Of a stretch of 58,586 nt of DNA, positions 1-58,586 are shown in pieces (position 1 is the first letter of the stretch; each line of letters starts with the position of its first letter). The stretch is from the IMG/VR virus record IMGVR_UViG_3300036770_003690, positions 1-58,586 of that record; one strand, written 5' to 3'. The position numbers and the translations under genes are program-made. The notes under the pieces were generated by a model. It made no database searches and had not been told where the DNA came from. It saw only the letters and a list, made by a program, of their open reading frames with translations. The stretch comes from a virus.

Positions 1-808
1 CACCAGCAGTAGTGAAGAAATCAAGGATTTCTGAACGGTATGCTGAAGGAACCCAAGCCATTTCGGTGTTACGAACCTTTGGACCAACGGTTACAGTGAA
101 GTCGTCACCTACAGGGAACTGATAGTAGATACGGTCAAGTTCTACAGTATCACCAGTAGTTTCTGCCTTATCCAGTTTGAACAGGGAAGAACTTGAACCA
201 AAAGGTAGTTCACTGAAGTTACCAGCACGAAGACGGGTACGGAGTAGGTCACGACCAGTAAATGAGGTATCAAAGTTCAGACGAACATCATAATTGAATG
301 AGGTTCCATCTGCCTTAGTACCACGACTTTCGTAACCAGGAACACCACCGAGAACAAAGTTTACCTCACCATTCAGTTTGGTAGTGGTGGAGAATTGCTG
401 TGCTTCAAGAACACCAACCTTAGTCTCTAGACCATCTACACGGGCACGAAGAACAATCAGTTCTGCCTTGAATTCTTCCTGAAGTTTACGAATTTCATCG
501 GTGACTTCAGTTACACGGTCAAGGCAAGCATTGAAGAGTGCTGCTGCTTCATAACGGGTCATTGCCTTACCGCCACCAAAAGTGCCGTTAGGATAACCAG
601 CAACGCAACCGTAACGTTCTACAAGATTGCTAAGTGCCTGATATGCCCAATCTGTAGGTTGAACATCAGAGAATTGATTGATACTTGTAACTTGCTCTGA
701 GGTTGAATACTGATTTACTCCTTCCATATTGAGTTCTGCGGCAGTCGCAGAGGGAGCAATCAGACCAACAGCAACAGGTGCAAGCATCAGTTGTTGAAAT
801 AGTTTCAT
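1..808 (-). CDS. SLH-domain outer-membrane porin (iron-uptake porin type), 3' end outside window
   Basis: The frame opens with ATG at 806-808 and runs off the left edge, so about 269 residues are visible. It begins with a signal peptide ending near 'PSATAAE'. An SLH domain follows at about residues 45-97 ('FSDVQPTDWAYQALSNL', 'GYPNGTF', 'MTRYEAAALF'), then a short coiled coil and the first strands of a beta barrel. This order is that of the major porins of marine cyanobacteria (SomA/iron-uptake porin type): the SLH part binds peptidoglycan and the barrel sits in the outer membrane. It has its own promoter at 866-894 and a leader hairpin. A porin inside a phage gene string is unusual; a host origin is inferred. 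An assembly join cannot be excluded because the gene sits at the edge. Confidence 0.85.
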   Translation of the reverse strand, partial: MKLFQQLMLAPVAVGLIAPSATAAELNMEGVNQYSTSEQVTSINQFSDVQPTDWAYQALSNLVERYGCVAGYPNGTFGGGKAMTRYEAAALFNACLDRVTEVTDEIRKLQEEFKAELIVLRARVDGLETKVGVLEAQQFSTTTKLNGEVNFVLGGVPGYESRGTKADGTSFNYDVRLNFDTSFTGRDLLRTRLRAGNFSELPFGSSSSLFKLDKAETTGDTVELDRIYYQFPVGDDFTVTVGPKVRNTEMAWVPSAYRSEILDFFTTAG

Positions 809-839
809 AAATTTTTTTGTTTTAGTACTAAACGACATT

Positions 840-856
840 CTTGGGTCAATCCCAAG
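840..856 (-). promoter_or_regulatory. Leader hairpin of porin mRNA
   Basis: CTTGGG and CCCAAG form a 6-bp stem around a 5-base loop, between the promoter (866-894) and the porin ATG at 808. No Shine-Dalgarno sequence is visible next to that ATG. The hairpin may affect translation or message stability; its function is not shown. Confidence 0.4.
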
Positions 857-865
857 AATATATTT

Positions 866-894
866 AGCATATAACATTTTAAACTATTTGTCAA
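866..894 (-). promoter_or_regulatory. Sigma70-type promoter of porin gene
   Basis: On the minus strand, TTGACA (889-894) is followed by a 17-base spacer and TATGCT (866-871). The start site should lie near 859, giving a leader of about 50 bases for the porin. The -35 box lies just past the end of the upstream small gene (stop at 901). Confidence 0.65.
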
Positions 895-900
895 CCAATT

Positions 901-1311
901 TCATAAAATTCCAAAAGGAAGAGATCCTAATCCTCTACCACCAAGAAGAGGTGATGGTCTTGGAGGAGTGACATTTTGTCTTTCTTTCTTTTCTGCTTTC
1001 AATTCCAACTCATAAATTCTTTCTTCCATAACTTCAATAGAAGCATGAAGATTGGTTAGATAATCAATCAATGATTCTCTATCATCTACTATCTTTTCAA
1101 TCTCTTCACGAAGTTCTTTTTCTTTCTTTTCAACTTCAAGCTGGTCGGCATCAATTAAATTATTTTTTGCCATATAATAATCGGCAATAGCACGGGCATC
1201 ATTTAAGTCTATACCCTCAAGTTCAGAAGATGTTGTATCAACTACTTCTTCAGTTTCTTCTTCAGCATAAGTTATTTGATGAATAACTTCTGTTCTTCTT
1301 TCCTCTTCCAT
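901..1311 (-). CDS. Hypothetical acidic coiled-coil protein
   Basis: I do not recognise this 136-residue protein. It is rich in Glu and Lys, and its middle (about residues 55-112) has heptad-like spacing that predicts a coiled coil. The last 25 residues are Pro/Gly-rich ('PPRPSPLLGGRGLGS'). Its ATG shares a base with the TAA stop of pcyA (TAATG), so the two are translationally coupled, and it is the last gene of the left gene string before the porin promoter. No signal peptide or membrane segment is seen. Confidence 0.6.
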   Translation of the reverse strand: MEEERRTEVIHQITYAEEETEEVVDTTSSELEGIDLNDARAIADYYMAKNNLIDADQLEVEKKEKELREEIEKIVDDRESLIDYLTNLHASIEVMEERIYELELKAEKKERQNVTPPRPSPLLGGRGLGSLPFGIL

Positions 1312-2012
1312 TAGACCTCTGGATAATCAAATAACATTTCTGAGATGTATTTATTTGCGAACTCGTCACCAAAAATACTTTTTAAAACTCTAAAAGTCTT
1401 ATCATTTTTTCTTTGCTTTTCACAGTAATACTTGTGACCCTCATAATTTTTCTGTACATTATCAAAATTTGGTTGAGTAATATTTGAAATAGCACAATGA
1501 TAATTCAAATAAGTGAAAGCAACATTTACAAACTTTTGATATTCATCTTCTGTTGGTCTTACGAAAACACAATACTTTGAAAAGACATCTCCCCACTCGG
1601 GCATTTTTTTATCTTCCTTGAATTCTTCATTAACAATATCAAGTATATCATATGAACTAGGAAGAGTTCTGTCTTCACGAATAGAACTAATGTCTACAAT
1701 AGCAGCACCCACAGCTTTTGGAGATGCTACAATATCTGCACCAAAGATTGGAATATCATACTCATATCTTGGGTACATATTTGTGTGAAGAATGTTTAGT
1801 CCAGATTTCATTTTTGCTACTTCCAAATGAATTTTTCTGAACTTTTCAGTCTCCCACATATAATTTTCAATTTCAACTTTCTCATCATCAGTTGAGTGTT
1901 CAATCTCTCTGAACTCTTCTGGAACTTCAATAGGAACTAATTCCAGATGTTCACTCCAAGATTTAAGAATTGATTCAGACAGATTAGTAATAAGTGGGTG
2001 TAAATTTTCCAT
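1311..2012 (-). CDS. pcyA: Phycocyanobilin:ferredoxin oxidoreductase (PcyA)
   Basis: This 233-residue ferredoxin-dependent bilin reductase (HY2 family) should reduce biliverdin IXalpha to phycocyanobilin. Conserved PcyA segments are visible: 'RKIHLEVAK' with the catalytic Glu at residue 64, 'NILH' with the His at 76, and 'PIFGADIVA' with the Asp at 93. 'GAAIVDIS', 'VFVRP' and 'YYCEKQRKNDKTFRVL' follow. The presence of both the His and the Asp argues for PcyA rather than phage PcyX or PebS. Length fits the family. It lies in a gene string with glycan genes, while heme oxygenase, which makes its substrate, is 34 kb away at 36294-36995. Product specificity is inferred from motifs only. Confidence 0.88.
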   Translation of the reverse strand: MENLHPLITNLSESILKSWSEHLELVPIEVPEEFREIEHSTDDEKVEIENYMWETEKFRKIHLEVAKMKSGLNILHTNMYPRYEYDIPIFGADIVASPKAVGAAIVDISSIREDRTLPSSYDILDIVNEEFKEDKKMPEWGDVFSKYCVFVRPTEDEYQKFVNVAFTYLNYHCAISNITQPNFDNVQKNYEGHKYYCEKQRKNDKTFRVLKSIFGDEFANKYISEMLFDYPEV

Positions 2013-2014
2013 AT

Positions 2015-2383
2015 TTAAAACAAAGAATTTAAAACAAGTGTGTTATATTTTTTATTATCTCCCTTTTCCCAAACATATCCCTTTAGAAACATAATCCAAT
2101 TAATAGAATCTTCAAACTCATCAGTATATAATTTTCCCCAAACATTATCGTCATGATATTCTTCAACTTCAATATAAACTGGAACTTTTCTAATGTAATA
2201 ATGTAATTTATCTCTTGCTCTTATCGCATAATCTTTTTCACTTTCAATATTTAGAGATGGTGAATGAATACCAGAAAGAATTATTTTTTTCTTAAGGTAT
2301 ACTCCCATCCCCAAATTTATTATACCCTCAAAAGAAGAACCGTCAAATACCTCAAGAACTCTGCTTATTTGGTATTTGTACAT
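2015..2383 (-). CDS. Staphylococcal-nuclease-fold protein, probably inactive
   Basis: This 122-residue protein aligns by eye with the nuclease at 52331-52720: 'INLGMGVYLKKKIILSGIHSPSL' matches 'IDLGFNIFLKQFIRLSNINAPSL', and 'AIRARDKLHYYI' matches 'GLRAKDKLQEYI' (segments shortened). The catalytic pattern is lost. The DGDT of the active copy is 'DGSS' here, the Arg of 'FIRL' is Ile, and the 'YGR' Arg is Lys ('WGK'). It therefore looks like a diverged paralogue kept for binding rather than catalysis. It is tightly packed between pcyA (2-base gap) and the large fusion gene (10-base gap). Confidence 0.6.
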   Translation of the reverse strand: MYKYQISRVLEVFDGSSFEGIINLGMGVYLKKKIILSGIHSPSLNIESEKDYAIRARDKLHYYIRKVPVYIEVEEYHDDNVWGKLYTDEFEDSINWIMFLKGYVWEKGDNKKYNTLVLNSLF

Positions 2384-2393
2384 AAGGAATTAT

Positions 2394-5351
2394 TTACTCC
2401 CTAAACATATATTTAACAACGTTTACTGTTTCATCGGATACACATTTCATTTTTTCAACGATTTCTGGAGAAATCAGTTCTGGATGATACCACCAATCTT
2501 CAAATGGACTATTATCATTTGGTGAAACATTTGCGACAAGCATTTCATATCCCATAAGTTTCAGATACTTTCTTGACTTATCACGATAAGAACCAGTCAT
2601 ATCTACATAATGGTCATGTTCATATGTAATGATTCCAAATCTATACTTATCGAATGGCATAGCAAGTAAGCATTCAAAAGTAACTCTTGAGGGTTCAACA
2701 TCCAATTGTAAATAATCAAAGTCAGTTCCCTTATCAAATTTATCTAGAAGTTTTAGATAATCAATCTTGGTCGCATCTTCACAGATAATTTGGTTGTTTC
2801 TTTCTCTTTCAAATTGAGCACAAAGGTCAGGAAGAATTTCAATTGAGATACCGTCCCATCCATATTCTGTCTCAAGCAATGCTGTATTGTTTTGATAGAA
2901 AGGTTGTTGAGCACCAATCTCAAGATACAAACCATTTCTCTTACCATTTGTAGCAGCAAGAATAAACATATCTTGAAATGCCTGAGAATGATTTTTCTCA
3001 ATATTTTCAGAACCATCAAACTTAAAATTAAGTTTTTCGTGCTTATTCTTCTGATACTTAATCACCTCTTCTGGAATATGCCCAGAACCCATCTGCATTA
3101 GATTGTTTTGAACAAGATTATAATGTTGTTCATCAAGTTCATAATTATTCTTGAGGTCTTGAAGAAGTGCTCTTGATTCATCACCTTTTCCCCATGACCA
3201 AGCAGCAAGTGACTTTTCAAAAATTAGACCATACTTTCCTGGATACTCAACATTTGTATGGAGTGGTTGACAATCAAAATCGCAGAATTGTAATGCCCAC
3301 TGACATAGAATATAACAATCTTGCCACCACTGACGTTTTTCACAGAATCTAGCAAGAAGATAATAAGCTTCAGGTCTTGTAGGCATTACACATAATGCTT
3401 GCTGCAATAGACCTTTTGCTGTTGCGTCTCTAGTTCCTTGCCTATCATAAGCATTAGAAGCATGAATTAATGCCTCATAAGCAAGCAAATCATCATCAGT
3501 TCTTTCAGCGCATCTTAAAAAGTATGAAAGTGCTGCTGAATTATGCCTTTCATTTTCATACCAGATTCCAAGATTAAAATTATGCTCTGGATTTTCTGGG
3601 TCCAGGGCATACTTTGTAAGTAGTGTTTCTAATTCTGTTTTTCCAGAAAAGTCAATTGGAGTAACATCCAATTCTCTTGGTTCATTTATTTCTCTAATTT
3701 CAAAAGTCTTTCCCATAAGTTCCTCAATTGTTTTATGAATGCCTTTATCTTTCCACCAATTTATAATGAAGTCGTGAGTAAAGTAATGATTTCTTTTTTG
3801 CCCATCTTTTACATCACCATCATCACCTTCAAATGTTGAGGTAAAATTAATATTCTCTACAAAAAGTGGAATTGTATAGCATTTATGTGTACTGGCAAAT
3901 AGTATATTTTCTATAAGAGGCATTACTTCAGCATCTTTTAATTCAAGATGATAAGTATCACCAACAATATAATTATCTATAATAAATTTAGCATAGTCTC
4001 TTTTGACAATATAAGCAGTTGCTGCCCAATCATCCCAGTATCTTCCACGAATTTTAACATCCTCAAATTCACCACGAATACAAAGTAACTGAACACAATC
4101 CCAATCTTCAGGAAGATTTTCTATAAGTTCATTCCAAGTAAAGTTCCAATAATCGACAGTATCAAAACTTAAATCATCTTCACAGAAAAATCCATACTCT
4201 TGGTCTGTAGTTTCATACCAATCCTTAATTGCTTTTAAGTGAGAAACACAGCAACCTTTTGTACCATCATTTAATTGATAAACATACTTACCTGTTACTA
4301 CATCATCACACTCGGAAAATCTTTTAGAAATGATTGAACGAATATCTTCAACACCATGACTGCTTAGAGTTTCTTCAATATTTTTTTGTCTTTCTTTACT
4401 TTCTTCTAGACTTACATAATAAACTGTTTTTAAACCACTGAGTTTTTTAACTTTCTCTTTTCGGAAAGCATAGTAATTTTGTCCATCCATATTTTGAAGT
4501 TCCCACTCGTAAATTCTTTCAATATAATAATCATCAAGATCAGAAAATAGTCTTTCATTTTCTTGAACGTTCATTTTCGCAAGAAGATATTCATAGTTCC
4601 ATCTATCTGCATCAGATGTATTTGGATCAGAAATTTTTCTCTTTACATTTTCGATATTATTATCATCCGAATCTTCACCGTATCCTTCAAAATTTTCATA
4701 ACGTTTTTTATCTGGGTGAGGTATATGTATTAAAGTATGATTTTGTTCTAATTTTTTACACTCAAGACCCATCATAGTAAGTCTTTTTGTCATTTGATCA
4801 TCTTCAAAAGCATAATACTTACCCATTCTTTCATCATAACCACCAACCTTCCAATAGTTTTCTCTAGTGACAAAACAAAGTCCTGTTAAAAATTTAAAGT
4901 ATGGGCTGTATGAATGGGCATATTTCATTAACTCCCCAACGTCCATCCCATAAAAATTAACGGCATATGCCCCCAAATTTTCATCCCAATATTCATGTTT
5001 ACACTCATACGAGTCTTGACCACATAAGAAAGAATTATTATCAATTAGATAACTTTCAAAAAATGGAAAATATGGATTGATAATATAATCACAATCAAGT
5101 TTAAGAATATAATCTCCAGTGGCAAGACTAGCTGCCAAATTTAATGGTTGTGGTTGGTTAAAATACTTTTCGTTTTCTACACGAATGATTTTAATTCTTT
5201 TATCTAACTTTGTAAGATGGTTGATTGGTTCATCAGAACTCCAATCAACAATAATAATTTCTTTAATTTCATCAAATGCCAACCAAGAATTCAAAGAAAC
5301 TCTTAAAGCATCATAACGATTTTTACAGGCACAAATTACTGATACATTCAT
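2394..5351 (-). CDS. Four-part fusion: GT2 glycosyltransferase - GT25 - TPR - FkbM methyltransferase
   Basis: This 985-residue protein has four parts in order. A GT2-type glycosyltransferase spans about residues 1-225 ('VSVICACKNR', DxD-like 'LDCDY' at 85-89, 'FEDD' near 182). A GT25-type (LPS/collagen) glycosyltransferase spans about 305-560 ('VYYVSLEES', 'GCCVSHLKAI', acidic 'CEDD' at 390-393). A TPR-like helical region follows at about 590-790. An FkbM-type methyltransferase ends the chain at about 810-970 ('SQAFQDMFIL', 'YLEIGAQQP'). I chose ATG 5351 over an upstream TTG at 5363 because it overlaps the upstream gene's stop as ATGA. One chain could add two sugars and a methyl group to one acceptor. 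The acceptor is unknown. Confidence 0.8.
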   Translation of the reverse strand: MNVSVICACKNRYDALRVSLNSWLAFDEIKEIIIVDWSSDEPINHLTKLDKRIKIIRVENEKYFNQPQPLNLAASLATGDYILKLDCDYIINPYFPFFESYLIDNNSFLCGQDSYECKHEYWDENLGAYAVNFYGMDVGELMKYAHSYSPYFKFLTGLCFVTRENYWKVGGYDERMGKYYAFEDDQMTKRLTMMGLECKKLEQNHTLIHIPHPDKKRYENFEGYGEDSDDNNIENVKRKISDPNTSDADRWNYEYLLAKMNVQENERLFSDLDDYYIERIYEWELQNMDGQNYYAFRKEKVKKLSGLKTVYYVSLEESKERQKNIEETLSSHGVEDIRSIISKRFSECDDVVTGKYVYQLNDGTKGCCVSHLKAIKDWYETTDQEYGFFCEDDLSFDTVDYWNFTWNELIENLPEDWDCVQLLCIRGEFEDVKIRGRYWDDWAATAYIVKRDYAKFIIDNYIVGDTYHLELKDAEVMPLIENILFASTHKCYTIPLFVENINFTSTFEGDDGDVKDGQKRNHYFTHDFIINWWKDKGIHKTIEELMGKTFEIREINEPRELDVTPIDFSGKTELETLLTKYALDPENPEHNFNLGIWYENERHNSAALSYFLRCAERTDDDLLAYEALIHASNAYDRQGTRDATAKGLLQQALCVMPTRPEAYYLLARFCEKRQWWQDCYILCQWALQFCDFDCQPLHTNVEYPGKYGLIFEKSLAAWSWGKGDESRALLQDLKNNYELDEQHYNLVQNNLMQMGSGHIPEEVIKYQKNKHEKLNFKFDGSENIEKNHSQAFQDMFILAATNGKRNGLYLEIGAQQPFYQNNTALLETEYGWDGISIEILPDLCAQFERERNNQIICEDATKIDYLKLLDKFDKGTDFDYLQLDVEPSRVTFECLLAMPFDKYRFGIITYEHDHYVDMTGSYRDKSRKYLKLMGYEMLVANVSPNDNSPFEDWWYHPELISPEIVEKMKCVSDETVNVVKYMFRE

Positions 5352-6190
5352 AGTGAAATCCAATGAGGCAATCTTAATTCTTTAGAGTCTAAATGTAAGT
5401 AGTCGGATGAAAACCAATTTTTAGGACAAATAGTTTTTTCACTCTTTGCCAACCAAGATCCCCACCAACTATATGAACTGTTAGCAATAATATGATAGTT
5501 ACAAAGAGACATTAAACACAAATCAATGTAAGTATTATTACTTTTCATCATTATAAATCTATTACTATTAAAAATATTTTGAGACTCACACCATTCAATA
5601 TCATCTGAAAATACTAAAACTGGAATTGAACAATCAAATTGAGACAAAGAATTTTCATAATATTCCAAAGAAAGAGTATTTAAAACAGAAGATTCTAGAT
5701 AATCTGTCCTTCTTATATGTAGTGCTATAGTTTTTGACTCAGAAAATATTTCATTAAAATAAGATTTACATATTTTACTATAATTTGATTTGAAAGTAAA
5801 TATTTTCCGAAGATCATTTTCTACATTTTTAAAATAATTATAATTTTGGAAAAATCCAAAAATACTTTTATTATCATGATTTGTATTAAAAAATTGATTA
5901 TCAAAATTAGTATTTAAAAGATTGTCCCACTGATCATGATTATTTAAAATCAATACAGTATGATTATCTTTAATTGTAACTTCATTCCCCAGATTATGTG
6001 CTCCTACAAAATCTGGATTATAATAAGATTTAATTTTATTTGGTATATTAAAGCATTTGTATAATTCCAAATTCGTTTTACCTATTGAAAAATCAATTCC
6101 ATGTTTTTTCGATATTCCAACCAAAGCAGCATATTGGAACATTTGATTTCCAAGTCTTCCAAGATACCCAAGATGAGGAAAAGTAATCAT
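5348..6190 (-). CDS. Alpha-1,2-fucosyltransferase (GT11), copy 1
   Basis: A 280-residue GT11 enzyme, expected to transfer L-fucose from GDP-fucose in alpha-1,2 linkage. The family N-terminus 'GRLGNQMFQYAAL' is at about 11-23. The donor-binding motif 'HIRRTDY' is at 158-164, and the C-terminal 'ANSSYSWWGSWLA' is present. It overlaps both neighbours by ATGA junctions (6187-6190 and 5348-5351), so it is co-translated with the two large fusions. GDP-fucose would come from the gmd/fcl genes at 44409-46335. It is clearly diverged from copy 2 (43616-44422), suggesting a different acceptor. Confidence 0.85.
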   Translation of the reverse strand: MITFPHLGYLGRLGNQMFQYAALVGISKKHGIDFSIGKTNLELYKCFNIPNKIKSYYNPDFVGAHNLGNEVTIKDNHTVLILNNHDQWDNLLNTNFDNQFFNTNHDNKSIFGFFQNYNYFKNVENDLRKIFTFKSNYSKICKSYFNEIFSESKTIALHIRRTDYLESSVLNTLSLEYYENSLSQFDCSIPVLVFSDDIEWCESQNIFNSNRFIMMKSNNTYIDLCLMSLCNYHIIANSSYSWWGSWLAKSEKTICPKNWFSSDYLHLDSKELRLPHWISL

Positions 6191-8367
6191 TGCCCTAAAA
6201 ATTTATACAAACAAAGACCAACAGAATCAGAACTTTGAACTCCTTCCAAAATTTCAACAGGTTGCCAAACTAAAGAATTAGATTCAATATACCTTCTAAT
6301 TTTTAATGATTTTGTAGAAGTTTGCCCATCATATTTTCTAGGAACTACTTCCCAATCATGCATCGAAAAATAGCATCCTGGTTGAATATATTTTTCTAAA
6401 GCAATAATATCTCTCATAGCAACATCAGGATCTTCTGGTCCATCAAAAAATAGATAATCAATTTTTATATTATTTTCAATAAGATATAAAATTAACTCAT
6501 TAGAATAAATTGGTCTATAATCTACATTTTTTTGCTTTTCTAGAAATTCTTCAGATGGACCTCTTCCGGGATCGCAAGAATAAACTTTTCCAAGAGATTT
6601 ACATTTTTTCATTCCCTCAGAAATATAATAAGTTCCTCCACCAGTTCCACATCCTATATCCAGGACATTACTTGGTTTTATAATTTCAGATACCCAAGTA
6701 TATAATTTATATCTTTCATAAGGAAGCATTTCAACTCCAGGATATATTTCCTCCAAATTATAATTAAGTTCTGGATTAATGTGCCAAGTAAATCTTTCTG
6801 TATTCTTACAGTGAATATGAAGATTTGCTAGTGGATATTTTTCTCCATTCTTTTCAACATATGGTTTGGTATTTACAATCATAGGAGTTAAAATACCCTC
6901 ACCAATTTCTCTACCAACGACATGGTGATTTCCATACCACCCAGGAGGATGCCCATTATTTGTTCCCCCTAGATATTGACCATAAGATGAAGGGTCAAAT
7001 ACGATTCCATTTTCATTTGGAAATACATCCAATCTCTTTATTAGATCAGGTCTTCTTTTATAAATTCCTCCAAGAAGTTGCATTTCATTTGGCATGATTG
7101 ATGCATATTCTTTTTGTTTTTGTTCATCAAACACTATTTCACACAGAATATTACAAATCTCATCTATCTTATTAATATCTCCAAATTTTGAAAACCCAAA
7201 TACTACTTCATCTTCTGTATGGTATGTAATGGATAATCCATCAGAATCATTTATTAAATGTTCAAATTTTGAAGAGGGTTCAAATAGTAAAACATCAGAA
7301 TCAAAATGATAGCAATTTTTTAAATTCAAATATTTTATGCAATCTCTCACAAGAAAAACTCTAAAAATTGATGTTCTCCAAAGAACATTATCATCTTCAC
7401 TAAACAAACTCATATTTAAAACTTTTAAAGTTTGTTCAGATGCTATATCATAAATTTTTAAAATTTCTACACCATCAATTTCTATACTTTGATCTGTAAT
7501 CAAAATCAATCTAGCAGAAGGTTCTACTTCATAAATGCTTCTAAAAGAATCTATGAGATAAGAAGGAACTTTTCCTAAATGGCAATGGACGTAATTTGAC
7601 ATAATTAATGACTCGTAATTTTCTCGTAAATATGCATGGCAAGATACAAAATCAAGATTTTTATCTAACAAATTTAAATCTGGAAGATAAGAAATATTTT
7701 CCCAAAACAATTGTCTTTCTTCACACATTTCAGGATGATTAATAATAATATAGTTAGAATATAAATCCCATTCACTTAAAGAAGAAATTTCATTATAATC
7801 TATAGAACTTAAAACACAATCAAAAAATGAATTAGACTTAAAACGTTTTTTAACATTTTCTATCATCTCATTTAATATGTTTTTATTAAAAATCATATGA
7901 TGAGAAATAGTTGAAAATCCGATTGTTTTTTCTAATCCTAATATTTTTTTGATTGAAGTTATATAAGGAAGATGATATTCATCTGCTACACAATAATAAA
8001 ATTTATTAGGATCAAATAAAATAGGTTTAAGAAATATTGTATCAGAATCAACAATTACATATGAATCTGTTAGTTGAGGAATAACTTTTGCAGAAAATAA
8101 TTTTAAAAATTGCTGATAAATCCAACCACTTCTGTAAGAATACTGTGGATTATAATACTCAAAATTTTTTACTATTTTTTGAATATCAATATATTCTTTA
8201 TAATTATTTTCTGGAATATAAGTTATTCCTTTAATATTTGGATTTTTATTTGATACAACATAAATGTTATTCAGATTAAAAATATTCTTTTTAATCCCGT
8301 CTATACATAAACCTAATGAATGAAAATCTTTTTCATGACAAGGAATTAAGCAGTCAAGTTTGATCAT
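6187..8367 (-). CDS. Fusion of two glycosyltransferase-like domains and a class I methyltransferase
   Basis: A 726-residue protein. Residues about 1-265 resemble the DUF6492/GT-A type of nucleotide-sugar transferase ('LDCLIPCHEKD', 'YVIVDSDTIFLKP'). Residues about 265-530 form a second GT-A-like domain ('YHFDSDVLLFEP', 'NEMQLLGGIY'). Residues about 545-726 are a Rossmann methyltransferase ('NVLDIGCGTGGGTY', 'DYLFFDGPED', 'FSMHDWE') of the CmcI/macrocin O-methyltransferase kind. Both DxD motifs are intact, so both transferase domains may be active. It overlaps the FkbM gene upstream by 14 bases and the fucosyltransferase downstream by 4. Substrates cannot be read from sequence. Confidence 0.72.
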   Translation of the reverse strand: MIKLDCLIPCHEKDFHSLGLCIDGIKKNIFNLNNIYVVSNKNPNIKGITYIPENNYKEYIDIQKIVKNFEYYNPQYSYRSGWIYQQFLKLFSAKVIPQLTDSYVIVDSDTIFLKPILFDPNKFYYCVADEYHLPYITSIKKILGLEKTIGFSTISHHMIFNKNILNEMIENVKKRFKSNSFFDCVLSSIDYNEISSLSEWDLYSNYIIINHPEMCEERQLFWENISYLPDLNLLDKNLDFVSCHAYLRENYESLIMSNYVHCHLGKVPSYLIDSFRSIYEVEPSARLILITDQSIEIDGVEILKIYDIASEQTLKVLNMSLFSEDDNVLWRTSIFRVFLVRDCIKYLNLKNCYHFDSDVLLFEPSSKFEHLINDSDGLSITYHTEDEVVFGFSKFGDINKIDEICNILCEIVFDEQKQKEYASIMPNEMQLLGGIYKRRPDLIKRLDVFPNENGIVFDPSSYGQYLGGTNNGHPPGWYGNHHVVGREIGEGILTPMIVNTKPYVEKNGEKYPLANLHIHCKNTERFTWHINPELNYNLEEIYPGVEMLPYERYKLYTWVSEIIKPSNVLDIGCGTGGGTYYISEGMKKCKSLGKVYSCDPGRGPSEEFLEKQKNVDYRPIYSNELILYLIENNIKIDYLFFDGPEDPDVAMRDIIALEKYIQPGCYFSMHDWEVVPRKYDGQTSTKSLKIRRYIESNSLVWQPVEILEGVQSSDSVGLCLYKFLGQ

Positions 8368-9010
8368 TTATATAAGTCCAAAGTTTTTCTCTTCCAGATA
8401 CTGTAACTTCATGATAATCATATTTTGTTAACAAGTTTTCAATAAGATCTACAGAAGGAATATCTCCATCAATAAGACCATATTCAAATTGAACAAAAGT
8501 TATCTTTTTTTGCTCCAAAAGTTTTTTTGCCCCAAGAAGTATTTTATACTCTGCTCCTTCAGTGTCAATTTTTAGATAATCAATTTTATCTAGTTGATAC
8601 TCTTGAAAAAGAGTATCAAGTTTTTTACATTCAACTTCCTTAAGATTTAATGGTTCACCTTTAAAATCTTCCCTAATATAAAAACTAGAAAGAACATGTC
8701 TCTGACCGGGAAAGAATAAAAATTCTGATCCATCTTTATCTGATAAAGCAATCTTTAAAAGATCAACTCTGCTATCATTACCCCATCTTTCTTCAAATTT
8801 CTCCCAATGCATAGGTTCTATTGCTATGCATTTTGATTGAGGAAACTTTTCCAAAAAAAGAAAAGTAAAATCATCATTCCAATTTTCAATCCATTCAACA
8901 TTTCCCATTTCAATAATAGGGTTAATATTACACCCCACATCAAACACAACTGGGTTATTTGGTAAGTAATTTAACACACTTTGAATGCATTGCCTATAAT
9001 CAAAGCTCAT
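8354..9010 (-). CDS. FkbM-family SAM-dependent methyltransferase
   Basis: A 218-residue protein with FkbM hallmarks: motif I 'VVFDVGCNINP' near residue 20, 'CIAIEPMHW' near 65, and 'VECKKLDTLF' followed by 'DYLKIDTEGAEYKIL' near 140-160. FkbM enzymes O-methylate sugars and other small hydroxyl substrates. Here a sugar of the phage-directed glycan is the likely target, from the neighbouring glycosyltransferases. ATGA overlap with the methyltransferase upstream (9007-9010) and a 14-base overlap with the fusion gene downstream show tight coupling. Confidence 0.82.
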   Translation of the reverse strand: MSFDYRQCIQSVLNYLPNNPVVFDVGCNINPIIEMGNVEWIENWNDDFTFLFLEKFPQSKCIAIEPMHWEKFEERWGNDSRVDLLKIALSDKDGSEFLFFPGQRHVLSSFYIREDFKGEPLNLKEVECKKLDTLFQEYQLDKIDYLKIDTEGAEYKILLGAKKLLEQKKITFVQFEYGLIDGDIPSVDLIENLLTKYDYHEVTVSGREKLWTYINDQT

Positions 9011-9600
9011 AGTTGTGAATTTTCAATAAGTGATACTTCTTTTTCACCAGAATTAAATAGGTGCTTTATATTATACTTTTTAAGAGGAAAAAACTTACAG
9101 GAAAGAGGTCTATTTCTTTCTGGTGTATCTTGCCAATCTTTTTCTTGTGGTGAGCTATTAGTTATCAGTATAAACTTAAAGTTATTTACAACCTCATCTA
9201 AAAATGCAGTTATTTCTTCATTTCTCCAATGTTGCAAAACATCTTTTATGAGCAAAAGATCACCTTTATTTTTATAAAATTTTTCAGTATCTTTTAAATA
9301 TAAAAATTTTATATTATCACTCTTATAATCTTTATTGTTATTATCAATAACTGATTTTACTACATCTACACCAGTATATTTAACAGAAGACCAATCAATT
9401 AGTCTACTAAATGTCCAATCTCCACATCCAAAATCATACACTCTTTTAATATTTTTTTCAATAAGAAATTTCTGTAGAAATTCTCTATATTCAATTGTGT
9501 TTTGTGGTAAAGATCCTCCACCACTTCCACATTCACCACCCCATCCACCACCGGCATAGATTTTACTAAAATGCTCATGATGATCACTAAAATTTGTCAT
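9007..9600 (-). CDS. Class I SAM-dependent methyltransferase
   Basis: A 197-residue protein with a Rossmann SAM-binding motif 'VYDFGCGDWTFSRLI' at about 54-68, an acidic motif II 'YTGVDVV' and 'LLLIKDVLQHW' at the motif-III position. The Gly-rich N-terminus ('AGGGWGGECGSGGGS') precedes the fold, as in several phage methyltransferases acting in glycan clusters. A good Shine-Dalgarno (AGGAG) lies about 9 bases before the ATG. It overlaps the FkbM gene by ATGA. Substrate unknown. Confidence 0.75.
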   Translation of the reverse strand: MTNFSDHHEHFSKIYAGGGWGGECGSGGGSLPQNTIEYREFLQKFLIEKNIKRVYDFGCGDWTFSRLIDWSSVKYTGVDVVKSVIDNNNKDYKSDNIKFLYLKDTEKFYKNKGDLLLIKDVLQHWRNEEITAFLDEVVNNFKFILITNSSPQEKDWQDTPERNRPLSCKFFPLKKYNIKHLFNSGEKEVSLIENSQL

Positions 9601-9613
9601 TTAAATTCTCCTA

Positions 9614-10588
9614 TTAACTTACAATAAATTTCCAAACTAATTCTTTATTTACTCTTAAAAGATATGAAGCATTATCCTGAAATCCAAAGGTAATCAAATA
9701 ATCTTCTTTGTATTCCGTCATACCAACAGCAAATTCAATCTCTCCTTCTAAAAAGGAAAACTGTGGAGATACTTGAACAATATCCCAGTCCTTATCCCAG
9801 ACAATAAATCTATGTCTGTAAATTCCATCCTTACGGTCTTGTTCACTACGAGTTAAATAAGTCTCGTGACATAATGTAATATGACCTTCACCAAAAGGAA
9901 GAACTTGAGAACCTCCACGTAAATCAATACATCCCAAATCTTTCCAGTGCTTTAAAGCAACTTGTTTCGTAGTATTGGTTTCAATATCATAATGGACTAC
10001 TTCTGTACCATTTGTCCACTTAACAAAGTGATAAGGCATATCTATAATAGGCATCCAATTCTTTTCACAATAAGAATCATTTGCTCCTGGAGTTGGAATA
10101 CGGTGTTGAGATATTTCTTTTACATATCCATTATTAATTTCTAGTTCTGATAGTTCCATTCTACCAGTTCCAATAGTATCTAGGTCTCTTCTTACCCCAC
10201 AAATATAAAGTTTACCATCCCAACGAACAATACGAGCATCTTCTAATCCAACAAATTCCCATAGTTCTTTATCAGGGAAGTTGGAAGTATCAATGTGATG
10301 ATACCATTTTAGTTGCATATTTTCATCATACTCGCACATAATATTCTTTGTACGAAGCTTCCAATCATTCTCGGGATGAATATAAACTAAAGGACCCCAA
10401 GGATGTTCGTATTTTTTCTTTTCCGAATGATATAAAGTATAATTGATATTCCTTAAATTAACTAATATTTTATCTCCATCCAAATAAATTGATGGATTAG
10501 TTAAAGATGGTCCTTTTAGATCAGAGGAAGGAATGAGTAGTGGATGTATTGAACCACCATTTTCTATACAATGTTTTACAAAGTTCAT
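9614..10588 (-). CDS. Beta-propeller protein resembling GH43/GH130-type glycosidases
   Basis: This 324-residue protein has the repeated W/D-rich strands of a five-bladed propeller: 'GPSLTNPSIYLDGDKILVN', 'FVGLEDARIVRWDGKLYIC', 'NWMPIIDMPYHFVKW'. 'GLEDARIV' resembles the 'EDPR' region of GH130 mannoside phosphorylases, but the family assignment is by eye only. A role in trimming or binding the glycan made by the neighbouring genes is an inference. No signal peptide. It follows the collagen-like fibre gene after an 87-base gap and heads the left glycan string. Confidence 0.55.
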   Translation of the reverse strand: MNFVKHCIENGGSIHPLLIPSSDLKGPSLTNPSIYLDGDKILVNLRNINYTLYHSEKKKYEHPWGPLVYIHPENDWKLRTKNIMCEYDENMQLKWYHHIDTSNFPDKELWEFVGLEDARIVRWDGKLYICGVRRDLDTIGTGRMELSELEINNGYVKEISQHRIPTPGANDSYCEKNWMPIIDMPYHFVKWTNGTEVVHYDIETNTTKQVALKHWKDLGCIDLRGGSQVLPFGEGHITLCHETYLTRSEQDRKDGIYRHRFIVWDKDWDIVQVSPQFSFLEGEIEFAVGMTEYKEDYLITFGFQDNASYLLRVNKELVWKFIVS

Positions 10589-10675
10589 ATGGAATTATAA
10601 AGTTCTTATTATCTATAAGGATTTAAAAAGTATTATTAACCTTTCATCCTGGACAAACCTAGTCTACTCATATTT

Positions 10676-13600
10676 TTATATCTTGTCAATACCCAAGTAT
10701 TTCTTAAGAACTTCAATTTGTATTTGCTGCTCCTTTACAGCTTCTATAAGAACTGCTATGATACCATTGTAATTAACTGTCTTTGTATTATTTTCGGTAA
10801 CTAATTCAGGTAGAACTTGTTCAATTTCTTGAGCAATAACTCCTAAAGATGGATTATTATTATCTTTCCATCTGAATTTGACACCATTAATATTTTCAAT
10901 TATTTCAATTGCATTTTCAATCTTGTTAATATCTTTTTTCTGAGTTATATCAGATAGTGAATTGAATATAGTCGCAGATAAAGTTCCAGAGGAAGGATTA
11001 TATTCAAGTTTTGTAGATGATGTATTAACAGCAGTAATTGTTCCGGAAGTTTGATCACCAAAAAGAACATATCGAGTTGAGTTTGTAGAAGTGTCATTTG
11101 TTACATTAATTGCTGATCCAGTTCCAGCAGCACCTTGATTTCCTTGATTACTTAAACCTTGGAGACCCTGAGCACCTTGTCTTCCTTGGGCACCCTGAGC
11201 ACCTTGTCTTCCTTGGTTACCTTGGTTACCTTGAAGACCTTGAGCACCTTGTCTTCCTTGGTTACCTTGGTTACCTTGAAGACCCTGATTGCCTTGGAGA
11301 CCTTGATTACCCTGACTTCCTATACCTTGGTTACCTTGTACTCCTTGATTACCTTGATTTCCTTGAAGACCTTGATTTCCTTGTCTTCCTTGAGCACCCT
11401 GAGCACCTTGTCTTCCTTGGTTACCTTGGTTACCTTGAAGACCCTGATTGCCCTGAAGACCCTGATTGCCCTGACTTCCTATACCTTGGTTACCTTGTAC
11501 TCCTTGATTACCTTGATTTCCTTGATTACCTTGTACTCCTTGATTCCCTTGACTTCCTATACCCTGACTACCTTGCAATCCTTGATTACCTTGATTTCCT
11601 TGAAGACCTTGATTTCCTTGTCTTCCTTGGGAACCCTGAGCACCTTGTCTTCCTTGGTTACCTTGATTTCCTTGTAATCCTTGGTTACCTTGATTTCCTT
11701 GATTACCTTGGAGACCTTGATTTCCTTGATTACCTTGGAGACCTTGATTTCCTTGATTACCTTGGAGACCTTGATTTCCTTGATTTCCTTGATTGCCTTG
11801 TAAACCTTGATTACCTTGAACACCTTGATTACTTAATCCTTGGTTTCCTTGTCTTCCTTGGGCACCCTGAGCACCTTGTCTTCCTTGGTTACCTTGATTT
11901 CCTTGTAATCCTTGGTTACCTTGATTTCCTTGATTACCTTGGAGACCTTGATTTCCTTGGATACCTTGGTTACCTTGATTTCCTTGATTTCCTTGGAGAC
12001 CTTGATTTCCTTGATTACCTTGGATACCTTGGTTACCTTGATTTCCTTGATTTCCTTGGAGACCTTGATTTCCTTGATTACCTTGGAGACCTTGGTTACC
12101 CTGATTTCCTTGATTACCTTGAACACCTTGATTACTTAATCCTTGGTTTCCTTGGACCCCCTGGTTACCTTGTCTTCCTTGTGTTCCCTGAAGACCCTGA
12201 TTACCTTGTCTTCCTTGTAATCCCTGAAGACCTTGGTTTCCTTGGTTACCTTGTAATCCTTGATTGCCTTGGTTACCTTGATTTCCTTGGAGTCCTTGAT
12301 TACCTTGGAGTCCTTGATTTCCTTGGTTACCTTGGAGTCCTTGATTTCCTTGGTTACCTTGGAGTCCTTGATTTCCTTGATTACCTTGTAAACCTTGGTT
12401 ACCTTGATTACCTTGGAGACCTTGAACTCCAGACTTAGTAAATGTAATTGCTAACTCAAGATTATTTGCTGGAAGTGTTCCTGAAATATGAGTTACTGGA
12501 ATCTTGTAATACCCTGCTGCTACCGTAACTGTTCCAGTTACCCTAAAGACATTAACTGTATTTTGAGAACTGTTAGCAGAAGTTATGTATAAGTAACCTC
12601 TATCACTAAAAATAGTATCATCCCAAGTATCATACCAACCAGTTTGAGTATTTCCAAGTGAATCTAAGTTGTCAATATAAATTTGTGTTACAGATCCAAT
12701 AGTCGCATTATTATATCTTAAGACTCCATTTCCTGGATCAGCATCAGTAACTGTAGTTGAGAATGTATAAGGAACTCCACCACGGTTACCAATGTTTCCT
12801 TGGAGTCCTTGTAAACCTTGTAAACCTTGATTTCCTTGGAGACCTTGGTTTCCTTGGTTACCTTGTAAACCTTGATTACCTTGATTACCTTGGTTGCCTT
12901 GTAGACCTTGATTACCTTGTCTTCCTTGGAGACCTTGGAGACCCTGATTTCCTTGGTTACCTTGGAGTCCTTGATTACCTTGATTACCCTGATTTCCTTG
13001 GAGACCTTGGTTACCTTGTCTTCCTTGGAGACCTTGGAGACCTTGATTTCCTTGGTTACCTTGTAATCCTTGATTTCCTTGGAGACCTTGATTACCTTGA
13101 ACACCTTGAGTTCCTGATAAGGAATAACTTAAGAAAACTCCTTCACCATTTGTTAAACTTCCATTTGAACTTATTAATGAAATTTGAAGACTTGACCATC
13201 CAGCACTACCTGAAGATTGAGTAGTTATATTTTGTAGTTCATATAATCCATATCTTGAGGGATCACCTGTTGCTTGTAACTTAATTAGACCTCTCTTATT
13301 AGGAGATCCATAAGTTTGTAGTAAACTGTAAAGTGTGGATAGGTCAGTTAGATAACGATCTTGGTGATCGACAAAAATTTGTGTAGCAGTACTTAATGAT
13401 CCATTAAGTCTTAAAAATGTGCTTCCTGGATCTGCTTGTGTTGTAGTTGAAGAATAGAAATATTCAAGAGTATTTTCAGCATTAATTCCAGTTATACCTT
13501 GATTACCTTGATTACCTTGTAATCCTTGATTTCCTTGTCTTCCTTGTGTTCCTTGTAATCCCTGGTTTCCTTGGTTACCTTGGAGACCTTGATTTCCTTG

Positions 13601-16600
13601 ATTGCCTTGTAACCCTTGATTACCTTGGAGACCTTGATTTCCTTGATTACCTTGAAGTCCCTGATTTCCTTGATTACCTTGTAAACCTTGGTTACCTTGT
13701 CTTCCTTGGGTTCCTTGTAATCCTTGATTACCTTGATTGCCTTGTAACCCTTGATTACCTTGGAGACCTTGATTTCCTTGATTACCTTGGAGTCCTTGAT
13801 TTCCTTGGTTACCTTGTAAACCTTGGTTACCTTGTCTTCCTTGGGTTCCTTGTAATCCTTGATTACCTTGATTACCTTGTAGACCTTGATTACCCTGTAA
13901 ACCTTGATTTCCTTGGTTACCTTGGAGTCCTTGATTTCCTTGGTTACCTTGTACTCCCTGAACTCCAGATTTAGTAAATGTAATTGCTAACTCAAGATTA
14001 TTTGCTGGAAGTGTTCCTGAAATATGAGTTACTGGAATTCTATAATATCCTGTTGCTGCTGTTACTGAACCTGTAATTTGGAATACGTTTACTGTATTTT
14101 GAGAACTGTTAGCAGAAGTAATATACAAATATCCTCTGTTACTAAAAACAGTATCATCCCAAGTATCATACCAACCAGTTTGATTGTTACCTAAAGAATC
14201 AATATTATCAATATAAATCTGAGTTACAGATCCAATAGTCGCATTATTATATCTTAAGACTCCATTTCCTGGATCAGCATCAGTAACTGTAGTTGAGAAT
14301 GTATAAGGAACTCCACCACGGTTGCCAATGTTTCCTTGGAGACCCTGTAGACCTTGGTTTCCTTGGAGACCTTGGTTTCCTTGGTTACCTTGTAAACCTT
14401 GATTACCTTGATTACCTTGATTACCTTGTAATCCTTGATTACCTTGGAGACCTTGATTTCCTTGCCTTCCTTGATTTCCTTGGAGACCCTGATTACCTTG
14501 ATTACCTTGTAAACCTTGATTGCCTTGGTTACCTTGGTTACCTTGTAAACCTTGATTACCTTGTCTTCCTTGGGTTCCTTGTAATCCCTGATTACCTTGA
14601 TTACCTTGTAGACCTTGATTGCCCTGTAAACCTTGGTTTCCTTGATTGCCTTGAAGACCTTGGTTTCCTTGGTTACCTTGATTGCCCTGTAATCCTTGGT
14701 TACCTTGATTACCCTGTAATCCTTGGTTACCTTGATTACCTTGGAGACCTTGATTACCTTGATTACCTTGGAGACCTTGATTACCTTGGTTACCTTGGTT
14801 ACCTTGTACTCCCTGAACTCCAGATTTAGTAAATGTAATTGCTAACTCAAGATTATTTGCTGGAAGTGTCCCTGAAATATGAGTTACTGGAATTCTATAA
14901 TATCCTGTTGCTGCTGTTACTGGACCAGTAACTCTAAAGACATTAACTGTATTTTGAGAACTGTTAGCAGAAGTTATGTATAAGTAACCTCTATCTGAAA
15001 AAACAGTATCATCCCAAGTATCATACCAACCAGTTTGGGTGTTACCTAAAGAATCAAGGTTATCAATATAAATTTGTGTTACTGATGAAATAGTTGCATT
15101 ATTATATCTCAGAATACCATTTCCTGGATCAGCATCAGTAACTGTAGTTGAGAATGTATAAGGAACTCCACCACGGTTACCAATGTTTCCTTGGAGACCC
15201 TGTAGACCTTGGTTTCCTTGGAGACCTTGATTACCTTGTCTTCCTTGATTACCTTGGAGACCTTGGTTTCCTTGGTTACCTTGTAAGCCTTGATTTCCCT
15301 GATTACCTTGGAGTCCTTGATTACCTTGTAATCCTTGATTTCCTTGATTACCTTGGAGTCCTTGATTACCTTGATTACCTTGTAAACCTTGGTTACCTTG
15401 TCTTCCTTGATTACCTTGTAAACCTTGGTTTCCTTGATTGCCTTGAAGACCTTGGTTTCCCTGTCTTCCTTGGTTACCTTGGAGACCTTGATTGCCTTGT
15501 AAACCTTGATTGCCTTGATTGCCTTGGTTACCTTGTAATCCTTGGTTGCCTTGGAGGCCTTGATTACCTTGGTTTCCCTGCAATCCTTGATTGCCTTGAT
15601 TTCCTTGATTTCCCTGTAAACCTTGATTCCCTTGTAATCCTTGGTTTCCTTGATTGCCTTGGAGACCTTGGTTTCCCTGTCTTCCTTGGTTACCTTGTAA
15701 TCCTTGATTACCTTGATTGCCTTGGAGACCCTGATTACCTTGGTTACCTTGTAATCCTTGATTACCTTGATTTCCTTGGAGACCTTGATTACCTTGATTT
15801 CCTTGGAGACCCTGAACACCTTGAACCCCAGATTTTGAAAACCCTACTGTTAATAAGTTATTATTTGTAGGAATTGAACCAGAAATATAATCTACTGGTA
15901 TTACATAGTAACCAGATTGAATTGATACTACACCATTAACTCTAAAAACATTTGCAGTAGAACTTGAACTATCAGCAGAAGTTATATAAAGATACCCTCT
16001 ATCACTAAAAACAGTATCATCCCAAGTGTTATACCAACCAGTTTGATTGTTACCTAAAGAATCAAGATTATCAATATAAATTTGTGTTACAGATCCAATA
16101 GTCGCATTATTATATCTTAAGAAACCATTTCCTGGATCAGCATTAGTAGTAGAAGAACTAAAAGTGTAAGTAATTCCGCCACGATTACCAATGTTTCCTT
16201 GTAGACCTTGTAGACCTTGATTTCCTTGAAGACCTTGATTGCCCTGATTTCCCTGCAAACCTTGGTTTCCTTGATTTCCTTGGAGTCCTTGGTTTCCTTG
16301 TAATCCCTGATTACCTTGGTTTCCTTGTAATCCCTGATTACCTTGTAATCCCTGATTACCCTGTAATCCTTGGTTTCCTTGATTTCCTTGGAGTCCTTGG
16401 TTTCCTTGTCTTCCTTGATTTCCCTGTAGACCTTGGTTTCCTTGATTTCCCTGTAGACCTTGGTTTCCTTGATTACCTTGGTTACCTTGGAGTCCTTGAT
16501 TACCTTGGAGACCTTGGTTACCTTGATTACCTTGGAGACCTTGATTACCTTGATTTCCTTGGAGACCTTGATTACCTTGTAATCCTTGGTTACCTTGTCT

Positions 16601-19600
16601 TCCTTGGAGACCTTGTAATCCCTGATTTCCCTGAAGTCCTTGATTACCTTGGAGACCTTGTAATCCTTGAACTCCAGACTTTGTGAAAAATACTGTTACT
16701 TCTTGATTATTATTTGGAAGATTACCTGTCAAATAATTAACAGGAATTGTATAATAGGTTGTATTATTTCCTATAACTCCAGTTACTTCAAATACCGCAG
16801 TTACATTTGTGGAACTATCTGCAGAAGTAATGTAGATATATCCACGATTCAGTCCTACATTTAGAATGGTGTCATCCCAAGTTTCATACCAACTACCTTG
16901 ATTGATACCAAATTCATCAGTATCATCAAAATACATTTGAGTTACTGAAGAAATAGTTGCATTATTGAATCTTAATCTTCCTTGTCCTCCAGAACCTGCT
17001 GTAACTGTGGTATCAAATAAGTAAGGAATACCTCCACGATCACCAAGCATTCCTTGGAGACCTTGATTTCCTTGTAGACCTTGGAGACCTTGGTTACCTT
17101 GATTACCTTGTAAACCTTGATTTCCTTGTCTTCCTTGATTTCCCTGAAGACCTTGATTACCTTGTAATCCTTGATTGCCTTGATTACCTTGATTACCTTG
17201 TAATCCCTGATTTCCTTGGAGACCTTGGTTACCTTGATTACCTTGTAAACCTTGATTTCCTTGTCTTCCTTGATTTCCCTGAAGACCTTGATTACCTTGT
17301 AATCCTTGATTGCCTTGATTACCTTGATTACCTTGTAATCCCTGATTTCCTTGGAGACCTTGGTTACCTTGATTACCTTGTAAACCTTGATTGCCTTGAT
17401 TACCTTGGTTACCTTGTAATCCCTGATTTCCTTGGAGACCTTGGTTACCTTGATTTCCTTGGAGACCTTGGTTACCTTGATTCCCCTGTAATCCTTGATT
17501 TCCTTGGAGACCCTGCAATCCTTGATTACCTTGTCTTCCTTGGAGACCTTGAAGACCTTGATTGCCTTGATTGCCCTGTAAACCTTGATTACCTTGTACG
17601 CCTTGTAAACCAGCTAAACCAAAACTTATGTAAAGTTCTTCATTATTAACAAATCCATCTCCTGCGGCAACAGCATTTCCTAATTCAAATGTGCTCCATC
17701 CAGTTTCTCCGAATACTTCTTCAGTGAGAAGAATAATTGTAAAGACATAAAAATTAGTAGGATCACCTATGGATTGAATTTTAATAAAACCTTTATTACC
17801 CGGAGATCCATATTCATTAACTAAAGTGAAAAATTCACTTAAATCAATACCATCTTTGTCTTGGTGATCAAGATATAACTCTGTTGAATTTTCAATAGTT
17901 GAATTGTTAAAACGAATAAATCCTGATCCTGGATCTGCAGATACAGTAGAAGTGCTAAACAAATATTCAAAAGTATTTCCTGCACTAACACCATCAATTC
18001 CTTGGAGACCTTGAACACCTTGTAATCCTTGATTTCCTTGGAGTCCTTGGTTACCTTGTAAACCTTGGTTACCTTGGTTGCCTTGTAGACCTTGGTTTCC
18101 TTGGAGACCCTGAAGGCCCTGATTTCCTTGGTTGCCTTGTAAACCTTGGTTTCCTTGGAGACCCTGAAGGCCCTGATTTCCTTGGTTTCCTTGTAAACCT
18201 TGGTTTCCTTGGAGACCTTGATTACCTTGGAGACCTTGATTACCCTGTAATCCTTGGTTTCCTTGGAGACCTTGATTACCTTGGAGACCTTGATTACCCT
18301 GTAATCCTTGGTTTCCTTGGAGACCCTGGAGACCCTGATTTCCTTGGTTTCCTTGTAAACCTTGATTTCCTTGGTTTCCTTGTAAACCTTGATTTCCTTG
18401 GTTGCCTTGTAAACCTTGGTTTCCTTGGTTTCCTTGGAGACCTTGATTACCTTGGAGTCCCTGGAGACCCTGATTCCCTTGGTTGCCTTGTAAACCTTGG
18501 TTTCCTTGGAGTCCCTGGAGACCCTGATTCCCTTGGTTGCCTTGTAATCCTTGGTTTCCTTGGAGACCCTGGAGACCTTGTGTTCCCTGAACACCAGATT
18601 TTGTAAAGAGTAAAGCTAATGCATCTGTATCATTTGGGAGACTTCCAGAAACATAATCAACAGGAATTCTGTGATATCCACTTTCAATTGTAATTGGAGA
18701 TTTAGTTCTAAAGATATTAATAATTGTATTTTGAACATCTGCAGATACAATATACAAATATCCTCTATCACTAAATTCAGTATCATCCCAAGTATCATAC
18801 CAAGCACCTTGGTTATTACCTAAAGAATCAAGATCATCAATATAAAGTTCAGTTACTTGTGTAATATCTGAGTTATTATATCTTATTAAACCTGGACCTG
18901 GATCTGAATTTGTAGTAATATTATCAAAATTATAAGGAACACCTCCACGATTTCCACTTGTACCTTGAAGTCCTTGCAATCCTTGATTGCCTTGAAGACC
19001 TTGTAATCCTTGATTGCCCTGTAAACCTTGGATACCTTGTAATCCTTGATTACCCTGTAAACCTTGGAGACCTTGTAATCCTTGGTTTCCTTGGAGTCCC
19101 TGGAGACCCTGATTTCCTTGATTACCTTGTAATCCTTGGTTTCCTTGGAGTCCCTGGAGACCCTGATTTCCTTGATTACCTTGTAATCCCTGATTTCCTT
19201 GGAGACCTTGATTTCCTTGTAGACCTTGGTTTCCTTGGAGACCTTGAAGACCTTGGAGACCTTGGAGACCTTGAAGTCCTTGTAAACCTTGATTGCCCTG
19301 TAAACCTTGATTGCCCTGTAAACCTTGGTTACCTTGGTTACCTTGGTTACCTTGTAATCCTTGGTTACCTTGTAATCCTTGATTGCCCTGGAGACCTTGG
19401 TTTCCTTGGTTACCTTGATTACCTTGTAATCCTTGATTGCCCTGGAGACCTTGGTTTCCTTGGTTACCTTGTAATCCTTGATTGCCCTGGAGACCTTGTA
19501 ACCCCTGGAGACCTTGTAAGCCTTGTAAACCCTGATTACCTTGGTTGCCTTGTAAACCTTGTAACCCCTGGAGACCTTGTAAACCTTGTAAACCTTGTAA

Positions 19601-22351
19601 ACCCTGATTACCCTGGTTTCCTTGGTTTCCCTGGAGACCTTGGTTTCCTTGGTTTCCTTGAAGACCTTGATTACCTTGGAGACCTTGGTTACCTTGATTG
19701 CCCTGTAATCCTTGATTTCCTTGGAGGCCTTGATTACCTTGGAGTCCCTGAATACCAGTTCTTACAAAGAAGAGTGAAAGAACATCAGTATCATCAGGTA
19801 ATGTTCCTGAAATGTGCTCTACTGGAATAATGTAATAACCAGTAGCAGGATTTACTACAGAATTAATTCGGAATATATTTACACTTGTTCCAGATAAATT
19901 ATCAGCAGATACAAAATACAAATATCCTCTATCATCTGCTTCAGTGTCATCCCAAGTATCGTACCAAGCAGTATGATCGTTACCTAAATCATCTAAATTA
20001 TCAATATAAATTTCAGTGACAGCAGATATTGATGAATTATTATATGCAAAATTTCCATCACCTGGATCAGTATTTGATGTAGATGTACTAAAGACATATC
20101 TAATACCACCACGGTCTCCAATACCACCTTGAAGACCTTGAAGACCTTGAAGACCTTGATTACCTTGATTTCCCTGAACACCCTGATTACTTAATCCTTG
20201 GTTTCCTTGGAGACCTTGTGATCCAAGACCTTGCATCCCCTGAAGACCTTGAACACCTTGCTCACCTTGAACACCTTGTAGTCCTTGATTTCCTTGGAGA
20301 CCTTGGTTTCCTTGATTTCCCTGAAGTCCTTGATTACCTTGGAGACCTTGATTTCCTTGTAGACCTTGATTTCCTTGTAGACCTTGTAACCCTTGTAAAC
20401 CTTGAACACCTTGTAAAGCAGCATTTTGAATTGTTGCTTTTTTTAAAGTTGCTGTGCTTGTATCATAAATTAACAAATAATCATCAGGTTCAGCATCAAA
20501 AGTTAATTCTGGTTTATTAGAAATTAATGCTGGAGAAACATTTGTTAAACTAGAATTTGTTACTCCAGTTCCTAATGAAGTTTCAGATAAAACATCATTT
20601 CCATTAATTTTATATACTTTACTAGAAGGAATATTTACATTTTCACTAATTCTTATAGATGAAGTAGAATTTTGCCAAGTAATTGACTTTTGGATATTAG
20701 TTGATCCTATACCAATTCCAGCGCCATCAAGAAGAATATCAGTTGTTACTGTTCTTGCAATACCAATAAGAAAATCATTGATGCTAATTTCACCAGTTGT
20801 AACTGCAAGTTGTTCACCGTCAACAATTAAGTTTCCTTTAATTCTAACAGATCCAGTGTTATCTCCAATAACTGCTGGGTCAATAATTAATTGGGACGGT
20901 CCAGTTATTGTATCTTGTGTAAGTATAATTCCAGTACCAGCAAGTCCTGTTTGTATTTGTGATGCACTTACAATTCCTGATACATAAAGATCTGTTCCAT
21001 CAAAAGTAAAATTATCAGAACCTGCAGGTTCATTTAAACTATCTTTGTAAACAACCTGACCAGCAGATCCTGCTACAGGACCAAAAGCACCTTGGAGACC
21101 TTGGAGACCTTGGAGACCTTGAACTCCTTGGAGACCTTGTAAACCTTGTAAACCTTGAAGACCTTGAACACCTTGTAATGCAGCATTTTGAATAGTATCT
21201 TTCTTTAATTGGCCATCAGTAACATCATAAAATAAGATGTAATCTGTTGCTGCAGCAGATGTATGTGTTCTATCTGAAATAATTCCTGGGTTTACATTTC
21301 TCAGATTTGAATCTGTAATTCCAAGACCAAGAGATGTTGCTGTTAATACAGTATTAACGCCAACATAATATGAATAAGTTTGACCAATTCCAACTCCAAC
21401 ATTAGATTGCCAAGCATCTAAATCATACTCATAATACCAAGTTTTTCTAATAGAAGTAGAACCAACTCCAACTCCAGCACCATCTAGTAACTCTGGATCT
21501 TGTTCATTTGAAGCAAGAATTAAATTCTTCTCAGTTAAAATTACATTACTTCCACTAAAAAATCCAACAGTTCCTTCATTAAATTGGAGAGGAGTATTTT
21601 TAACTACAAGGTCCCCTTCAATAAAAACAATACCTTCTTCAAAAGGAGCAATTGTAATACTTGAAGGTCCAAGAATACTTGTTTCAGTTATTGTTAATGA
21701 AGTACTAGTGTCAAATCCAGTATTAAACTGTTGAGCTGTGAGAACACCAGCAATAACTTGTCCTAAAGTAGCGTTTCCTCCTTCTGAAATAACACCCTTT
21801 ACTCCAACATAACGATATCCAACAATATAAATGTTATTAGTTGTTACTCCAGTGGGAACAACATCTCCATTAAAGTTTAAAATACCTGAAGAATAATCAA
21901 AGAACCAAGTATCATTTAATCCAGCACCAGCAGCAGATAACTGAACACCACCACTATTAGGATCTCCTCTATAAATTTTAATAACGTAATCTGATCCAAA
22001 CTGAGGATCAATCCAATCCCCAAGAAGTTCAGAATTAGTATTATTATGAGTCTCAAATCCAATAAATGTTCTATTACCTGAGACGGTAGAATCTACCGTC
22101 ATTCTTATAGGATTTGTAGCAGAATAAACACCAACAACTCCTGTAGTTATACCAGGGGGAGCAACTGGTATTTCACTAGACTTTGCCCAAATTGTTGTAT
22201 TAGGAACAACTAGAGGTGATGGAATTGCTTCCGCAAATGGAGCCTTTTTTGTTCCTGACAAAGAAGAATCTTCGGCAATACCAGTCTTAGATGCGGTATA
22301 ACCGATTTTCTTTAATAGATAGTCTACCTTTTGCTCTTGAGATGCTGCCAC
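10676..22351 (-). CDS. Giant collagen-like tail fibre with nine globular inserts and C-terminal S74 chaperone domain
   Basis: A 3891-residue virion fibre. The start is GTG at 22349-22351, with AGGA about 7 bases before it. The first ~390 residues form a globular base ('EQKVDYLLKKIGYTASKTG'). The rest is mostly Gly-X-Y repeats built from GLQ, GNQ, GVQ and GRQ, nearly without proline or lysine. Nine ~120-residue globular inserts interrupt them. Seven are type A ('RGGVPYTF...TWDD'; about 19745-20120, 18590-18960, 16670-17045, 15826-16195, 14815-15185, 13965-14335, 12425-12795). Two are type B ('HQD...GSP'; about 17600-18000 and 13105-13495). The last 92 residues, from 'SDITQKKDI' (Ser about 3800), are a peptidase S74 intramolecular chaperone, known to trimerise phage fibres and then cut itself off. 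Likely host-contacting fibre. Confidence 0.88.
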   Translation of the reverse strand: MAASQEQKVDYLLKKIGYTASKTGIAEDSSLSGTKKAPFAEAIPSPLVVPNTTIWAKSSEIPVAPPGITTGVVGVYSATNPIRMTVDSTVSGNRTFIGFETHNNTNSELLGDWIDPQFGSDYVIKIYRGDPNSGGVQLSAAGAGLNDTWFFDYSSGILNFNGDVVPTGVTTNNIYIVGYRYVGVKGVISEGGNATLGQVIAGVLTAQQFNTGFDTSTSLTITETSILGPSSITIAPFEEGIVFIEGDLVVKNTPLQFNEGTVGFFSGSNVILTEKNLILASNEQDPELLDGAGVGVGSTSIRKTWYYEYDLDAWQSNVGVGIGQTYSYYVGVNTVLTATSLGLGITDSNLRNVNPGIISDRTHTSAAATDYILFYDVTDGQLKKDTIQNAALQGVQGLQGLQGLQGLQGVQGLQGLQGLQGAFGPVAGSAGQVVYKDSLNEPAGSDNFTFDGTDLYVSGIVSASQIQTGLAGTGIILTQDTITGPSQLIIDPAVIGDNTGSVRIKGNLIVDGEQLAVTTGEISINDFLIGIARTVTTDILLDGAGIGIGSTNIQKSITWQNSTSSIRISENVNIPSSKVYKINGNDVLSETSLGTGVTNSSLTNVSPALISNKPELTFDAEPDDYLLIYDTSTATLKKATIQNAALQGVQGLQGLQGLQGNQGLQGNQGLQGNQGLQGNQGNQGLQGNQGLQGVQGEQGVQGLQGMQGLGSQGLQGNQGLSNQGVQGNQGNQGLQGLQGLQGGIGDRGGIRYVFSTSTSNTDPGDGNFAYNNSSISAVTEIYIDNLDDLGNDHTAWYDTWDDTEADDRGYLYFVSADNLSGTSVNIFRINSVVNPATGYYIIPVEHISGTLPDDTDVLSLFFVRTGIQGLQGNQGLQGNQGLQGNQGNQGLQGNQGLQGNQGNQGLQGNQGNQGNQGLQGLQGLQGLQGLQGLQGNQGNQGLQGLQGLQGLQGLQGNQGLQGNQGNQGLQGNQGLQGNQGNQGNQGLQGNQGLQGNQGLQGNQGNQGNQGLQGNQGLQGNQGLQGLQGLQGLQGLQGLQGNQGLQGNQGLQGNQGLQGNQGNQGLQGLQGNQGLQGNQGNQGLQGLQGNQGLQGLQGLQGNQGLQGIQGLQGNQGLQGLQGNQGLQGLQGTSGNRGGVPYNFDNITTNSDPGPGLIRYNNSDITQVTELYIDDLDSLGNNQGAWYDTWDDTEFSDRGYLYIVSADVQNTIINIFRTKSPITIESGYHRIPVDYVSGSLPNDTDALALLFTKSGVQGTQGLQGLQGNQGLQGNQGNQGLQGLQGNQGLQGNQGNQGLQGLQGNQGLQGNQGNQGLQGNQGNQGLQGNQGNQGLQGNQGNQGLQGLQGNQGLQGNQGLQGNQGLQGNQGLQGNQGLQGNQGLQGNQGLQGNQGNQGLQGLQGNQGLQGNQGNQGLQGLQGNQGLQGNQGNQGLQGNQGLQGNQGLQGVQGLQGIDGVSAGNTFEYLFSTSTVSADPGSGFIRFNNSTIENSTELYLDHQDKDGIDLSEFFTLVNEYGSPGNKGFIKIQSIGDPTNFYVFTIILLTEEVFGETGWSTFELGNAVAAGDGFVNNEELYISFGLAGLQGVQGNQGLQGNQGNQGLQGLQGRQGNQGLQGLQGNQGLQGNQGNQGLQGNQGNQGLQGNQGLQGNQGNQGNQGLQGNQGNQGLQGNQGLQGNQGNQGNQGLQGNQGLQGNQGRQGNQGLQGNQGNQGLQGNQGLQGNQGNQGNQGLQGNQGLQGNQGRQGNQGLQGNQGNQGLQGLQGNQGLQGMLGDRGGIPYLFDTTVTAGSGGQGRLRFNNATISSVTQMYFDDTDEFGINQGSWYETWDDTILNVGLNRGYIYITSADSSTNVTAVFEVTGVIGNNTTYYTIPVNYLTGNLPNNNQEVTVFFTKSGVQGLQGLQGNQGLQGNQGLQGLQGRQGNQGLQGNQGLQGNQGNQGLQGNQGNQGLQGNQGLQGNQGNQGNQGLQGNQGNQGLQGNQGRQGNQGLQGNQGNQGLQGNQGLQGNQGLQGNQGNQGLQGNQGLQGNQGNQGLQGNQGNQGLQGNQGLQGLQGNIGNRGGITYTFSSSTTNADPGNGFLRYNNATIGSVTQIYIDNLDSLGNNQTGWYNTWDDTVFSDRGYLYITSADSSSSTANVFRVNGVVSIQSGYYVIPVDYISGSIPTNNNLLTVGFSKSGVQGVQGLQGNQGNQGLQGNQGNQGLQGNQGNQGLQGNQGNQGLQGNQGRQGNQGLQGNQGNQGLQGNQGLQGNQGNQGNQGLQGNQGNQGLQGNQGLQGNQGNQGNQGLQGNQGLQGNQGRQGNQGLQGNQGNQGLQGNQGRQGNQGLQGNQGNQGLQGNQGNQGLQGNQGLQGNQGNQGLQGNQGNQGLQGNQGRQGNQGLQGNQGLQGLQGNIGNRGGVPYTFSTTVTDADPGNGILRYNNATISSVTQIYIDNLDSLGNTQTGWYDTWDDTVFSDRGYLYITSANSSQNTVNVFRVTGPVTAATGYYRIPVTHISGTLPANNLELAITFTKSGVQGVQGNQGNQGNQGLQGNQGNQGLQGNQGNQGLQGNQGNQGLQGNQGNQGNQGLQGNQGNQGLQGNQGLQGNQGNQGLQGTQGRQGNQGLQGNQGNQGNQGLQGNQGNQGLQGNQGRQGNQGLQGNQGLQGNQGNQGNQGLQGNQGNQGLQGNQGLQGLQGNIGNRGGVPYTFSTTVTDADPGNGVLRYNNATIGSVTQIYIDNIDSLGNNQTGWYDTWDDTVFSNRGYLYITSANSSQNTVNVFQITGSVTAATGYYRIPVTHISGTLPANNLELAITFTKSGVQGVQGNQGNQGLQGNQGNQGLQGNQGLQGNQGNQGLQGTQGRQGNQGLQGNQGNQGLQGNQGNQGLQGNQGLQGNQGNQGLQGTQGRQGNQGLQGNQGNQGLQGNQGNQGLQGNQGLQGNQGNQGLQGNQGNQGLQGTQGRQGNQGLQGNQGNQGITGINAENTLEYFYSSTTTQADPGSTFLRLNGSLSTATQIFVDHQDRYLTDLSTLYSLLQTYGSPNKRGLIKLQATGDPSRYGLYELQNITTQSSGSAGWSSLQISLISSNGSLTNGEGVFLSYSLSGTQGVQGNQGLQGNQGLQGNQGNQGLQGLQGRQGNQGLQGNQGNQGNQGLQGNQGNQGLQGLQGRQGNQGLQGNQGNQGNQGLQGNQGNQGLQGNQGLQGLQGLQGNIGNRGGVPYTFSTTVTDADPGNGVLRYNNATIGSVTQIYIDNLDSLGNTQTGWYDTWDDTIFSDRGYLYITSANSSQNTVNVFRVTGTVTVAAGYYKIPVTHISGTLPANNLELAITFTKSGVQGLQGNQGNQGLQGNQGNQGLQGNQGNQGLQGNQGNQGLQGNQGLQGNQGNQGNQGLQGNQGNQGLQGLQGRQGNQGLQGTQGRQGNQGVQGNQGLSNQGVQGNQGNQGNQGLQGNQGNQGLQGNQGNQGNQGIQGNQGNQGLQGNQGNQGNQGIQGNQGLQGNQGNQGNQGLQGNQGNQGRQGAQGAQGRQGNQGLSNQGVQGNQGLQGNQGNQGNQGLQGNQGNQGLQGNQGNQGLQGNQGNQGNQGLQGNQGNQGRQGAQGSQGRQGNQGLQGNQGNQGLQGSQGIGSQGNQGVQGNQGNQGNQGVQGNQGIGSQGNQGLQGNQGLQGNQGNQGRQGAQGAQGRQGNQGLQGNQGNQGVQGNQGIGSQGNQGLQGNQGLQGNQGNQGRQGAQGLQGNQGNQGRQGAQGAQGRQGAQGLQGLSNQGNQGAAGTGSAINVTNDTSTNSTRYVLFGDQTSGTITAVNTSSTKLEYNPSSGTLSATIFNSLSDITQKKDINKIENAIEIIENINGVKFRWKDNNNPSLGVIAQEIEQVLPELVTENNTKTVNYNGIIAVLIEAVKEQQIQIEVLKKYLGIDKI
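11100..20420 (-). repeat. Nine-base DNA repeat tracts encoding Gly-X-Gln triplets
   Basis: Ten long tracts of the pattern CCTTG-N4 (plus strand) encode the collagen-like part of the fibre. They lie between the globular inserts, and a short tract also lies at 21090-21180. Units vary mainly in the third Gly base and in Leu/Asn/Arg codons, so the DNA is highly self-similar yet not identical. Such tracts are prone to expansion, contraction and assembly collapse. Confidence 0.85.
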
Positions 22352-22371
22352 AGATCCTACTTTCCCTTATC

Positions 22372-24492
22372 TTATGTATTTGAGAATGACATAGCAGTTA
22401 TTGACTGCCCAGAGTTCAATTTCCAACGAATTAGAATACGATTATTTGTATCATTAGAAGATGATTCTGTACCGAAAACACAAGTGAAGTTTCCACTAGA
22501 ACCAGTCATTACACCACCAGAAGAACATCCAGGTTCTGCTGATGTTGGAATACCAGCACCTCTATATGCTTGGAACATATTTGCCCAACCATTAGTACCC
22601 GACAAAGATGTAGTCCATGCTGAGTTATCAGGCATACACACCCAACAACCAGCATAAGAACCAGTCACAGAAATTCTGAACTGAGATACCTGTGACCTGA
22701 TAATTTGTATTTGAAAATATTGAGAACCAGTTCTTCCTGAGGAATAATCTGGACCTACTGGCAAATATCCTGTAGAATAATTAGTTTGATCGTGCCTTAA
22801 AACAGCACCCCTGACAACTGCTTCATAAGAAGCAACTGAATTTGAGGCAACCCAAGAAGTATAAACAGGAGTTGGATTATCCCCAGTTGCTCCAGCATTT
22901 ACTCTTATTGAATTTCCGGAACCAGTTCCTAAGTTTGAAACTAGTATATTATCTTCATCAATTTGAGCAGTTGTTGCGGTTGTTCCCATAATATTAACTG
23001 CTTGAGTTATAACTGCTCTCACAGTTCCAGTTCCATATGGAGTTGTTGCTGTATAAGTAGAAAATCTAGTCGCATCAGTAGTTACCGTAGTATGTAAATC
23101 TCTAGGAATTTGAGTCACTAAACAAGTAACACCAGTTCCAACACCAAAATCTTTTGCTGGGGGGTTAGTTCCTCCAGCAAAATCTGTGTAAGATTTAGTT
23201 CCACCATTTTGGAAACCAGAAGTTTGTCCACTGGATGCCAAAAATGTAGAAGAAGTATACATATCACCTGTAGCATTTTCACAGGTAATTACATAATTAA
23301 ACCCATTATTTGCTGCCTGGGTATAATGAGGAACTCCTGAAGAGTATGATAAAGTTGGTGAACTTGGAGTTTCGGGTGTAGAAGCAGATAAAACGGGAGC
23401 AGCAACAGTACTTGGGTCTTCATACCAAAATGCTTTTTGAGTTTGTAATCCACCTTGTTGAATAAAAGCCTTATTAAATCCATCAGGACAAGGAGCATTT
23501 AATAATCTAGCATCATAGACTTCATAAAACAATGATGCAATTCCAGTATTTCTTGTTGAGAAAAAAGCATCTTTATCATTAGCAATTTGGAGAGAACCAT
23601 AAATTCCATTATTTACTCCAGGAGAAAGAGTAGTAGTTCCAACACCTACAGCATTAACAAATCCAATTACAGTTCCAGCATCTCCTGGACCATATTCTGT
23701 AATATAATTTGAAGTAACTGTACTATCAATATTTCTGTCATATTGAGTTCCAGCAACAGGAGTTAATTCTCCATCAGTATTATTTGTGGGGGAAAACCCA
23801 GCACATAGCCTACCAGTTCCAGTTAGTGCGGTAAGAGTGAACGCAACATTTTGTATTGTAGTTGGTGGTTTTGGAACTAGTTTTCCAAGAATAAAGTTAA
23901 TTTCATTCACAGAATCTTTAGTATAATCACTAGTATCAATTCCTACTGCTCCTGGTAAAAACCCTCCAGTTGGTGTTCCAATTACTTGATCCCCATAATA
24001 TTCAGTGGCAGTTACAATTCCACTTGCTCTTATATCACCTTGAACTGTAAGTTTTCTATCAGGATCAGTTAATCCTAAACCTACGTTTTTAGTGTTTGGA
24101 ATAAAAACAAATGTTTCTTCAACAGAAAATCCAGTAACAATTCCTGAAGTTGCAGTTAAAAATCCAATATATCTTGCTTCAGTTCCTGTAGCAACCTGAA
24201 TCTTATTTGATAATACATTATCTAATGTAGAACCATCTCCATAATATGCAACAGCACTAACAATACCAGAAGAAGAAATATCTCCTGATATTATTAAATC
24301 ATTTTTAATTTCAAGGTCTGAGGTAGTTAATATTCCAGTAACCTCAGCATCTCCAACTACATATAAATCCGATTTTGCAAGGGCAGTTCCTATACCAACT
24401 CTACCTGTTACTTCAAGTACAGTAGAATTATCGGTATAAGATGATATACCAATTCTTAAATTTTTAACTCTTTCGCTAAGAAATTTTGCCAT
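22372..24492 (-). CDS. Tail-fibre/virion structural protein
   Basis: A 706-residue protein. Its N-terminus ('MAKFLSERVKNLRIGISSYTDNSTVLEVTGRVGIG') is shared in style with the 170-residue protein at 34064-34576 and leads into beta-rich repeats ('VTGILTTSDLEIKND', 'ISSSGIVSAVAYYGDGS'). These are typical of fibre subunits in T4-like cyanophages. The C-terminal half is Ser/Thr/Gly-rich with no enzyme motif. The gap to the collagen-like fibre gene is 20 bases. A late-promoter candidate lies at 24556-24563, and two palindromes fill the leader. The fibre role is inferred from composition and position. Confidence 0.7.
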   Translation of the reverse strand: MAKFLSERVKNLRIGISSYTDNSTVLEVTGRVGIGTALAKSDLYVVGDAEVTGILTTSDLEIKNDLIISGDISSSGIVSAVAYYGDGSTLDNVLSNKIQVATGTEARYIGFLTATSGIVTGFSVEETFVFIPNTKNVGLGLTDPDRKLTVQGDIRASGIVTATEYYGDQVIGTPTGGFLPGAVGIDTSDYTKDSVNEINFILGKLVPKPPTTIQNVAFTLTALTGTGRLCAGFSPTNNTDGELTPVAGTQYDRNIDSTVTSNYITEYGPGDAGTVIGFVNAVGVGTTTLSPGVNNGIYGSLQIANDKDAFFSTRNTGIASLFYEVYDARLLNAPCPDGFNKAFIQQGGLQTQKAFWYEDPSTVAAPVLSASTPETPSSPTLSYSSGVPHYTQAANNGFNYVITCENATGDMYTSSTFLASSGQTSGFQNGGTKSYTDFAGGTNPPAKDFGVGTGVTCLVTQIPRDLHTTVTTDATRFSTYTATTPYGTGTVRAVITQAVNIMGTTATTAQIDEDNILVSNLGTGSGNSIRVNAGATGDNPTPVYTSWVASNSVASYEAVVRGAVLRHDQTNYSTGYLPVGPDYSSGRTGSQYFQIQIIRSQVSQFRISVTGSYAGCWVCMPDNSAWTTSLSGTNGWANMFQAYRGAGIPTSAEPGCSSGGVMTGSSGNFTCVFGTESSSNDTNNRILIRWKLNSGQSITAMSFSNT

Positions 24493-24511
24493 CCATCAAC
24501 CCTTGCATGTT

Positions 24512-24544
24512 CGGTATATACCGTAGATCCCGTTATATAACGGG
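24512..24544 (-). promoter_or_regulatory. Two palindromes in the leader of the 22372-24492 fibre gene
   Basis: CGGTATATACCG (24512-24523) and CCCGTTATATAACGGG (24529-24544) are perfect palindromes, separated by five bases. Both are upstream of the ATG at 24492 and downstream of the late-promoter candidate. They could form leader hairpins or bind a dimeric protein. Confidence 0.5.
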
Positions 24545-24555
24545 ATATTATAAAG

Positions 24556-24563
24556 TATTTATT
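24556..24563 (-). promoter_or_regulatory. Candidate late promoter (AATAAATA)
   Basis: The minus-strand octamer AATAAATA lies 64 bases before the ATG of the 22372-24492 fibre gene. It resembles the T4 late consensus TATAAATA. It is one of six similar octamers placed before structural genes in this window. Confidence 0.4.
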
Positions 24564-24832
24564 CAATTAAAGGTTTCTTCTTCTGAGATTTCTTCTAAGA
24601 AATCATCTGAAGATTGATTAGACTTTTGTTTTCTTTTATTATTCCTTTCTGTTGCTTTAGTGAGTTTATTTACATTATCTGTGAGTTTTTCTACCAAAGA
24701 ATTTAAAGTTGCAACTTTAGCTTCTAAAGAAATATTTTCATTAAATAACTTAAAAGTTTTTTGTTGATAAACAGATATCAAAGTCTTATAATCATCTTCT
24801 GAAATATACTTGTACTCTTCTTCTTTAGACAT
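24563..24832 (-). CDS. Hypothetical coiled-coil protein
   Basis: An unrecognised 89-residue protein, rich in Lys and Glu. Residues about 18-62 have heptad-like Leu/Val spacing ('LEAKVATLNSLVEKLTDNVN') that predicts a coiled coil. The C-terminus is acidic. Its ATG directly follows the T-run of a terminator (24831-24865), so it has no Shine-Dalgarno and must be expressed from a late promoter overlapping that terminator or by read-through. It sits between two structural genes, so a virion assembly role is possible but unproven. Confidence 0.6.
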   Translation of the reverse strand: MSKEEEYKYISEDDYKTLISVYQQKTFKLFNENISLEAKVATLNSLVEKLTDNVNKLTKATERNNKRKQKSNQSSDDFLEEISEEETFN

Positions 24833-24865
24833 AAAAAAAATAGGTGTAATATTTACACCTATTTA
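24831..24865 (-). terminator. Rho-independent terminator after the 24890-25231 gene
   Basis: On the minus strand ATAGGTGTAA and TTACACCTAT form a 10-bp stem around ATA, followed by a run of eight T. The run ends at the ATG of the next gene, an unusually tight arrangement. Confidence 0.8.
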
Positions 24866-24867
24866 TT
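24860..24867 (-). promoter_or_regulatory. Candidate late promoter (AATAAATA) overlapping a terminator
   Basis: Minus-strand AATAAATA lies 28 bases before the ATG at 24832 and overlaps the 5' arm of the terminator. Transcripts started here would begin inside the hairpin and so would not form it. Confidence 0.4.
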
Positions 24868-24889
24868 TGATTATTATTATTAACTTTTT

Positions 24890-25231
24890 TTAATTTAGAG
24901 TTTCAAGTACACTAACAATAAACTTAACGTTAGTGTTAGTGCTTCCTACAACTTTTAAACTATCACCTTGCTCAAGAACAAGTTTTCCTGCTAACAAGTT
25001 AACAGAATCATTTGCTGGAATTGGAAACTCATTGAATAACTCTGTAGTTACAGCAACTCCTGCTCTTGTTCTTACGTGAGCAACACTGATATCTTGACTT
25101 GTTGAACCAACATTTGCAGCTTGTGCCAGGAGGAGTACTCCAGTGTATCCCACTGGAGCAGTATAAATTCCTACTGGTTCTGTCGATACAATACTAGTGA
25201 TTGTTCGGAATACGTTAAGGGCTAATGCCAT
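24890..25231 (-). CDS. Small virion protein, function unknown
   Basis: A 113-residue beta-rich protein ('MALALNVFRTITSIV', 'TGVLLLAQAANVGSTSQDIS', 'VLEQGDSLKVVGSTN'). Its length and composition are typical of small structural proteins next to fibre genes in T4-like cyanophages. It starts five bases after the stop of the 2925-residue protein. A strong Shine-Dalgarno (AGGAGGAG) lies inside the end of that gene. It ends in a clear terminator at 24831-24865. No enzyme motif. Expression coupled to the large structural gene suggests a virion role. Confidence 0.6.
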   Translation of the reverse strand: MALALNVFRTITSIVSTEPVGIYTAPVGYTGVLLLAQAANVGSTSQDISVAHVRTRAGVAVTTELFNEFPIPANDSVNLLAGKLVLEQGDSLKVVGSTNTNVKFIVSVLETLN

Positions 25232-25235
25232 CGGA

Positions 25236-28200
25236 TTACTCTCCTCCTAATGCTAGAATGAATGGGGTTAAGGTTGAGAACAAGCTCTTAGAATAAGATG
25301 TTCCAGAAATTGTTCCAGTATTTTGGTTAATAATCAATCCATCACCAATCTTGAAGTTACCTGACTGGTCAGTGCTTGTGTAAACTACTAGTCCACCATT
25401 TACACTGATTGTTTGATTTTCAGGTTTAGTAACTCCACCATTCTGTGGAAGAGCACCTTTAACATCAGTTCCAGCACCAATGAATTCAAATGAAATACCA
25501 GCAGCAAGAATTCTACTTTGCTTGTAGAAGTAAACAGGCATTCCTTCAGTAACTTCATATGGAATTTGAGTATCAAATGTTACTGTTGAAACTCCAGCAG
25601 ATGGTAAAGTTGCTTTAGAAACCGTATAGTATACAGGTGCCATTTCAACTGTCACTCTTGCTTGAGTTCCACCAGAAGGAGGGGCAGAGATTGAAACGGT
25701 AGGAGGAACAATAAATCCTCTACCACTAGACACAACCTCAACAGAAACAACTCTACCGTCTTCAACGGTTGCAATTGCCTGAGCAGGAACTCCCCAATCT
25801 GTAGTTGGACCTCCAAGTGTAACTTCTGGAGTATCTGTATATCCACTTCCCCCATTAGTAACATTAATCTTATTCACCTGATAATATAGTTTATCAAATA
25901 CTGCAACTTGTCCATCAAATGGTCTTACTGCATTAATCTGAACAGTTCCACCAGAAGTATAATAGTGTGGGAATGGACCAGCACCAACGTTAGCAGTAAA
26001 GAAAGTGCTTGCTGCTGATACTGCTACAGTTGTAGCAGTTCCTGCGATAATTGCTTCAGTTGCAATTCCAATCAAGCTGTCAATAGTATCTTGAACATTC
26101 TGACATCCTTCTGGGGAATTATTTGATCCGGTAAGAGGATCTTCAACAAGTGAGAAGTTCTTATTATTCAGTTGATTATTAATAGCAAGTTGCATATAAT
26201 CGCCAGAAGCACGGAATGCTGTTACAGTCTCTGCTTCCTCACCAACAAGAGCATCGGAGAGTGGATTTCCAAAAGCATCAAAGTAGTAGTTAGTTGCCTC
26301 AATTGTATTTGCGTTGGTGAAGTTTTCTAAGTCCTTAGAAACCGCATCAACAAAGTATCCAATATCTCTTCTACACTTAGCTTCTTGGTCAAGGAATCCA
26401 CCAACATTAACAGTGACACCATCAAGTGCTGTGAGAGTTCCAATTCCGATTACAGAAGTAATAATTCCAACTCTGTTATCAACAAAGTCCTGAACATCCT
26501 GACAAGTTTCAGCATTTCCAGATCTATTATAAACAATGTCTGGAGTAGAAGCACCGTAAACAGCAGGACCAAATGATAATGTTAGATCCTTGGCATAAAG
26601 TTGATTTGTCAATGCTCTCTTCATATAATCTCCAGCAGCATCAAATGCTGTTACAGATTCTGCTCTTTCAACATCAAGACCTGGGGCAATAGGATTACCT
26701 TGCTCATCAAAGTATTGCTTAGCAAACTCAATTGAGTAAGTATTTCCACCAACAAATACATCAGTAGAAACAGCATCAACAAGATAACCAATGTCTCTAG
26801 CACACTTATAACCACCTGGGGAACTGGTAGTTCCTAACCCAACTAAATCCCCTGCCGTAGTTCCAAATCCAACAGTCTGATTGAATTCCCCAAGAGTCTG
26901 ATAGAAGAATCCACTGCTGATTCCGATTGAACCATCATAAAGGGCAGCAGTATTTCCTGCTCCGATTACGGTAGTAATAATTCCAACGAGAGTTTCAATG
27001 TTGCCCTGAACATCTAGGCAAGTTTCAGCATTGCCAGAGGCATTGTAAGTTACAATTCCAACTCCACCAAAACTAGAAGGACCAAATGAGAGAGTTAGGT
27101 CTTTTCTGTAAAGTTGGTTAGTAATTGCCTTCTGCATCAATCCAGTAGAAGATTCAAATGCAGTTAGTGAAGGTAGTTCCTCACCAGCCAGACCACCTCT
27201 GATTGGGGTTCCATCGGCATTGTAATACTGCTCTGAGAATCCTCTAGAGTAGACATTACCACCAGTAAATACGTCGGTAGAAACGGCATCTACGAGGAAT
27301 CCAAGGTCTCTAGCACACTTATAACCACCTGGGTTCTCAGTAGTTCCAATACCAGAAGTTCTATCGAAGATTCCAGTATTATACTCTAGACCTGAGAATG
27401 AAGCAGTGCTTCCTGCTCCAAGAGCAACTGTTACGATACCAACCAAGTTGTCAACTTCGTCCTGAACATCTAAACAAGATGCTTCATTTCCTGAAGGAAG
27501 AACAGGAATGGAAGTACCAGCACCAGCATAATATGCCTTACCTGAAGAAATGCCAACATCCTTTCTGTAAAGTTGATTAGTAAGAGCATCCTTCATAAAT
27601 TCACCAGCACCTACCAATCCAATAACTGTTGGATGTACTTCATCCCCATCAATGTAAATTGCTCCACTGTTATCAAAGTACTGGAGGGTATATTCTTGAG
27701 AATACTTATTGCCAGCAATAAAGATATCGGTTGATACTGCGTCGATGAAGAAACCTACGTCTCTAGCACACTTATAACCACCTGGAGTATTTGTAGTTCC
27801 AAGACCAACAGATTGTGAGAAGTAACCATCTGTGACTGAAGGTAGAGAAGCAGTGCTTCCTGCTCCAAGAGCAACGGTTACGATACCAGCAAGAGTATCA
27901 AGATTGTCTTGAATATCAAGGCAAGCAGTTGGGTCTGTATTTGGAACGTCAGAACCGACGTTGTAGTAGGTTCCACCGATTGAAATTGTTAAGTCTGAAT
28001 ATGCGGCACCAACCAGTGAGTTGGTAATCGCATTCTTCATATAACCAGTTGCTGCCTCAAATACGAAGATTGATTCATTGATTTCACCATCAAGACCATT
28101 TGTGATTAATGAACCACCTTCAAAGTATTGGAATGTGAACTCTCTTGAATAGGTATTTCCACCAGTAAGAGCATCGAGTGAAATAGCATCAATGAAGAAT

Positions 28201-31200
28201 GCTGTGTCCCTCTTACACTTATCCATTACAGCAGCAAAGTCGAACGCAGAGAATGCTGGTTCATTAACAGCATCGGTAAATGCTAGTCCAACAATAACAT
28301 CCTTATTGAGTTGAATTAGACGATAAGCATCATAGAATCTTGATCTTTCGTTCTCTTCCGCATCACCTGGGAAGAAGAATGTATCATAAGCATCATATCC
28401 AACAGCAATCTCACCGATAGATCTATCAATGATTTCTTGTCTGTTCTGCTGAATGAGACGGTATGAATCGAAGAATCTATACTGCTCATCATCTCTTTCA
28501 TCAAATCCTGGGTTGATTGTTGGTAGTGAAGTTGTAGTTCCAAGACCAACAGCAACGGTAGCAATTCCTACGAGGTTCTCAATGAGTGCCTGAACATCAG
28601 CACAGGATTCTGGGCTTCTGTTATCATCAGTGAGATAATCTGGAGAAATTGTAAGATCTTGTGAATTGAGTTGGTTAGTTACTGCTGCTCTGGAGAGATC
28701 TCCAAAAGCAGTAAATGCGGTAACTGATTCTGATTCTTCACCGAGGAGACCATCAGAAATTGGGTTTCCAAGGGCATCGAAGTAGCTTAGAGCAAATCCT
28801 ACGGTATTCTTGTTTCCACCAGTCCATACGTCCTCTGCGAGGGCAAAGTGGAGGAATCCAAGGTCTCTAGCACACTTGAATCCACCTGGGGAACTGGTAG
28901 TTCCGATACCTGACTGGTTAAAGTATCCTTCATTTACAGCAGGTAGATTTGTGGTAGTTCCAAGTCCAACAGCAGTTGTGGTAATACCGATGAGGTTATC
29001 AATTTCATCCTGAACATCTTGGCAAGCATTAGGATTACCAGAGAGTAGAACAGGTTCTGAAGTTCCTACACCAGCATAAACTGCTGTACCTGAAGAAATG
29101 CCTACATCCTTACGGTTTAGTTGGTTAGTAATTGCCTTCTTAGCATAATCTCCAGCAGCACCGAATGCTACAACTGAAGGTGCTTCTTCTCCAAGTAATC
29201 CTTCAGCAGTTGGATTACCATTCTCATCAAAGTAGAAGAGTGAGAAGTCAACTGAGTAACTGTTACCACCAGTAAATACGTCAGTAGCAACGGCATCTAC
29301 CAAGTATCCAAGGTCTCTAGCACACTTAACACCACCTGGGGAAGTTGTTCCGAGACTGATTGTATTGAGAGTTAACTTGGTGAATGGATCAGTGTTGATT
29401 ACGAAGTTACCAAGATTGAGTGAAGAACCTGATGGTAGAGTTGTAGTGGTTCCAAGACCAACAGCAACGGTTACGATACCAACAAGGTTTTCAATGTTTG
29501 CCTGAACGTCGATACAAGCATTAGGATTACCAGACTTAAGAACTGGGATTGAAGTTCCTGCTCCAGCATATGATGCCTTACCTGAAGAAATTCCTACGTC
29601 CTTAGCATTGAGTTGGTTAGTTACTGCTCTCTGCATATAATCAGCAGCAGCAGAGAAGGCAACAAGTGATTGTGCCTCTTCACCAACTAATCCATTAGAG
29701 ATTGGAATACCAGCACCATCGAAGTATTGGAGAACAAACTCTCTTGCATAGCTGTTACCACCAACGAATACGTCAGTAGATACGGCATCTACAAGGAAAC
29801 CAATGTCTCTAGCACACTTAAATCCCCCTGGGGAACTTGTAGTTCCAACACCAGATTGTGCGAAGTATCCAAGGTTAATATCTGAAGTTACATCTCCAGC
29901 AGTGGCCTCAGTTCCAAGTCCGACAACTGAAGTAACAATACCGATAAGTGTATCAATGTTATCTTGAACGTCAAGGCAAGCAGCAGCATTTCCTGAAGGA
30001 AGAACTGGGATTGAAGATCCTGCTCCAGCATATGATGCCTTACCTGAAGAAATACCTACATCCTTAACATAAAGTTGGTTGGTAATCGCATCCTTCATAT
30101 ACTCACCAGCAGCAACGAATGCTGTGAATGAAGGACCTTCTTCTTCATAAAGACCGTCAGAGATTGGATTACCATTCTCATCAAAGTACTGAAGAATGAA
30201 TTCTCTTGAGTAGTTATTACCACCAGTGAATACGTCAGTAGAAACAGCATCTACAAGGAAACCTACGTCTCTAGCACACTTAATTCCACCTGGAGAATAA
30301 GTGCTAACTCCAAGAGTAAGATTAAACTCACCTACATCAAGAGTATTTGTTTGTGATGGTAGGAATCCGATAGTTCCGAGTCCAACAGCAACAGTAACGA
30401 TACCTACAAGAGTATCAATACTATCCTGAACATCAAGGCAAGCAGAGGCATTTCCTGATCTGAGAACTGGAACTGAAGTACCAGCACCAGCATAGTATGC
30501 CTTACCTGAAGAAATGCCAACATCCTTATTAAAGAGTTGGTTGGTAATCGCATCCTTCATATATTCACCAGCACTTTCAAATGCTACAATAGAAGGACCT
30601 TCTTCACCGAGAAGACCATTAATAATTGGAGCAGCATTTTCAAAATACTGAAGTGCAAATCCATCTGAATAGTAGTTACCTGCGGTAAACAAGTCAGTTG
30701 AAATTGCATCAATGAAGAATCCAAGATCTCTTGCACACTTAAATCCACCTGGGGAACTAGTAGTTCCAACACCAGCAATTGATGGACTAAAGTAACCATA
30801 ATTAATTTCTAAAGTTACATCAGCAGCAGTAGCAGTGGTTCCAAGACCAACAACTGAAGTAACAATTCCAATCAGAGTATCAATGTTATCTTGAACGTCA
30901 AGGCAAGAAGCAGCATTACCTGAAGGAAGAACAGCAATGGAAGTACCAGCACCAGCATAGTATGCCTTACCTGAAGAAATACCTACATCTTTGGTGTTAA
31001 GTTGGTTGGTAATCGCATCCTTCATTAATTCACCAGCAGTGATGAATCCATAAAGGGATTGAAGTTCTTCTTCATAAAGACCTTCAAGAATTGGTTCACC
31101 AGTTCCATCATCAAAGTATTCAAGAATAAATTCTCTTGAATATACATTACCACCAGTAAATATGTCAGTGGAAACAGAGTCTACAAGGAAACCAATGTCT

Positions 31201-34013
31201 CTAGCACACTTGAATCCACCAGGAGTGCTAGTAGTTCCAATTCCTGTCTGAGCAAAGAATCCTACGTTTCTTGTAGAAGCAAAGTTTGCAGTAGTTTCAT
31301 TAGTAATAGCAGTTGTAACAATTGCTACGAGGTTCTCAATGTTTGTCTGAACGTCAGCACAAGCAGCAGTATCAGTATTTGAAGAAGCACCAGTAGAAGT
31401 AGTAATACCCAAATCTTTAACAGTAAGATTATTGGTGATTGCCAACTTCATTCTGTCTCTAGCATAATTAAATGCGTAAACAGATTGTACTTCTTCACCT
31501 TCAATTGAAGTTGAAGTAATTGATCCATTTGCAAAATACTGAAGAGTAAAGTCTTGTGCGTAAGAGTTACCACCAGTAAGAATATCTGTTGAGATTGCAT
31601 CAATGAAGAAACCAAGGTCTCTCCTACACTTAACTTCAGCAAAGTTTAGTGAAGCACCAAAGTTATTTCTAGTAGCAGTCCAAGTCTCATTTACAATCTG
31701 CTCTTTGTTCTTCTGAATCAGACGATAAGCATCGTAGTATCTTGATCTTGCGTTAGTTACTTCATCTCCGGGGAATACCCAATCAGTTGGATATTGATCG
31801 TAATTAAGAACAATACCACCGATAGACTTATCAATAATCTCTTGTCTATTCTGTTGAATTAGACGATATGAATCATAGAATCTTGATCTCTCATTGGTTT
31901 GAGCATCATCTGGGAAGTAGAAATCAGGATATGAAATTGAAATAGAAGCAAGTGACTTGTCAATAATCTCTTGTCTATTTTGTTGGATTAGACGGTATGA
32001 GTCGTAGAATCTTGATCTTGCTGTAGTCTGGTCATCTCCAGGGAAGAAGAAGTCTGGGTTATCAATCGCAATCGCAGCAAGTGACTTATCTACGATTTCT
32101 TGCTTGTTTAACTGAATGAGACGATATGAATCAAAGAATCTTGATCTTTCATTAGTCTCCTCATCACCTGGGAAGAAGAATTGATCATAGTTAAGAGCAA
32201 TCGCAGCAAGTGATTTATCAACAACTTCTTGCTTGTTTTGATTAATTAAACGATAAGCATCATAGAATCTTGATCTTGGGTTAGTTTCTTGATCACCTGG
32301 GAAGAAGAAATCTGGATATAAATCATAGTTAAGTGAGATAGCAGCAAGTGACTTATCTACAATTTCTTGCTTGTTCTCAAGAATTAAACGGTATGAATCA
32401 AAGAATCTTGATCTCTCATTGGTTTGAGCATCATCTGGGAAGTAGAAATCAGGGTGATATAAAGAAATAGTGGCAAGTGATTTATCAATTAACTCATCCT
32501 TATTAGCATTAATTAGATTGTATGAATCTTTGAATCTATTTCTGCTTGAATCTGGGAAGTAGAAATCGGGATGATCAATTGAAATAGAAGCAAGTGAACG
32601 GTCAATGATTTCCTGTCTGTTCTGCTGAATCAGTCTGTAAGAATCAAAGAATCTTGATCTTGCGTTTGTTTGCTGATCATTTGGGAAATAGAAATCAGGA
32701 TGATCTACAGCAATTTGAGCAAGTGAACGGTCAATGATTTCTTGCTTATTCTGCTGAATTAGTCTATATGAATCATAGAATCTTGAAGATGAATTAGTCT
32801 GATCTTCTCCAGGGAAGAAAAAGTCTGGATGATTAAAGGCAATAGCAGCAAGTGACTTATCAAGAATCTCTGTTCTGTTTGCCTGAATAGATTCACTTGC
32901 ATCTACATATCTTCCAGGAGCAACAGTTCTTGCTTCAAATACATATCCATAATTACCTGAAGGATATTCTAATTCTATAACACCACCATCAGAATCACAA
33001 GTAAATCCAAGACCGGCAATGGTAACACCCATCCCGACAACTAATTCATGTGCTCTATCTAATACAAAAGTTGCAATTCCAGTAACATGATCATATGAAG
33101 CATCAACTACGTTCATTATAGGAGCATTTGCTTCTAAATTAATTCTTACAGTTGAAGCATCTGTCCCAGCATTTGCAGTAACAATACCAACATACTTAAG
33201 ACCTGATACACCATCGGCAACTAGTCCAAAGTCACCGAATGATGAGTTTGAGTTGGTAAGGTCGCAACCACCACCAGAATCACATCTAACACCAGTTCCA
33301 CTACAGATAGTGAAGAGTGATACGAGCTGAGCATATGCTCCATTGAACATATATGCTCCAATACCACCTGGATTAATTTGAGTATAGGAGTCAAGAACCA
33401 TTGACTTGATAGGACCAATGGCATGTTTTCCGTTAATATTAAGACCAATACTTCCTGGAATAAAGTTAGTGCAGTTCTGAATATAAGGTGATTGATCAAT
33501 ATATGGAACTACTTCAGGGTTAAATGTTACAATTGCTGCTCCTGGAGCTGCTGGTCCAATGAAGGACATTTCAGCAATATAGCATCCATTGTCCAACCAA
33601 AATAGGTCTGTTTTATTCTTAGGAGTTACAGTTACTTCTCTAAGACTATCTCCTACAACAGAAACGTTATTTGGAAGTACAATTGGGTTATCTTCTAGAT
33701 AAACTCCAGCACTAATTTTAATAACTGTTCCTGGGACAGACTCTGCGACGGCAGCTTTAATGGTTCTTTTTGCGTCTCCGAGCTTTTTGCCTGTGTTGTT
33801 GTCGTTACCATCTTGTGTTACATATAGAACATTTATTACTGTTGCTCCAGCACCGACCCTTATAATGTCAGTACCAATTCCTGGCCTTTCTCTGGCCATA
33901 TAGACTTCACCATCAAACGTATTGATGGCTATTTCGCCTAAAGGAAGATCTGATACAGTTGGAATCTTATTTGGAACTGATGATCTCTTAAATCTAATCT
34001 TAGGACTTGCCAT
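25236..34013 (-). CDS. Giant repeat-containing structural protein (beta-helix tail fibre/spike)
   Basis: A 2925-residue protein. Residues about 1-30 carry a fibre-type N-terminus ('PKIRFKRSSVPNKIPTVSDL'). About 60-320 look like a right-handed beta helix ('LYVTQDGNDNNTGKKLGDAK', 'VIKISAGVYLEDNPI'). About 370-780 hold ten ~40-residue helical units ('SRFYDSYRLIQQNKQEIID'); two more appear later, near DNA 28290-28510. Twelve ~165-residue units follow, each with 'KCARDIGFLVDAVSTDVFTG' and, in most, 'ACLDVQDNIDTLIGIVT'. The C-terminus is a beta-rich tip. The paired Cys in each long unit ('KCARD', 'ACLDVQ') could form disulfides outside the cell. No catalytic motif. A structural role is inferred from repeats and neighbours. 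Confidence 0.78.
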   Translation of the reverse strand: MASPKIRFKRSSVPNKIPTVSDLPLGEIAINTFDGEVYMARERPGIGTDIIRVGAGATVINVLYVTQDGNDNNTGKKLGDAKRTIKAAVAESVPGTVIKISAGVYLEDNPIVLPNNVSVVGDSLREVTVTPKNKTDLFWLDNGCYIAEMSFIGPAAPGAAIVTFNPEVVPYIDQSPYIQNCTNFIPGSIGLNINGKHAIGPIKSMVLDSYTQINPGGIGAYMFNGAYAQLVSLFTICSGTGVRCDSGGGCDLTNSNSSFGDFGLVADGVSGLKYVGIVTANAGTDASTVRINLEANAPIMNVVDASYDHVTGIATFVLDRAHELVVGMGVTIAGLGFTCDSDGGVIELEYPSGNYGYVFEARTVAPGRYVDASESIQANRTEILDKSLAAIAFNHPDFFFPGEDQTNSSSRFYDSYRLIQQNKQEIIDRSLAQIAVDHPDFYFPNDQQTNARSRFFDSYRLIQQNRQEIIDRSLASISIDHPDFYFPDSSRNRFKDSYNLINANKDELIDKSLATISLYHPDFYFPDDAQTNERSRFFDSYRLILENKQEIVDKSLAAISLNYDLYPDFFFPGDQETNPRSRFYDAYRLINQNKQEVVDKSLAAIALNYDQFFFPGDEETNERSRFFDSYRLIQLNKQEIVDKSLAAIAIDNPDFFFPGDDQTTARSRFYDSYRLIQQNRQEIIDKSLASISISYPDFYFPDDAQTNERSRFYDSYRLIQQNRQEIIDKSIGGIVLNYDQYPTDWVFPGDEVTNARSRYYDAYRLIQKNKEQIVNETWTATRNNFGASLNFAEVKCRRDLGFFIDAISTDILTGGNSYAQDFTLQYFANGSITSTSIEGEEVQSVYAFNYARDRMKLAITNNLTVKDLGITTSTGASSNTDTAACADVQTNIENLVAIVTTAITNETTANFASTRNVGFFAQTGIGTTSTPGGFKCARDIGFLVDSVSTDIFTGGNVYSREFILEYFDDGTGEPILEGLYEEELQSLYGFITAGELMKDAITNQLNTKDVGISSGKAYYAGAGTSIAVLPSGNAASCLDVQDNIDTLIGIVTSVVGLGTTATAADVTLEINYGYFSPSIAGVGTTSSPGGFKCARDLGFFIDAISTDLFTAGNYYSDGFALQYFENAAPIINGLLGEEGPSIVAFESAGEYMKDAITNQLFNKDVGISSGKAYYAGAGTSVPVLRSGNASACLDVQDSIDTLVGIVTVAVGLGTIGFLPSQTNTLDVGEFNLTLGVSTYSPGGIKCARDVGFLVDAVSTDVFTGGNNYSREFILQYFDENGNPISDGLYEEEGPSFTAFVAAGEYMKDAITNQLYVKDVGISSGKASYAGAGSSIPVLPSGNAAACLDVQDNIDTLIGIVTSVVGLGTEATAGDVTSDINLGYFAQSGVGTTSSPGGFKCARDIGFLVDAVSTDVFVGGNSYAREFVLQYFDGAGIPISNGLVGEEAQSLVAFSAAADYMQRAVTNQLNAKDVGISSGKASYAGAGTSIPVLKSGNPNACIDVQANIENLVGIVTVAVGLGTTTTLPSGSSLNLGNFVINTDPFTKLTLNTISLGTTSPGGVKCARDLGYLVDAVATDVFTGGNSYSVDFSLFYFDENGNPTAEGLLGEEAPSVVAFGAAGDYAKKAITNQLNRKDVGISSGTAVYAGVGTSEPVLLSGNPNACQDVQDEIDNLIGITTTAVGLGTTTNLPAVNEGYFNQSGIGTTSSPGGFKCARDLGFLHFALAEDVWTGGNKNTVGFALSYFDALGNPISDGLLGEESESVTAFTAFGDLSRAAVTNQLNSQDLTISPDYLTDDNRSPESCADVQALIENLVGIATVAVGLGTTTSLPTINPGFDERDDEQYRFFDSYRLIQQNRQEIIDRSIGEIAVGYDAYDTFFFPGDAEENERSRFYDAYRLIQLNKDVIVGLAFTDAVNEPAFSAFDFAAVMDKCKRDTAFFIDAISLDALTGGNTYSREFTFQYFEGGSLITNGLDGEINESIFVFEAATGYMKNAITNSLVGAAYSDLTISIGGTYYNVGSDVPNTDPTACLDIQDNLDTLAGIVTVALGAGSTASLPSVTDGYFSQSVGLGTTNTPGGYKCARDVGFFIDAVSTDIFIAGNKYSQEYTLQYFDNSGAIYIDGDEVHPTVIGLVGAGEFMKDALTNQLYRKDVGISSGKAYYAGAGTSIPVLPSGNEASCLDVQDEVDNLVGIVTVALGAGSTASFSGLEYNTGIFDRTSGIGTTENPGGYKCARDLGFLVDAVSTDVFTGGNVYSRGFSEQYYNADGTPIRGGLAGEELPSLTAFESSTGLMQKAITNQLYRKDLTLSFGPSSFGGVGIVTYNASGNAETCLDVQGNIETLVGIITTVIGAGNTAALYDGSIGISSGFFYQTLGEFNQTVGFGTTAGDLVGLGTTSSPGGYKCARDIGYLVDAVSTDVFVGGNTYSIEFAKQYFDEQGNPIAPGLDVERAESVTAFDAAGDYMKRALTNQLYAKDLTLSFGPAVYGASTPDIVYNRSGNAETCQDVQDFVDNRVGIITSVIGIGTLTALDGVTVNVGGFLDQEAKCRRDIGYFVDAVSKDLENFTNANTIEATNYYFDAFGNPLSDALVGEEAETVTAFRASGDYMQLAINNQLNNKNFSLVEDPLTGSNNSPEGCQNVQDTIDSLIGIATEAIIAGTATTVAVSAASTFFTANVGAGPFPHYYTSGGTVQINAVRPFDGQVAVFDKLYYQVNKINVTNGGSGYTDTPEVTLGGPTTDWGVPAQAIATVEDGRVVSVEVVSSGRGFIVPPTVSISAPPSGGTQARVTVEMAPVYYTVSKATLPSAGVSTVTFDTQIPYEVTEGMPVYFYKQSRILAAGISFEFIGAGTDVKGALPQNGGVTKPENQTISVNGGLVVYTSTDQSGNFKIGDGLIINQNTGTISGTSYSKSLFSTLTPFILALGGE
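26050..31690 (-). repeat. Twelve tandem ~165-residue protein repeats (KCARD units)
   Basis: Twelve successive units share 'KC(A/R/K)RD', 'D(A/S)(V/I)STD', 'GGN.YS' and, in most, 'C.DVQ..ID.L.GI'. The array is interrupted near 28290-28510 by two copies of the shorter 'SRF-DSYRLI' repeat. Later units (nearer 26050) diverge more than the central ones. Confidence 0.8.
31690..32900 (-). repeat. Ten ~40-residue helical protein repeats (SRF-DSYRLI units)
   Basis: Each unit reads roughly 'RSRFYDSYRLIQQNKQEI', then 'DKSLA', then 'PDFFFPGD'. The units alternate an amphipathic helix with an aromatic turn. At DNA level the repeats are about 120 bases. Confidence 0.8.
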
Positions 34014-34043
34014 TAATCCCTTAAGTAATTTTTCTCGTTGATA

Positions 34044-34051
34044 TTATTTAT
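34044..34051 (-). promoter_or_regulatory. Candidate late promoter (ATAAATAA)
   Basis: Minus strand GATAAATAA lies about 31 bases upstream of the ATG (34013) of the giant repeat protein. The spacing matches the other late-promoter candidates in this window. Confidence 0.4.
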
Positions 34052-34063
34052 CAAATAAATGCT

Positions 34064-34576
34064 TCAAAGCCCGTAGGCACCGCAGTCAATAGAAATATTT
34101 GTCAGTAATCTTTCACCATCTTCACAATCAATTACTTGTGATTGTCCTGCACAATCATTTATCCAAAGTGCTCCAACTTCTAAAGCAGCATATGCTTCCG
34201 CAACGACACTATTTCCCACCAAAGATGCTTGCCTTACAAACTTCATTCTATCATCATCATTATCATAATACATTGCTGCTTTTTCCGCAGAACTAGTAGC
34301 AGTGTCAAAATAATTTAATACAATACCAACGTCATTACCTAAATCAGCAGAAGGAGGTACTAATTCATTAGTTTCTGGATCTATGACTAATCCAAGTTCA
34401 ATTAATGGATCTCTTAAAGTAAAGGATTCTGAATCAACCAAAAATCTTCCACCATCAACAAATAAATCACCTGTAATATTAGCATTTCCAATAACTGTTA
34501 ATACAGTTTCAAAATCAGTGTAGTCTCTTACACCAATAGTTAGTTCCCTTTGAGTAGGACTTAAATACTTTGCCAT
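34064..34576 (-). CDS. Virion structural protein with fibre-type N-terminus
   Basis: A 170-residue protein starting 'MAKYLSPTQRELTIGVRDYT', close in style to the start of the 706-residue fibre (22372-24492), so both may dock on the same baseplate partner. A beta-rich segment follows ('TGDLFVDGGRFLVDSESFTLRDPLIE', here about residues 36-60), then an acidic centre and a Cys-containing C-terminus ('INDCAGQSQVIDCEDGERLL'). No enzyme motif. It lies between two structural genes behind a CTAAATAA box. Confidence 0.6.
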   Translation of the reverse strand: MAKYLSPTQRELTIGVRDYTDFETVLTVIGNANITGDLFVDGGRFLVDSESFTLRDPLIELGLVIDPETNELVPPSADLGNDVGIVLNYFDTATSSAEKAAMYYDNDDDRMKFVRQASLVGNSVVAEAYAALEVGALWINDCAGQSQVIDCEDGERLLTNISIDCGAYGL

Positions 34577-34610
34577 CTTTTCTACAGGAAAGTGTTTTTA
34601 TTTCTAGATA

Positions 34611-34618
34611 TTATTTAG
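34611..34618 (-). promoter_or_regulatory. Candidate late promoter (CTAAATAA)
   Basis: Minus-strand CTAAATAA lies about 35 bases upstream of the ATG at 34576, in the intergenic space after the 34622-35413 gene. It fits the degenerate late consensus seen in T4-like cyanophages. Confidence 0.4.
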
Positions 34619-34621
34619 GTA

Positions 34622-35413
34622 TTAATATTCGCCAGCATCAACATCGATTCTATTATCAAGATCTTCATCAAGTTGATCAAGGAATTCATTTGGCAATCCT
34701 TCTTCAGTCTCTTCAGTAACAGATGCTCTGAGAACTTCATCTGGGTTAACAGTTTGGTAAGTTCTAGTATCTGCATCGTACATAATCACATACTTGTCTA
34801 AGACACTTAGATCATTAACATTTGCAAGATCTCCAAGTGTTAGATTTTCCAATTCATTACTTAGTTGATTTAATGCTTCAGCAAGAGCTTCTGGTATAAG
34901 AACCTCATTTAAGTAATTTAATACATTTGCAGGAAGTCCATTTTCATCAACAGCAGAACTTAAGATTTCATCAGGATCAACTGCTTCATATTTTCCAGCA
35001 GTTTCATCATATCTTATTAAGAAAGTATCTGAAGCAGTGTCAACAGATTCTTTAACATTAGCAAGTCTACCTAATGTTAGACTATTGATATATTCGTAAA
35101 TAGCAATTACAGCATCTATTAGAGATTGTGGATTCAATACGTCATTGAGATACTCAATAAATCCTTCAGGTAATCCATTAATCAATGCATCTGATAATAA
35201 CTGATCAGGATCGAAGAATTTATATTTTTCTGAAGCAGCATCATATATCATTACATAATTATCTTGAACATTACTAGTGTCCACATCCATTAAATCTGAA
35301 AGTTTTCTTGCCATAATTATCCCTGACCTTGAGGCAACTTTAATTGGATTTTTTGATCTTCTAACTCTAGCAGAGTATGTTGGAGTTACGACTCTGACAT
35401 TGATTGGTGCCAT
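34622..35413 (-). CDS. Structural protein with three ~85-residue repeats
   Basis: A 263-residue protein with three internal repeats, each reading roughly 'DLxxVDxSxxxDxYVMIYDA', then 'KYxxFDPDExL', then 'GLPxxFxxYLNDVLxP'. The N-terminus is basic ('VRVVTPTYSARVRRSKNPIK'). A second candidate start, 'MARKLSDLMDV' at about residue 34, lies just before the first repeat. The long start is preferred because its ATG overlaps the previous stop (TAATG at 35411-35415). Repeats and position suggest a tail or baseplate accessory protein; no family was recognised. Confidence 0.6.
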   Translation of the reverse strand: MAPINVRVVTPTYSARVRRSKNPIKVASRSGIIMARKLSDLMDVDTSNVQDNYVMIYDAASEKYKFFDPDQLLSDALINGLPEGFIEYLNDVLNPQSLIDAVIAIYEYINSLTLGRLANVKESVDTASDTFLIRYDETAGKYEAVDPDEILSSAVDENGLPANVLNYLNEVLIPEALAEALNQLSNELENLTLGDLANVNDLSVLDKYVIMYDADTRTYQTVNPDEVLRASVTEETEEGLPNEFLDQLDEDLDNRIDVDAGEY

Positions 35414-35748
35414 TATAGGGTAGTGTCCTCTACTATGATTGATCCAGTTACCACTCTGGTCCTAAAATCAAGTTCAGTATTTGTAATAAAGACATCAAAA
35501 TAAGTTCTTCCTGATGGAAGAGTAGAAGTCATAGTTCTTCCCATAGAAATAGATATTTCACCATCAGCAGTAGTTATGCCGACATTGAAATTATAAGATG
35601 TTGGTGAAGTAGGATATTTTTTTAATCTTGCTTCAGCAGTAGTATAAAGAAGGTTTAACATCCCACCATCATCACCAGTCAGATAAAAAGAAGTCTCAAA
35701 ATCAGTTCCTTTTTCTATTACTAAATTTACGACAGGAACTACAGACAT
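35413..35748 (-). CDS. Small beta-sandwich-like structural protein
   Basis: A 111-residue protein with alternating strands ('VVNLVIEKGTDFETSFYLTG', 'GEISISMGRTMTSTLPSGRT', 'RVVTGSIIVEDTTL'). Its composition suggests an Ig-like or tail-accessory beta sandwich. It is the first gene after the cpeT/ho1 region, with a perfect late-promoter octamer TATAAATA 25 bases upstream of its ATG. It marks the switch from metabolic to structural genes. Coupled by TAATG to the next gene. Confidence 0.6.
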   Translation of the reverse strand: MSVVPVVNLVIEKGTDFETSFYLTGDDGGMLNLLYTTAEARLKKYPTSPTSYNFNVGITTADGEISISMGRTMTSTLPSGRTYFDVFITNTELDFRTRVVTGSIIVEDTTL

Positions 35749-35772
35749 TTTTACTTTCTTATACTATAAAAA

Positions 35773-35780
35773 TATTTATA
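35773..35780 (-). promoter_or_regulatory. Candidate late promoter (TATAAATA)
   Basis: A perfect match to the T4 late octamer on the minus strand, 25 bases upstream of the ATG at 35748 and just outside the 3' end of cpeT. It probably starts the structural transcription unit. Confidence 0.6.
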
Positions 35781-35782
35781 AA

Positions 35783-36301
35783 TTATTGCTTATCAAATTC
35801 AAACATACCGTGTTCTGATCCCCAAATCATTTCTTTTGTTTCAGGACAATAACCTCTATCAATTACTCTATAGGTTCTTTCTCTTAATTCAGACATAGTA
35901 AAAAGAAAGGATGTTTTTCCATTCTTTTCAACAATACAATCACATCCAATTATTCTTCCGTAATAAGTATCATCTTTCTTTATGAAAATACAATCACAAC
36001 CTTCATTTTTTTCCAAGTCTTCCTCTTTAATATTTTCTATATCTTTAAAATATAAAAACTTTCCACCATCCTTTACCTTATAGCTACTAACTACAATTTT
36101 CTCATTAATTTCTTTTACCTCCAAAACGAATTGTCTATATGGAGGTTGTTTACGAACACTATACCACTGCTCACCATATATCATACCGTTCGGCAAAAGA
36201 ACGTGCTTCAGAGAAATTTGAGAATATTGTGAAGGAAAAGAAAATGCTTGTCTTCTATTGTTAAAAGAACCAAGAAGAAATTCTTTAAATTCATCAATCA
36301 T
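35783..36301 (-). CDS. cpeT: CpeT/CpcT-type phycobiliprotein lyase-like protein
   Basis: A 172-residue protein of the CpcT/CpeT (DUF1001) family: 'LGSFNNRRQAFSFPSQY', 'IYGEQWYSVRKQPPYRQFVLE', 'EGCDCIFIKKDDTYYGRI' and 'YRVIDRGYCPETKEMIWG' fit the family's pattern. Host members attach or chaperone bilins on phycobiliproteins. Phage versions bind bilins and their lyase activity is uncertain. It overlaps ho1 by eight bases, so bilin production and handling are translationally linked. Length matches other phage CpeT proteins, shorter than most host proteins. Confidence 0.85.
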   Translation of the reverse strand: MIDEFKEFLLGSFNNRRQAFSFPSQYSQISLKHVLLPNGMIYGEQWYSVRKQPPYRQFVLEVKEINEKIVVSSYKVKDGGKFLYFKDIENIKEEDLEKNEGCDCIFIKKDDTYYGRIIGCDCIVEKNGKTSFLFTMSELRERTYRVIDRGYCPETKEMIWGSEHGMFEFDKQ

Positions 36302-36995
36302 TTTCGGTACTACCTCTCCTTTGACGACTTGTTAAACTTGAAAAAAGAACTTTTCCAATTGCTGAAATTAAATTACCTTCAACTTCCTTGAATACTTTCA
36401 TATTCAATCTAAAGGCATTATTTGCTTCAGCAATAATAGAATTTATAGTCCCTTCAGTGAAAGGAAGTGAATCTAAAGTTTTTCTATAATTATCTTTGAA
36501 CTCTTTTTCATCAGGGATATCTTTAAAGATATAAAAGTTCATACCAGAATCATCTACCTTCAAAGCCGTTTGAGCAATCTTTTTGAGTACCTGACCACCA
36601 GATAAATCACCAATATATCTTGTATAGTGATGAGCAATTAAAAGTTCTGGAAATACATCAGAAACTTCTTTTATTTTACTAACATATTCCTTACAAGAAT
36701 CAGTCTGAGTAACACTTTGTTTCCATTCAGGTCCAAAATAATACTCCAAATCTTTTTCTATAGATTCTTTGCGAAAAAGTTCTGGGAAATAAATCTGACT
36801 TAAAATTGGATGCTCTTTATGTCTATCAAACTCTTCTTCCATCGCAGAGTAGACGTGATATAAGTCAGATAGCAATTTAACATAAGATTTTTTTTCAACG
36901 ACACCCTTCAGAAAGCACGTAATAAAACCAGTGTTTTCTGCCATCGTGTGAGATTTTTTTGTTCCTTCTCTTATTTGTTTTGATAAATCGGTCAT
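36294..36995 (-). CDS. ho1: Heme oxygenase (biliverdin-forming)
   Basis: A 233-residue ferredoxin-dependent heme oxygenase that opens heme to biliverdin IXalpha, CO and iron. The proximal His lies in 'TKKSHTMAEN' (His16). The distal-helix signature 'YTRYIGDLSGGQ' is at about 124-135. Length is normal for cyanobacterial HO1. It feeds PcyA (1311-2012). It is coupled to the GT25 gene upstream by ATGA (36992-36995) and to cpeT downstream by an eight-base overlap, so it is expressed with the glycan genes. Confidence 0.93.
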   Translation of the reverse strand: MTDLSKQIREGTKKSHTMAENTGFITCFLKGVVEKKSYVKLLSDLYHVYSAMEEEFDRHKEHPILSQIYFPELFRKESIEKDLEYYFGPEWKQSVTQTDSCKEYVSKIKEVSDVFPELLIAHHYTRYIGDLSGGQVLKKIAQTALKVDDSGMNFYIFKDIPDEKEFKDNYRKTLDSLPFTEGTINSIIAEANNAFRLNMKVFKEVEGNLISAIGKVLFSSLTSRQRRGSTEND

Positions 36996-37783
36996 TCTTT
37001 TGCTCCTGAAGATTCGGTTACTTTTCCAAGATATGGATTATAATCAGTAATTTGTTCAATAGTTATATTTGCTCCAGCAGTTTGCCAGAAATTAAGGATT
37101 GCATTGTAAGAATTTTTATGAAAAATATCAATATGCTCTGGGTGAATAGTAGAACCTAATTCTAATCTGTAAAGAAGTAATGGTGAAGCATAGGTGCAAC
37201 CAGAGTTATAAATTAAGTCATCAGCAACAGCTCTAGGCTTTACTCCATTATCAATCTTATATTTACCATCCCTATAATGATTCCGGATTAGTTTTTCAGC
37301 GTGGTGTCTTGTAATCACATAACAAGCAGTTGAAAAATCATTTACAAAACGATTGTGAATAGGAACAACAATATCCCCAGTACAAATAATCGCAAGTTGT
37401 AAAACATCCCAAGCATAGGGTGCTCTAGCAACTAAATCACTCCAAGTAAAGTTCCAATACTTTACGGTCTCAAGACTACAATCATCTTCCATAATTACGG
37501 CATATGGAGAGTCTGAAGTTGTATACCAATGATGGATTGCCTTTAGATGAGAAGTTACACATCCAACTTCACCAGATGACATAAGATCGGGGTATCTTCC
37601 TTTTATAATATCACTTAAATCATCTTCTCTACCATCATATGCAGAAATACGAGTATAGTTTTCTATCTCCCAGTATTTAAATTGTTCTTCCATATACTCC
37701 TTTCTTTCTGGTTGCCCATCAAGATTTAAGTAATATATTGGACCAAAATTTTTCAGTTTATACGCAGATTTATTTTTATCCAT
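36992..37783 (-). CDS. GT25-family glycosyltransferase
   Basis: A 263-residue protein matching the GT25 (LPS galactosyl/glucosyl or collagen galactosyl) pattern. It has 'FGPIYYLNLDGQPERKEYM' at about 13-31, then 'GEVGCVTSHLKAIHHWY' (71-87) and the acidic motif 'MEDD' at 98-101. It resembles the GT25 part of the 985-residue fusion, including 'TVKYWNFTWSDL' versus 'TVDYWNFTWNEL', so the two are probably paralogues. It lies 14 bases after the next upstream gene and overlaps ho1. Acceptor unknown. Confidence 0.82.
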   Translation of the reverse strand: MDKNKSAYKLKNFGPIYYLNLDGQPERKEYMEEQFKYWEIENYTRISAYDGREDDLSDIIKGRYPDLMSSGEVGCVTSHLKAIHHWYTTSDSPYAVIMEDDCSLETVKYWNFTWSDLVARAPYAWDVLQLAIICTGDIVVPIHNRFVNDFSTACYVITRHHAEKLIRNHYRDGKYKIDNGVKPRAVADDLIYNSGCTYASPLLLYRLELGSTIHPEHIDIFHKNSYNAILNFWQTAGANITIEQITDYNPYLGKVTESSGAKE

Positions 37784-37797
37784 AATATTTCATTAAT

Positions 37798-38535
37798 TTA
37801 TTTTAAGAAAAAAGTCAATACTCTATTTAATACCTCATCTTTTTTTGTGTTTTTAGAAACTTCAAATTGATTATTCCAAAAACAAGCATTTCTATAATGT
37901 AGGAACTTCTCTTCCAAATGAAGTTCAAATCCATAGTCAGAATCTATATTTTTTAAATCAACATCTTCAAATAAATCAGGATAAACTACTTCATATGGTT
38001 TATACTTAAAATTATCAAAAAGTTTATAAGTCCCACCACCAGAATCTAATGTTATTCCATTAATGGATATTGGAAGAAAATTTAATTCAAATCTATTCAA
38101 AGATTTCATATTCAAAAATAATAATCCAGGCCAAACATAATTAACATTATTTCTAGATTGAAGAAGTCCAGAAAAATCATAATCATTTAGGTATTCTAAA
38201 ATATCAAACTCTTCAAGTAAAAATATATCATGATCTAACATTAAAACACAATCTTCCGAATGCTTTGTTAAGATTATGTTTTGATATGTCCAATTAAGAC
38301 ATTCCCCATGATAATAACTCGGAGTATAATTACCTTCTGGAGAGTTATGCTCATAGAAATTTAAATTGTTATTTTTACATATCAATTTAAATTGATCAAG
38401 ATAATCTGGGGTTCTATAGTTGCAAATTACATTTATTTCATAGTTATTATTTTTTATATTTTTTCTAAGACATTCAACTTGTGTTTCTAAAAAATCTGGT
38501 CTATTAAAAGTGAATATAAAAATTTGAATCTTCAT
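37798..38535 (-). CDS. GT2-like (GT-A fold) glycosyltransferase
   Basis: A 245-residue protein with a GT-A start ('MKIQIFIFTFNRPDFLETQ'), an acidic metal-binding motif 'VLMLDHDIFLLEEF' near residue 105 and a Gly-rich acceptor loop ('LDSGGGTYKLF'). The chain fits GT2-type transferases that act on a glycan acceptor in the cytoplasm. It is coupled to the epimerase gene by ATGA (38532-38535). Donor and linkage unknown. Confidence 0.65.
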   Translation of the reverse strand: MKIQIFIFTFNRPDFLETQVECLRKNIKNNNYEINVICNYRTPDYLDQFKLICKNNNLNFYEHNSPEGNYTPSYYHGECLNWTYQNIILTKHSEDCVLMLDHDIFLLEEFDILEYLNDYDFSGLLQSRNNVNYVWPGLLFLNMKSLNRFELNFLPISINGITLDSGGGTYKLFDNFKYKPYEVVYPDLFEDVDLKNIDSDYGFELHLEEKFLHYRNACFWNNQFEVSKNTKKDEVLNRVLTFFLK

Positions 38536-39413
38536 TTTTTATTTTTAATCCAATCTAAAACTGAAATAGTATAATTCCATCCAAGATGTGTTTTTATCTT
38601 TGATATATCTGCTCTTGAATGAAGAACTTCTCCGATTCTTTCGGGAATTCTAACTTGATAGGATGAAATTAAATCAGCAATATCTGAAATTTTAGTTCCA
38701 ATACTTGTACCTACATTAAATTCTTCTCCATAAGAAGTTAATTCTTTTTGAGAAGCTAGAATATTTGCGTTAACAACATCAGAAACATGTATAAAATCTC
38801 TTGTCTGATAACCGTCTCCAATTATAGTTAATGGTTCACCACTTTCTTTTTGTCTCATAAAGATTGACATTACTGGAGCATATTGTCCTGTTTTATGTTG
38901 CCTCTCTCCATATACATTGAAATATCTGAAAATAACTGTTTTCAATCCATATAGTTCATAATACATTTTACAAAGTTGTTCTCCAGTATGTTTTGAGATT
39001 GAATAAGTGTTTAGGCACTTAACTGGATTGGTTTCTACACTAGGTAAGAATAAACTATTTCCGTATACTGCAGAAGTGGAAGAAAACATAAATTTATTTA
39101 CTTTATGAAGTCTAGAGCACTCCAAAACATTCATAGTAGACAAAGTATTATTTGCCATACTTTCATTTGGTTTTTCTACACAATAAGGTATAGAAACATC
39201 AGATGCTAAGTGAAAAACATTATCTACTCCCTCAAAATAGTGAACAAACTTATAATAGTTTTCAGATAAATCTTGAAGATAATATTTTGCTTTCTCGTTT
39301 TTATAATTAGGTAATACTCTATCTAATACTATAACATCGTGTCCTATTTCCACTAAAAGATCTACAAGATGAGAACCAATAAAACCGCATCCACCAGTCA
39401 CTAAACTTTTCAT
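38532..39413 (-). CDS. NAD-dependent nucleotide-sugar epimerase/dehydratase (SDR family)
   Basis: An extended short-chain dehydrogenase of 293 residues. The NAD motif 'SLVTGGCGFIGSHL' is at 3-16, the catalytic 'YSISKHTGEQL' supplies Tyr-x3-Lys near 142, and 'SSTSAVYG' supplies the Ser/Thr. The substrate is a nucleotide sugar, probably as a UDP-glucose/GlcNAc 4-epimerase, but the exact reaction cannot be set. I chose ATG 39413 rather than 39440. It puts the Rossmann motif at the N-terminus and lies one base after the previous stop, while the upstream ATG would overlap that gene. Confidence 0.8.
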   Translation of the reverse strand: MKSLVTGGCGFIGSHLVDLLVEIGHDVIVLDRVLPNYKNEKAKYYLQDLSENYYKFVHYFEGVDNVFHLASDVSIPYCVEKPNESMANNTLSTMNVLECSRLHKVNKFMFSSTSAVYGNSLFLPSVETNPVKCLNTYSISKHTGEQLCKMYYELYGLKTVIFRYFNVYGERQHKTGQYAPVMSIFMRQKESGEPLTIIGDGYQTRDFIHVSDVVNANILASQKELTSYGEEFNVGTSIGTKISDIADLISSYQVRIPERIGEVLHSRADISKIKTHLGWNYTISVLDWIKNKK

Positions 39414-39414
39414 A

Positions 39415-39960
39415 TTAATAAACCTTAAAGCAAAGAACATTTCCTATTAATTGATGCTTATAATTTGGATTAATAGTTTTTACAAAATCAATTACATCGT
39501 CTAGTTTTAGATAATCAAACATCCAAGTTTCAAAGCACTGAAAATCATCAATCAAAATAACATGATCTTTAATGGGATGATTTTTAATTATTTCCAACTC
39601 TTTCATTAAAGGACAAGGATCAATACCTTCCTTTACTGATATTGGACCAAATCCCAAATCCTGTCTAGTTTCATCAAAAGGCATAAAATGTGCATCAAGA
39701 AAAATCATTACTTTTTCATTAATTTCAGACAAAACTTTTTCAAGAAAAACTTGAGATTCTTCAACCTCAGCAATTACATTTTTGCCCTTAAACTTTTCTC
39801 TTGCATCTGAAATAAAATCTGGATTGATATCGCAGGTATATACCTGCTCAAACCCAGATAAAAGAGCCCTTTCAACTCCATCCCCCTTCCAACATCCGGT
39901 TTCAATAAAAACCTTTATGCCTTGATTATATTGAGTAAAAACTTGAACTGAACTTGTCAT
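39415..39960 (-). CDS. SAM-methyltransferase-like protein
   Basis: A 181-residue protein with a degenerate Rossmann start ('VFIETGCWKGDGVERALL' near 18-35), acidic 'VYTCDINPDFI' and 'KVMIFLDAHFMPFDETRQDL' followed by 'DHVILIDDF'. The combination is that of sugar-modifying class I methyltransferases found in phage and bacterial glycan clusters. It overlaps the GT25-like gene upstream by ATGA (39957-39960). Activity is inferred, not shown by a full motif set. Confidence 0.6.
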   Translation of the reverse strand: MTSSVQVFTQYNQGIKVFIETGCWKGDGVERALLSGFEQVYTCDINPDFISDAREKFKGKNVIAEVEESQVFLEKVLSEINEKVMIFLDAHFMPFDETRQDLGFGPISVKEGIDPCPLMKELEIIKNHPIKDHVILIDDFQCFETWMFDYLKLDDVIDFVKTINPNYKHQLIGNVLCFKVY

Positions 39961-40709
39961 AAAATTTTTGTCGGTAAAAAATATCCTGGTATACCATTTA
40001 CGTCTTTCATCTCAATGAGAGGTTTTAATGGTGATTTGAAATTACTATTAATTTTATAATAGTTTTCGTCTTCTGTCAAAATTCTATTGAATAGTTTATT
40101 TGAAGTATCTCTACCTAAGGATACTTCACTTATTTTTCCTGTTGTAACAGCACTCCATTCATACTGCCTAAAAAGAGGAGAATCAAAAGAATAAACATTA
40201 TAATATCTATGAATCTCAGCAAATCCTATATCCAAATGATTCTCTATTTCATAACCAGAGTGATATGAAATACGTTTACATATATCAACATAACAATCAG
40301 ACAGATACATTATAGCATGAGTTGCAAGCATATTATGAACTCTTACAATTTCATCATTAATTTTAGTAGTATGAACATATGGACCGGAATGATTTAAATA
40401 TCTCCCCCAATGTGAAATACCAAGATATAAAGCATCTGCATCATCAGGTAGTTCTACACTATCAAAAAATTCTCTATTTAAGGAACAATCATCCTCTAAA
40501 ATTATGAATGGGGGAGTTTGAGTTTTAAGAATCTCATAATGAGATCGAGCACATCCGATTATTCTCCCTGCCTCATGTCTTATTGCGGAAAATCTTTGGA
40601 CATATTTGAATCCAAGAATTTTAAGCATTTCTTCTGTTCTTTTTCTTTTTTCATCTTCACCATCAAGATTAATATAAAAAACAGGAATTTCAGTTAATTT
40701 AATATTCAT
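39957..40709 (-). CDS. GT25-like glycosyltransferase
   Basis: A 250-residue protein with GT25 features: 'IPVFYINLDGEDEKRKRTEE' near residue 8, 'IGCARSHYEILK' near 51-62 and the acidic 'LEDD' at 71-74. It is more diverged than the 36992-37783 enzyme and lacks the 'YWNFTW' segment, so acceptor use may differ. It is the third GT25-type domain in the window. Overlaps both neighbours by four bases. Confidence 0.72.
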   Translation of the reverse strand: MNIKLTEIPVFYINLDGEDEKRKRTEEMLKILGFKYVQRFSAIRHEAGRIIGCARSHYEILKTQTPPFIILEDDCSLNREFFDSVELPDDADALYLGISHWGRYLNHSGPYVHTTKINDEIVRVHNMLATHAIMYLSDCYVDICKRISYHSGYEIENHLDIGFAEIHRYYNVYSFDSPLFRQYEWSAVTTGKISEVSLGRDTSNKLFNRILTEDENYYKINSNFKSPLKPLIEMKDVNGIPGYFLPTKIL

Positions 40710-41614
40710 AAAATAGAAAGTAGACTTTGAACACGATTTAAATAAGTATGATTCTCTTTTATAAATTCTTGATTATCTTTTAAGACTTCTTTTGTTGCAT
40801 TTTTAGATGCCTCTTCAGTTTCGGTATAAAGATTATTTAAGTCTTCGTTGGTAGTAATTCTTCCATCAAAAAACTTATTCATTTTAATTGAATTTGTTCC
40901 AATCCAACATCCATAACTCAATGCCTTAAAAATTCTACAAGGAATGTATCCATTGTCTAAATGCTGAGGTGGTCTTAAATCGAAATTTAAATAAGATTTT
41001 TTTGTAAGATCTATATTTTGATTGTCATCCATAAACCCATTATTTTTTCTACTGCGAATACCGGAATATCCTCCATAATTAACAAACTGCTTTCCATTAG
41101 AATCGACAACAGAAGTAATTTTTTGAATATATTCTCCAGAAAGAGATCCAATATAATTTACAGTATCTTTTGTATTATCGAAAAGAACTTGATCTTGAGA
41201 ATCAATTTCATCCGGAAGAAGATCAGTTCCCCACATTATAACAGCAGTTTTAGTGTCAGGATGATACCAAGAATATTCATCAATATTTTTTACATCATCA
41301 TTCCAATTATATTGCTCATGATAAACTAAAAGGTTATATACATTATCATGCTCAATTTTATTTTGAGAATGAAATCCATCCTCTATATTGTGAATAAAAT
41401 ATTTTGAAGAATCAACGATTGGAAGATGTCTACGGCAATTATTTTCAGAAATTATGATAGCATCTGATAGATCTTCTTGAGAATATTCTTCACTATCATC
41501 ATACCATACTACATCATAATCCAAATAAGAAAATGCTTTTGCAAATCCAAGATGTATATAAGAATGTGTATGAGTATGTGGTGGGTATCCCCATATTACT
41601 ATTTTTTTAGTCAT
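40706..41614 (-). CDS. Glycosyltransferase (GT-B-like)
   Basis: A 302-residue protein beginning with a basic strand and 'IVIWGYPPHTHTHSYIHLGF', as in GT-B transferases. A C-terminal part ('NGYIPCRIFKALSYGCWIGT', about 228-247) matches the donor-site region of GT4-like enzymes. No exact family was recognised. It lies one base after the GT6 gene and overlaps the GT25-like gene by four. Probable cytoplasmic sugar transfer to the same glycan. Confidence 0.5.
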   Translation of the reverse strand: MTKKIVIWGYPPHTHTHSYIHLGFAKAFSYLDYDVVWYDDSEEYSQEDLSDAIIISENNCRRHLPIVDSSKYFIHNIEDGFHSQNKIEHDNVYNLLVYHEQYNWNDDVKNIDEYSWYHPDTKTAVIMWGTDLLPDEIDSQDQVLFDNTKDTVNYIGSLSGEYIQKITSVVDSNGKQFVNYGGYSGIRSRKNNGFMDDNQNIDLTKKSYLNFDLRPPQHLDNGYIPCRIFKALSYGCWIGTNSIKMNKFFDGRITTNEDLNNLYTETEEASKNATKEVLKDNQEFIKENHTYLNRVQSLLSIL

Positions 41615-41615
41615 T

Positions 41616-42320
41616 TTAATTTCTCACTTTAGAATGGTTTTTTTCTAAGGCCATAATTTTAGGATCAAATGGAACATTCCATCCCATTGGATTAAATTTA
41701 ACTGCCTCAGGATAACAATAAGAAGGTGTTAGTTCTAGTGTAGGAGGATTATCAATTAGATATCTATTCATATGACTTTCATCATGCCATACTGCTATTA
41801 TATCTTGTTGAAAATCTTTTTCGACATTTTCAACTATAGTCTCTGCCATTTTCAAAAAATATTCTGGTTTCCCTCCATTAAATCCACCAGCATAATACAT
41901 TGACCCCTCACCATAGGGGACATAAGCAGTAGATTTAGGACGACGTTCATATGAAAATTCATCTTTATTTTTAAACCAGAATCCAGGATGTTGAGTAGCA
42001 ACTAAGTCTCCCAAAACTTCATCACCAACCTTGTCAACAATTCTCATATCAACATCCATATAGAAGCAATAATCAAATTGAGAAATATATTCTTTTTCCT
42101 TTACAAAGTAGTGATACCTTTTTAAAGTTGGAATAGGCCAAGGTTCGTGTTCAATTTGAGATATTTTTACATTATCAGAAACTTCTTCAATTTCATGATT
42201 AGTAAAAATTAAGGCAGAAATATCATGACCATTTAAAAAGTTTTCTTCAACTGAATTTAAAAGTTGCTCTACAAATTGAATATATTTGTTTGTAGCAATG
42301 TTAAGTATACAAATTTTCAT
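41616..42320 (-). CDS. GT6-family glycosyltransferase (ABO/alpha-1,3-galactosyltransferase-like)
   Basis: A 234-residue enzyme with GT6 signatures: 'YMDVDMRIV' with the DxD metal motif at 89-91, 'ATQHPGFW' at 108-115, 'YYAGGFNGG' at 142-150 and 'WHDESHMNRY' at 178-187. GT6 enzymes add alpha-1,3 Gal or GalNAc, usually next to an alpha-1,2-linked fucose. An alpha-1,2-fucosyltransferase lies just upstream (43616-44422), so an A/B-antigen-like cap is possible. Many bacterial GT6 enzymes have NxN in place of DxD; this one keeps DxD. A gap of nine bases separates it from the methyltransferase gene. Confidence 0.88.
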   Translation of the reverse strand: MKICILNIATNKYIQFVEQLLNSVEENFLNGHDISALIFTNHEIEEVSDNVKISQIEHEPWPIPTLKRYHYFVKEKEYISQFDYCFYMDVDMRIVDKVGDEVLGDLVATQHPGFWFKNKDEFSYERRPKSTAYVPYGEGSMYYAGGFNGGKPEYFLKMAETIVENVEKDFQQDIIAVWHDESHMNRYLIDNPPTLELTPSYCYPEAVKFNPMGWNVPFDPKIMALEKNHSKVRN

Positions 42321-42329
42321 AGGACTTTT

Positions 42330-42986
42330 TTAATTTTTTTCTATTTTATTTCTAATCAAAACAAGTAATTTATCATTATCAAAGGGATATGTCATTTTAT
42401 TATTATGATCTGTTTCAATAAATGACATATTACTAAAATACATTGTGTGATTATAAGCTGAAATTTCTTGATAATATTGAAATTCATCTTTGGAACTATC
42501 TATATCCTCAATGATTAAATATCCTCCAGGGTTTAAATAATTGTAAGCAGTTCTAATAACTTTTATTTGATCCCAAAATTGATGACTAGCATCGTCAATA
42601 ATAATATCAAATTTTACTCCAGTCTTATCAAAACATTCTTTAATAGAATCTTCTGAAGAAGCATCCATTTGGTCATAATAAACATTTTCCAAATTCTGAC
42701 CTCTTGCATATTCCAATAAATCAGGATTGCTATCCCACGCATAAATGTTTGCATTTGAAAAATACATTCTCCACATTTGAATAGATGCATTTTTCAAAAT
42801 ACCTATTTCTCCAATATTAATTTCTTTATATCTCATCGAAGAAAAAAGAATATCATAAAAAGGAGTATATCCATGTCTCCATTGACCAGAATTGTATGGA
42901 GATTTATCTGATTGAAAAAGAGACCCAAGTTTACATAAATCAGTGTTAGTATTATTAGAATTAAAAATAATTTTATTAATAGTCAT
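42330..42986 (-). CDS. Class I methyltransferase (macrocin/CmcI O-methyltransferase type)
   Basis: A 218-residue protein with 'GSLFQSDKSPYNSGQWRHGY' (21-40), a family-typical N-terminus of sugar O-methyltransferases, then 'NIGEIGILKNASIQMW' (57-72). 'DIIIDDASHQFWDQ' (127-140) carries the metal-binding Asp-Asp and His. Expected to O-methylate a deoxysugar using SAM and a divalent metal. Overlaps the next methyltransferase gene by ATGA (42983-42986). Target sugar unknown; fucose is a candidate by context. Confidence 0.72.
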   Translation of the reverse strand: MTINKIIFNSNNTNTDLCKLGSLFQSDKSPYNSGQWRHGYTPFYDILFSSMRYKEINIGEIGILKNASIQMWRMYFSNANIYAWDSNPDLLEYARGQNLENVYYDQMDASSEDSIKECFDKTGVKFDIIIDDASHQFWDQIKVIRTAYNYLNPGGYLIIEDIDSSKDEFQYYQEISAYNHTMYFSNMSFIETDHNNKMTYPFDNDKLLVLIRNKIEKN

Positions 42987-43615
42987 ATTAACTTCAATGT
43001 AAATAGAGCATAAACCATACTCTTTTTTTCTAAAAATCCAATTTCACTAAATTTTGTTTCAATATTCAATTCTTTAAATGATTTTTCAATTAGGTTGGGT
43101 AGAGTGTATATAGAAAACCAATAATTGTGATCTGGATGAACTGATTCCAAATAATAATCTTCTTGATCCGTATTTGCTTTAAATTGACTTTCTACAAAGG
43201 CATTTGGTGCAGTTATAAGTATCTCTGTATCTTCTTTTACATTTTTTAAAATAGAATGTAAAAATAATTCTACATTATTTACATGTTCTATTGTTTCTGG
43301 TATTAGTAAAAAATCATATTTTTTATCTGGGATTTCAAAAAACAAAGTATCATTTTTAAATAATCCACTATCAATCATTTTAGTGATTGTTTCTTTATCT
43401 TTATCAAACCCATCAATAGTATCAATGGTTTTAGACAATGAGTAATGTAAATTTGTATTTTGATTGTATATCGGCCAATCAGCACAACCATAATGAAGAA
43501 CTGTTTTGTTTTTTAACTTTTCTTCAAAAAAATTCAATCTAGATATTTTTACATTATTTGTTTTTACTTTTTGAATGTAAAAATTATTAAAAGATCTTTT
43601 TATAATATCTGTCAT
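42983..43615 (-). CDS. Class I SAM-dependent methyltransferase
   Basis: A 210-residue protein with motif I 'KTVLHYGCADWPIYNQ' near 37-52, 'DTIDGFDKDKE' at motif II and 'YDFLLIPETIEHVNNVELFL' at motif III, the layout of Methyltransf_11-type enzymes. It resembles the methyltransferase at 9007-9600 in the 'GC-DW' motif. It begins right at the fucosyltransferase stop (43616). Target unknown; glycan modification inferred from context. Confidence 0.7.
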   Translation of the reverse strand: MTDIIKRSFNNFYIQKVKTNNVKISRLNFFEEKLKNKTVLHYGCADWPIYNQNTNLHYSLSKTIDTIDGFDKDKETITKMIDSGLFKNDTLFFEIPDKKYDFLLIPETIEHVNNVELFLHSILKNVKEDTEILITAPNAFVESQFKANTDQEDYYLESVHPDHNYWFSIYTLPNLIEKSFKELNIETKFSEIGFLEKKSMVYALFTLKLI

Positions 43616-44422
43616 TTAAATAACGATCCAATCAGAACAATAAAGGTCTTTTGTATCCTTAGTTTCTTTGAGTTCACCAGCAAACCATTCTTTAGGAGCA
43701 ATTACTTTTTTACTTTTTGCTAACCATGCTCCCCACCAACTATAAGAACTATTTGCGATAATGTGATAATCACACATAGTCATAATACAAAGATCAGAAA
43801 TAGGATCTTCTCCTTGAGATAAAAAGAATCTATCATCTGAAAAGATTTCTTGATCATTGCACCACTTATGGTCGTCAGAAAAAATTATAACAGGAATCTG
43901 ACTGTCAAAGTGAGATAGTGCTTCTGTATAATACTCTAAAGGTTGAACTGGATGATTAGGATTAGTTAAATAATCTCCTCTACGAACGTGTAGGGAAATT
44001 ACTTCTGTATCCATAAAGTGCTCATTATAAAAAGATTTGCAATCAGACAAAATTGTATCTTTAAAAGTATAATCTTCTCTAATTTCATCTTCAATATGCT
44101 TGAAATATTTTTCAGTTTGAAAATATCCAAGTAAATCAGTTCCGTCTTCGCAAGTATTAAAAAACTCTTCATTAAAATCAAACCGTGATTCCATAACCAC
44201 CTTGTTTGATGTAAGATTTACATTATTTTTACTTTCTAAATCAAACACATCATAAATGCAAACACGATCTTGTCTAACATTTGCATCAAAAACCCCAAAT
44301 ACATCCTTTGGGGGAATACAAAAATCAAATCCACGATTTGCAGCAATTCCTTTCAAAGAAGCATATTGAAACATTTGATTGGCAAGTCTGCCAAGATTTC
44401 CAAGATTATTAAATGATAACAT
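43616..44422 (-). CDS. Alpha-1,2-fucosyltransferase (GT11), copy 2
   Basis: A 268-residue GT11 enzyme with 'NLGRLANQMFQYASLKGIA' at 9-27, donor motif 'HVRRGDY' at 145-151 and 'ANSSYSWWGAWLA' near the C-terminus. I chose ATG 44422 instead of 44470, because the conserved strand then starts the protein and the overlap with GDP-fucose synthase shrinks to 14 bases. It sits beside the genes that make its donor and close to the GT6 enzyme whose usual acceptor is alpha-1,2-fucosylated galactose. Confidence 0.87.
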   Translation of the reverse strand: MLSFNNLGNLGRLANQMFQYASLKGIAANRGFDFCIPPKDVFGVFDANVRQDRVCIYDVFDLESKNNVNLTSNKVVMESRFDFNEEFFNTCEDGTDLLGYFQTEKYFKHIEDEIREDYTFKDTILSDCKSFYNEHFMDTEVISLHVRRGDYLTNPNHPVQPLEYYTEALSHFDSQIPVIIFSDDHKWCNDQEIFSDDRFFLSQGEDPISDLCIMTMCDYHIIANSSYSWWGAWLAKSKKVIAPKEWFAGELKETKDTKDLYCSDWIVI

Positions 44423-45341
44423 TTTCTTTAAACCACTCGTATGTTTTAGTAATTCCAGAATAAAGATCAATATTTGGTTTCCAACCCAATGCCTTTATCT
44501 TTTCAATATTTAGAACCTTTCTTGGAGTTCCATTAGGCTTAGATTCATTCCAAATAATTTCTCCTTTATATCCTACAATGTCACTTATTGTTTCAGCAAG
44601 TTCTCTAATAGTAATATCTTCACCAGTGCCGACATTAATGTGATCTTCACTATCATAATCCCGCATACAAACAAAACAAGCATCTGCTAGATCATCTACG
44701 TGAAGAAATTCCCTCATAGGAGTTCCATCTCCCCAGCATTGAACATAAGGAAATTGTGAAACTTTTGCTTGATGAAATTTAGCAATAAGTCCTGGAAGAA
44801 CGTGAGAACTTTCTAGATCAAAATTATCATTAGGACCATATAGATTTGTTGGCATTAATGAAATTGCATTAAATCCATATTGCTTACGATATGCCTGACA
44901 CATTTTAATTCCTGCAATCTTAGCAATCGCATAAGCATCATTTGTAGGTTCTAGAGCACCAGTCATCAACTGATCTTCAGTAATTGGTTGAGTTGCAAAC
45001 TTAGGATAAATGCAAGATGAACCAAGAAATAAAAGTTTTTTAACACCAAATTTTCTAGATGCTTCTATGATATTTGATTGTATCATCAAGTTGTCATAGA
45101 TGAAATGAGCAGGATAATCATTGTTAGCACAGATGCCTCCTACTTTAGCAGCAGCAAGATAAACATATTCAGGTTCATTAATTTGAAAAAATCTTTCCAC
45201 TTCTTCTTGCCTTCTTAGATCCCAATGAGAAGAAGGTGATGAGATAATGTTTATATACCCTTTCATATGAAGCATACGGACAATGGCAGATCCAACCATT
45301 CCCGTATTTCCAGCAACATATATTTTACTATCAGCGTTCAT
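44409..45341 (-). CDS. fcl: GDP-L-fucose synthase
   Basis: A 310-residue SDR enzyme that epimerises and reduces GDP-4-keto-6-deoxymannose to GDP-L-fucose with NADPH. The dinucleotide motif '[15 protein letters not shown]' is at 8-22. '[10 protein letters not shown]' carries the conserved Ser-Cys, and '[12 protein letters not shown]' the catalytic Tyr-x3-Lys near 138-142. '[12 protein letters not shown]' is diagnostic. It overlaps gmd by 11 bases and the fucosyltransferase by 14. Confidence 0.94.
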
Positions 45342-46335
45342 TTTTACACATATCCTCCACTAATTGATCAAATGAAATTTTTGGTTCCCATCCAAGTTTT
45401 TGTTTTGCTTTTGTTGCATCTCCTAAAAGAGTTTCAACTTCAGAAGGTCTAAAATATTTTGGATCCACTATTACACGCACTAATCCAGTATTCTTATCAA
45501 TTCCAATTTCATTACCATAAACATCAAACTGCCATTCAATATCCATTCCAAAGTAAGGTGCTGCTCTCTCGACAAACTCACGAACTGAATATTGCTTTCC
45601 AGTAGCAATTACAAAGTCATCAGGATCATCTTGTTGAAGCATCAACCACATTGCCTCAACATAGTCCTTTGCGTGTCCCCAGTCTCTTAATGCATTCAAA
45701 TTTCCCAGTTTAAGAACAGTTTGCTTACCTTCAGACATTGCCTTAAGACCTCTTGTAATCTTACGAGTTACAAAAGTTTCACCTCTTCTTGGAGATTCGT
45801 GATTAAAAAGAATACCTGTACAGGCATACATTCCATAAGATTCACGATAGTTTTTCGTAATCCAATATCCATAAACCTTAGAACATCCATAAGGTGAACG
45901 TGGATAAAAAGGAGTGGTTTCAGTCTGAGGAATTTCTTGGACTAAACCAAACATTTCAGAAGTTGATGCCTGATAGATACGAACTTTATCTTCAATTCCC
46001 AGGAGACGAACTGCCTCAAGAATACGAAGAGTTCCAAGACCATCAACCATACCAGTATATTCTGGCATCTCAAAAGATACTTTTACGTGACTCTGAGCAC
46101 CCAGATTATAAATCTCATCTGGTTGAACTTGCTGTATAACTCTTACTAGATTGGTAGAATCAGTAAGATCACCATAATGAAGACGAATGCGATTATAAAT
46201 GTGATCAATGCGATGAGTATTGATAAGGGATGCTCTTCGGATAATCCCGTGAACTTCATAACCTTTTTCAAGTAATAACTCAGCGAGGTAAGATCCATCT
46301 TGTCCTGTAATTCCTGTGATTAGTGCTATTTTCAT
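45331..46335 (-). CDS. gmd: GDP-mannose 4,6-dehydratase
   Basis: A 334-residue SDR enzyme converting GDP-D-mannose to GDP-4-keto-6-deoxy-D-mannose. '[20 protein letters not shown]' is at 5-24. 'ASTSEMFG' carries the catalytic Thr and Glu, and '[17 protein letters not shown]' the Tyr and Lys. '[17 protein letters not shown]' is a near-invariant Gmd segment. Length is typical for bacteria (about 340-370). It overlaps the cupin gene by ATGA (46332-46335) and fcl by 11 bases. Confidence 0.95.
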
Positions 46336-46673
46336 ACTCTACCAAAATCATCCTCAAAACGTTCGATATCTTCCTCTAAACAAAAATCACCGTGCTGAAC
46401 TTCAATCAAAGTAATCCCTGTTGATCCACCTTTTAATCTGTGCTTTACAGTCTTTGGAATAAAAACAAAATCTCCAGTTTGGATTTCTCTAGTATTTTCC
46501 CCAACTTCTACCAAACCATCACCTTGAACAACTGTCCAGTATTCATTGCGATGATTATGCAGTTGTAAAGAAAATCTAGAATCTGGGTTTAAATAAATTC
46601 TTTTAACTTTATATTGGGGAGTCTCTGAAAATGATTCTTCATACCAACCCCAAGGTCTTTCAATTCGTTGCAT
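46332..46673 (-). CDS. Mannose-6-phosphate isomerase type II-like cupin
   Basis: A 113-residue single cupin domain like the C-terminal isomerase half of ManC: 'RPWGWYEE' at 5-12, '[20 protein letters not shown]' with metal-binding His-x-His and Glu near 37-44, and '[16 protein letters not shown]' with the late His. It could make mannose 6-phosphate from fructose 6-phosphate, the start of GDP-mannose synthesis. The guanylyltransferase half is absent, so the host must supply that step. First gene of the right glycan string. Confidence 0.8.
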
Positions 46674-46707
46674 ATGTAATCAATAATATCCATATATGTA
46701 TCATAAC

Positions 46708-46739
46708 AAAAAAGATGGGCATTGTAAACCCATCTTTTT
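46708..46739 (-). terminator. Rho-independent terminator after the 46800-47012 gene
   Basis: AAAAAGATGGG and CCCATCTTTTT form an 11-bp stem. The flanking A and T runs make it usable on both strands. It separates the small-gene unit from the glycan unit that starts at 46673. No clear sigma70 promoter for that unit was seen after it. Confidence 0.8.
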
Positions 46740-46799
46740 CAGCATATTCAGGTCAACTTGACTCCACCAGTTCTGTTTAAGTCCATCCGTGACTAATCA

Positions 46800-47012
46800 T
46801 CAAACTTCAACTACTTCAAGATCCTCATAAAGATAATCAATTAGCATTTCGTAATCGTCTTCAGGATCACCTGAAAATACAACTCCATTTTGCTCATAAT
46901 AACGTTTTACTTTTTTGTAAAGTTTTGGATTTTTCACATCAAGGTAAAATTCTCCATTAGCAGCAGCACGAAGAGTATTTACGTCTTTTTTAAATTTTGA
47001 AGTAAGAGTCAT
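46800..47012 (-). CDS. Small hypothetical phage protein
   Basis: A 70-residue protein ('MTLTSKFKKDVNTLRAAANG', acidic C-terminus 'DYLYEDLEVVEV') of a kind common in T4-like cyanophages, function unknown. The start is supported by an AAGGAA Shine-Dalgarno directly before the ATG, and by a promoter at 47036-47064 that leaves a short leader. The terminator at 46708-46739 closes it as a single-gene unit. No motif points to a role. Confidence 0.7.
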   Translation of the reverse strand: MTLTSKFKKDVNTLRAAANGEFYLDVKNPKLYKKVKRYYEQNGVVFSGDPEDDYEMLIDYLYEDLEVVEV

Positions 47013-47035
47013 TTCCTTAATTGGTTTACCTGAAT

Positions 47036-47064
47036 AGTATAGGTCTTTGAGAGGTAAAAGTCAA
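47036..47064 (-). promoter_or_regulatory. Sigma70-type promoter of the 46800-47012 gene
   Basis: On the minus strand TTGACT (47059-47064), a 17-base spacer and TATACT (47036-47041). Start site expected near 47029, about 17 bases before the ATG. The -35 box lies ten bases downstream of the stop of the 47075-47260 gene. Confidence 0.75.
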
Positions 47065-47074
47065 GTGGTCCAGA

Positions 47075-47260
47075 TTAGCAACCGTCTTCGTGCTCTGTGT
47101 GAATGCGAATAATGTCATCGAGTTCTTCGCAATTATTACCACAAGGAACAAGAACTGCTGTTCCATACTCACCTTCAATCATAAATGACTCACCATTTTC
47201 TACTCTTTCAATAAGTTCATCAAAATATATTTGAAATTGCTCTACTGTAAAACTTTCCAT
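47075..47260 (-). CDS. Small Phd/YefM antitoxin-like protein
   Basis: A 61-residue protein whose first 40 residues ('FTVEQFQIYFDELIERVENG', 'SFMIEGEYGTAVLVPC') resemble the DNA-binding half of Phd/YefM antitoxins, where 'G-pv-I---g--vavLv' is typical. The C-terminus is acidic ('IRIHTEHEDGC'). No toxin gene lies beside it. A free antitoxin could neutralise a host toxin or act as a small regulator; this is inference. A late-type TATAAATT lies upstream. Function uncertain. Confidence 0.5.
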   Translation of the reverse strand: MESFTVEQFQIYFDELIERVENGESFMIEGEYGTAVLVPCGNNCEELDDIIRIHTEHEDGC

Positions 47261-47316
47261 TTATCAATTTTTCTAATAAGGTTTTAATAATTTATAAAAG
47301 TTTTGTTTTTAAAATA

Positions 47317-47390
47317 TCGGGCATAAAGGATTTGAACCTTTGACCTTCCCGCCCCAAACGGGACGCGCTACCAAACTGCGCTAATGCCCG
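47317..47390 (-). tRNA. tRNA-Pro(TGG), copy 1
   Basis: Cloverleaf with acceptor CGGGCAT, D arm GCGC/GCGC, anticodon loop TTTGGGG and T loop TTCAAAT. It reads CCN proline codons. Behind a promoter with a duplicated -10 region (47402-47450). A second Pro(TGG) gene is at 49627-49700. Confidence 0.9.
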
Positions 47391-47400
47391 GTATATTATA

Positions 47401-47440
47401 TATCATATCAAATGCTACATTATCATATCAAATGCTACAT
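47401..47440. repeat. Exact 20-base tandem duplication over a promoter
   Basis: Bases 47401-47420 and 47421-47440 are identical. Each copy carries an ATCATA block, which reads TATGAT on the minus strand, so the -10 box of the tRNA-Pro promoter is duplicated. Confidence 0.9.
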
Positions 47441-47450
47441 TTGATGTCAA
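47422..47450 (-). promoter_or_regulatory. Sigma70-type promoter of tRNA-Pro
   Basis: Minus-strand TTGACA (47445-47450), 17-base spacer, TATGAT (47422-47427). The duplicated second TATGAT at 47402-47407 would place a start near 47395, close to the tRNA 5' end at 47390, but has no good -35 box. Confidence 0.75.
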
Positions 47451-47641
47451 GTGCCATTGATAAACTTTTCATATTTATTTTGAACCTCAGAATCTACCTG
47501 ACTTAGGTTTCCCAAAGGAGGCATCCAATTTTCTTTGATTACATAATCAGCAAACCTATAAGAATAGGTTGATATTGGTATTCCTAATCTGCGAAGAGAA
47601 CTTAAAATAAATGCTCTTTGCTGAAGAATATTACTATCCAT
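47447..47641 (-). CDS. Small hypothetical phage protein
   Basis: A 64-residue unrecognised protein with a helical, basic N-terminal part ('QQRAFILSSLRRLGIPISTY') and an aromatic centre ('YVIKENWMPPLGN'). Its start overlaps the stop of the preceding small gene (ATGGATAG), so it is translated by coupling. Two-gene unit from the promoter near 47834. Function unknown. Confidence 0.6.
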   Translation of the reverse strand: MDSNILQQRAFILSSLRRLGIPISTYSYRFADYVIKENWMPPLGNLSQVDSEVQNKYEKFINGT

Positions 47642-47780
47642 TGCTTAAAAATTTATTCATAGGATCTTTTTTGGATTTTACAATTTCACAAGCTCTTTTG
47701 TAAAAGGCATTATCAAGATTTCCAGATTCTTCAAAAATTTGTTTTATTTTTACCCAGTTGGCGTAAGTATGATCGTCCAT
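47634..47780 (-). CDS. Very small phage protein (48 residues)
   Basis: ATG at 47780 opens a 48-residue frame ('MDDHTYANWVKIKQIFEESG', ending 'KKDPMNKFLSNG'). It overlaps the next gene by eight bases (ATGGATAG), which supports real translation. Short proteins with a 'YANWVKIK' start and a Lys-rich end are, from memory, common in T4-like cyanophages; function unknown. No Shine-Dalgarno is obvious. Confidence 0.65.
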   Translation of the reverse strand: MDDHTYANWVKIKQIFEESGNLDNAFYKRACEIVKSKKDPMNKFLSNG

Positions 47781-47810
47781 TGGGTTTTATTCGTAGATAT
47801 TATTATATAA

Positions 47811-47834
47811 TAAATCTTATATTTTCAGTGTCAA
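47811..47834 (-). promoter_or_regulatory. Probable sigma70-type promoter of two small genes
   Basis: Minus-strand TTGACA at 47829-47834. Downstream is an AT-rich -10 region in which TTATAT is 18 bases away and TATAAT 21 bases away, so the -10 box is uncertain. It precedes the ATG at 47780. Confidence 0.45.
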
Positions 47835-47893
47835 CAAAATATGTTCATTTTGTAACACTGTTGAAGAAATTATTAAATTAGTATCATATAAAA

Positions 47894-47976
47894 CGGAAAG
47901 AACAGGAATCGAACCTGCGAGGGTGTTATCCCCAGCCGCTTTCAAGGCGGTGTCCTCGACCAACCGGACTCTTTCC
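47894..47976 (-). tRNA. tRNA-Ser(TGA)
   Basis: Class II cloverleaf with long variable arm, acceptor GGAAAGA/TCTTTCC, anticodon loop CTTGAAA and T loop TTCGATT. Followed on the minus strand by TTTT. Stands apart from the main array. Confidence 0.9.
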
Positions 47977-47987
47977 AATAAAAGTCC

Positions 47988-48248
47988 TCAACGGACTTCA
48001 AAATCTAAACGACGAACTTTACGTTGTCTTCTTGCCTCCTGCCACATAATATCCTCATTTGTAAGAATATTATTTTTTTGTTTTTTATTTGGAGAGTTTA
48101 GCATGACTATTTGAGATAGGTCAAGTGCAGTAATGTTAGTGTTGTTTCTTATAGTTGCCATATTAGGACAACCACAAGAAACTGTTTTTGCTGGACGACC
48201 TTCTATTTCTTTATTGCAAGATTTACATCTGATTCGTAAATTTTCCAT
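47988..48248 (-). CDS. Small zinc-ribbon protein
   Basis: An 86-residue protein with 'CKSCNKEIEG' and 'KTVSCGCPN' (Cys-x2-Cys and Cys-x-Cys within the first 30 residues), fitting a small zinc ribbon. A basic C-terminal tail ('WQEARRQRKVRRLDFEVR') could bind nucleic acid. It lies between tRNA-Ser and tRNA-Asn. A minus-strand CTAAATAA lies upstream, suggesting late expression. Function unknown. Confidence 0.65.
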   Translation of the reverse strand: MENLRIRCKSCNKEIEGRPAKTVSCGCPNMATIRNNTNITALDLSQIVMLNSPNKKQKNNILTNEDIMWQEARRQRKVRRLDFEVR

Positions 48249-48279
48249 AATATTCTCATATTTTTCTAATTATTTAGAA

Positions 48280-48352
48280 CTGGGGTGGCAGGGATCGAAC
48301 CTGCGACCTAGATGTTAACAGCATCCCGCTACTACCGCTGAGCTACACCCCA
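48280..48352 (-). tRNA. tRNA-Asn(GTT)
   Basis: Cloverleaf with acceptor TGGGGTG/CACCCCA, anticodon loop CTGTTAA and T loop TTCGATC. First gene of the dense array on its left side. Confidence 0.92.
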
Positions 48353-48356
48353 TTGG

Positions 48357-48428
48357 GAGCGAAGGGTGGAATTGAACCACCTACCCGAAGCTTATGAGAC
48401 TTCTGTGCAACCGTTACACTTCTTCGCA
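48357..48428 (-). tRNA. tRNA-Met(CAT), copy 1
   Basis: Anticodon arm GAAGT/GCTTC with loop CTCATAA. The 1:72 pair is T:T and T8 is A, which is unusual. The initiator's three G:C pairs in the anticodon stem are missing, so it is not a clear initiator. Could also be a CAT tRNA modified to read ATA (Ile). Confidence 0.8.
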
Positions 48429-48436
48429 GTGAGACA

Positions 48437-48465
48437 ATCATAAAGTATATATACCAGATTGTCAA
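48437..48465 (-). promoter_or_regulatory. Sigma70-type promoter of tRNA-Met copy 1
   Basis: TTGACA (48460-48465), 17-base spacer, TATGAT (48437-48442). The expected start near 48430 is within two bases of the tRNA 5' end (48428), so little or no leader would need removal. Confidence 0.75.
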
Positions 48466-48466
48466 G

Positions 48467-48538
48467 TGGGAGATACTGGAATCGAACCAGTGACTGCTTG
48501 CTTGTAAGGCAAGAACTCTACCGCTGAGTTAATCTCCC
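48467..48538 (-). tRNA. tRNA-Val(TAC)
   Basis: Cloverleaf with acceptor GGGAGAT/ATCTCCC, anticodon loop CTTACAA and T loop TTCGATT. Its 3' end abuts the -35 box of the next promoter. Confidence 0.93.
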
Positions 48539-48562
48539 GATAGGTGATCTCTCAACCATCTT

Positions 48563-48591
48563 ATAATACCCTATAAGATTTAATTTGTCAA
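48563..48591 (-). promoter_or_regulatory. Sigma70-type promoter of tRNA-Val
   Basis: TTGACA (48586-48591), 17-base spacer, TATTAT (48563-48568). Start expected near 48556, about 18 bases before tRNA-Val. Confidence 0.7.
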
Positions 48592-48609
48592 GTCCTAAGA
48601 TGAAAATGG

Positions 48610-48684
48610 CACTCTCTGCAGGATTTGAACCTGCGACTTCTTGGTTCGTAGCCAAGCACTCTATCCAGACTGAGTTAAGAGAGC
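48610..48684 (-). tRNA. tRNA-Arg(ACG)
   Basis: Cloverleaf with acceptor GCTCTCT/AGAGAGT, anticodon loop CTACGAA and T loop TTCAAAT. A34 is normally edited to inosine by the host TadA and reads CGT/CGC/CGA. Confidence 0.92.
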
Positions 48685-48687
48685 ACA

Positions 48688-48761
48688 TGCCCGTGATAGG
48701 AGTCGAACCTACACTGTATGGATTCTAAGTCCACCCTCTCTACCAATTGGAGTACACGGGC
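48688..48761 (-). tRNA. tRNA with anticodon TAG (Leu), short variable arm
   Basis: Acceptor GCCCGTG/CACGGGC, anticodon stem GTGGA/TCCAT with loop CTTAGAA, T loop TTCGACT. The anticodon TAG reads CTA (Leu). The variable region is only about five bases, whereas bacterial Leu tRNAs have a long arm, so charging by leucyl-tRNA synthetase is uncertain. Confidence 0.75.
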
Positions 48762-48766
48762 ATAGG

Positions 48767-48838
48767 CGAAGGGCCAGAGACTTGAACTCTGATCTTTGGT
48801 TTTGGAGACCAAGATGCTACCAATTGCACCAACCCAAC
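48767..48838 (-). tRNA. tRNA-Trp(CCA) with mismatched acceptor
   Basis: Anticodon arm TTGGT/ACCAA with loop CTCCAAA, T loop TTCAAGT. The acceptor stem GTTGGGT/GCCCTTC has T:T mismatches at 2:71 and 3:70, so the gene may be decaying. Confidence 0.8.
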
Positions 48839-48844
48839 ATTTGG

Positions 48845-48918
48845 TGTCCGTGAGAGGATTTGAACCTCCAACACCTACCCCCTCAAGGTAGTGCCTCTTC
48901 CAGTTGGGCTACACGGAC
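48845..48918 (-). tRNA. tRNA with anticodon GAG (Leu), short variable arm
   Basis: Acceptor GTCCGTG/CACGGAC, anticodon arm CTACC/GGTAG with loop TTGAGGG (GAG, reads CTC/CTT), T loop TTCAAAT. Like the TAG gene it lacks the long variable arm of Leu tRNAs. The acceptors of the two genes are nearly identical, so they are probably duplicates of one ancestor. Confidence 0.75.
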
Positions 48919-48921
48919 TGG

Positions 48922-48992
48922 CTGGGGAACTAGGAGTCGAACCTAGATAAACACGGTCAAAGCGTGGTGTCCTGCCTTTAGACGATTCCCCA
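48922..48992 (-). tRNA. tRNA-Gln(TTG)
   Basis: Acceptor TGGGGAA/TTCCCCA, D arm with GTCT as in Gln/Glu tRNAs, anticodon loop CTTTGAC, T loop TTCGACT. Confidence 0.9.
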
Positions 48993-48996
48993 TTGG

Positions 48997-49068
48997 AGTT
49001 TCAGGTCGGAATCGAACCGACGATTAGAAGTTTTGCAGACTTCCGCCTTACCACTTGGCTACTGAAAC
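48997..49068 (-). tRNA. tRNA-Cys(GCA)
   Basis: Acceptor GTTTCAG/CTGAAAC, anticodon arm GAAGT/ACTTC with loop CTGCAAA, T loop TTCGATT, discriminator T as usual for Cys. Confidence 0.92.
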
Positions 49069-49071
49069 AAG

Positions 49072-49143
49072 AGCCCTCAATCGGATTTGAACCAACGACC
49101 TACTCATTACTAGTGAGTTGCTCTACCACTGAGCTATAAGGGC
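49072..49143 (-). tRNA. tRNA-Thr(AGT)
   Basis: Acceptor GCCCTTA/TGAGGGC, anticodon arm ACTCA/TGAGT with loop CTAGTAA. A34 outside Arg(ACG) is rare in bacteria. It would read ACT if unmodified. Confidence 0.82.
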
Positions 49144-49145
49144 GG

Positions 49146-49217
49146 GGTGACGTGCGGGAATCGAACCCGCATACCTGGATTCACAAACCAGTTCCTTAAC
49201 CATTAGGATAACGACAC
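49146..49217 (-). tRNA. tRNA-His(GTG)
   Basis: Acceptor GTGTCGT/ACGTCAC with one T:T mismatch, anticodon loop TTGTGAA, T loop TTCGATT, discriminator C. No encoded G at -1 is visible (base T), unlike most bacterial His tRNAs. Confidence 0.82.
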
Positions 49218-49219
49218 AG

Positions 49220-49291
49220 TGGCTGTGGGTGGATTTGAACCACCGACGACTTCCTTATGAGAGAAGTGTTCTACCCCTGAACTACACAACC
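49220..49291 (-). tRNA. tRNA-Met(CAT), copy 2
   Basis: Acceptor GGTTGTG/CACAGCC fully paired, anticodon arm CTTCT/GGAAG with loop CTCATAA. No initiator features (1:72 paired). Likely elongator Met, or Ile if C34 is modified. Confidence 0.85.
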
Positions 49292-49294
49292 TGG

Positions 49295-49377
49295 CGGAAG
49301 ATGTTGGGATCGAACCAACGGAGGTTTTACCCTCACGGTTTAGCAAACCGCTGCATTAACCACTCTGCCAATCTTCC
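49295..49377 (-). tRNA. tRNA-Ser(GCT)
   Basis: Class II with long variable arm, acceptor GGAAGAT/ATCTTCC, anticodon loop TTGCTAA, T loop TTCGATC. Confidence 0.92.
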
Positions 49378-49381
49378 AAGT

Positions 49382-49471
49382 AGGGAGAAGGTGGAATCGA
49401 ACCACCATTGCCAAGGGACGGAATCGAACCGTCTCTGATACCGTCGTACCCACCGTCCAAGGTGCTCTCCC
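49382..49471 (-). ncRNA. Chimeric tRNA-like element with two T arms
   Basis: The ends pair as an acceptor stem (GGGAGAG with TTCTCCC). Two complete T arms lie in tandem inside: GACGG-TTCGATT-CCGTC and GGTGG-TTCGATT-CCACC. A CACC/GGTG hairpin stands where a D arm would be. Where an anticodon arm should be there is only a 5-bp stem with a 4-base loop (GGTAC/GTATC). No normal anticodon is present, so it probably does not decode. It looks like a recombinant of two tRNA genes. Confidence 0.6.
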
Positions 49472-49474
49472 AAG

Positions 49475-49546
49475 TGGAACCGACAAGATTTGAACTTGTG
49501 ACCGCTCGGTTATCAGCCGAGTGCTCTACCACTGAGCTACGGTTCC
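49475..49546 (-). tRNA. tRNA-Ile(GAT)
   Basis: Acceptor GGAACCG/CGGTTCC, anticodon arm CTCGG/CCGAG with loop CTGATAA, T loop TTCAAAT. Confidence 0.93.
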
Positions 49547-49549
49547 AAG

Positions 49550-49623
49550 AGGGAACAATCGGATTTGAACCGATAACACCTTGATCTTCAATCAAGTGCT
49601 CTACCAATTGGAGCTATGTTCCC
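49550..49623 (-). tRNA. tRNA-Phe(GAA)
   Basis: Acceptor GGGAACA/TGTTCCC, anticodon arm CTTGA/TCAAG with loop TTGAAGA, T loop TTCAAAT. Discriminator reads T instead of the usual A. Confidence 0.9.
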
Positions 49624-49626
49624 GAA

Positions 49627-49700
49627 TCTGAGAGGCAGGATTTGAACCTGCGACCTGAGCGTTCCAAACACCCAGCTCTACCAAACTGAGCTACTCCCAG
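49627..49700 (-). tRNA. tRNA-Pro(TGG), copy 2
   Basis: Acceptor CTGGGAG/CTCTCAG, anticodon arm GGGTG/CGCTC with loop TTTGGAA, T loop TTCAAAT. Same anticodon as 47317-47390 but different body. Confidence 0.88.
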
Positions 49701-49705
49701 ATGAT

Positions 49706-49760
49706 GGAAGGGGTATCCCACAAGGTGATGATTTAAAATCATCGGGCAGAAATCCCTTCC
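49706..49760 (+). ncRNA. Truncated tRNA-Leu(TAA)-like relic, plus strand
   Basis: On the plus strand GGAAGGG pairs with CCCTTCC as a perfect acceptor. An anticodon arm GATGA-TTTAAAA-TCATC carries TAA. No D arm is seen, and a T-arm-like GGG-CAGAAAT-CCC competes with the acceptor for the same CCC. At 55 bases it is too short for a normal tRNA. Read on the minus strand the loop is TTTTAAA (TTA). It lies in an otherwise minus-strand array; its function is unclear. Confidence 0.4.
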
Positions 49761-49827
49761 CAATTCCAGTTATTACTACAACATTCTTCTGCAAACTGGC
49801 AACCTCTGAAGAATGCGTGGGATTTCT
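49748..49827. repeat. Nested inverted repeats inside the tRNA array
   Basis: AGAAATCCC (49748-49756) pairs with GGGATTTCT (49819-49827), and within it ATTCTTC (49783-49789) pairs with GAAGAAT (49808-49814). The outer left arm overlaps the T-like part of the tRNA-Leu relic, so the two folds exclude each other. Confidence 0.6.
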
Positions 49828-49832
49828 CCCAA

Positions 49833-49903
49833 TTGCTCCGACTGGAATCGAACCAGCGACCAACCCCTTCGACGGAGCTGCTCTACCACTGAGCTACAGA
49901 GCG
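49833..49903 (-). tRNA. tRNA-like gene with aberrant anticodon loop
   Basis: D arm, T arm (GCTGG-TTCGATT-CCAGT) and most of the acceptor (CGCTCTG/CGGAGCA) are normal, with C1:A72 unpaired. The anticodon stem pairs best around an 8-base loop CGTCGAAG or a 6-base loop GTCGAA. A forced 7-base loop gives TCG with G33, or CGA with a mismatch. It may be a frameshifting tRNA or a decaying gene. Confidence 0.6.
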
Positions 49904-49955
49904 GTTCAGTTTATCAATACTGCCCACACACAAAACTGAATAAGTGTAGGGACGA

Positions 49956-50027
49956 CGACCCTAACGGGATTTGAACCCGTGATAATACCGTGACAGGGTA
50001 TCGTGATGACCACTTCACTATAGGGTC
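49956..50027 (-). tRNA. tRNA-Asp(GTC)
   Basis: Acceptor GACCCTA/TAGGGTC, anticodon arm ATACC/GGTAT with loop CTGTCAC, T loop TTCAAAT, discriminator G. Confidence 0.93.
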
Positions 50028-50031
50028 AAGG

Positions 50032-50114
50032 TGGGAGGAACAGGATTTGAACCTGTGAAGGACAGAGCCGTCTGATTTACAGTCAGATTCCTTTAACCAC
50101 TCGGAAATCCTCCC
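50032..50114 (-). tRNA. tRNA-Tyr(GTA)
   Basis: Class II with long variable arm, acceptor GGGAGGA/TCCTCCC, anticodon arm TCTGA/TCAGA with loop CTGTAAA. Confidence 0.93.
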
Positions 50115-50118
50115 ACGA

Positions 50119-50193
50119 TGGGACATCTGGGATTTGAACCCAGGACTAACCGATTAAAAGTCGGATACTCTGACCTGACTGAGTTAATGTCCC
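50119..50193 (-). tRNA. tRNA-Lys(TTT)
   Basis: Acceptor GGGACAT/ATGTCCC, anticodon loop CTTTTAA, T loop TTCAAAT. First tRNA after the non-coding block in transcription order. Confidence 0.92.
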
Positions 50194-50550
50194 ATTAAAA
50201 ATGTAAAGTTATTATGTGTGGAAAATATTCAGTTGTCGATGTTCGGTGTGGTCTCTCGACCACTTGATTAGAATACCACCGTTTGGTCTCTTGGGGAGTA
50301 GGTGGTGGACACTTGTGAAACCGTCACAAGGCAAAGAAAAAGGGGAGGAAACTTTGAGTTTCTCTCCCCTGTGTGTTTTGCTTTTATGGTTGGTCTTACA
50401 TTTGACCTACCATACACGCAAACAGGGGAGTACCCTCAATATGCCAATAACGGCAATCAAGGAGACTAAACTGTTTTGTGGGCATTTGGTAGGTCATTGT
50501 TCTAATCAATTATGTGTTTATTTATAAGACTTTTTTTTCAAAAAGTCAAG
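50194..50550. other. Hairpin-rich non-coding block inside the tRNA array
   Basis: No convincing gene in 357 bases; a plus-strand open frame here has no coding support. Several inverted repeats occur. GTGGTC/GACCAC is at 50248-50263, and CCACC/GGTGG at 50276-50280 and 50301-50305. CTTGTGA/TCACAAG is at 50312-50330, the terminator at 50333-50370, and GACCTACCA/TGGTAGGTC spans about 50405-50495. It may encode a structured RNA or serve as a transcript boundary. Confidence 0.55.
50333..50370 (-). terminator. Rho-independent terminator inside the tRNA array
   Basis: On the minus strand AGGGGAG-AGAAAC pairs with GTTTC-CTCCCCT (12 bp, one bulge, 5-base loop), followed by TTTTCTTT. It separates the Gly-Thr group of tRNAs (50551-51259) from the rest. 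Confidence 0.75.
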
Positions 50551-50622
50551 AGCGGGGTATCGGAATCGAACCGACGACATCTAACTTGGAAGGATAGCGT
50601 TCTACCGCTGAACTAACCCCGC
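50551..50622 (-). tRNA. tRNA-Gly(TCC)
   Basis: Acceptor GCGGGGT/ACCCCGC, anticodon arm CTATC/GTTAG (one mismatch) with loop CTTCCAA, T loop TTCGATT. Confidence 0.9.
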
Positions 50623-50632
50623 ATTTAAGACA

Positions 50633-50661
50633 ATCTTACATTATATAGTAGAGATTGTCAA
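50633..50661 (-). promoter_or_regulatory. Sigma70-type promoter of tRNA-Gly
   Basis: TTGACA (50656-50661), 17-base spacer, TAAGAT (50633-50638). Start expected near 50626, four bases before the tRNA. Confidence 0.7.
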
Positions 50662-50662
50662 G

Positions 50663-50733
50663 TGGAGAATAGGAGAATCGAACTCCTAATAAGTGCTTGC
50701 AAAGCACCCGTTATACCGTTTAACTAATTCCCC
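50663..50733 (-). tRNA. tRNA-Ala(TGC)
   Basis: Acceptor GGGGAAT/ATTCTCC, anticodon arm GGTGC/GCACT with loop TTTGCAA, T loop TTCGATT. Confidence 0.9.
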
Positions 50734-50736
50734 TGG

Positions 50737-50810
50737 CGTCTCAGGAGGGACTTGAACCCCCGACCAACTGCTTAGAAGGCAGATGCTCTATCCAACTGAG
50801 CTACTGAGAC
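50737..50810 (-). tRNA. tRNA-Arg(TCT)
   Basis: Acceptor GTCTCAG/CTGAGAC, anticodon loop CTTCTAA, T loop TTCAAGT. Reads AGA/AGG, codons favoured by AT-rich phage genes. Confidence 0.92.
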
Positions 50811-50827
50811 AAGAGATGACTTTGACA

Positions 50828-50856
50828 ATCATAAGTTATTTAACCTAGATTGTCAA
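50828..50856 (-). promoter_or_regulatory. Sigma70-type promoter of tRNA-Arg(TCT)
   Basis: TTGACA (50851-50856), 17-base spacer, TATGAT (50828-50833). Start expected near 50821, about ten bases before the tRNA. Confidence 0.75.
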
Positions 50857-50857
50857 G

Positions 50858-50942
50858 TAGGAACGGAGAGACTTGAACTCTCACGGGTTATTCGCCCAAC
50901 GGATTTTAAGTCCGGTGTGTCTACCAATTCCACCACGCTCCC
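50858..50942 (-). tRNA. tRNA-Leu(TAA)
   Basis: Class II with long variable arm, acceptor GGGAGCG/CGTTCCT, anticodon loop CTTAAAA, T loop TTCAAGT. No group I intron is present, unlike many cyanobacterial genes for this tRNA. Confidence 0.92.
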
Positions 50943-50965
50943 ATAAAAAGACCAAAAATGGTCAG

Positions 50966-51039
50966 TGGAAATGCCGGGGCTTGAACCCGGAACCCCAGAC
51001 TTATAAGGTCTGTGCTCTGACCAATTGAGCTACATTTCC
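50966..51039 (-). tRNA. tRNA-Ile(TAT)
   Basis: Acceptor GGAAATG/CATTTCC, anticodon arm CAGAC/GTCTG with loop CTTATAA. TAT reads ATA directly; most bacteria use a modified CAT tRNA, so this gene is unusual. Confidence 0.9.
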
Positions 51040-51050
51040 GAAGTGAGACA

Positions 51051-51079
51051 ATCATAAGGCATAACCCTGAGATTGTCAA
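51051..51079 (-). promoter_or_regulatory. Sigma70-type promoter of tRNA-Ile(TAT)
   Basis: TTGACA (51074-51079), 17-base spacer, TATGAT (51051-51056). Start expected within a few bases of the tRNA 5' end at 51039. Confidence 0.75.
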
Positions 51080-51080
51080 G

Positions 51081-51160
51081 TGCCCCCAGTCGGATTTGAA
51101 CCGACAAGCCGAAGCGGTTGATTTTGAGTCAACTGTGTTTACCAGTTTCACCACAGGGGC
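51081..51160 (-). tRNA. tRNA-Leu(CAA)
   Basis: Class II, acceptor GCCCCTG/TGGGGGC, anticodon arm GTTGA/TCAAC with loop CTCAAAA, T loop TTCAAAT. A TTGACA lies upstream at 51183-51188 but without a good -10 box. Confidence 0.9.
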
Positions 51161-51187
51161 AATAAAGACAATTATAATCAATTGTCA

Positions 51188-51259
51188 AGCCCCCGACTGG
51201 ATTTGAACCAGCAACCTTCTCATTACAAGTGAGATGCACTACCGTTGTGCTACAGAGGC
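51188..51259 (-). tRNA. tRNA-Thr(TGT)
   Basis: Acceptor GCCTCTG/CGGGGGC, anticodon arm TCTCA/TGAGA with loop CTTGTAA, T loop TTCAAAT. First tRNA of the array in transcription order. Confidence 0.92.
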
Positions 51260-51274
51260 GTATTTTCAAGATTC

Positions 51275-51295
51275 AAGTGATCCTTCCGATCACTT
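51275..51295 (-). promoter_or_regulatory. Hairpin between the last small gene and the tRNA array
   Basis: AAGTGATC pairs with GATCACTT (8 bp, 5-base loop). The stop codon of the 51290-51793 gene lies in its arm and no T run follows. It is more likely an RNA processing or stability element than a terminator. Confidence 0.45.
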
Positions 51296-51793
51296 ATTTA
51301 GAATACCACTCTCAAGGTCAAGAGTCAAGTCCTTTGTACCAGATTCAGAAGTGGCAGGACAATCTGAAACCCAAGGAGAACATAATCTCATTTCTCCCCC
51401 AAGTGATTTACACTCATCAGAATAACATACAGAACTATCTATATTGTTTTCCAAATAACGAGGTGGAGATATTCTAACAATTCCATCATCTCCTGTCAAT
51501 CTTTCATAACTACCGATTGCCTCATCAACTTCTCTACGAACTTTGAATTCAAGTAATTTTGGGTCATTATTAATTCTTTCGTTGAGTTGCCTATCAATCT
51601 CATTCAAAACATTATTCTCATCAGGTAAGTCAAACTTAATCCCCTTCCTGAGTTCGTTGTAGAACTTCAAAAGGTCTTCCTGACTGATACCACACCTTAC
51701 GGTAAGAAAAGCAATCCCAGAGGCAATTAGAGCAGCAATTAGAGACCTTTTAGGAGACAGTCTGAAGCTGACTAAGAATTCAGGTATCCTCAT
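51290..51793 (-). CDS. Hypothetical membrane-anchored protein
   Basis: A 167-residue unrecognised protein. One membrane segment lies at about residues 18-35 ('SLIAALIASGIAFLTV'), with a basic N-terminus inside. A helical, charged middle follows ('INDPKLLEF-VRREVDEAIG', abbreviated) and then a Cys-rich end ('SSVCYSDECKSLGGEMRLCS') that may form disulfides outside the membrane. It overlaps the upstream gene by 14 bases. It shares the theme 'P-LLEFRVRREVDEAI' with 'DELLRFRIDRTIEKAL' in that gene. Confidence 0.6.
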   Translation of the reverse strand: MRIPEFLVSFRLSPKRSLIAALIASGIAFLTVRCGISQEDLLKFYNELRKGIKFDLPDENNVLNEIDRQLNERINNDPKLLEFKVRREVDEAIGSYERLTGDDGIVRISPPRYLENNIDSSVCYSDECKSLGGEMRLCSPWVSDCPATSESGTKDLTLDLESGILNK

Positions 51794-52064
51794 AATCCCT
51801 AAGTGCTTTCTCTATTGTTCTATCTATACGAAAACGAAGTAATTCGTCATCTTTGATAATATAATCGTTTAGAATATCAACACCAAACTTTAATTGTATT
51901 TCATCAATTAGATTGAAAAGAAACTTACGGTCTACGAATGGAAGTAGGGATACAACATCTACAGTTCCTTTCAGAAGAAATCCAAGTCTTACATAATGAA
52001 AGATGGTTCTTTTTTCTGGTCCGTGTTTAAATTCAAAAATATTAAACTTAGATTTCTTGGTCAT
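51780..52064 (-). CDS. Small hypothetical protein
   Basis: A 94-residue unrecognised protein with a basic start ('MTKKSKFNIFEFKHGPEKRT'), a hydrophobic centre ('LGFLLKGTVDVVSLLPFVDR') and an end 'DDELLRFRIDRTIEKALRDY'. The end resembles segments in both neighbours ('NPSEIVDNAIEEYLND' and 'LLEFKVRREVDEAIGSY'), so the three genes may share a short interaction helix. Overlaps both neighbours, so the three are co-translated. Confidence 0.6.
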   Translation of the reverse strand: MTKKSKFNIFEFKHGPEKRTIFHYVRLGFLLKGTVDVVSLLPFVDRKFLFNLIDEIQLKFGVDILNDYIIKDDELLRFRIDRTIEKALRDYEDT

Positions 52065-52338
52065 TTAAATACTCCTCGATAGCATTATCAACTATTTCAG
52101 AAGGATTAATTTTCTTAGCAGGTTCTCTTAATTTTTTTGTATCAAATGTAATGGTAGGTGTAATATCACCAGTTTCTTCCAACTTAAGTTTCATTCCCAA
52201 AGGAGTTCCTTTTGGTTGAATGTTAACCTGATTGTGTGCTTCTAATTTAATCTCACCTAACTCAGTATTCACTTTTAAATACTGAGACTTAGCAACTAAA
52301 TCAATAATCTCTTCTGGTTCTTCTGGTAGATTACTCAT
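52048..52338 (-). CDS. Small hypothetical protein
   Basis: A 96-residue unrecognised acidic protein with a beta-rich middle ('YLKVNTELGEIKLEAHNQVN') and a C-terminal helix 'EIVDNAIEEYLNDQE'. It overlaps the nuclease gene upstream by eight bases and the next gene by 17. It is part of a four-gene unit from the promoter at 52780-52808. Confidence 0.6.
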   Translation of the reverse strand: MSNLPEEPEEIIDLVAKSQYLKVNTELGEIKLEAHNQVNIQPKGTPLGMKLKLEETGDITPTITFDTKKLREPAKKINPSEIVDNAIEEYLNDQEI

Positions 52339-52720
52339 TTAACGGTGCGAGTTCTGATAGGTCTTGTTCTTTTGATGGGTCATATGCCCAAGCATACTGA
52401 TTTGCGAATAAGTATTCACTTGCGGTTAAATTATGTCCTTGAACATAAACCTCACCTAATACTCTTCCATACTTTTCAGACTTATTAGGATTTTGAGTTG
52501 CTACAATTACTTCTGTTCCAGAGTTGATATACTCTTGTAGCTTGTCTTTTGCTCTTAATCCATATTTCTTTTCTTCTTCATTTAGTGTTCTTAATGAAGG
52601 AGCATTAATGTTACTTAAACGAATAAATTGTTTTAGAAAGATATTAAATCCTAAGTCAATTGATGCTTCAATAGTATCACCATCAATTACTCTTATATCT
52701 TTAAGATTATATGTATACAT
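52331..52720 (-). CDS. Staphylococcal-nuclease-type (SNase) nuclease
   Basis: A 129-residue SNase-fold protein with active-site parts intact: 'VIDGDTIEASIDLG' (Asp pair, Thr and Glu near 12-18), 'LKQFIRLSNINAPSL' with the Arg near 34, and 'KSEKYGRVLGEVYV' with the second catalytic Arg near 85. It should cut DNA or RNA using calcium. No signal peptide, so it acts in the cell, perhaps in host genome breakdown. First gene of its unit, with its own promoter. A degenerate paralogue lies at 2015-2383. Confidence 0.82.
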   Translation of the reverse strand: MYTYNLKDIRVIDGDTIEASIDLGFNIFLKQFIRLSNINAPSLRTLNEEEKKYGLRAKDKLQEYINSGTEVIVATQNPNKSEKYGRVLGEVYVQGHNLTASEYLFANQYAWAYDPSKEQDLSELAPLNE

Positions 52721-52779
52721 AAGACTTTAGCTTCTTATATATCTATAATATTATATTACTTATCATCGGTCACAAACCT

Positions 52780-52808
52780 ATTATACACAGTTTTGATACT
52801 TGTGTCAA
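52780..52808 (-). promoter_or_regulatory. Sigma70-type promoter of the SNase unit
   Basis: Minus-strand TTGACA (52803-52808), 17-base spacer, TATAAT (52780-52785): a consensus match. The -35 box overlaps the end of the upstream gene (stop at 52805). Confidence 0.85.
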
Positions 52809-53446
52809 CCGTATGCTTTTCTGGCAGTAGAAGAACTTGGAAGACCTTTAGATGCCCTTCTTACAGCAGCTTTTGTATGTCTTTCTGTTGATGGTTGAAG
52901 TCCTTGTTTTTGCGGATCTGTTCCAGTTTCTTTAGTATCCTTGTCTAAAGTTCTTCTCATTTCAGTTCCAACTCTACCAATTACATTTGCTCTAGTTGCT
53001 GTTCCTCTTCCCCCAACAATTCCTTTAGAAACTTCAGATTTTTTTTTCTGAAGTAATTCAGTATATTTTGATTTTGCTTTTTGTTTTGGACCAAAATCCC
53101 AAGGAACATATGCTTCAACAATCTCTTCTCTCCACTCTTCACTCATATTAACCATAATGACTTCTGCTGCTTCTGGAGTTTCGGCATAACCTTCATCAAG
53201 AAGGTGTGAGAGAATGAGGTCGTAGAGGTCGTAACTTTCATTTTTTTCTTTTTTTTGAAGAGGTCTATCTTGTTCTGATCTTCCCCACGCATCAACTTTT
53301 GGTTGTCCTTTTATTCCCCTACCACCTCTTTTAGTTGGTCTATTAACATATTTACCATCTCTAATTGATCCCTCTACGGGACGTTGCTGATTTTCAACAA
53401 CTTGCAAATATGCTTCTTGAAGATTGTGAAGTTCTTGTGCATCCAT
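52805..53446 (-). CDS. Conserved cyanophage hypothetical protein
   Basis: A 213-residue protein, basic at both ends, with a central acidic helical block ('YDLILSHLLDEGYAETPEAA', 'VIMVNMSEEWREEIVEAYVP'). This resembles helical segments of small proteins found in many marine T4-like phages; function unknown. I set the start at ATG 53446 rather than 53494, because the upstream one would overlap the terminator at 53476-53500 and because a late-type TATAAATA lies at 53466-53473. The C-terminal tail 'RRASKGLPSSSTARKAYG' is basic and may bind nucleic acid. Confidence 0.65.
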   Translation of the reverse strand: MDAQELHNLQEAYLQVVENQQRPVEGSIRDGKYVNRPTKRGGRGIKGQPKVDAWGRSEQDRPLQKKEKNESYDLYDLILSHLLDEGYAETPEAAEVIMVNMSEEWREEIVEAYVPWDFGPKQKAKSKYTELLQKKKSEVSKGIVGGRGTATRANVIGRVGTEMRRTLDKDTKETGTDPQKQGLQPSTERHTKAAVRRASKGLPSSSTARKAYG

Positions 53447-53465
53447 TTTACAATTACTTTTTAGG

Positions 53466-53473
53466 TATTTATA
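53466..53473 (-). promoter_or_regulatory. Candidate late promoter (TATAAATA)
   Basis: A perfect minus-strand match to the T4 late octamer, 20 bases before the ATG at 53446 and just past the T run of the rlpA terminator. Confidence 0.6.
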
Positions 53474-53475
53474 AA

Positions 53476-53500
53476 AAAAGGAGTGCCGAAGCACTCCTTA
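53476..53500 (-). terminator. Rho-independent terminator after rlpA
   Basis: AAGGAGTGC and GCACTCCTT form a 9-bp stem with the stable TTCG tetraloop, followed by a T run on the minus strand. Confidence 0.9.
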
Positions 53501-53517
53501 GAGTTGTATTTAGTTTT

Positions 53518-53886
53518 TTATACTCTTGAATAACACACCCGAGCAACTCCTTGACTAGGAGATGCGATAGAAGAAAATGCCCCATAAGAAAGGTCTAACG
53601 ACCTTCCTGCTACAAATGGTCCTCTATCATTCACACGCACAACTACAGATCGTCCATTAGATGGGTTTGTAACTCTTATACGAGTTCCAAAAGGCAATGA
53701 CCTATGAGCAGTTGAAAGTCCATAAGCATTAAATCTTTCCCCGTTTGCTGTGGTTGCACCGTGGAATCCATCATTTACTCCATAAAAAGAAGCAAATGTG
53801 CATCCTGCTGCTTGTGCTTCAAATGGAATCGCACTGAAAAATGAAATAGTAGTAATAGCAAATACTTTTTTAATTTTTGATAGCAT
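53518..53886 (-). CDS. RlpA-like double-psi beta-barrel lytic protein
   Basis: A 122-residue secreted protein. A signal peptide ends at about residue 26 ('FFSAIPFEAQAAG'). The rest is an RlpA-type double-psi beta barrel: 'ASFYGVNDGFHGATTANGER', 'STAHRSLPFGTRIRVTNPSN', 'VVVRVNDRGPFVAGRSLDLS'. The Glu, His and Asp of bacterial RlpA lytic transglycosylases are present in 'GERF', 'AHRSLP' and 'NDRGPF', so peptidoglycan cleavage is plausible. It lacks the lipobox and SPOR domain of full RlpA. It follows the lysozyme gene and shares its leader motif, so the pair may form a lysis set. Confidence 0.82.
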   Translation of the reverse strand: MLSKIKKVFAITTISFFSAIPFEAQAAGCTFASFYGVNDGFHGATTANGERFNAYGLSTAHRSLPFGTRIRVTNPSNGRSVVVRVNDRGPFVAGRSLDLSYGAFSSIASPSQGVARVCYSRV

Positions 53887-53892
53887 TTTAAG

Positions 53893-53909
53893 TAATAGAA
53901 CTCTACATC
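53893..53909 (-). promoter_or_regulatory. 17-base leader motif before rlpA (shared with lysozyme)
   Basis: The minus-strand block GATGTAGAGTTCTATTA lies just before the rlpA ATG (53886). The identical block is at 54607-54623 before the lysozyme gene. TAGA and TCTA within it are inverted. Confidence 0.7.
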
Positions 53910-53946
53910 AGTCTTAAGATAATAAAATTATCTTTAACTGCTCATT

Positions 53947-54600
53947 TTATGAATCAACTTCGGTTAGAACTAACTTATTTGCGTAGTTATACGCATAGTC
54001 AGTTCTTGCTCCGTGATGACCCCAACGAATCCACTTTTGAGCAAGACGCATATACTGTTGAATAGTCTTTCCTGGTGTCTTCATATAAGGTTCAATCATC
54101 TTCCAGTCACCCTCATGCAACATATAATCAAGTTGAGCATCTAGTGAGGAAGGATTAGCACCAATACGTGCTGCGTGTTTCCCTAACCCATAGAACCTTG
54201 GGGCATTAGTCCATTGAATTAGACCATATCCACCACTTCTACAGGAGTTGTAGGAAACTCTAGCACCACCTTCGCAGATATTAGGGAAAAATGTTGATTC
54301 CTGACGAATGTTTCCCATAATGGTTGCGAGGGCATTTCTATCAGTAATTCCACGACTCTGAAGAAATTCTAGAGTACGTGTTTCGTTTGAATTACATCCT
54401 TTACAAACTAGCCTTTTTTCTTTTGGCTTTTCGGGAGCAACCTCTTTGGTCGTTGTCTCCTGGGTTTTGCTTTCTTCCGTTAAAATTGCGATTTGTGGAG
54501 TAGCACTTGAAGTAGCATAACCCGGTGTTGGCAATGTTGCCGCTGATGTCGCAACCGCACCTAAAAGAGATACGGCTACAGTTGAAAGGTTTCTTAGCAT
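53947..54600 (-). CDS. Secreted phage lysozyme (phage_lysozyme2 type)
   Basis: A 217-residue protein. A signal-peptide-like start (residues 1-25, 'STVAVSLLGAVATSAATLP') leads into a Lys/Thr-rich linker, then a phage_lysozyme2-type domain at about 75-215: 'LEFLQSRGITDRNALATIMG', 'NIRQESTFFPNIC', 'GGYGLIQWTNAPRFYGL', 'AQLDYMLHEGDW'. The Glu in 'RQES' is the likely catalytic acid. 'CKGCN' and 'CEGG--SYNSC' could form disulfides in the periplasm. It probably cleaves host peptidoglycan at lysis or entry. Promoter at 54728-54756 with a leader of about 120 bases. Confidence 0.82.
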   Translation of the reverse strand: MLRNLSTVAVSLLGAVATSAATLPTPGYATSSATPQIAILTEESKTQETTTKEVAPEKPKEKRLVCKGCNSNETRTLEFLQSRGITDRNALATIMGNIRQESTFFPNICEGGARVSYNSCRSGGYGLIQWTNAPRFYGLGKHAARIGANPSSLDAQLDYMLHEGDWKMIEPYMKTPGKTIQQYMRLAQKWIRWGHHGARTDYAYNYANKLVLTEVDS

Positions 54601-54606
54601 TAATTT

Positions 54607-54623
54607 TAATAGAACTCTACATC
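54607..54623 (-). promoter_or_regulatory. 17-base leader motif before lysozyme (shared with rlpA)
   Basis: Exact copy of the block at 53893-53909, seven bases before the lysozyme ATG (54600). The surrounding leaders differ, so conservation of this block is selective. Confidence 0.7.
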
Positions 54624-54624
54624 C

Positions 54625-54725
54625 GTATAGGTAAAGGAGAAGTTCCCCTTCTCAGGGGCAGTACCCACGGCTCTAAATCAAACTCAAAGACTCATAATAA
54701 TTACCCTACTCATAATAGGGATTTT
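54625..54725 (-). ncRNA. Structured leader of the lysozyme mRNA
   Basis: Between the promoter and the ATG the minus strand folds into CCCTA/TAGGG, then GGG/CCC around TACTG, then CCCC/GGGG around TGAGAA. The CCC of one stem can also pair with the GGGG of another, so alternative folds are possible. No known riboswitch class was recognised. Confidence 0.4.
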
Positions 54726-54727
54726 AC

Positions 54728-54756
54728 ATAATAAGTGATTATTTAGGATTTGTCAA
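54728..54756 (-). promoter_or_regulatory. Sigma70-type promoter of lysozyme
   Basis: TTGACA (54751-54756), 17-base spacer, TATTAT (54728-54733). The -35 box ends right at the stop of the upstream gene (54757). Confidence 0.8.
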
Positions 54757-55134
54757 TCAACGAACATCGATTTCCTGATCATCCGTCCAATCTTCATTAT
54801 TAATGGAAATATATTCGATTTCATCCACATCATCAGGAATGTTAATCCATTCATCAAATTCTGAGGCAAGAGCACGAGCATTGCGATGCCTATCTGCCTC
54901 GTGCAAAAATTCAATCTTCTTTACTGCCCAATTACGAATATCTGCAAGTTCTTGGTTATGAATAGTCACGACTTCCTCTTTTTCTTCCTCTTGATGTGAT
55001 TGGACTTCTACTTTTGGTTGCTCTACCTCTGGTTCTGATTCTTCTACCTGAGAATAATTTTCAGTTACAACTACTTTCCTATCCTCCTTTGCGAGATTAG
55101 CAGCAAGTTTAAATAGTGCCTTAAAAAATTTCAT
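54757..55134 (-). CDS. Hypothetical acidic protein
   Basis: A 125-residue protein with a basic start ('MKFFKALFKLAANLAKEDRK') that could form an amphipathic membrane-binding helix. A long Glu-rich middle follows ('EESEPEVEQPKVEV', 'QSHQEEEKEEVV') and then a helical end ('FLHEADRHRNARALASEFDE'). No family recognised. It lies between the terminator at 55171-55193 and the lysozyme promoter. Its own promoter is not clear. Confidence 0.6.
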   Translation of the reverse strand: MKFFKALFKLAANLAKEDRKVVVTENYSQVEESEPEVEQPKVEVQSHQEEEKEEVVTIHNQELADIRNWAVKKIEFLHEADRHRNARALASEFDEWINIPDDVDEIEYISINNEDWTDDQEIDVR

Positions 55135-55170
55135 GATCGTAGATGGGTGTATGAGTATTCTATATCAAAA

Positions 55171-55193
55171 AAGACCCCTTGTGGAGTCTTGTA
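55171..55193 (-). terminator. Rho-independent terminator (end of nrd transcript)
   Basis: Minus-strand AGACTCC and GGGGTCT form a 7-bp stem with an ACAA loop, followed by six T. It is the first terminator after nrdB, and the oppositely oriented GIY-YIG gene lies between them. Confidence 0.75.
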
Positions 55194-55241
55194 GACAGTT
55201 TAGAAAGTGATTATAGATAGTTCTATTAATATGTATGTTTA

Positions 55242-55667
55242 ATGACCTGGAAATATAACAATCAAGAATTTACAGAAGCACCAAAGGGTATGGAAGGATT
55301 TGTTTATATTATTACAAATCTAACCAATAATAAAAAATATATCGGTAAGAAACATTTCTGGACTCGTCAAAAAGATCGTAAGACAGGTCGTAGAAAAACG
55401 AAAGAAAGTGATTGGCAAAAATACTTTGGATCTTGCGATGAACTAATTGAAGATGTAAAAAATCTCGGAGAAGATAAGTTTCTCCGAGAAATACTTTACT
55501 TATGTCCTCATAAGAAATCTATGAGTTTTTATGAGACTATGGAACAATTCAAAAGAGATGTAATCTTCAAAGAGGATTATTATAACACGAATGTTGAAGG
55601 TAAGTTTTTCAGTAGTGAAGTAGATAGGATTTATAATATAGTTGGAAAAAGTTTATTATTAGAATAA
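55242..55667 (+). CDS. GIY-YIG family endonuclease (homing-type)
   Basis: A 141-residue protein, the only confident plus-strand gene. The GIY-YIG nuclease motif is at about 20-40 ('GFVYIITNLTNNKKYIGKK'). A basic stretch follows ('KDRKTGRRKTKESDWQKYFG') and the catalytic-type Glu lies in 'SFYETMEQF'. No separate DNA-binding domain is seen, so it resembles Seg-type or free-standing phage endonucleases that spread by cutting alleles lacking them. It stands between nrdB and the nrd terminator on the opposite strand, a typical landing place for mobile genes in T4-like phages. No clear Shine-Dalgarno. Confidence 0.85.
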   Translation: MTWKYNNQEFTEAPKGMEGFVYIITNLTNNKKYIGKKHFWTRQKDRKTGRRKTKESDWQKYFGSCDELIEDVKNLGEDKFLREILYLCPHKKSMSFYETMEQFKRDVIFKEDYYNTNVEGKFFSSEVDRIYNIVGKSLLLE

Positions 55668-55673
55668 AAAACT

Positions 55674-56852
55674 TTAAAGTTTAAATCCAGCAAATGTATC
55701 TTTCTTCACATCTTGCTTAATACCACCAACCACATAAGATTCAACTTCTGTTTCCTGGGGAGCAACTTGAAGACCCTTAGAAGAAATCCAATGTTGCGTC
55801 CAAGGAAGTGGATTATTATTCGCAGGAATATCATAAGCAGGTTTGAGACCAATTGCTTTCATACGACGATTAGCAATCCATTCAACATACTGCTGAAGAA
55901 GTTTATCATTAAGTCCAATCATAGAACCATCTTTGAACAGATAATCTGCCCACTTCTTTTCTTCATTTACAGCACGATCAAACATTTTATAAACCCACTC
56001 TTCCTCTTCTTTTGCAATTTGTTGCATTTCAGGATCATCACCTTCTCTCCACTTATTCAGAATGTTCTGAGTAAGTGCTAGGTGTTGATTTTCATCTCTA
56101 GCAATTAGGGAAATAATTTTTGCACTCCCCTCCATAAGTTTGAGTTCACCAAAAGCAAAACTACAAGCAAAACTAACATAGAAACGAATACCCTCAAGAA
56201 TATTAACGTTTGCAATAGCTCGGTAGAGTTTTCTTTTAACATCATTGAGATCTTCTTTAGCGTAATCAACTCCCTCAAGTTTGTGTTTCCATGATTCAGA
56301 AGTGCCATAAGATTGTGCTGAATTAATGAATTCATTGTATGATTCTGTAACGCTTTCTGCACGTTCTAGAATTCTTTCATCATGAATAATAGTGTCAAAT
56401 ACATCTGAAGGATCTGAATATACATTCTTGATGATGTAAGTATAAGAACGACTATGAATCATCTCCATAAATTCCCATACTGTCATACATGCTTCCAATT
56501 CTGGAAGAGAACAATATGGAAGAAATGCCATTCCAGGTCCACGTCCCTGGACAGAATCAAGCATGATCTGATACTTCAAATTTGAAGTATAAATGTGCTT
56601 TTGCTCGGGACGAAGTGTTTGATAATCTCCTCGATCTTTTTGAAGGGAGACCTCCTCAGGTCTCCAAAAATATCCTAGTTGTTGTGTTGTAAGTTTTTCA
56701 AAGATAGGATACTTATAAGAATCGTATCTTTGAACCCCTAATGGTTTACCAAAGAACATTGGTTGTTTTTTTGTGTTGACTTCTTCAGTGTTAAAAACAG
56801 TCATTCCTTTAATAGTTTCATGTTCCTTGGTTGCCATAAAATCGTACTGCAT
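55674..56852 (-). CDS. nrdB: Ribonucleoside-diphosphate reductase beta subunit (class Ia)
   Basis: A 392-residue radical-generating subunit that works with NrdA to make deoxynucleotides. Iron ligands and radical Tyr are visible: Asp73 ('QKDRGDY'), Glu130 and His133 with Tyr137 ('MEMIHSRSYTYI'), the Glu of 'NILEGIRFYVS' and the Glu/His of 'ARDENQHLAL'. The Tyr is retained, so it is a normal tyrosyl-radical enzyme. It starts 40 bases after nrdA, in the same direction. Typical cyanophage gene that supports phage DNA synthesis. Confidence 0.95.
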   Translation of the reverse strand: MQYDFMATKEHETIKGMTVFNTEEVNTKKQPMFFGKPLGVQRYDSYKYPIFEKLTTQQLGYFWRPEEVSLQKDRGDYQTLRPEQKHIYTSNLKYQIMLDSVQGRGPGMAFLPYCSLPELEACMTVWEFMEMIHSRSYTYIIKNVYSDPSDVFDTIIHDERILERAESVTESYNEFINSAQSYGTSESWKHKLEGVDYAKEDLNDVKRKLYRAIANVNILEGIRFYVSFACSFAFGELKLMEGSAKIISLIARDENQHLALTQNILNKWREGDDPEMQQIAKEEEEWVYKMFDRAVNEEKKWADYLFKDGSMIGLNDKLLQQYVEWIANRRMKAIGLKPAYDIPANNNPLPWTQHWISSKGLQVAPQETEVESYVVGGIKQDVKKDTFAGFKL

Positions 56853-56892
56853 ACTTCTTCTCTTCTAGATTTAAAAAATTTACCAAATAATA

Positions 56893-58586
56893 TCAAATTT
56901 TACAAGACTCACAGTCTTCTTCATTTCCTAATTCAAGAATTTGATTAATTAAAGAATCCACCTTATCTAATTTATCTTCGGTGATTTCGTCAGTTTTAAT
57001 ATCATAAGTGTTTTGATAATAACTTGTTTTCCAACCATACTTATATGTGGTTAAAAGATCTTGTGCCATTATGCTAACAGGAACTTCATTATTGGCATAA
57101 TTCTCCGGATTATAGGACCAGTTTCCAGAAATCGCTTGATCGAAGAATTTTTGCATAACAGCAACAATATTGATATAACCAGTATTGCTAGGCATATCCC
57201 AAAGAAGCGTATAATTGTTCTTAAGTGTTTGATATTGTGGAACAATTTGCTTAAGTGGTCCTTTCTTCGACTTTTTAATGGACAAGTAACCGCGAGGTGG
57301 TTCGATTCCGTTGGTTGCGTTTGACACAACGGAACTGCTCTCCGATGGCATCTGTGCGGACAGTGTTGAGTGCCTGAGACCGTGCTCCAGGATGGATGCT
57401 CTAAGTGATTCCCAATCATGCTCTAATGGAATGGAAGAAATTTCATCTACGTCTCTTTTATATGTATCAATTGGTAAAATACCATCAGCATATTTGGTAC
57501 GTCCAAAGTGTTCACAGTGCCCTTTCTCTTTAGCAAGTTGATTAGATGCTTTTAGAAGATAATATTGAAATGCTTCAGAAAGTCCATGAACAGCATCCCA
57601 TGCCTCCTGAGAATCATACTTGAATCCAAGTTTAGCAAGGTAATGAGCAAGGCCAATATAACCAATTCCAAGAGAACGACGACGCTTAGTGAAGTTCTCT
57701 GCTGCTTTTACTGGATAATGCTGATAATCAATAATTTCATCTAGAGCACGAACTGAAAGATCACAAAGTTCTTCTAGTTCTTCATCAGATTTCACTTTAC
57801 CGACATTGACCGCAGAAAGAATACAAGTTGCAATTTCTGCATAATTATCATCATCAATATGTTGAATTGGAGTTGTTGGTTCAGTAATTTCCTGACAAAG
57901 ATTACTCATAGTAATTTGATCCTTATAAGAACTATGAGAATTGCAATGGTCAATGTTCATAATGTAAACACGACCAGTTTCGGCACGTTCTTTTAGAAGG
58001 TCAAGAATAAGTTCTTGTGCCTTAACAGTTTTCTTTTTAATTGATGGATCATTTTCATATTTGATATAGAGATCATCAAATTCAGGAAGACCAAAGACTT
58101 CATAAAGTCCAGGAACATCATTTGGAGAAAATAGTGTAATATTTCCGTCCTCAATAAACCTTTGATAGAAGATTTTGCTTAATTGAATAGAATAATCCAA
58201 TTTACGAACACGATTATCTTCTGTTCCTTTATTATTTTTTAGAACAAGAATGTCCTCTATTTCTTGATGCCAGATTGGAAAATGGACAGTAGCTGATCCA
58301 CCACGGATTCCATTTTGTGTGCAGCATCGTACAGTTGATTCAAACTTTTTAAGGAAAGGAACAACGCCAGTGTGCTGAACTTCTCCACCTCTGATTTTAG
58401 AGTTGATTCCACGGATTCGACCCGCATTAATACCAATACCAGCCCTTTGTGCGACATACCTGCCAATAGCCATATCGCTACTAAAGATACTATCGAGGGT
58501 GTCATCAACATCAACCAGAACACAAGATGCAAATTGACGAAGGGGTGTTCTAACTCCCGCCATGATTGGTGTTGGGATGTTGATTT
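56893..58586 (-). CDS. nrdA: Ribonucleoside-diphosphate reductase alpha subunit, 5' end outside window
   Basis: The frame stays open to the right edge, so the ATG inside it near 58563 is internal. About 564 C-terminal residues are present. Catalytic residues are seen: 'NLCQE' (Asn, Cys, Glu of the active site) and 'MPSESSSVVSNATNGIEPPR'. The radical-transfer Tyr pair is in 'KTSYYQNTYD', and the C-terminal redox pair in 'DCESCKI'. All point to a working class Ia enzyme. The stop is 40 bases before nrdB. Confidence 0.95.
   Translation of the reverse strand, partial: INIPTPIMAGVRTPLRQFASCVLVDVDDTLDSIFSSDMAIGRYVAQRAGIGINAGRIRGINSKIRGGEVQHTGVVPFLKKFESTVRCCTQNGIRGGSATVHFPIWHQEIEDILVLKNNKGTEDNRVRKLDYSIQLSKIFYQRFIEDGNITLFSPNDVPGLYEVFGLPEFDDLYIKYENDPSIKKKTVKAQELILDLLKERAETGRVYIMNIDHCNSHSSYKDQITMSNLCQEITEPTTPIQHIDDDNYAEIATCILSAVNVGKVKSDEELEELCDLSVRALDEIIDYQHYPVKAAENFTKRRRSLGIGYIGLAHYLAKLGFKYDSQEAWDAVHGLSEAFQYYLLKASNQLAKEKGHCEHFGRTKYADGILPIDTYKRDVDEISSIPLEHDWESLRASILEHGLRHSTLSAQMPSESSSVVSNATNGIEPPRGYLSIKKSKKGPLKQIVPQYQTLKNNYTLLWDMPSNTGYINIVAVMQKFFDQAISGNWSYNPENYANNEVPVSIMAQDLLTTYKYGWKTSYYQNTYDIKTDEITEDKLDKVDSLINQILELGNEEDCESCKI

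Follow-up and report, generated by a model that had tools for sequence, protein, structure and literature searches.

A host-derived SLH porin of cyanophages, frequently paired with pstS, as a possible aid to phosphate uptake by infected cells

Why would a cyanophage encode a pore for the outer membrane of its host? The question is raised by the left edge of IMG/VR record IMGVR_UViG_3300036770_003690, a linear fragment of 58,586 bases (here, the window) whose ribonucleotide reductase genes, 29 predicted tRNA genes and many glycosylation genes are in keeping with a large cyanophage. At this edge lies the 5′ part of a porin gene (Table 1). Next to it is a series of genes for glycosyltransferases and methyltransferases, some of them seemingly fusions (989 and 726 aa), at 2394-10588 on the minus strand; in many relatives similar genes stand ahead of the porin. 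A bilin reductase gene (1311-2012, minus) matches best PcyA, the phycocyanobilin:ferredoxin oxidoreductase (258 bits, cut-off 206). The protein encoded immediately upstream of the porin has a homologue that also precedes an outer-membrane barrel gene in other cyanophages (L163, L171, L177). Farther along the minus strand are two very long open frames (10676-22351, 3891 aa, and 25236-34013, 2925 aa) and the tRNA genes, predicted with ARAGORN (47317-51259; one anticodon uncertain).

The porin frame opens with an ATG at 808-806 and remains open to the left edge, so that the gene is truncated after 269 codons, as the first-pass annotation had recognized. The succession of signal peptide, SLH domain, coiled coil and barrel start described there was borne out by Pfam, by reading of the translation and by the model of a relative. 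The N-terminus, MKLFQQLMLAPVAVGLIAPSATAA, resembles a signal peptide as judged by eye; the Pfam OprB profile matches residues 107-244 of the fragment (E 1.9e-12); and the fragment passes the cut-off of the NCBIfam family NF033921, ‘iron uptake porin’ (245 bits, cut-off 100; E 1.4e-72), which, along with the SLH and OprB matches, upholds the earlier description of a phage porin of cyanobacterial type. PHROGs contained no family matching the fragment. The closest relative, on contig L005, is 96% identical to the fragment and full-length at 487 residues, with an OprB match spanning residues 107-487 and a match to NF033921 over the full length (318 bits, cut-off 100; E 1.2e-94). Its structural model (pLDDT 82) comprises an SLH domain, a coiled coil and 16 strands, the barrel strands beginning at residue 142. 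Thus, the layout typical of NF033921, i.e., SLH domain, coiled coil and a barrel of porin size, is represented by the SLH domain in the window and by the stalk and 16 strands in the model of the relative, the window itself covering strands 1-5 only.

Table 1. Features at the left edge of the window (positions in the window)
Feature	Position	Strand	Basis
SLH/OprB-type porin gene, 5′ part, 269 codons, cut by window edge	2..808	-	Reading frame, profile matches, full-length relative
Signal peptide, residues 1-23	740..808	-	Read by eye from the translation
SLH domain, residues 46-89	542..673	-	Pfam PF00395, E 1.1e-9
Coiled-coil stalk, residues 104-138	395..499	-	Helices 104-112 and 114-138 in the model of the 96%-identical relative, same numbering
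Barrel start, strands 1-5 and most of the constriction loop, residues 142-269	2..385	-	Pfam OprB, model of the relative, loop signature
Leader sequence GTCGTTTAGTACTAAAA	820..836	-	Common to S-SRM01 and other phage porins
Leader hairpin TTCTTGGG-ATTGA-CCCAAGAA	838..858	-	Fold z-score -4.8; 0/200 shuffles as stable
CTAAATA, resembling a T4-like late promoter element, overlapping the -10 box	861..867	-	Conserved upstream of relatives; putative role
Sigma70-type promoter TTGACA-17-TATGCT	866..894	-	10/12 consensus positions
Upstream neighbour, no assigned function	901..1311	-	Homologue search in cyanophages

Foldseek searches with the model of the L005 protein retrieved OprB, OmpF-like porins and the SLH porin OmpM1 of Veillonella parvula (8bym, 8byt, 8bys). 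OmpM1 is likewise an SLH-tethered porin, matching in sequence in the SLH domain and stalk and in fold in the barrel, but it is a host protein of a diderm Firmicute and its barrel is only 12-14% identical. Through the full-length L005 copy, family membership is shared with Slr1908 and related SLH/OprB porins of Synechocystis. The dN/dS of the window porin is 0.11 against the L005 copy and 0.12 against that of contig L007 (median over phage pairs, 0.26), values indicating that the porin is under purifying selection overall.

The separate sigma70-type promoter noted in the first-pass annotation also stands. A related, extended form of it, running into TAAATA, was found in the upstream regions of 25 of 58 distinct phage porins and of none of 72 host porins, which makes the promoter more than a chance match. 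The leader sequence occurs in no fixed frame and is therefore probably untranslated; a further ATG, at 838-836, was considered as the start and rejected in favor of 808 because in S-SRM01, among others, the corresponding leader does not keep the reading frame. Leader hairpins of differing sequence but similar position precede many phage porins (e.g., L012, L035, L044) and may steady or regulate the mRNA. No other viral contig was found to carry a hairpin identical to that of the window. A Pho box (CTTA-N7-CTTA) is absent upstream of the window porin, a point against a phosphate role, and present in 5 of the 58 phage upstream regions; in phages, however, such boxes are reportedly hard to predict with confidence (PMC10976474).

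A search of phage genomes for SLH porins, as the first-pass annotation had proposed, was productive. Among 50,697 phage records, the isolate S-SRM01, present under two accessions, encodes a relative of the whole fragment (QPX48248.1; 74% identity over 269 residues), a full-length phage SLH porin of the same clade and with the shared leader; in S-CREM1 and S-PM2, the match is confined to the SLH part. In IMG/VR, relatives of the window porin are found on 361 contigs, and many of them, like that of S-SRM01, are flanked on both sides by phage genes. The surrounding genes in the loci examined encode lysozyme, C39 peptidase, Hli, Dps and glycosyltransferase, and the porin is single-copy in each of 20 records searched. 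One phage-type porin followed by hli (L086 3998-6242) is found in a genome bin labelled Microbacteriaceae and is probably a mis-binned phage contig.

The phylogeny indicates that the phage porin is host-derived: in the careful tree, the 14 phage rows, covering all phage copies sampled, form one clade (100/100) within a group that includes host porins (100/99). Given also a dN/dS of ~0.11, the porin has the hallmarks of a host-derived auxiliary gene. Among the 28 host rows, i.e., the host members of this group plus the sister L114, 22 lie directly before or beside pstS (~120-340 bases) or futA (~90 bases or less), 3 more are tandem copies next to partners of the pstS/futA type, and one further tandem pair precedes a ferritin gene. 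By comparison, none of 18 general host porins with good flanks (L270-L278) has a pstS or futA partner. Among solved structures, the nearest to FutA is an iron-binding protein (E 3e-92). The constriction loop signature of the phage porins, RNTE..AYKS..LDFF..AGAPGVYNKATG, is that of the host group linked to binding proteins and unlike that of other host porins. The freshwater Cyanobium and Synechococcus porins that precede pstS or futA thus share with the phage proteins both the domains and the loop signature, and the phage clade is nested inside them; they differ in being host genes, in having a slightly longer barrel (median 364 residues versus 353 in phages) and in that no extended promoter form was found before them. 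An initial sampling of hosts had suggested a clade linked to pstS only, a view abandoned when wider sampling yielded futA-linked members and the ferritin-linked pair. In one genome (G161), two closely related porins are encoded at L266 5284-6867 and L267 5024-6622, one before futA and the other before pstS; together with the mixing of pstS- and futA-linked porins on the tree, this suggests that the partner changes faster than the pore. The tree leaves the exact attachment of the phage clade among host porins ambiguous, and the host group is futA-linked as well as pstS-linked, both of which weigh against a phosphate role.

In phages, by contrast, of these two partners only pstS is found beside the porin. 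Of the 69 phage porin loci that extend far enough to reveal it, 27 carry the gene directly downstream, within 1.2 kb (for distinct porins, 19 of 51), and each of the 8 pstS genes detected across 20 porin-bearing records adjoins the porin; none of the porin-bearing phage loci examined contains futA or futB. These counts come from relatives, given that the downstream gene of the window porin would lie past the left edge. Phage pstS has at least two origins, suggesting repeated recruitment to the position next to the porin. However, the majority of phage porin loci are without an adjacent pstS, and the phage loci are not independent, so that lineage or habitat may account for part of the association. 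Dps, within 3.5 kb of the porin in 28 of 61 loci, is the other recurrent neighbor. Even among close relatives of the window the combination varies: hli but no pstS lies near the porin of L005; in L007 (porin 88% identical), pstS and Dps are both present; pstS is missing altogether from the nearest large record (G001; porin 80% identical); and the S-SRM01 genome lacks pstS but carries Dps near the porin, to which the S-SRM01 paper assigns no function.

A natural control is provided by the putative S-layer protein of S-PM2 (p168) and its relatives, present in 362 viral contigs. These proteins occupy the same genomic place as the porin, beside hli or Dps, and resemble it in combining an SLH domain, a coiled coil and an outer-membrane barrel, but the model comprises an SLH domain, a helical stalk and a barrel of 8 strands (pLDDT 69, a modest confidence; L171 4495-5355, L279-L358), as opposed to 16. 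Judging from this model, the ‘S-layer protein’ is probably a tethered outer-membrane protein rather than an S-layer component. The window porin does not conform to the short, 8-strand type, its relative having 16 strands, and the two proteins were never found together in the loci examined. In other cyanophages, the same place is taken by small proteins of ~120-140 aa that resemble outer-membrane barrels (L163 4511-4933, L177 4626-4991). The two kinds of locus differ sharply in pstS, which adjoins the S-PM2-type protein in 1 of 75 loci compared with 27 of 69 for the porin (p = 2e-9; by distinct sequences, 1 of 55 versus 19 of 51, p = 2e-6) and is absent from 16 S-PM2-type records searched. Dps is about equally frequent at both (24 of 75 versus 28 of 61, p = 0.11). 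Thus, pstS tracks the pore, whereas Dps tracks the genomic position.

The presence of pstS directly after the porin gene in many related viruses suggests that the porin probably helps infected cells take up phosphate. More specifically, we favor, with belief and doubt about evenly balanced, a scenario in which a host-derived porin made during infection speeds the diffusion of phosphate to PstS. The signal peptide would direct the porin to the periplasm and the barrel would insert into the outer membrane of the host, with the SLH domain, on its coiled-coil stalk, presumably binding the peptidoglycan layer; the 16-strand pore would then add to the small-ion channels of the cell. Incoming phosphate would be caught by PstS, phage-made where the gene is present and otherwise supplied by the host, and would feed phage DNA synthesis, to the likely benefit of the phage. 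The net charge of inward-facing pore residues, assigned by strand alternation, is +9 in phages, +10 in pstS-linked hosts and +8 in other hosts, a weak hint, from modeling, of anion preference. Phosphate clearance by Synechococcus is reported to be limited by porin-restricted diffusion (PMC7250820), and in Prochlorococcus a P-stress porin and PstS rise together (PMC3349580). In S-PM2, which is without pstS, low phosphate raises the expression of an hli gene and of the gene adjoining that of the SLH protein (PMC10976474); this is a sign, by analogy and not as direct evidence for the porin, that the region around the porin's place can respond to phosphate.

Iron uptake, the role implied by the family name, would have the porin pass inorganic iron to the host FutA, with phage Dps, where present, storing iron or limiting its damage. 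Slr1908 has been described as iron-selective (PMC11126600, PMC8707739), several host relatives stand ~90 bases before futA with one host pair preceding ferritin, and Dps lies near many phage porins. Nonetheless, the reported selectivity of Slr1908 is not the best fit to the gene context in phages: futA and futB are missing from the porin-bearing phage loci examined, and Dps, found about as often next to the S-PM2-type protein, is a feature of the genomic place rather than of the pore, which removes it as evidence for iron. We therefore regard an iron role as improbable. Of the suggestion in the first-pass annotation of altered nutrient or iron uptake, the nutrient part is the best-supported role, and phosphate fits better than iron with the pstS counts, the absence of futA and futB and the distribution of Dps. 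Still, these roles need not exclude one another, since the pore may conduct small ions generally.

No more probable than iron uptake is the possibility that the protein serves mainly to anchor the outer membrane to peptidoglycan as protein synthesis in the host breaks down, with the pore secondary. SLH domain, stalk and outer-membrane barrel are, indeed, the shared part of the proteins at this genomic place, where the S-PM2-type protein, never found together with the porin, has a modeled 8-strand barrel too small for a porin. Furthermore, OmpM1 both tethers and conducts (PMC10628300), and Synechocystis releases more vesicles on loss of Slr1908 (PMC8707739). Tethering, however, accounts neither for the conserved constriction loop nor for the preference of pstS for the 16-strand over the 8-strand form.

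Less likely again is a change of the cell surface, whereby masking, dilution or replacement of a receptor by the new protein would hinder other phages or grazers. A surface role, raised also in the first-pass annotation, was suggested earlier for the SLH protein of S-PM2, whose transcripts are reported to rank among the earliest and most abundant (PMC2984593), and a long glycosylation cluster adjoins the window porin gene. Identity among phage porins falls to 40-58% in several outer loops, compared with 83% in the constriction loop, but outer-loop variation is general among porins, the protein as a whole is under purifying selection, and the pstS pairing would be left unexplained. Finally, the chimeric assembly feared in the first-pass annotation, with host DNA joined to a phage contig, is very unlikely despite the position of the gene at the contig edge and a leader hairpin without an identical counterpart, given the 361 viral contigs, the single phage clade, the promoter form unseen at host porins, and the S-SRM01 relative with phage genes on either side.

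In the literature searched, mostly outside subscription journals, the role of phage-encoded porins is undiscussed, the S-SRM01 gene being annotated only as ‘porin’; within the same scope, the porin-pstS pairing, the descent from binding-protein-linked host porins and the interchange with the 8-strand SLH protein seem to be undescribed. Taken one step further, and with correspondingly less confidence than the phosphate role itself, the pairing may represent a portable phosphate uptake module of two parts, an outer-membrane porin and PstS, carried by cyanophages at a place where outer-membrane proteins are exchanged and overcoming the limit that diffusion through porins sets on phosphate entry into infected cells.

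Phage pstS is a long-known gene, but its product acts behind the outer membrane. If porin-limited diffusion restricts phosphate, a virus bringing its own porin would be acting at the bottleneck itself. The 16-strand porin and the 8-strand SLH protein are two natural alternatives at one place, which can be compared by experiment.

Follow-up and report, generated by a model that had tools for sequence, protein, structure and literature searches.

Why do promoter-like elements lie between the tRNA genes of a phage array, and do the bases that form them have a second task? The question arises in a 58,586-nucleotide stretch of viral DNA (IMG/VR record IMGVR_UViG_3300036770_003690, positions 1 to 58,586; "the window" below), a Kyanoviridae-like cyanophage fragment in which nrdA and nrdB adjoin the tRNA array, a Kyanoviridae context. 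The original prediction placed five elements of the form TTGACA-17-TA(T/A)(G/A/T)AT within this array. All five are exact matches on the minus strand, which is also the tRNA strand. The array and its promoter elements are as follows.

47317-51259, minus strand: tRNA array, 29 ARAGORN calls plus one probable tRNA-Ser
47422-47450, minus strand: promoter TTGACA-17-TATGAT, 5' of tRNA-Pro, with no adjoining upstream tRNA; then tandem repeat GTAGCATTTGATATGATA
48437-48465, minus strand: promoter TTGACA-17-TATGAT of tRNA-Met; together with 48433-48436 it makes the hairpin GACAATC...GATTGTC
48563-48591, minus strand: promoter TTGACA-17-TATTAT of tRNA-Val, without the GACAATC repeat
50521-50549, minus strand: sixth composite element, TTGACT-17-TATAAA, overlooked in the original prediction
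50633-50661, minus strand: promoter TTGACA-17-TAAGAT of tRNA-Gly; hairpin extends to 50629
50828-50856, minus strand: promoter TTGACA-17-TATGAT of tRNA-Arg(tct); hairpin extends to 50822
51051-51079, minus strand: promoter TTGACA-17-TATGAT of tRNA-Ile(tat); hairpin extends to 51047

The strict pattern occurs nine times in the whole window, always on the minus strand, against 0.14 expected and at most two in 100 shuffles. The tRNA spacers longer than 20 nt number ten, of which five hold it; 20,000 spacer shuffles gave 0.0012 on average and never more than 1. Four of the five elements also carry an inverted repeat, TTGACAATC-N17-GATTGTC, one arm of which contains the -35 and the opposite arm the -10. 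This feature, not remarked on before, is present as GACAATC-17-GATTGTC in four elements of the window where 0.03 would be expected by chance; a chance origin is ruled out by the shuffle counts for pattern and repeat together. Related sites had also been proposed outside these five: those at 47422, 52780 and 54728 match exactly, while those at 47036 (TTGACT-17-TATACT) and 866 (TTGACA-17-TATGCT) are weaker. A further exact match at 40051 sits within coding sequence and is probably fortuitous. The pattern of the sixth element is found once in the window and also in 4/100 shuffles; its -10 overlaps TATAAATA, which is late-promoter-like, and its hairpin, GACTTTTT-GAAA-AAAAAGTC, lies flush, directly after tRNA-Gly.

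More than 100 such inverted-repeat elements were found in IMG/VR, nearly all between tRNA genes, about 3 nt past the upstream discriminator base and 4-11 nt ahead of the next tRNA. The relative S-SKS1 carries the element, and both it and S-PM2, phages that infect Synechococcus, have related elements in tRNA gaps. A dispersed genome-wide repeat was considered and rejected: of 19 whole records, 13 have one or two copies of the exact repeat per phage and the other six have none. When IMG/VR was scanned for tRNA-abutting TTGACA and TANNAT without imposing the repeat, spacings of 15, 16, 17, 18 and 19 nt gave 1, 15, 168, 19 and 9 cases. Inverted repeats show the same preference, the tRNA-flanked fraction being 108/128 at a spacing of 17, 5/30 at 16, 7/13 at 18, 0/86 at 12-15 and 1/89 at 19-22. 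The expected start base in relatives is a purine in 126/142 cases and A in 107/142, although control promoters elsewhere also have about 80% purine; in the window it is A for Met, Gly, Arg and Ile, and G for Val. The hexamers at 17 +/- 1 nt and the purine start make the elements well-supported predicted host sigma70/SigA promoters.

The spacers also fold. RNA folds of the Met, Gly, Arg and Ile elements have energies of -7.9, -11.6, -14.5 and -13.7 kcal/mol (z -2.4, -5.7, -5.3 and -4.4, respectively). The Val element has a hairpin, ATCTTATA/TATAAGAT, that overlaps the -10 without being flush with any tRNA, and the fold over its whole spacer is not significant (z -0.5). Many of the other loci were fetched by the inverted repeat itself, but in loci fetched without imposing it, 69% of non-redundant tRNA-abutting promoters fold at -4 kcal/mol or below, with a mean z of -2.9, as against 25% (z -0.5) for the promoter pattern elsewhere in the same loci. 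Compensatory changes fill 47 cells versus 24.3 +/- 3.7 when shuffled (0/500), and one inner pair shows six standard types. Inner arms pair worse when re-dealt among elements (3.8 vs 2.8 bp). A C-G to T-A switch ties position 9, the third base past the -35, to position 4 of the -10; in the unbiased loci the pairs are 4 C-G, 11 T-A and 2 T-G (p 0.006). Two separate constraints are visible in the elements: promoter spacing is held at 17 (+/-1), and the fold is kept by covarying pairs.

Hairpins are not confined to the promoter-bearing gaps. Two others lie in the window.

50943-50964, minus strand: hairpin GACCA-TTTT-TGGTC followed by TTTTTAT in the Ile(tat)/Leu(taa) gap; terminator-like, z -3.6
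51161-51187, minus strand: short spacer hairpin GACAATT-GATTAT-AATTGTC in the Thr(tgt)/Leu(caa) gap; z -3.2

The latter includes a shortened inverted repeat (51167-51186) without usable -35/-10 spacing, which had been overlooked. Rfam searches of 46500-53500 found the tRNA family alone above its gathering score, with no family matched outside the tRNAs, and a known RNA family is ruled out as the identity of the hairpins. In these arrays spacers are either 0-5 nt or at least 15 nt long; 91-95% of those of 15-60 nt fold, and in most the stem begins within 0-2 nt of the tRNA end. Flush placement of a hairpin at the tRNA 3' end is the norm here, whether or not the spacer also holds a promoter. Of the promoterless spacers, 73 fold more stably as RNA of the tRNA strand and 32 as its complement (p 2e-6). 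Promoters that follow a tRNA but have none downstream fold in 15/30 cases and those before but not after a tRNA in 9/29, a difference that is not significant (p 0.19), so that a link between the fold and the upstream tRNA is not wholly distinguished from a property of tRNA promoters in general. A general bacterial feature was rejected: a T-loop-anchored scan of GTDB gave at least 22 true tRNA-abutting cases with little folding (36%). Among E. coli operon spacers 3/13 fold, and the flush-hairpin rule was not seen there; in T4 and T5 most spacers are too short for it.

The promoter belongs with the tRNA that it precedes. The spacer goes with the isotype of the tRNA downstream of it rather than upstream (367 against 10 discordant pairs). 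Identical spacers, however, precede Gly tRNAs that are 52-97% identical, and mobility of cassettes at the level of alleles was not seen. For the proposal that promoter and tRNA move as one cassette, there is linkage to the isotype but not to the allele, and this could reflect mobility or, equally well, descent during which the upstream neighbour was replaced. Nor are the flanks near-identical, as had been claimed, since the inner spacers agree at only 5-8 of 14 positions. With the start set at the seventh base past the -10, predicted leaders are 2 (Met), 4 (Gly), 5 (Ile), 11 (Arg) and 18 nt (Val). Given these lengths, a start within about two bases of the mature end, predicted for Met and Ile(tat), applies to Met only, Gly and Ile coming roughly close. 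Little or no 5' processing is plausible for Met, and leaders of 2-5 nt are common among relatives. The view of the array as many short units holds insofar as internal promoters occupy 5 of its 28 gaps (6 counting 50521), but a run of 16 tRNA genes from Lys to Arg-acg has no such promoter.

We favour, with a probability of about 60%, a reading in which internal host-sigma promoters are built into the RNA spacer hairpins of a read-through tRNA operon. Spacer hairpins would punctuate an operon that can be read from upstream, and about five or six spacers would have been shaped into sigma70/SigA-type promoters as well, four of them with a 5' arm that contains the -35 just past the preceding tRNA and a 3' arm that contains the -10. 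Host RNA polymerase would start at these elements, at an A some 7 nt past the -10 and probably in the early phase of infection; such initiation would yield short-leader precursors to be trimmed by RNase P. Consensus, spacing and +1 base suggest these steps. In transcripts started further upstream, the hairpin would begin about 3 nt past N73, the discriminator base, at the point where CCA would end. It may stop base pairing between the AU-rich spacer and adjacent tRNAs and flag the tRNA 3' end for processing; covariation supports the fold, and the insulating or processing role is inferred. RNA hairpins would be useful only if upstream transcription crosses the spacers, and the units are therefore taken to be nested and read through. 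The promoter stays with the downstream tRNA while the hairpin obeys the rule of the spacer that it occupies; both associations hold statistically. Internal promoters would raise the dose of the Met, Val, Gly, Arg and Ile tRNAs or uncouple it from the operon. About 33 bases appear to have two jobs, promoter and RNA fold.

In a PeSL-like composite the hairpin would instead end the upstream transcript and the promoter restart it, making each tRNA group a separate unit. T4-like phage PeSLs unite an early sigma70-like promoter with a stem-loop (cited in PMC4503421), the T5 promoter P14a comes after a strong hairpin, and the spacer hairpin at 50943-50964 is terminator-like with a T tract. This reading is nevertheless unlikely. 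A T-rich tail is found on only 5 of 153 non-redundant spacer hairpins and on 0/4 GACAATC elements here, which rules out intrinsic termination as the general hairpin role, and Leu(taa), the gene after the sole terminator-like hairpin, is without its own promoter. A palindrome over the -35 and -10 might also act as DNA, as the binding site for a repressor or activator, of phage or host origin, that sets the timing of tRNA expression. The outer arms GACAATC/GATTGTC, which overlap both hexamers, show strong conservation, and promoter-bearing spacers have no strand bias in stability (21 vs 21), so that in them the palindrome may act at the DNA level. An operator is quite unlikely all the same: the arms change in compensation (GACAATC/GATTGTC to GACAATT/AATTGTC), the inner arms vary freely with pairing retained, the repeat shifts register among relatives as a fixed operator would not, and promoterless spacers obey the hairpin rule too.

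That the hairpins alone are functional, as processing signals or folding insulators, with the hexamers a by-product of favoured hairpin sequence, would agree with nearly all long spacers having hairpins and most lacking a promoter. It is a still more doubtful reading, for the spacing is held although the hairpin loop is free to vary, the TAT of the -10 is conserved despite mostly lying outside the stem, and TTGACA-17-TANNAT is kept among relatives while the hairpin register shifts. Least probable is leaderless synthesis, in which promoters are placed for a start at tRNA +1 and RNase P is unneeded. The 2-nt Met leader and a -10-to-tRNA distance that peaks in relatives at 9-11 nt (leaders of 2-4 nt) speak for it; against it, most predicted leaders are 2-5 nt and some 11-18, and most tRNAs of the array have no promoter.

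Internal promoters within spacer hairpins suggest how phages with 20-30 tRNAs might dose single tRNAs from a compact array. The chances are about even for a broader statement: neighbouring cyanophage tRNAs abut at 0-5 nt or else have a flush hairpin between them, promoters have repeatedly evolved within these hairpins on shared bases, and the hairpin is an undescribed RNA signal or insulator for maturing tRNAs. The abut-or-hairpin rule is directly testable, and any tRNA-rich phage can be screened for the pattern. Promoter and RNA fold on the same bases, together with covariation between one base of the -10 and one of the spacer, would be a clear example of overlapping codes in a small genome.

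Several known systems share parts of this arrangement. Nanoarchaeum equitans has leaderless tRNA promoters at a near-fixed distance from tRNA +1. The near-fixed distance is found here too, but with a bacterial sigma promoter, leaders mostly of 2-5 nt and only some tRNAs served. PeSLs reportedly lie between protein genes, with the promoter next to a terminator stem-loop; in the present elements the hexamers lie inside the hairpin arms, and the GACAATC elements are without a T tract and fused to tRNA 3' ends. Like the elements here, the PeSLs of T4-like myoviruses combine an early sigma70-like promoter with a stem-loop and are repeated in intergenic spaces (Arbiol 2010, Comeau 2014). Of the PeSL features, the host-type promoter with a stem-loop is present here and the T tract of an intrinsic terminator is absent. 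A third, gene shuffling mediated by homology between copies, is to be set against spacers that follow the downstream isotype but not its alleles. In cyanophage S-PM2 PeSLs are sparse (PMC4503421). The HF2 halovirus likewise has short repeated intergenic elements bearing promoters (PMC8707807), which are of the archaeal TATA type and, unlike those here, are not tRNA spacer hairpins. Early promoters lie 5' of tRNA genes in T4-like phages (PMC1524935), and both these phages and T5 (P11, P13-P15) have host-type promoters inside or before tRNA clusters, as here. The T5 tRNA-to-tRNA spacers checked are mostly 5-9 nt and those of T4 1-10 nt, without the hairpin rule, and the T5 promoters are not palindromic across -35 and -10.

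The five elements of the original prediction (TTGACA-17 nt-TA(T/A)(G/A/T)AT, each ahead of a tRNA) are all present exactly as given. The strict pattern matches nine times in the window, where 0.14 matches are expected by chance; every match is on the minus strand, and one (40051) falls within an ORF. It occurs in 5 of the 10 spacers longer than 20 nt, but in at most one in any of 20,000 shuffles. Among the further sites named as related, 866 and 47036 are weaker and fall short of the strict consensus. A feature overlooked in that reading is an inverted repeat, TTGACAATC-N17-GATTGTC, which constitutes four of the five elements; in repeats of this type the 5' arm holds the -35 and the 3' arm the -10. 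Spacers with these four elements fold as RNA with energies between -7.9 and -14.5 kcal/mol and z between -2.4 and -5.7; RNA folding gave no comparable fold at the 48563 element or the protein-gene promoters 52780 and 54728. The features are:

48437-48465 (-), element ahead of tRNA-Met
48563-48591 (-), element ahead of tRNA-Val
50633-50661 (-), element ahead of tRNA-Gly
50828-50856 (-), element ahead of tRNA-Arg(tct)
51051-51079 (-), element ahead of tRNA-Ile(tat)
50549-50521 (-), sixth element, related but different in its bases: TTGACT-17-TATAAA plus an 8-bp hairpin, directly 3' of tRNA-Gly
50943-50964 (-), spacer hairpin without usable promoter, terminator-like with a T tract, separating tRNA-Ile(tat) from tRNA-Leu(taa) (RNA fold)
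51161-51187 (-), spacer hairpin without usable promoter (RNA fold)

The tRNA-Leu(taa) beside the terminator-like hairpin has no promoter of its own. At 50513-50549 (-), the -10 of the sixth element, TATAAA, runs on into TATAAATA, which in T4-like phages is the late-promoter motif; the two could form an early/late double promoter. A tandem repeat, GTAGCATTTGATATGATA, adjoins the tRNA-Pro promoter (47402-47450, -) and carries two TATGAT boxes.

The repeat was found at at least 120 loci in IMG/VR, and among the matches listed 123 of 136 adjoin tRNAs, typically starting 0-1 nt past the ARAGORN tRNA end and 4-11 nt ahead of the next tRNA. Among matches listed for other repeat spacings, the tRNA association is lost: the flanked share is 0/86 at 12-15 nt, 5/30 at 16, 108/128 at 17, 7/13 at 18 and 1/89 at 19-22, the loci being chosen by motif and the counts biased by the limited number of loci listed. 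An independent scan, anchored on the T-loop of tRNAs and with no repeat imposed, gave 1, 15, 168, 19 and 9 cases for TTGACA to -10 spacings of 15 to 19 nt, a tally over all loci gathered by then, part of them retrieved via the repeat. This is, judged from sequence, the spacing rule of a promoter.

The hairpin appears to be a second constraint, separate from the promoter. In loci from the T-loop scan alone, 69% of 49 non-redundant tRNA-abutting promoters fold at -4 kcal/mol or below (mean z -2.9); elsewhere in those loci the same pattern folds in 25% of 154 cases (z -0.5). Sorted by flanking genes, 16/19 promoters with a tRNA on both sides fold, as do 15/30 with one only upstream, 9/29 with one only downstream and 20/127 with none. 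Pair counting over 56 distinct elements gave 47 compensated cells against 24.3 +/- 3.7 (0/500 shuffles); these elements were picked by their arms, so it is pair 9-27 and the inner pairs that count as evidence. Changes at position 9 are coupled to changes at the fourth -10 base (C-G or T-A), AATC accompanying mostly TATGAT and AATT accompanying TATAAT. Other relatives have the hairpin in a different register: GACAG...CTGTC ahead of the -10, CAAACTT...AAGTTTG lying between -35 and -10, or GACAAGA...TCTTGTC. They retain TTGACA, with a TANNAT box at a distance of 17-19 nt.

The proposal that promoter and tRNA move as one cassette is partly supported at the level of isotype and not supported at that of alleles. 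Among similar 17-nt spacers, 367 pairs share only the downstream isotype and 10 only the upstream one, pairs that are not independent since neighbours have common ancestry; the promoter thus belongs with the tRNA that follows it, and the tRNA on its other side turns over. Allele-level cassettes are unsupported, because downstream tRNA identity is equal for similar (0.74) and dissimilar (0.75) spacers and tRNA-Gly genes behind identical 17-nt promoter spacers are 52-97% identical. In phage loci L032, L104, L133 and others, identical spacers precede tRNA-Gly genes just 52-70% identical, the spacer being better conserved than the tRNA driven.

Structured spacers extend beyond promoters. The phage loci retrieved hold 1,311 gaps between tRNAs; short gaps measure 0-5 nt (~400) or at least 15 nt, with only 15 distinct gaps of 6-14 nt. 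With or without a promoter, 91-95% of gaps of 15-60 nt fold better than shuffles (z < -1.5) and the stem begins mostly 0-2 nt past the tRNA; in promoter elements it starts mostly at N73+4, immediately past the would-be CCA end. Among promoterless spacers, the tRNA-strand RNA is the more stable in 73 cases and its complement in 32 (p 2e-6), a sign that the hairpins act as RNA; promoter spacers lack this bias (21 vs 21).

Sequence, spacing, fold, covariation and placement are demonstrated. Host polymerase would initiate 7 nt past the -10, at A (G for Val), with a predicted leader of 2 nt for Met, 4 nt for Gly, 5 nt for Ile, 11 nt for Arg and 18 nt for Val. The spacers are probably also transcribed by read-through, since hairpins that lie 5' of the start exist only in read-through RNA, where they may have a role in insulating or processing the upstream tRNA. 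The view of the array as many short units is therefore incomplete: no such promoter lies in the run of 16 tRNA genes that begins with Lys and ends with Arg-acg, and the fold favours co-transcription.

The array holds 29 tRNAs by ARAGORN (47317-51259, -), whose ends vary by 1-3 nt. A probable tRNA-Ser(TGA) with a long variable arm (47894-47977, -) was not called by ARAGORN and lies just under the Rfam tRNA-Sec gathering score (42.9 vs 47 bits). An odd tRNA-like RNA called Ser(cga) (49380-49473, -) has an acceptor and T arm, an extra hairpin whose loop is GACG, and a second arm that resembles a T-loop (GACGGTTCGATTCCGTC). This layout recurs in S-CREM1 (L010), L025, L053 and L073, and its stems differ between loci in compensating ways (GGTAC/GTATC vs AGCAC/GTGTT). 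The tRNA at 49833-49903 (-), its anticodon not resolved by ARAGORN ('???', cg), has longer structured spacers on its flanks (131 and 50 nt). Two very long open reading frames lie at 10676-22351 and 25236-34013 (-; 3891 and 2925 codons).

Since the nearest records to the flank are Synechococcus phages S-SRM01, DSL-LC03, S-PM2 and S-SKS1 and nrdA/nrdB adjoin the array, the window is a Kyanoviridae-like cyanophage fragment. The genes alt, modA and modB are absent from cyanomyoviruses, whose early genes are thought to be transcribed by unmodified host polymerase (PMC2984593); consensus host-type promoters fit this.

No description of promoter-hairpin tRNA spacers was found in the literature searched, which omits most subscription journals. 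Early promoters 5' of tRNA genes are known in T4-like phages (PMC1524935), and T5 has annotated promoters within its tRNA region; tRNA-to-tRNA spacers in T4 and T5 are mostly 1-10 nt. In E. coli tRNA operons 3/13 spacers fold, and a bacterial genome scan gave, among the matches listed, 22 tRNA-abutting cases of which 36% folded. The nearest named kind is the PeSL of T4-like phages, which the passages citing it in PMC4503421 present as an early promoter paired with a stem-loop and thought to drive shuffling. The elements are not filed as PeSLs because the PeSL terminator feature, tested in the spacer hairpins, did not hold there; the promoter-hairpin spacers would work in part like PeSLs.
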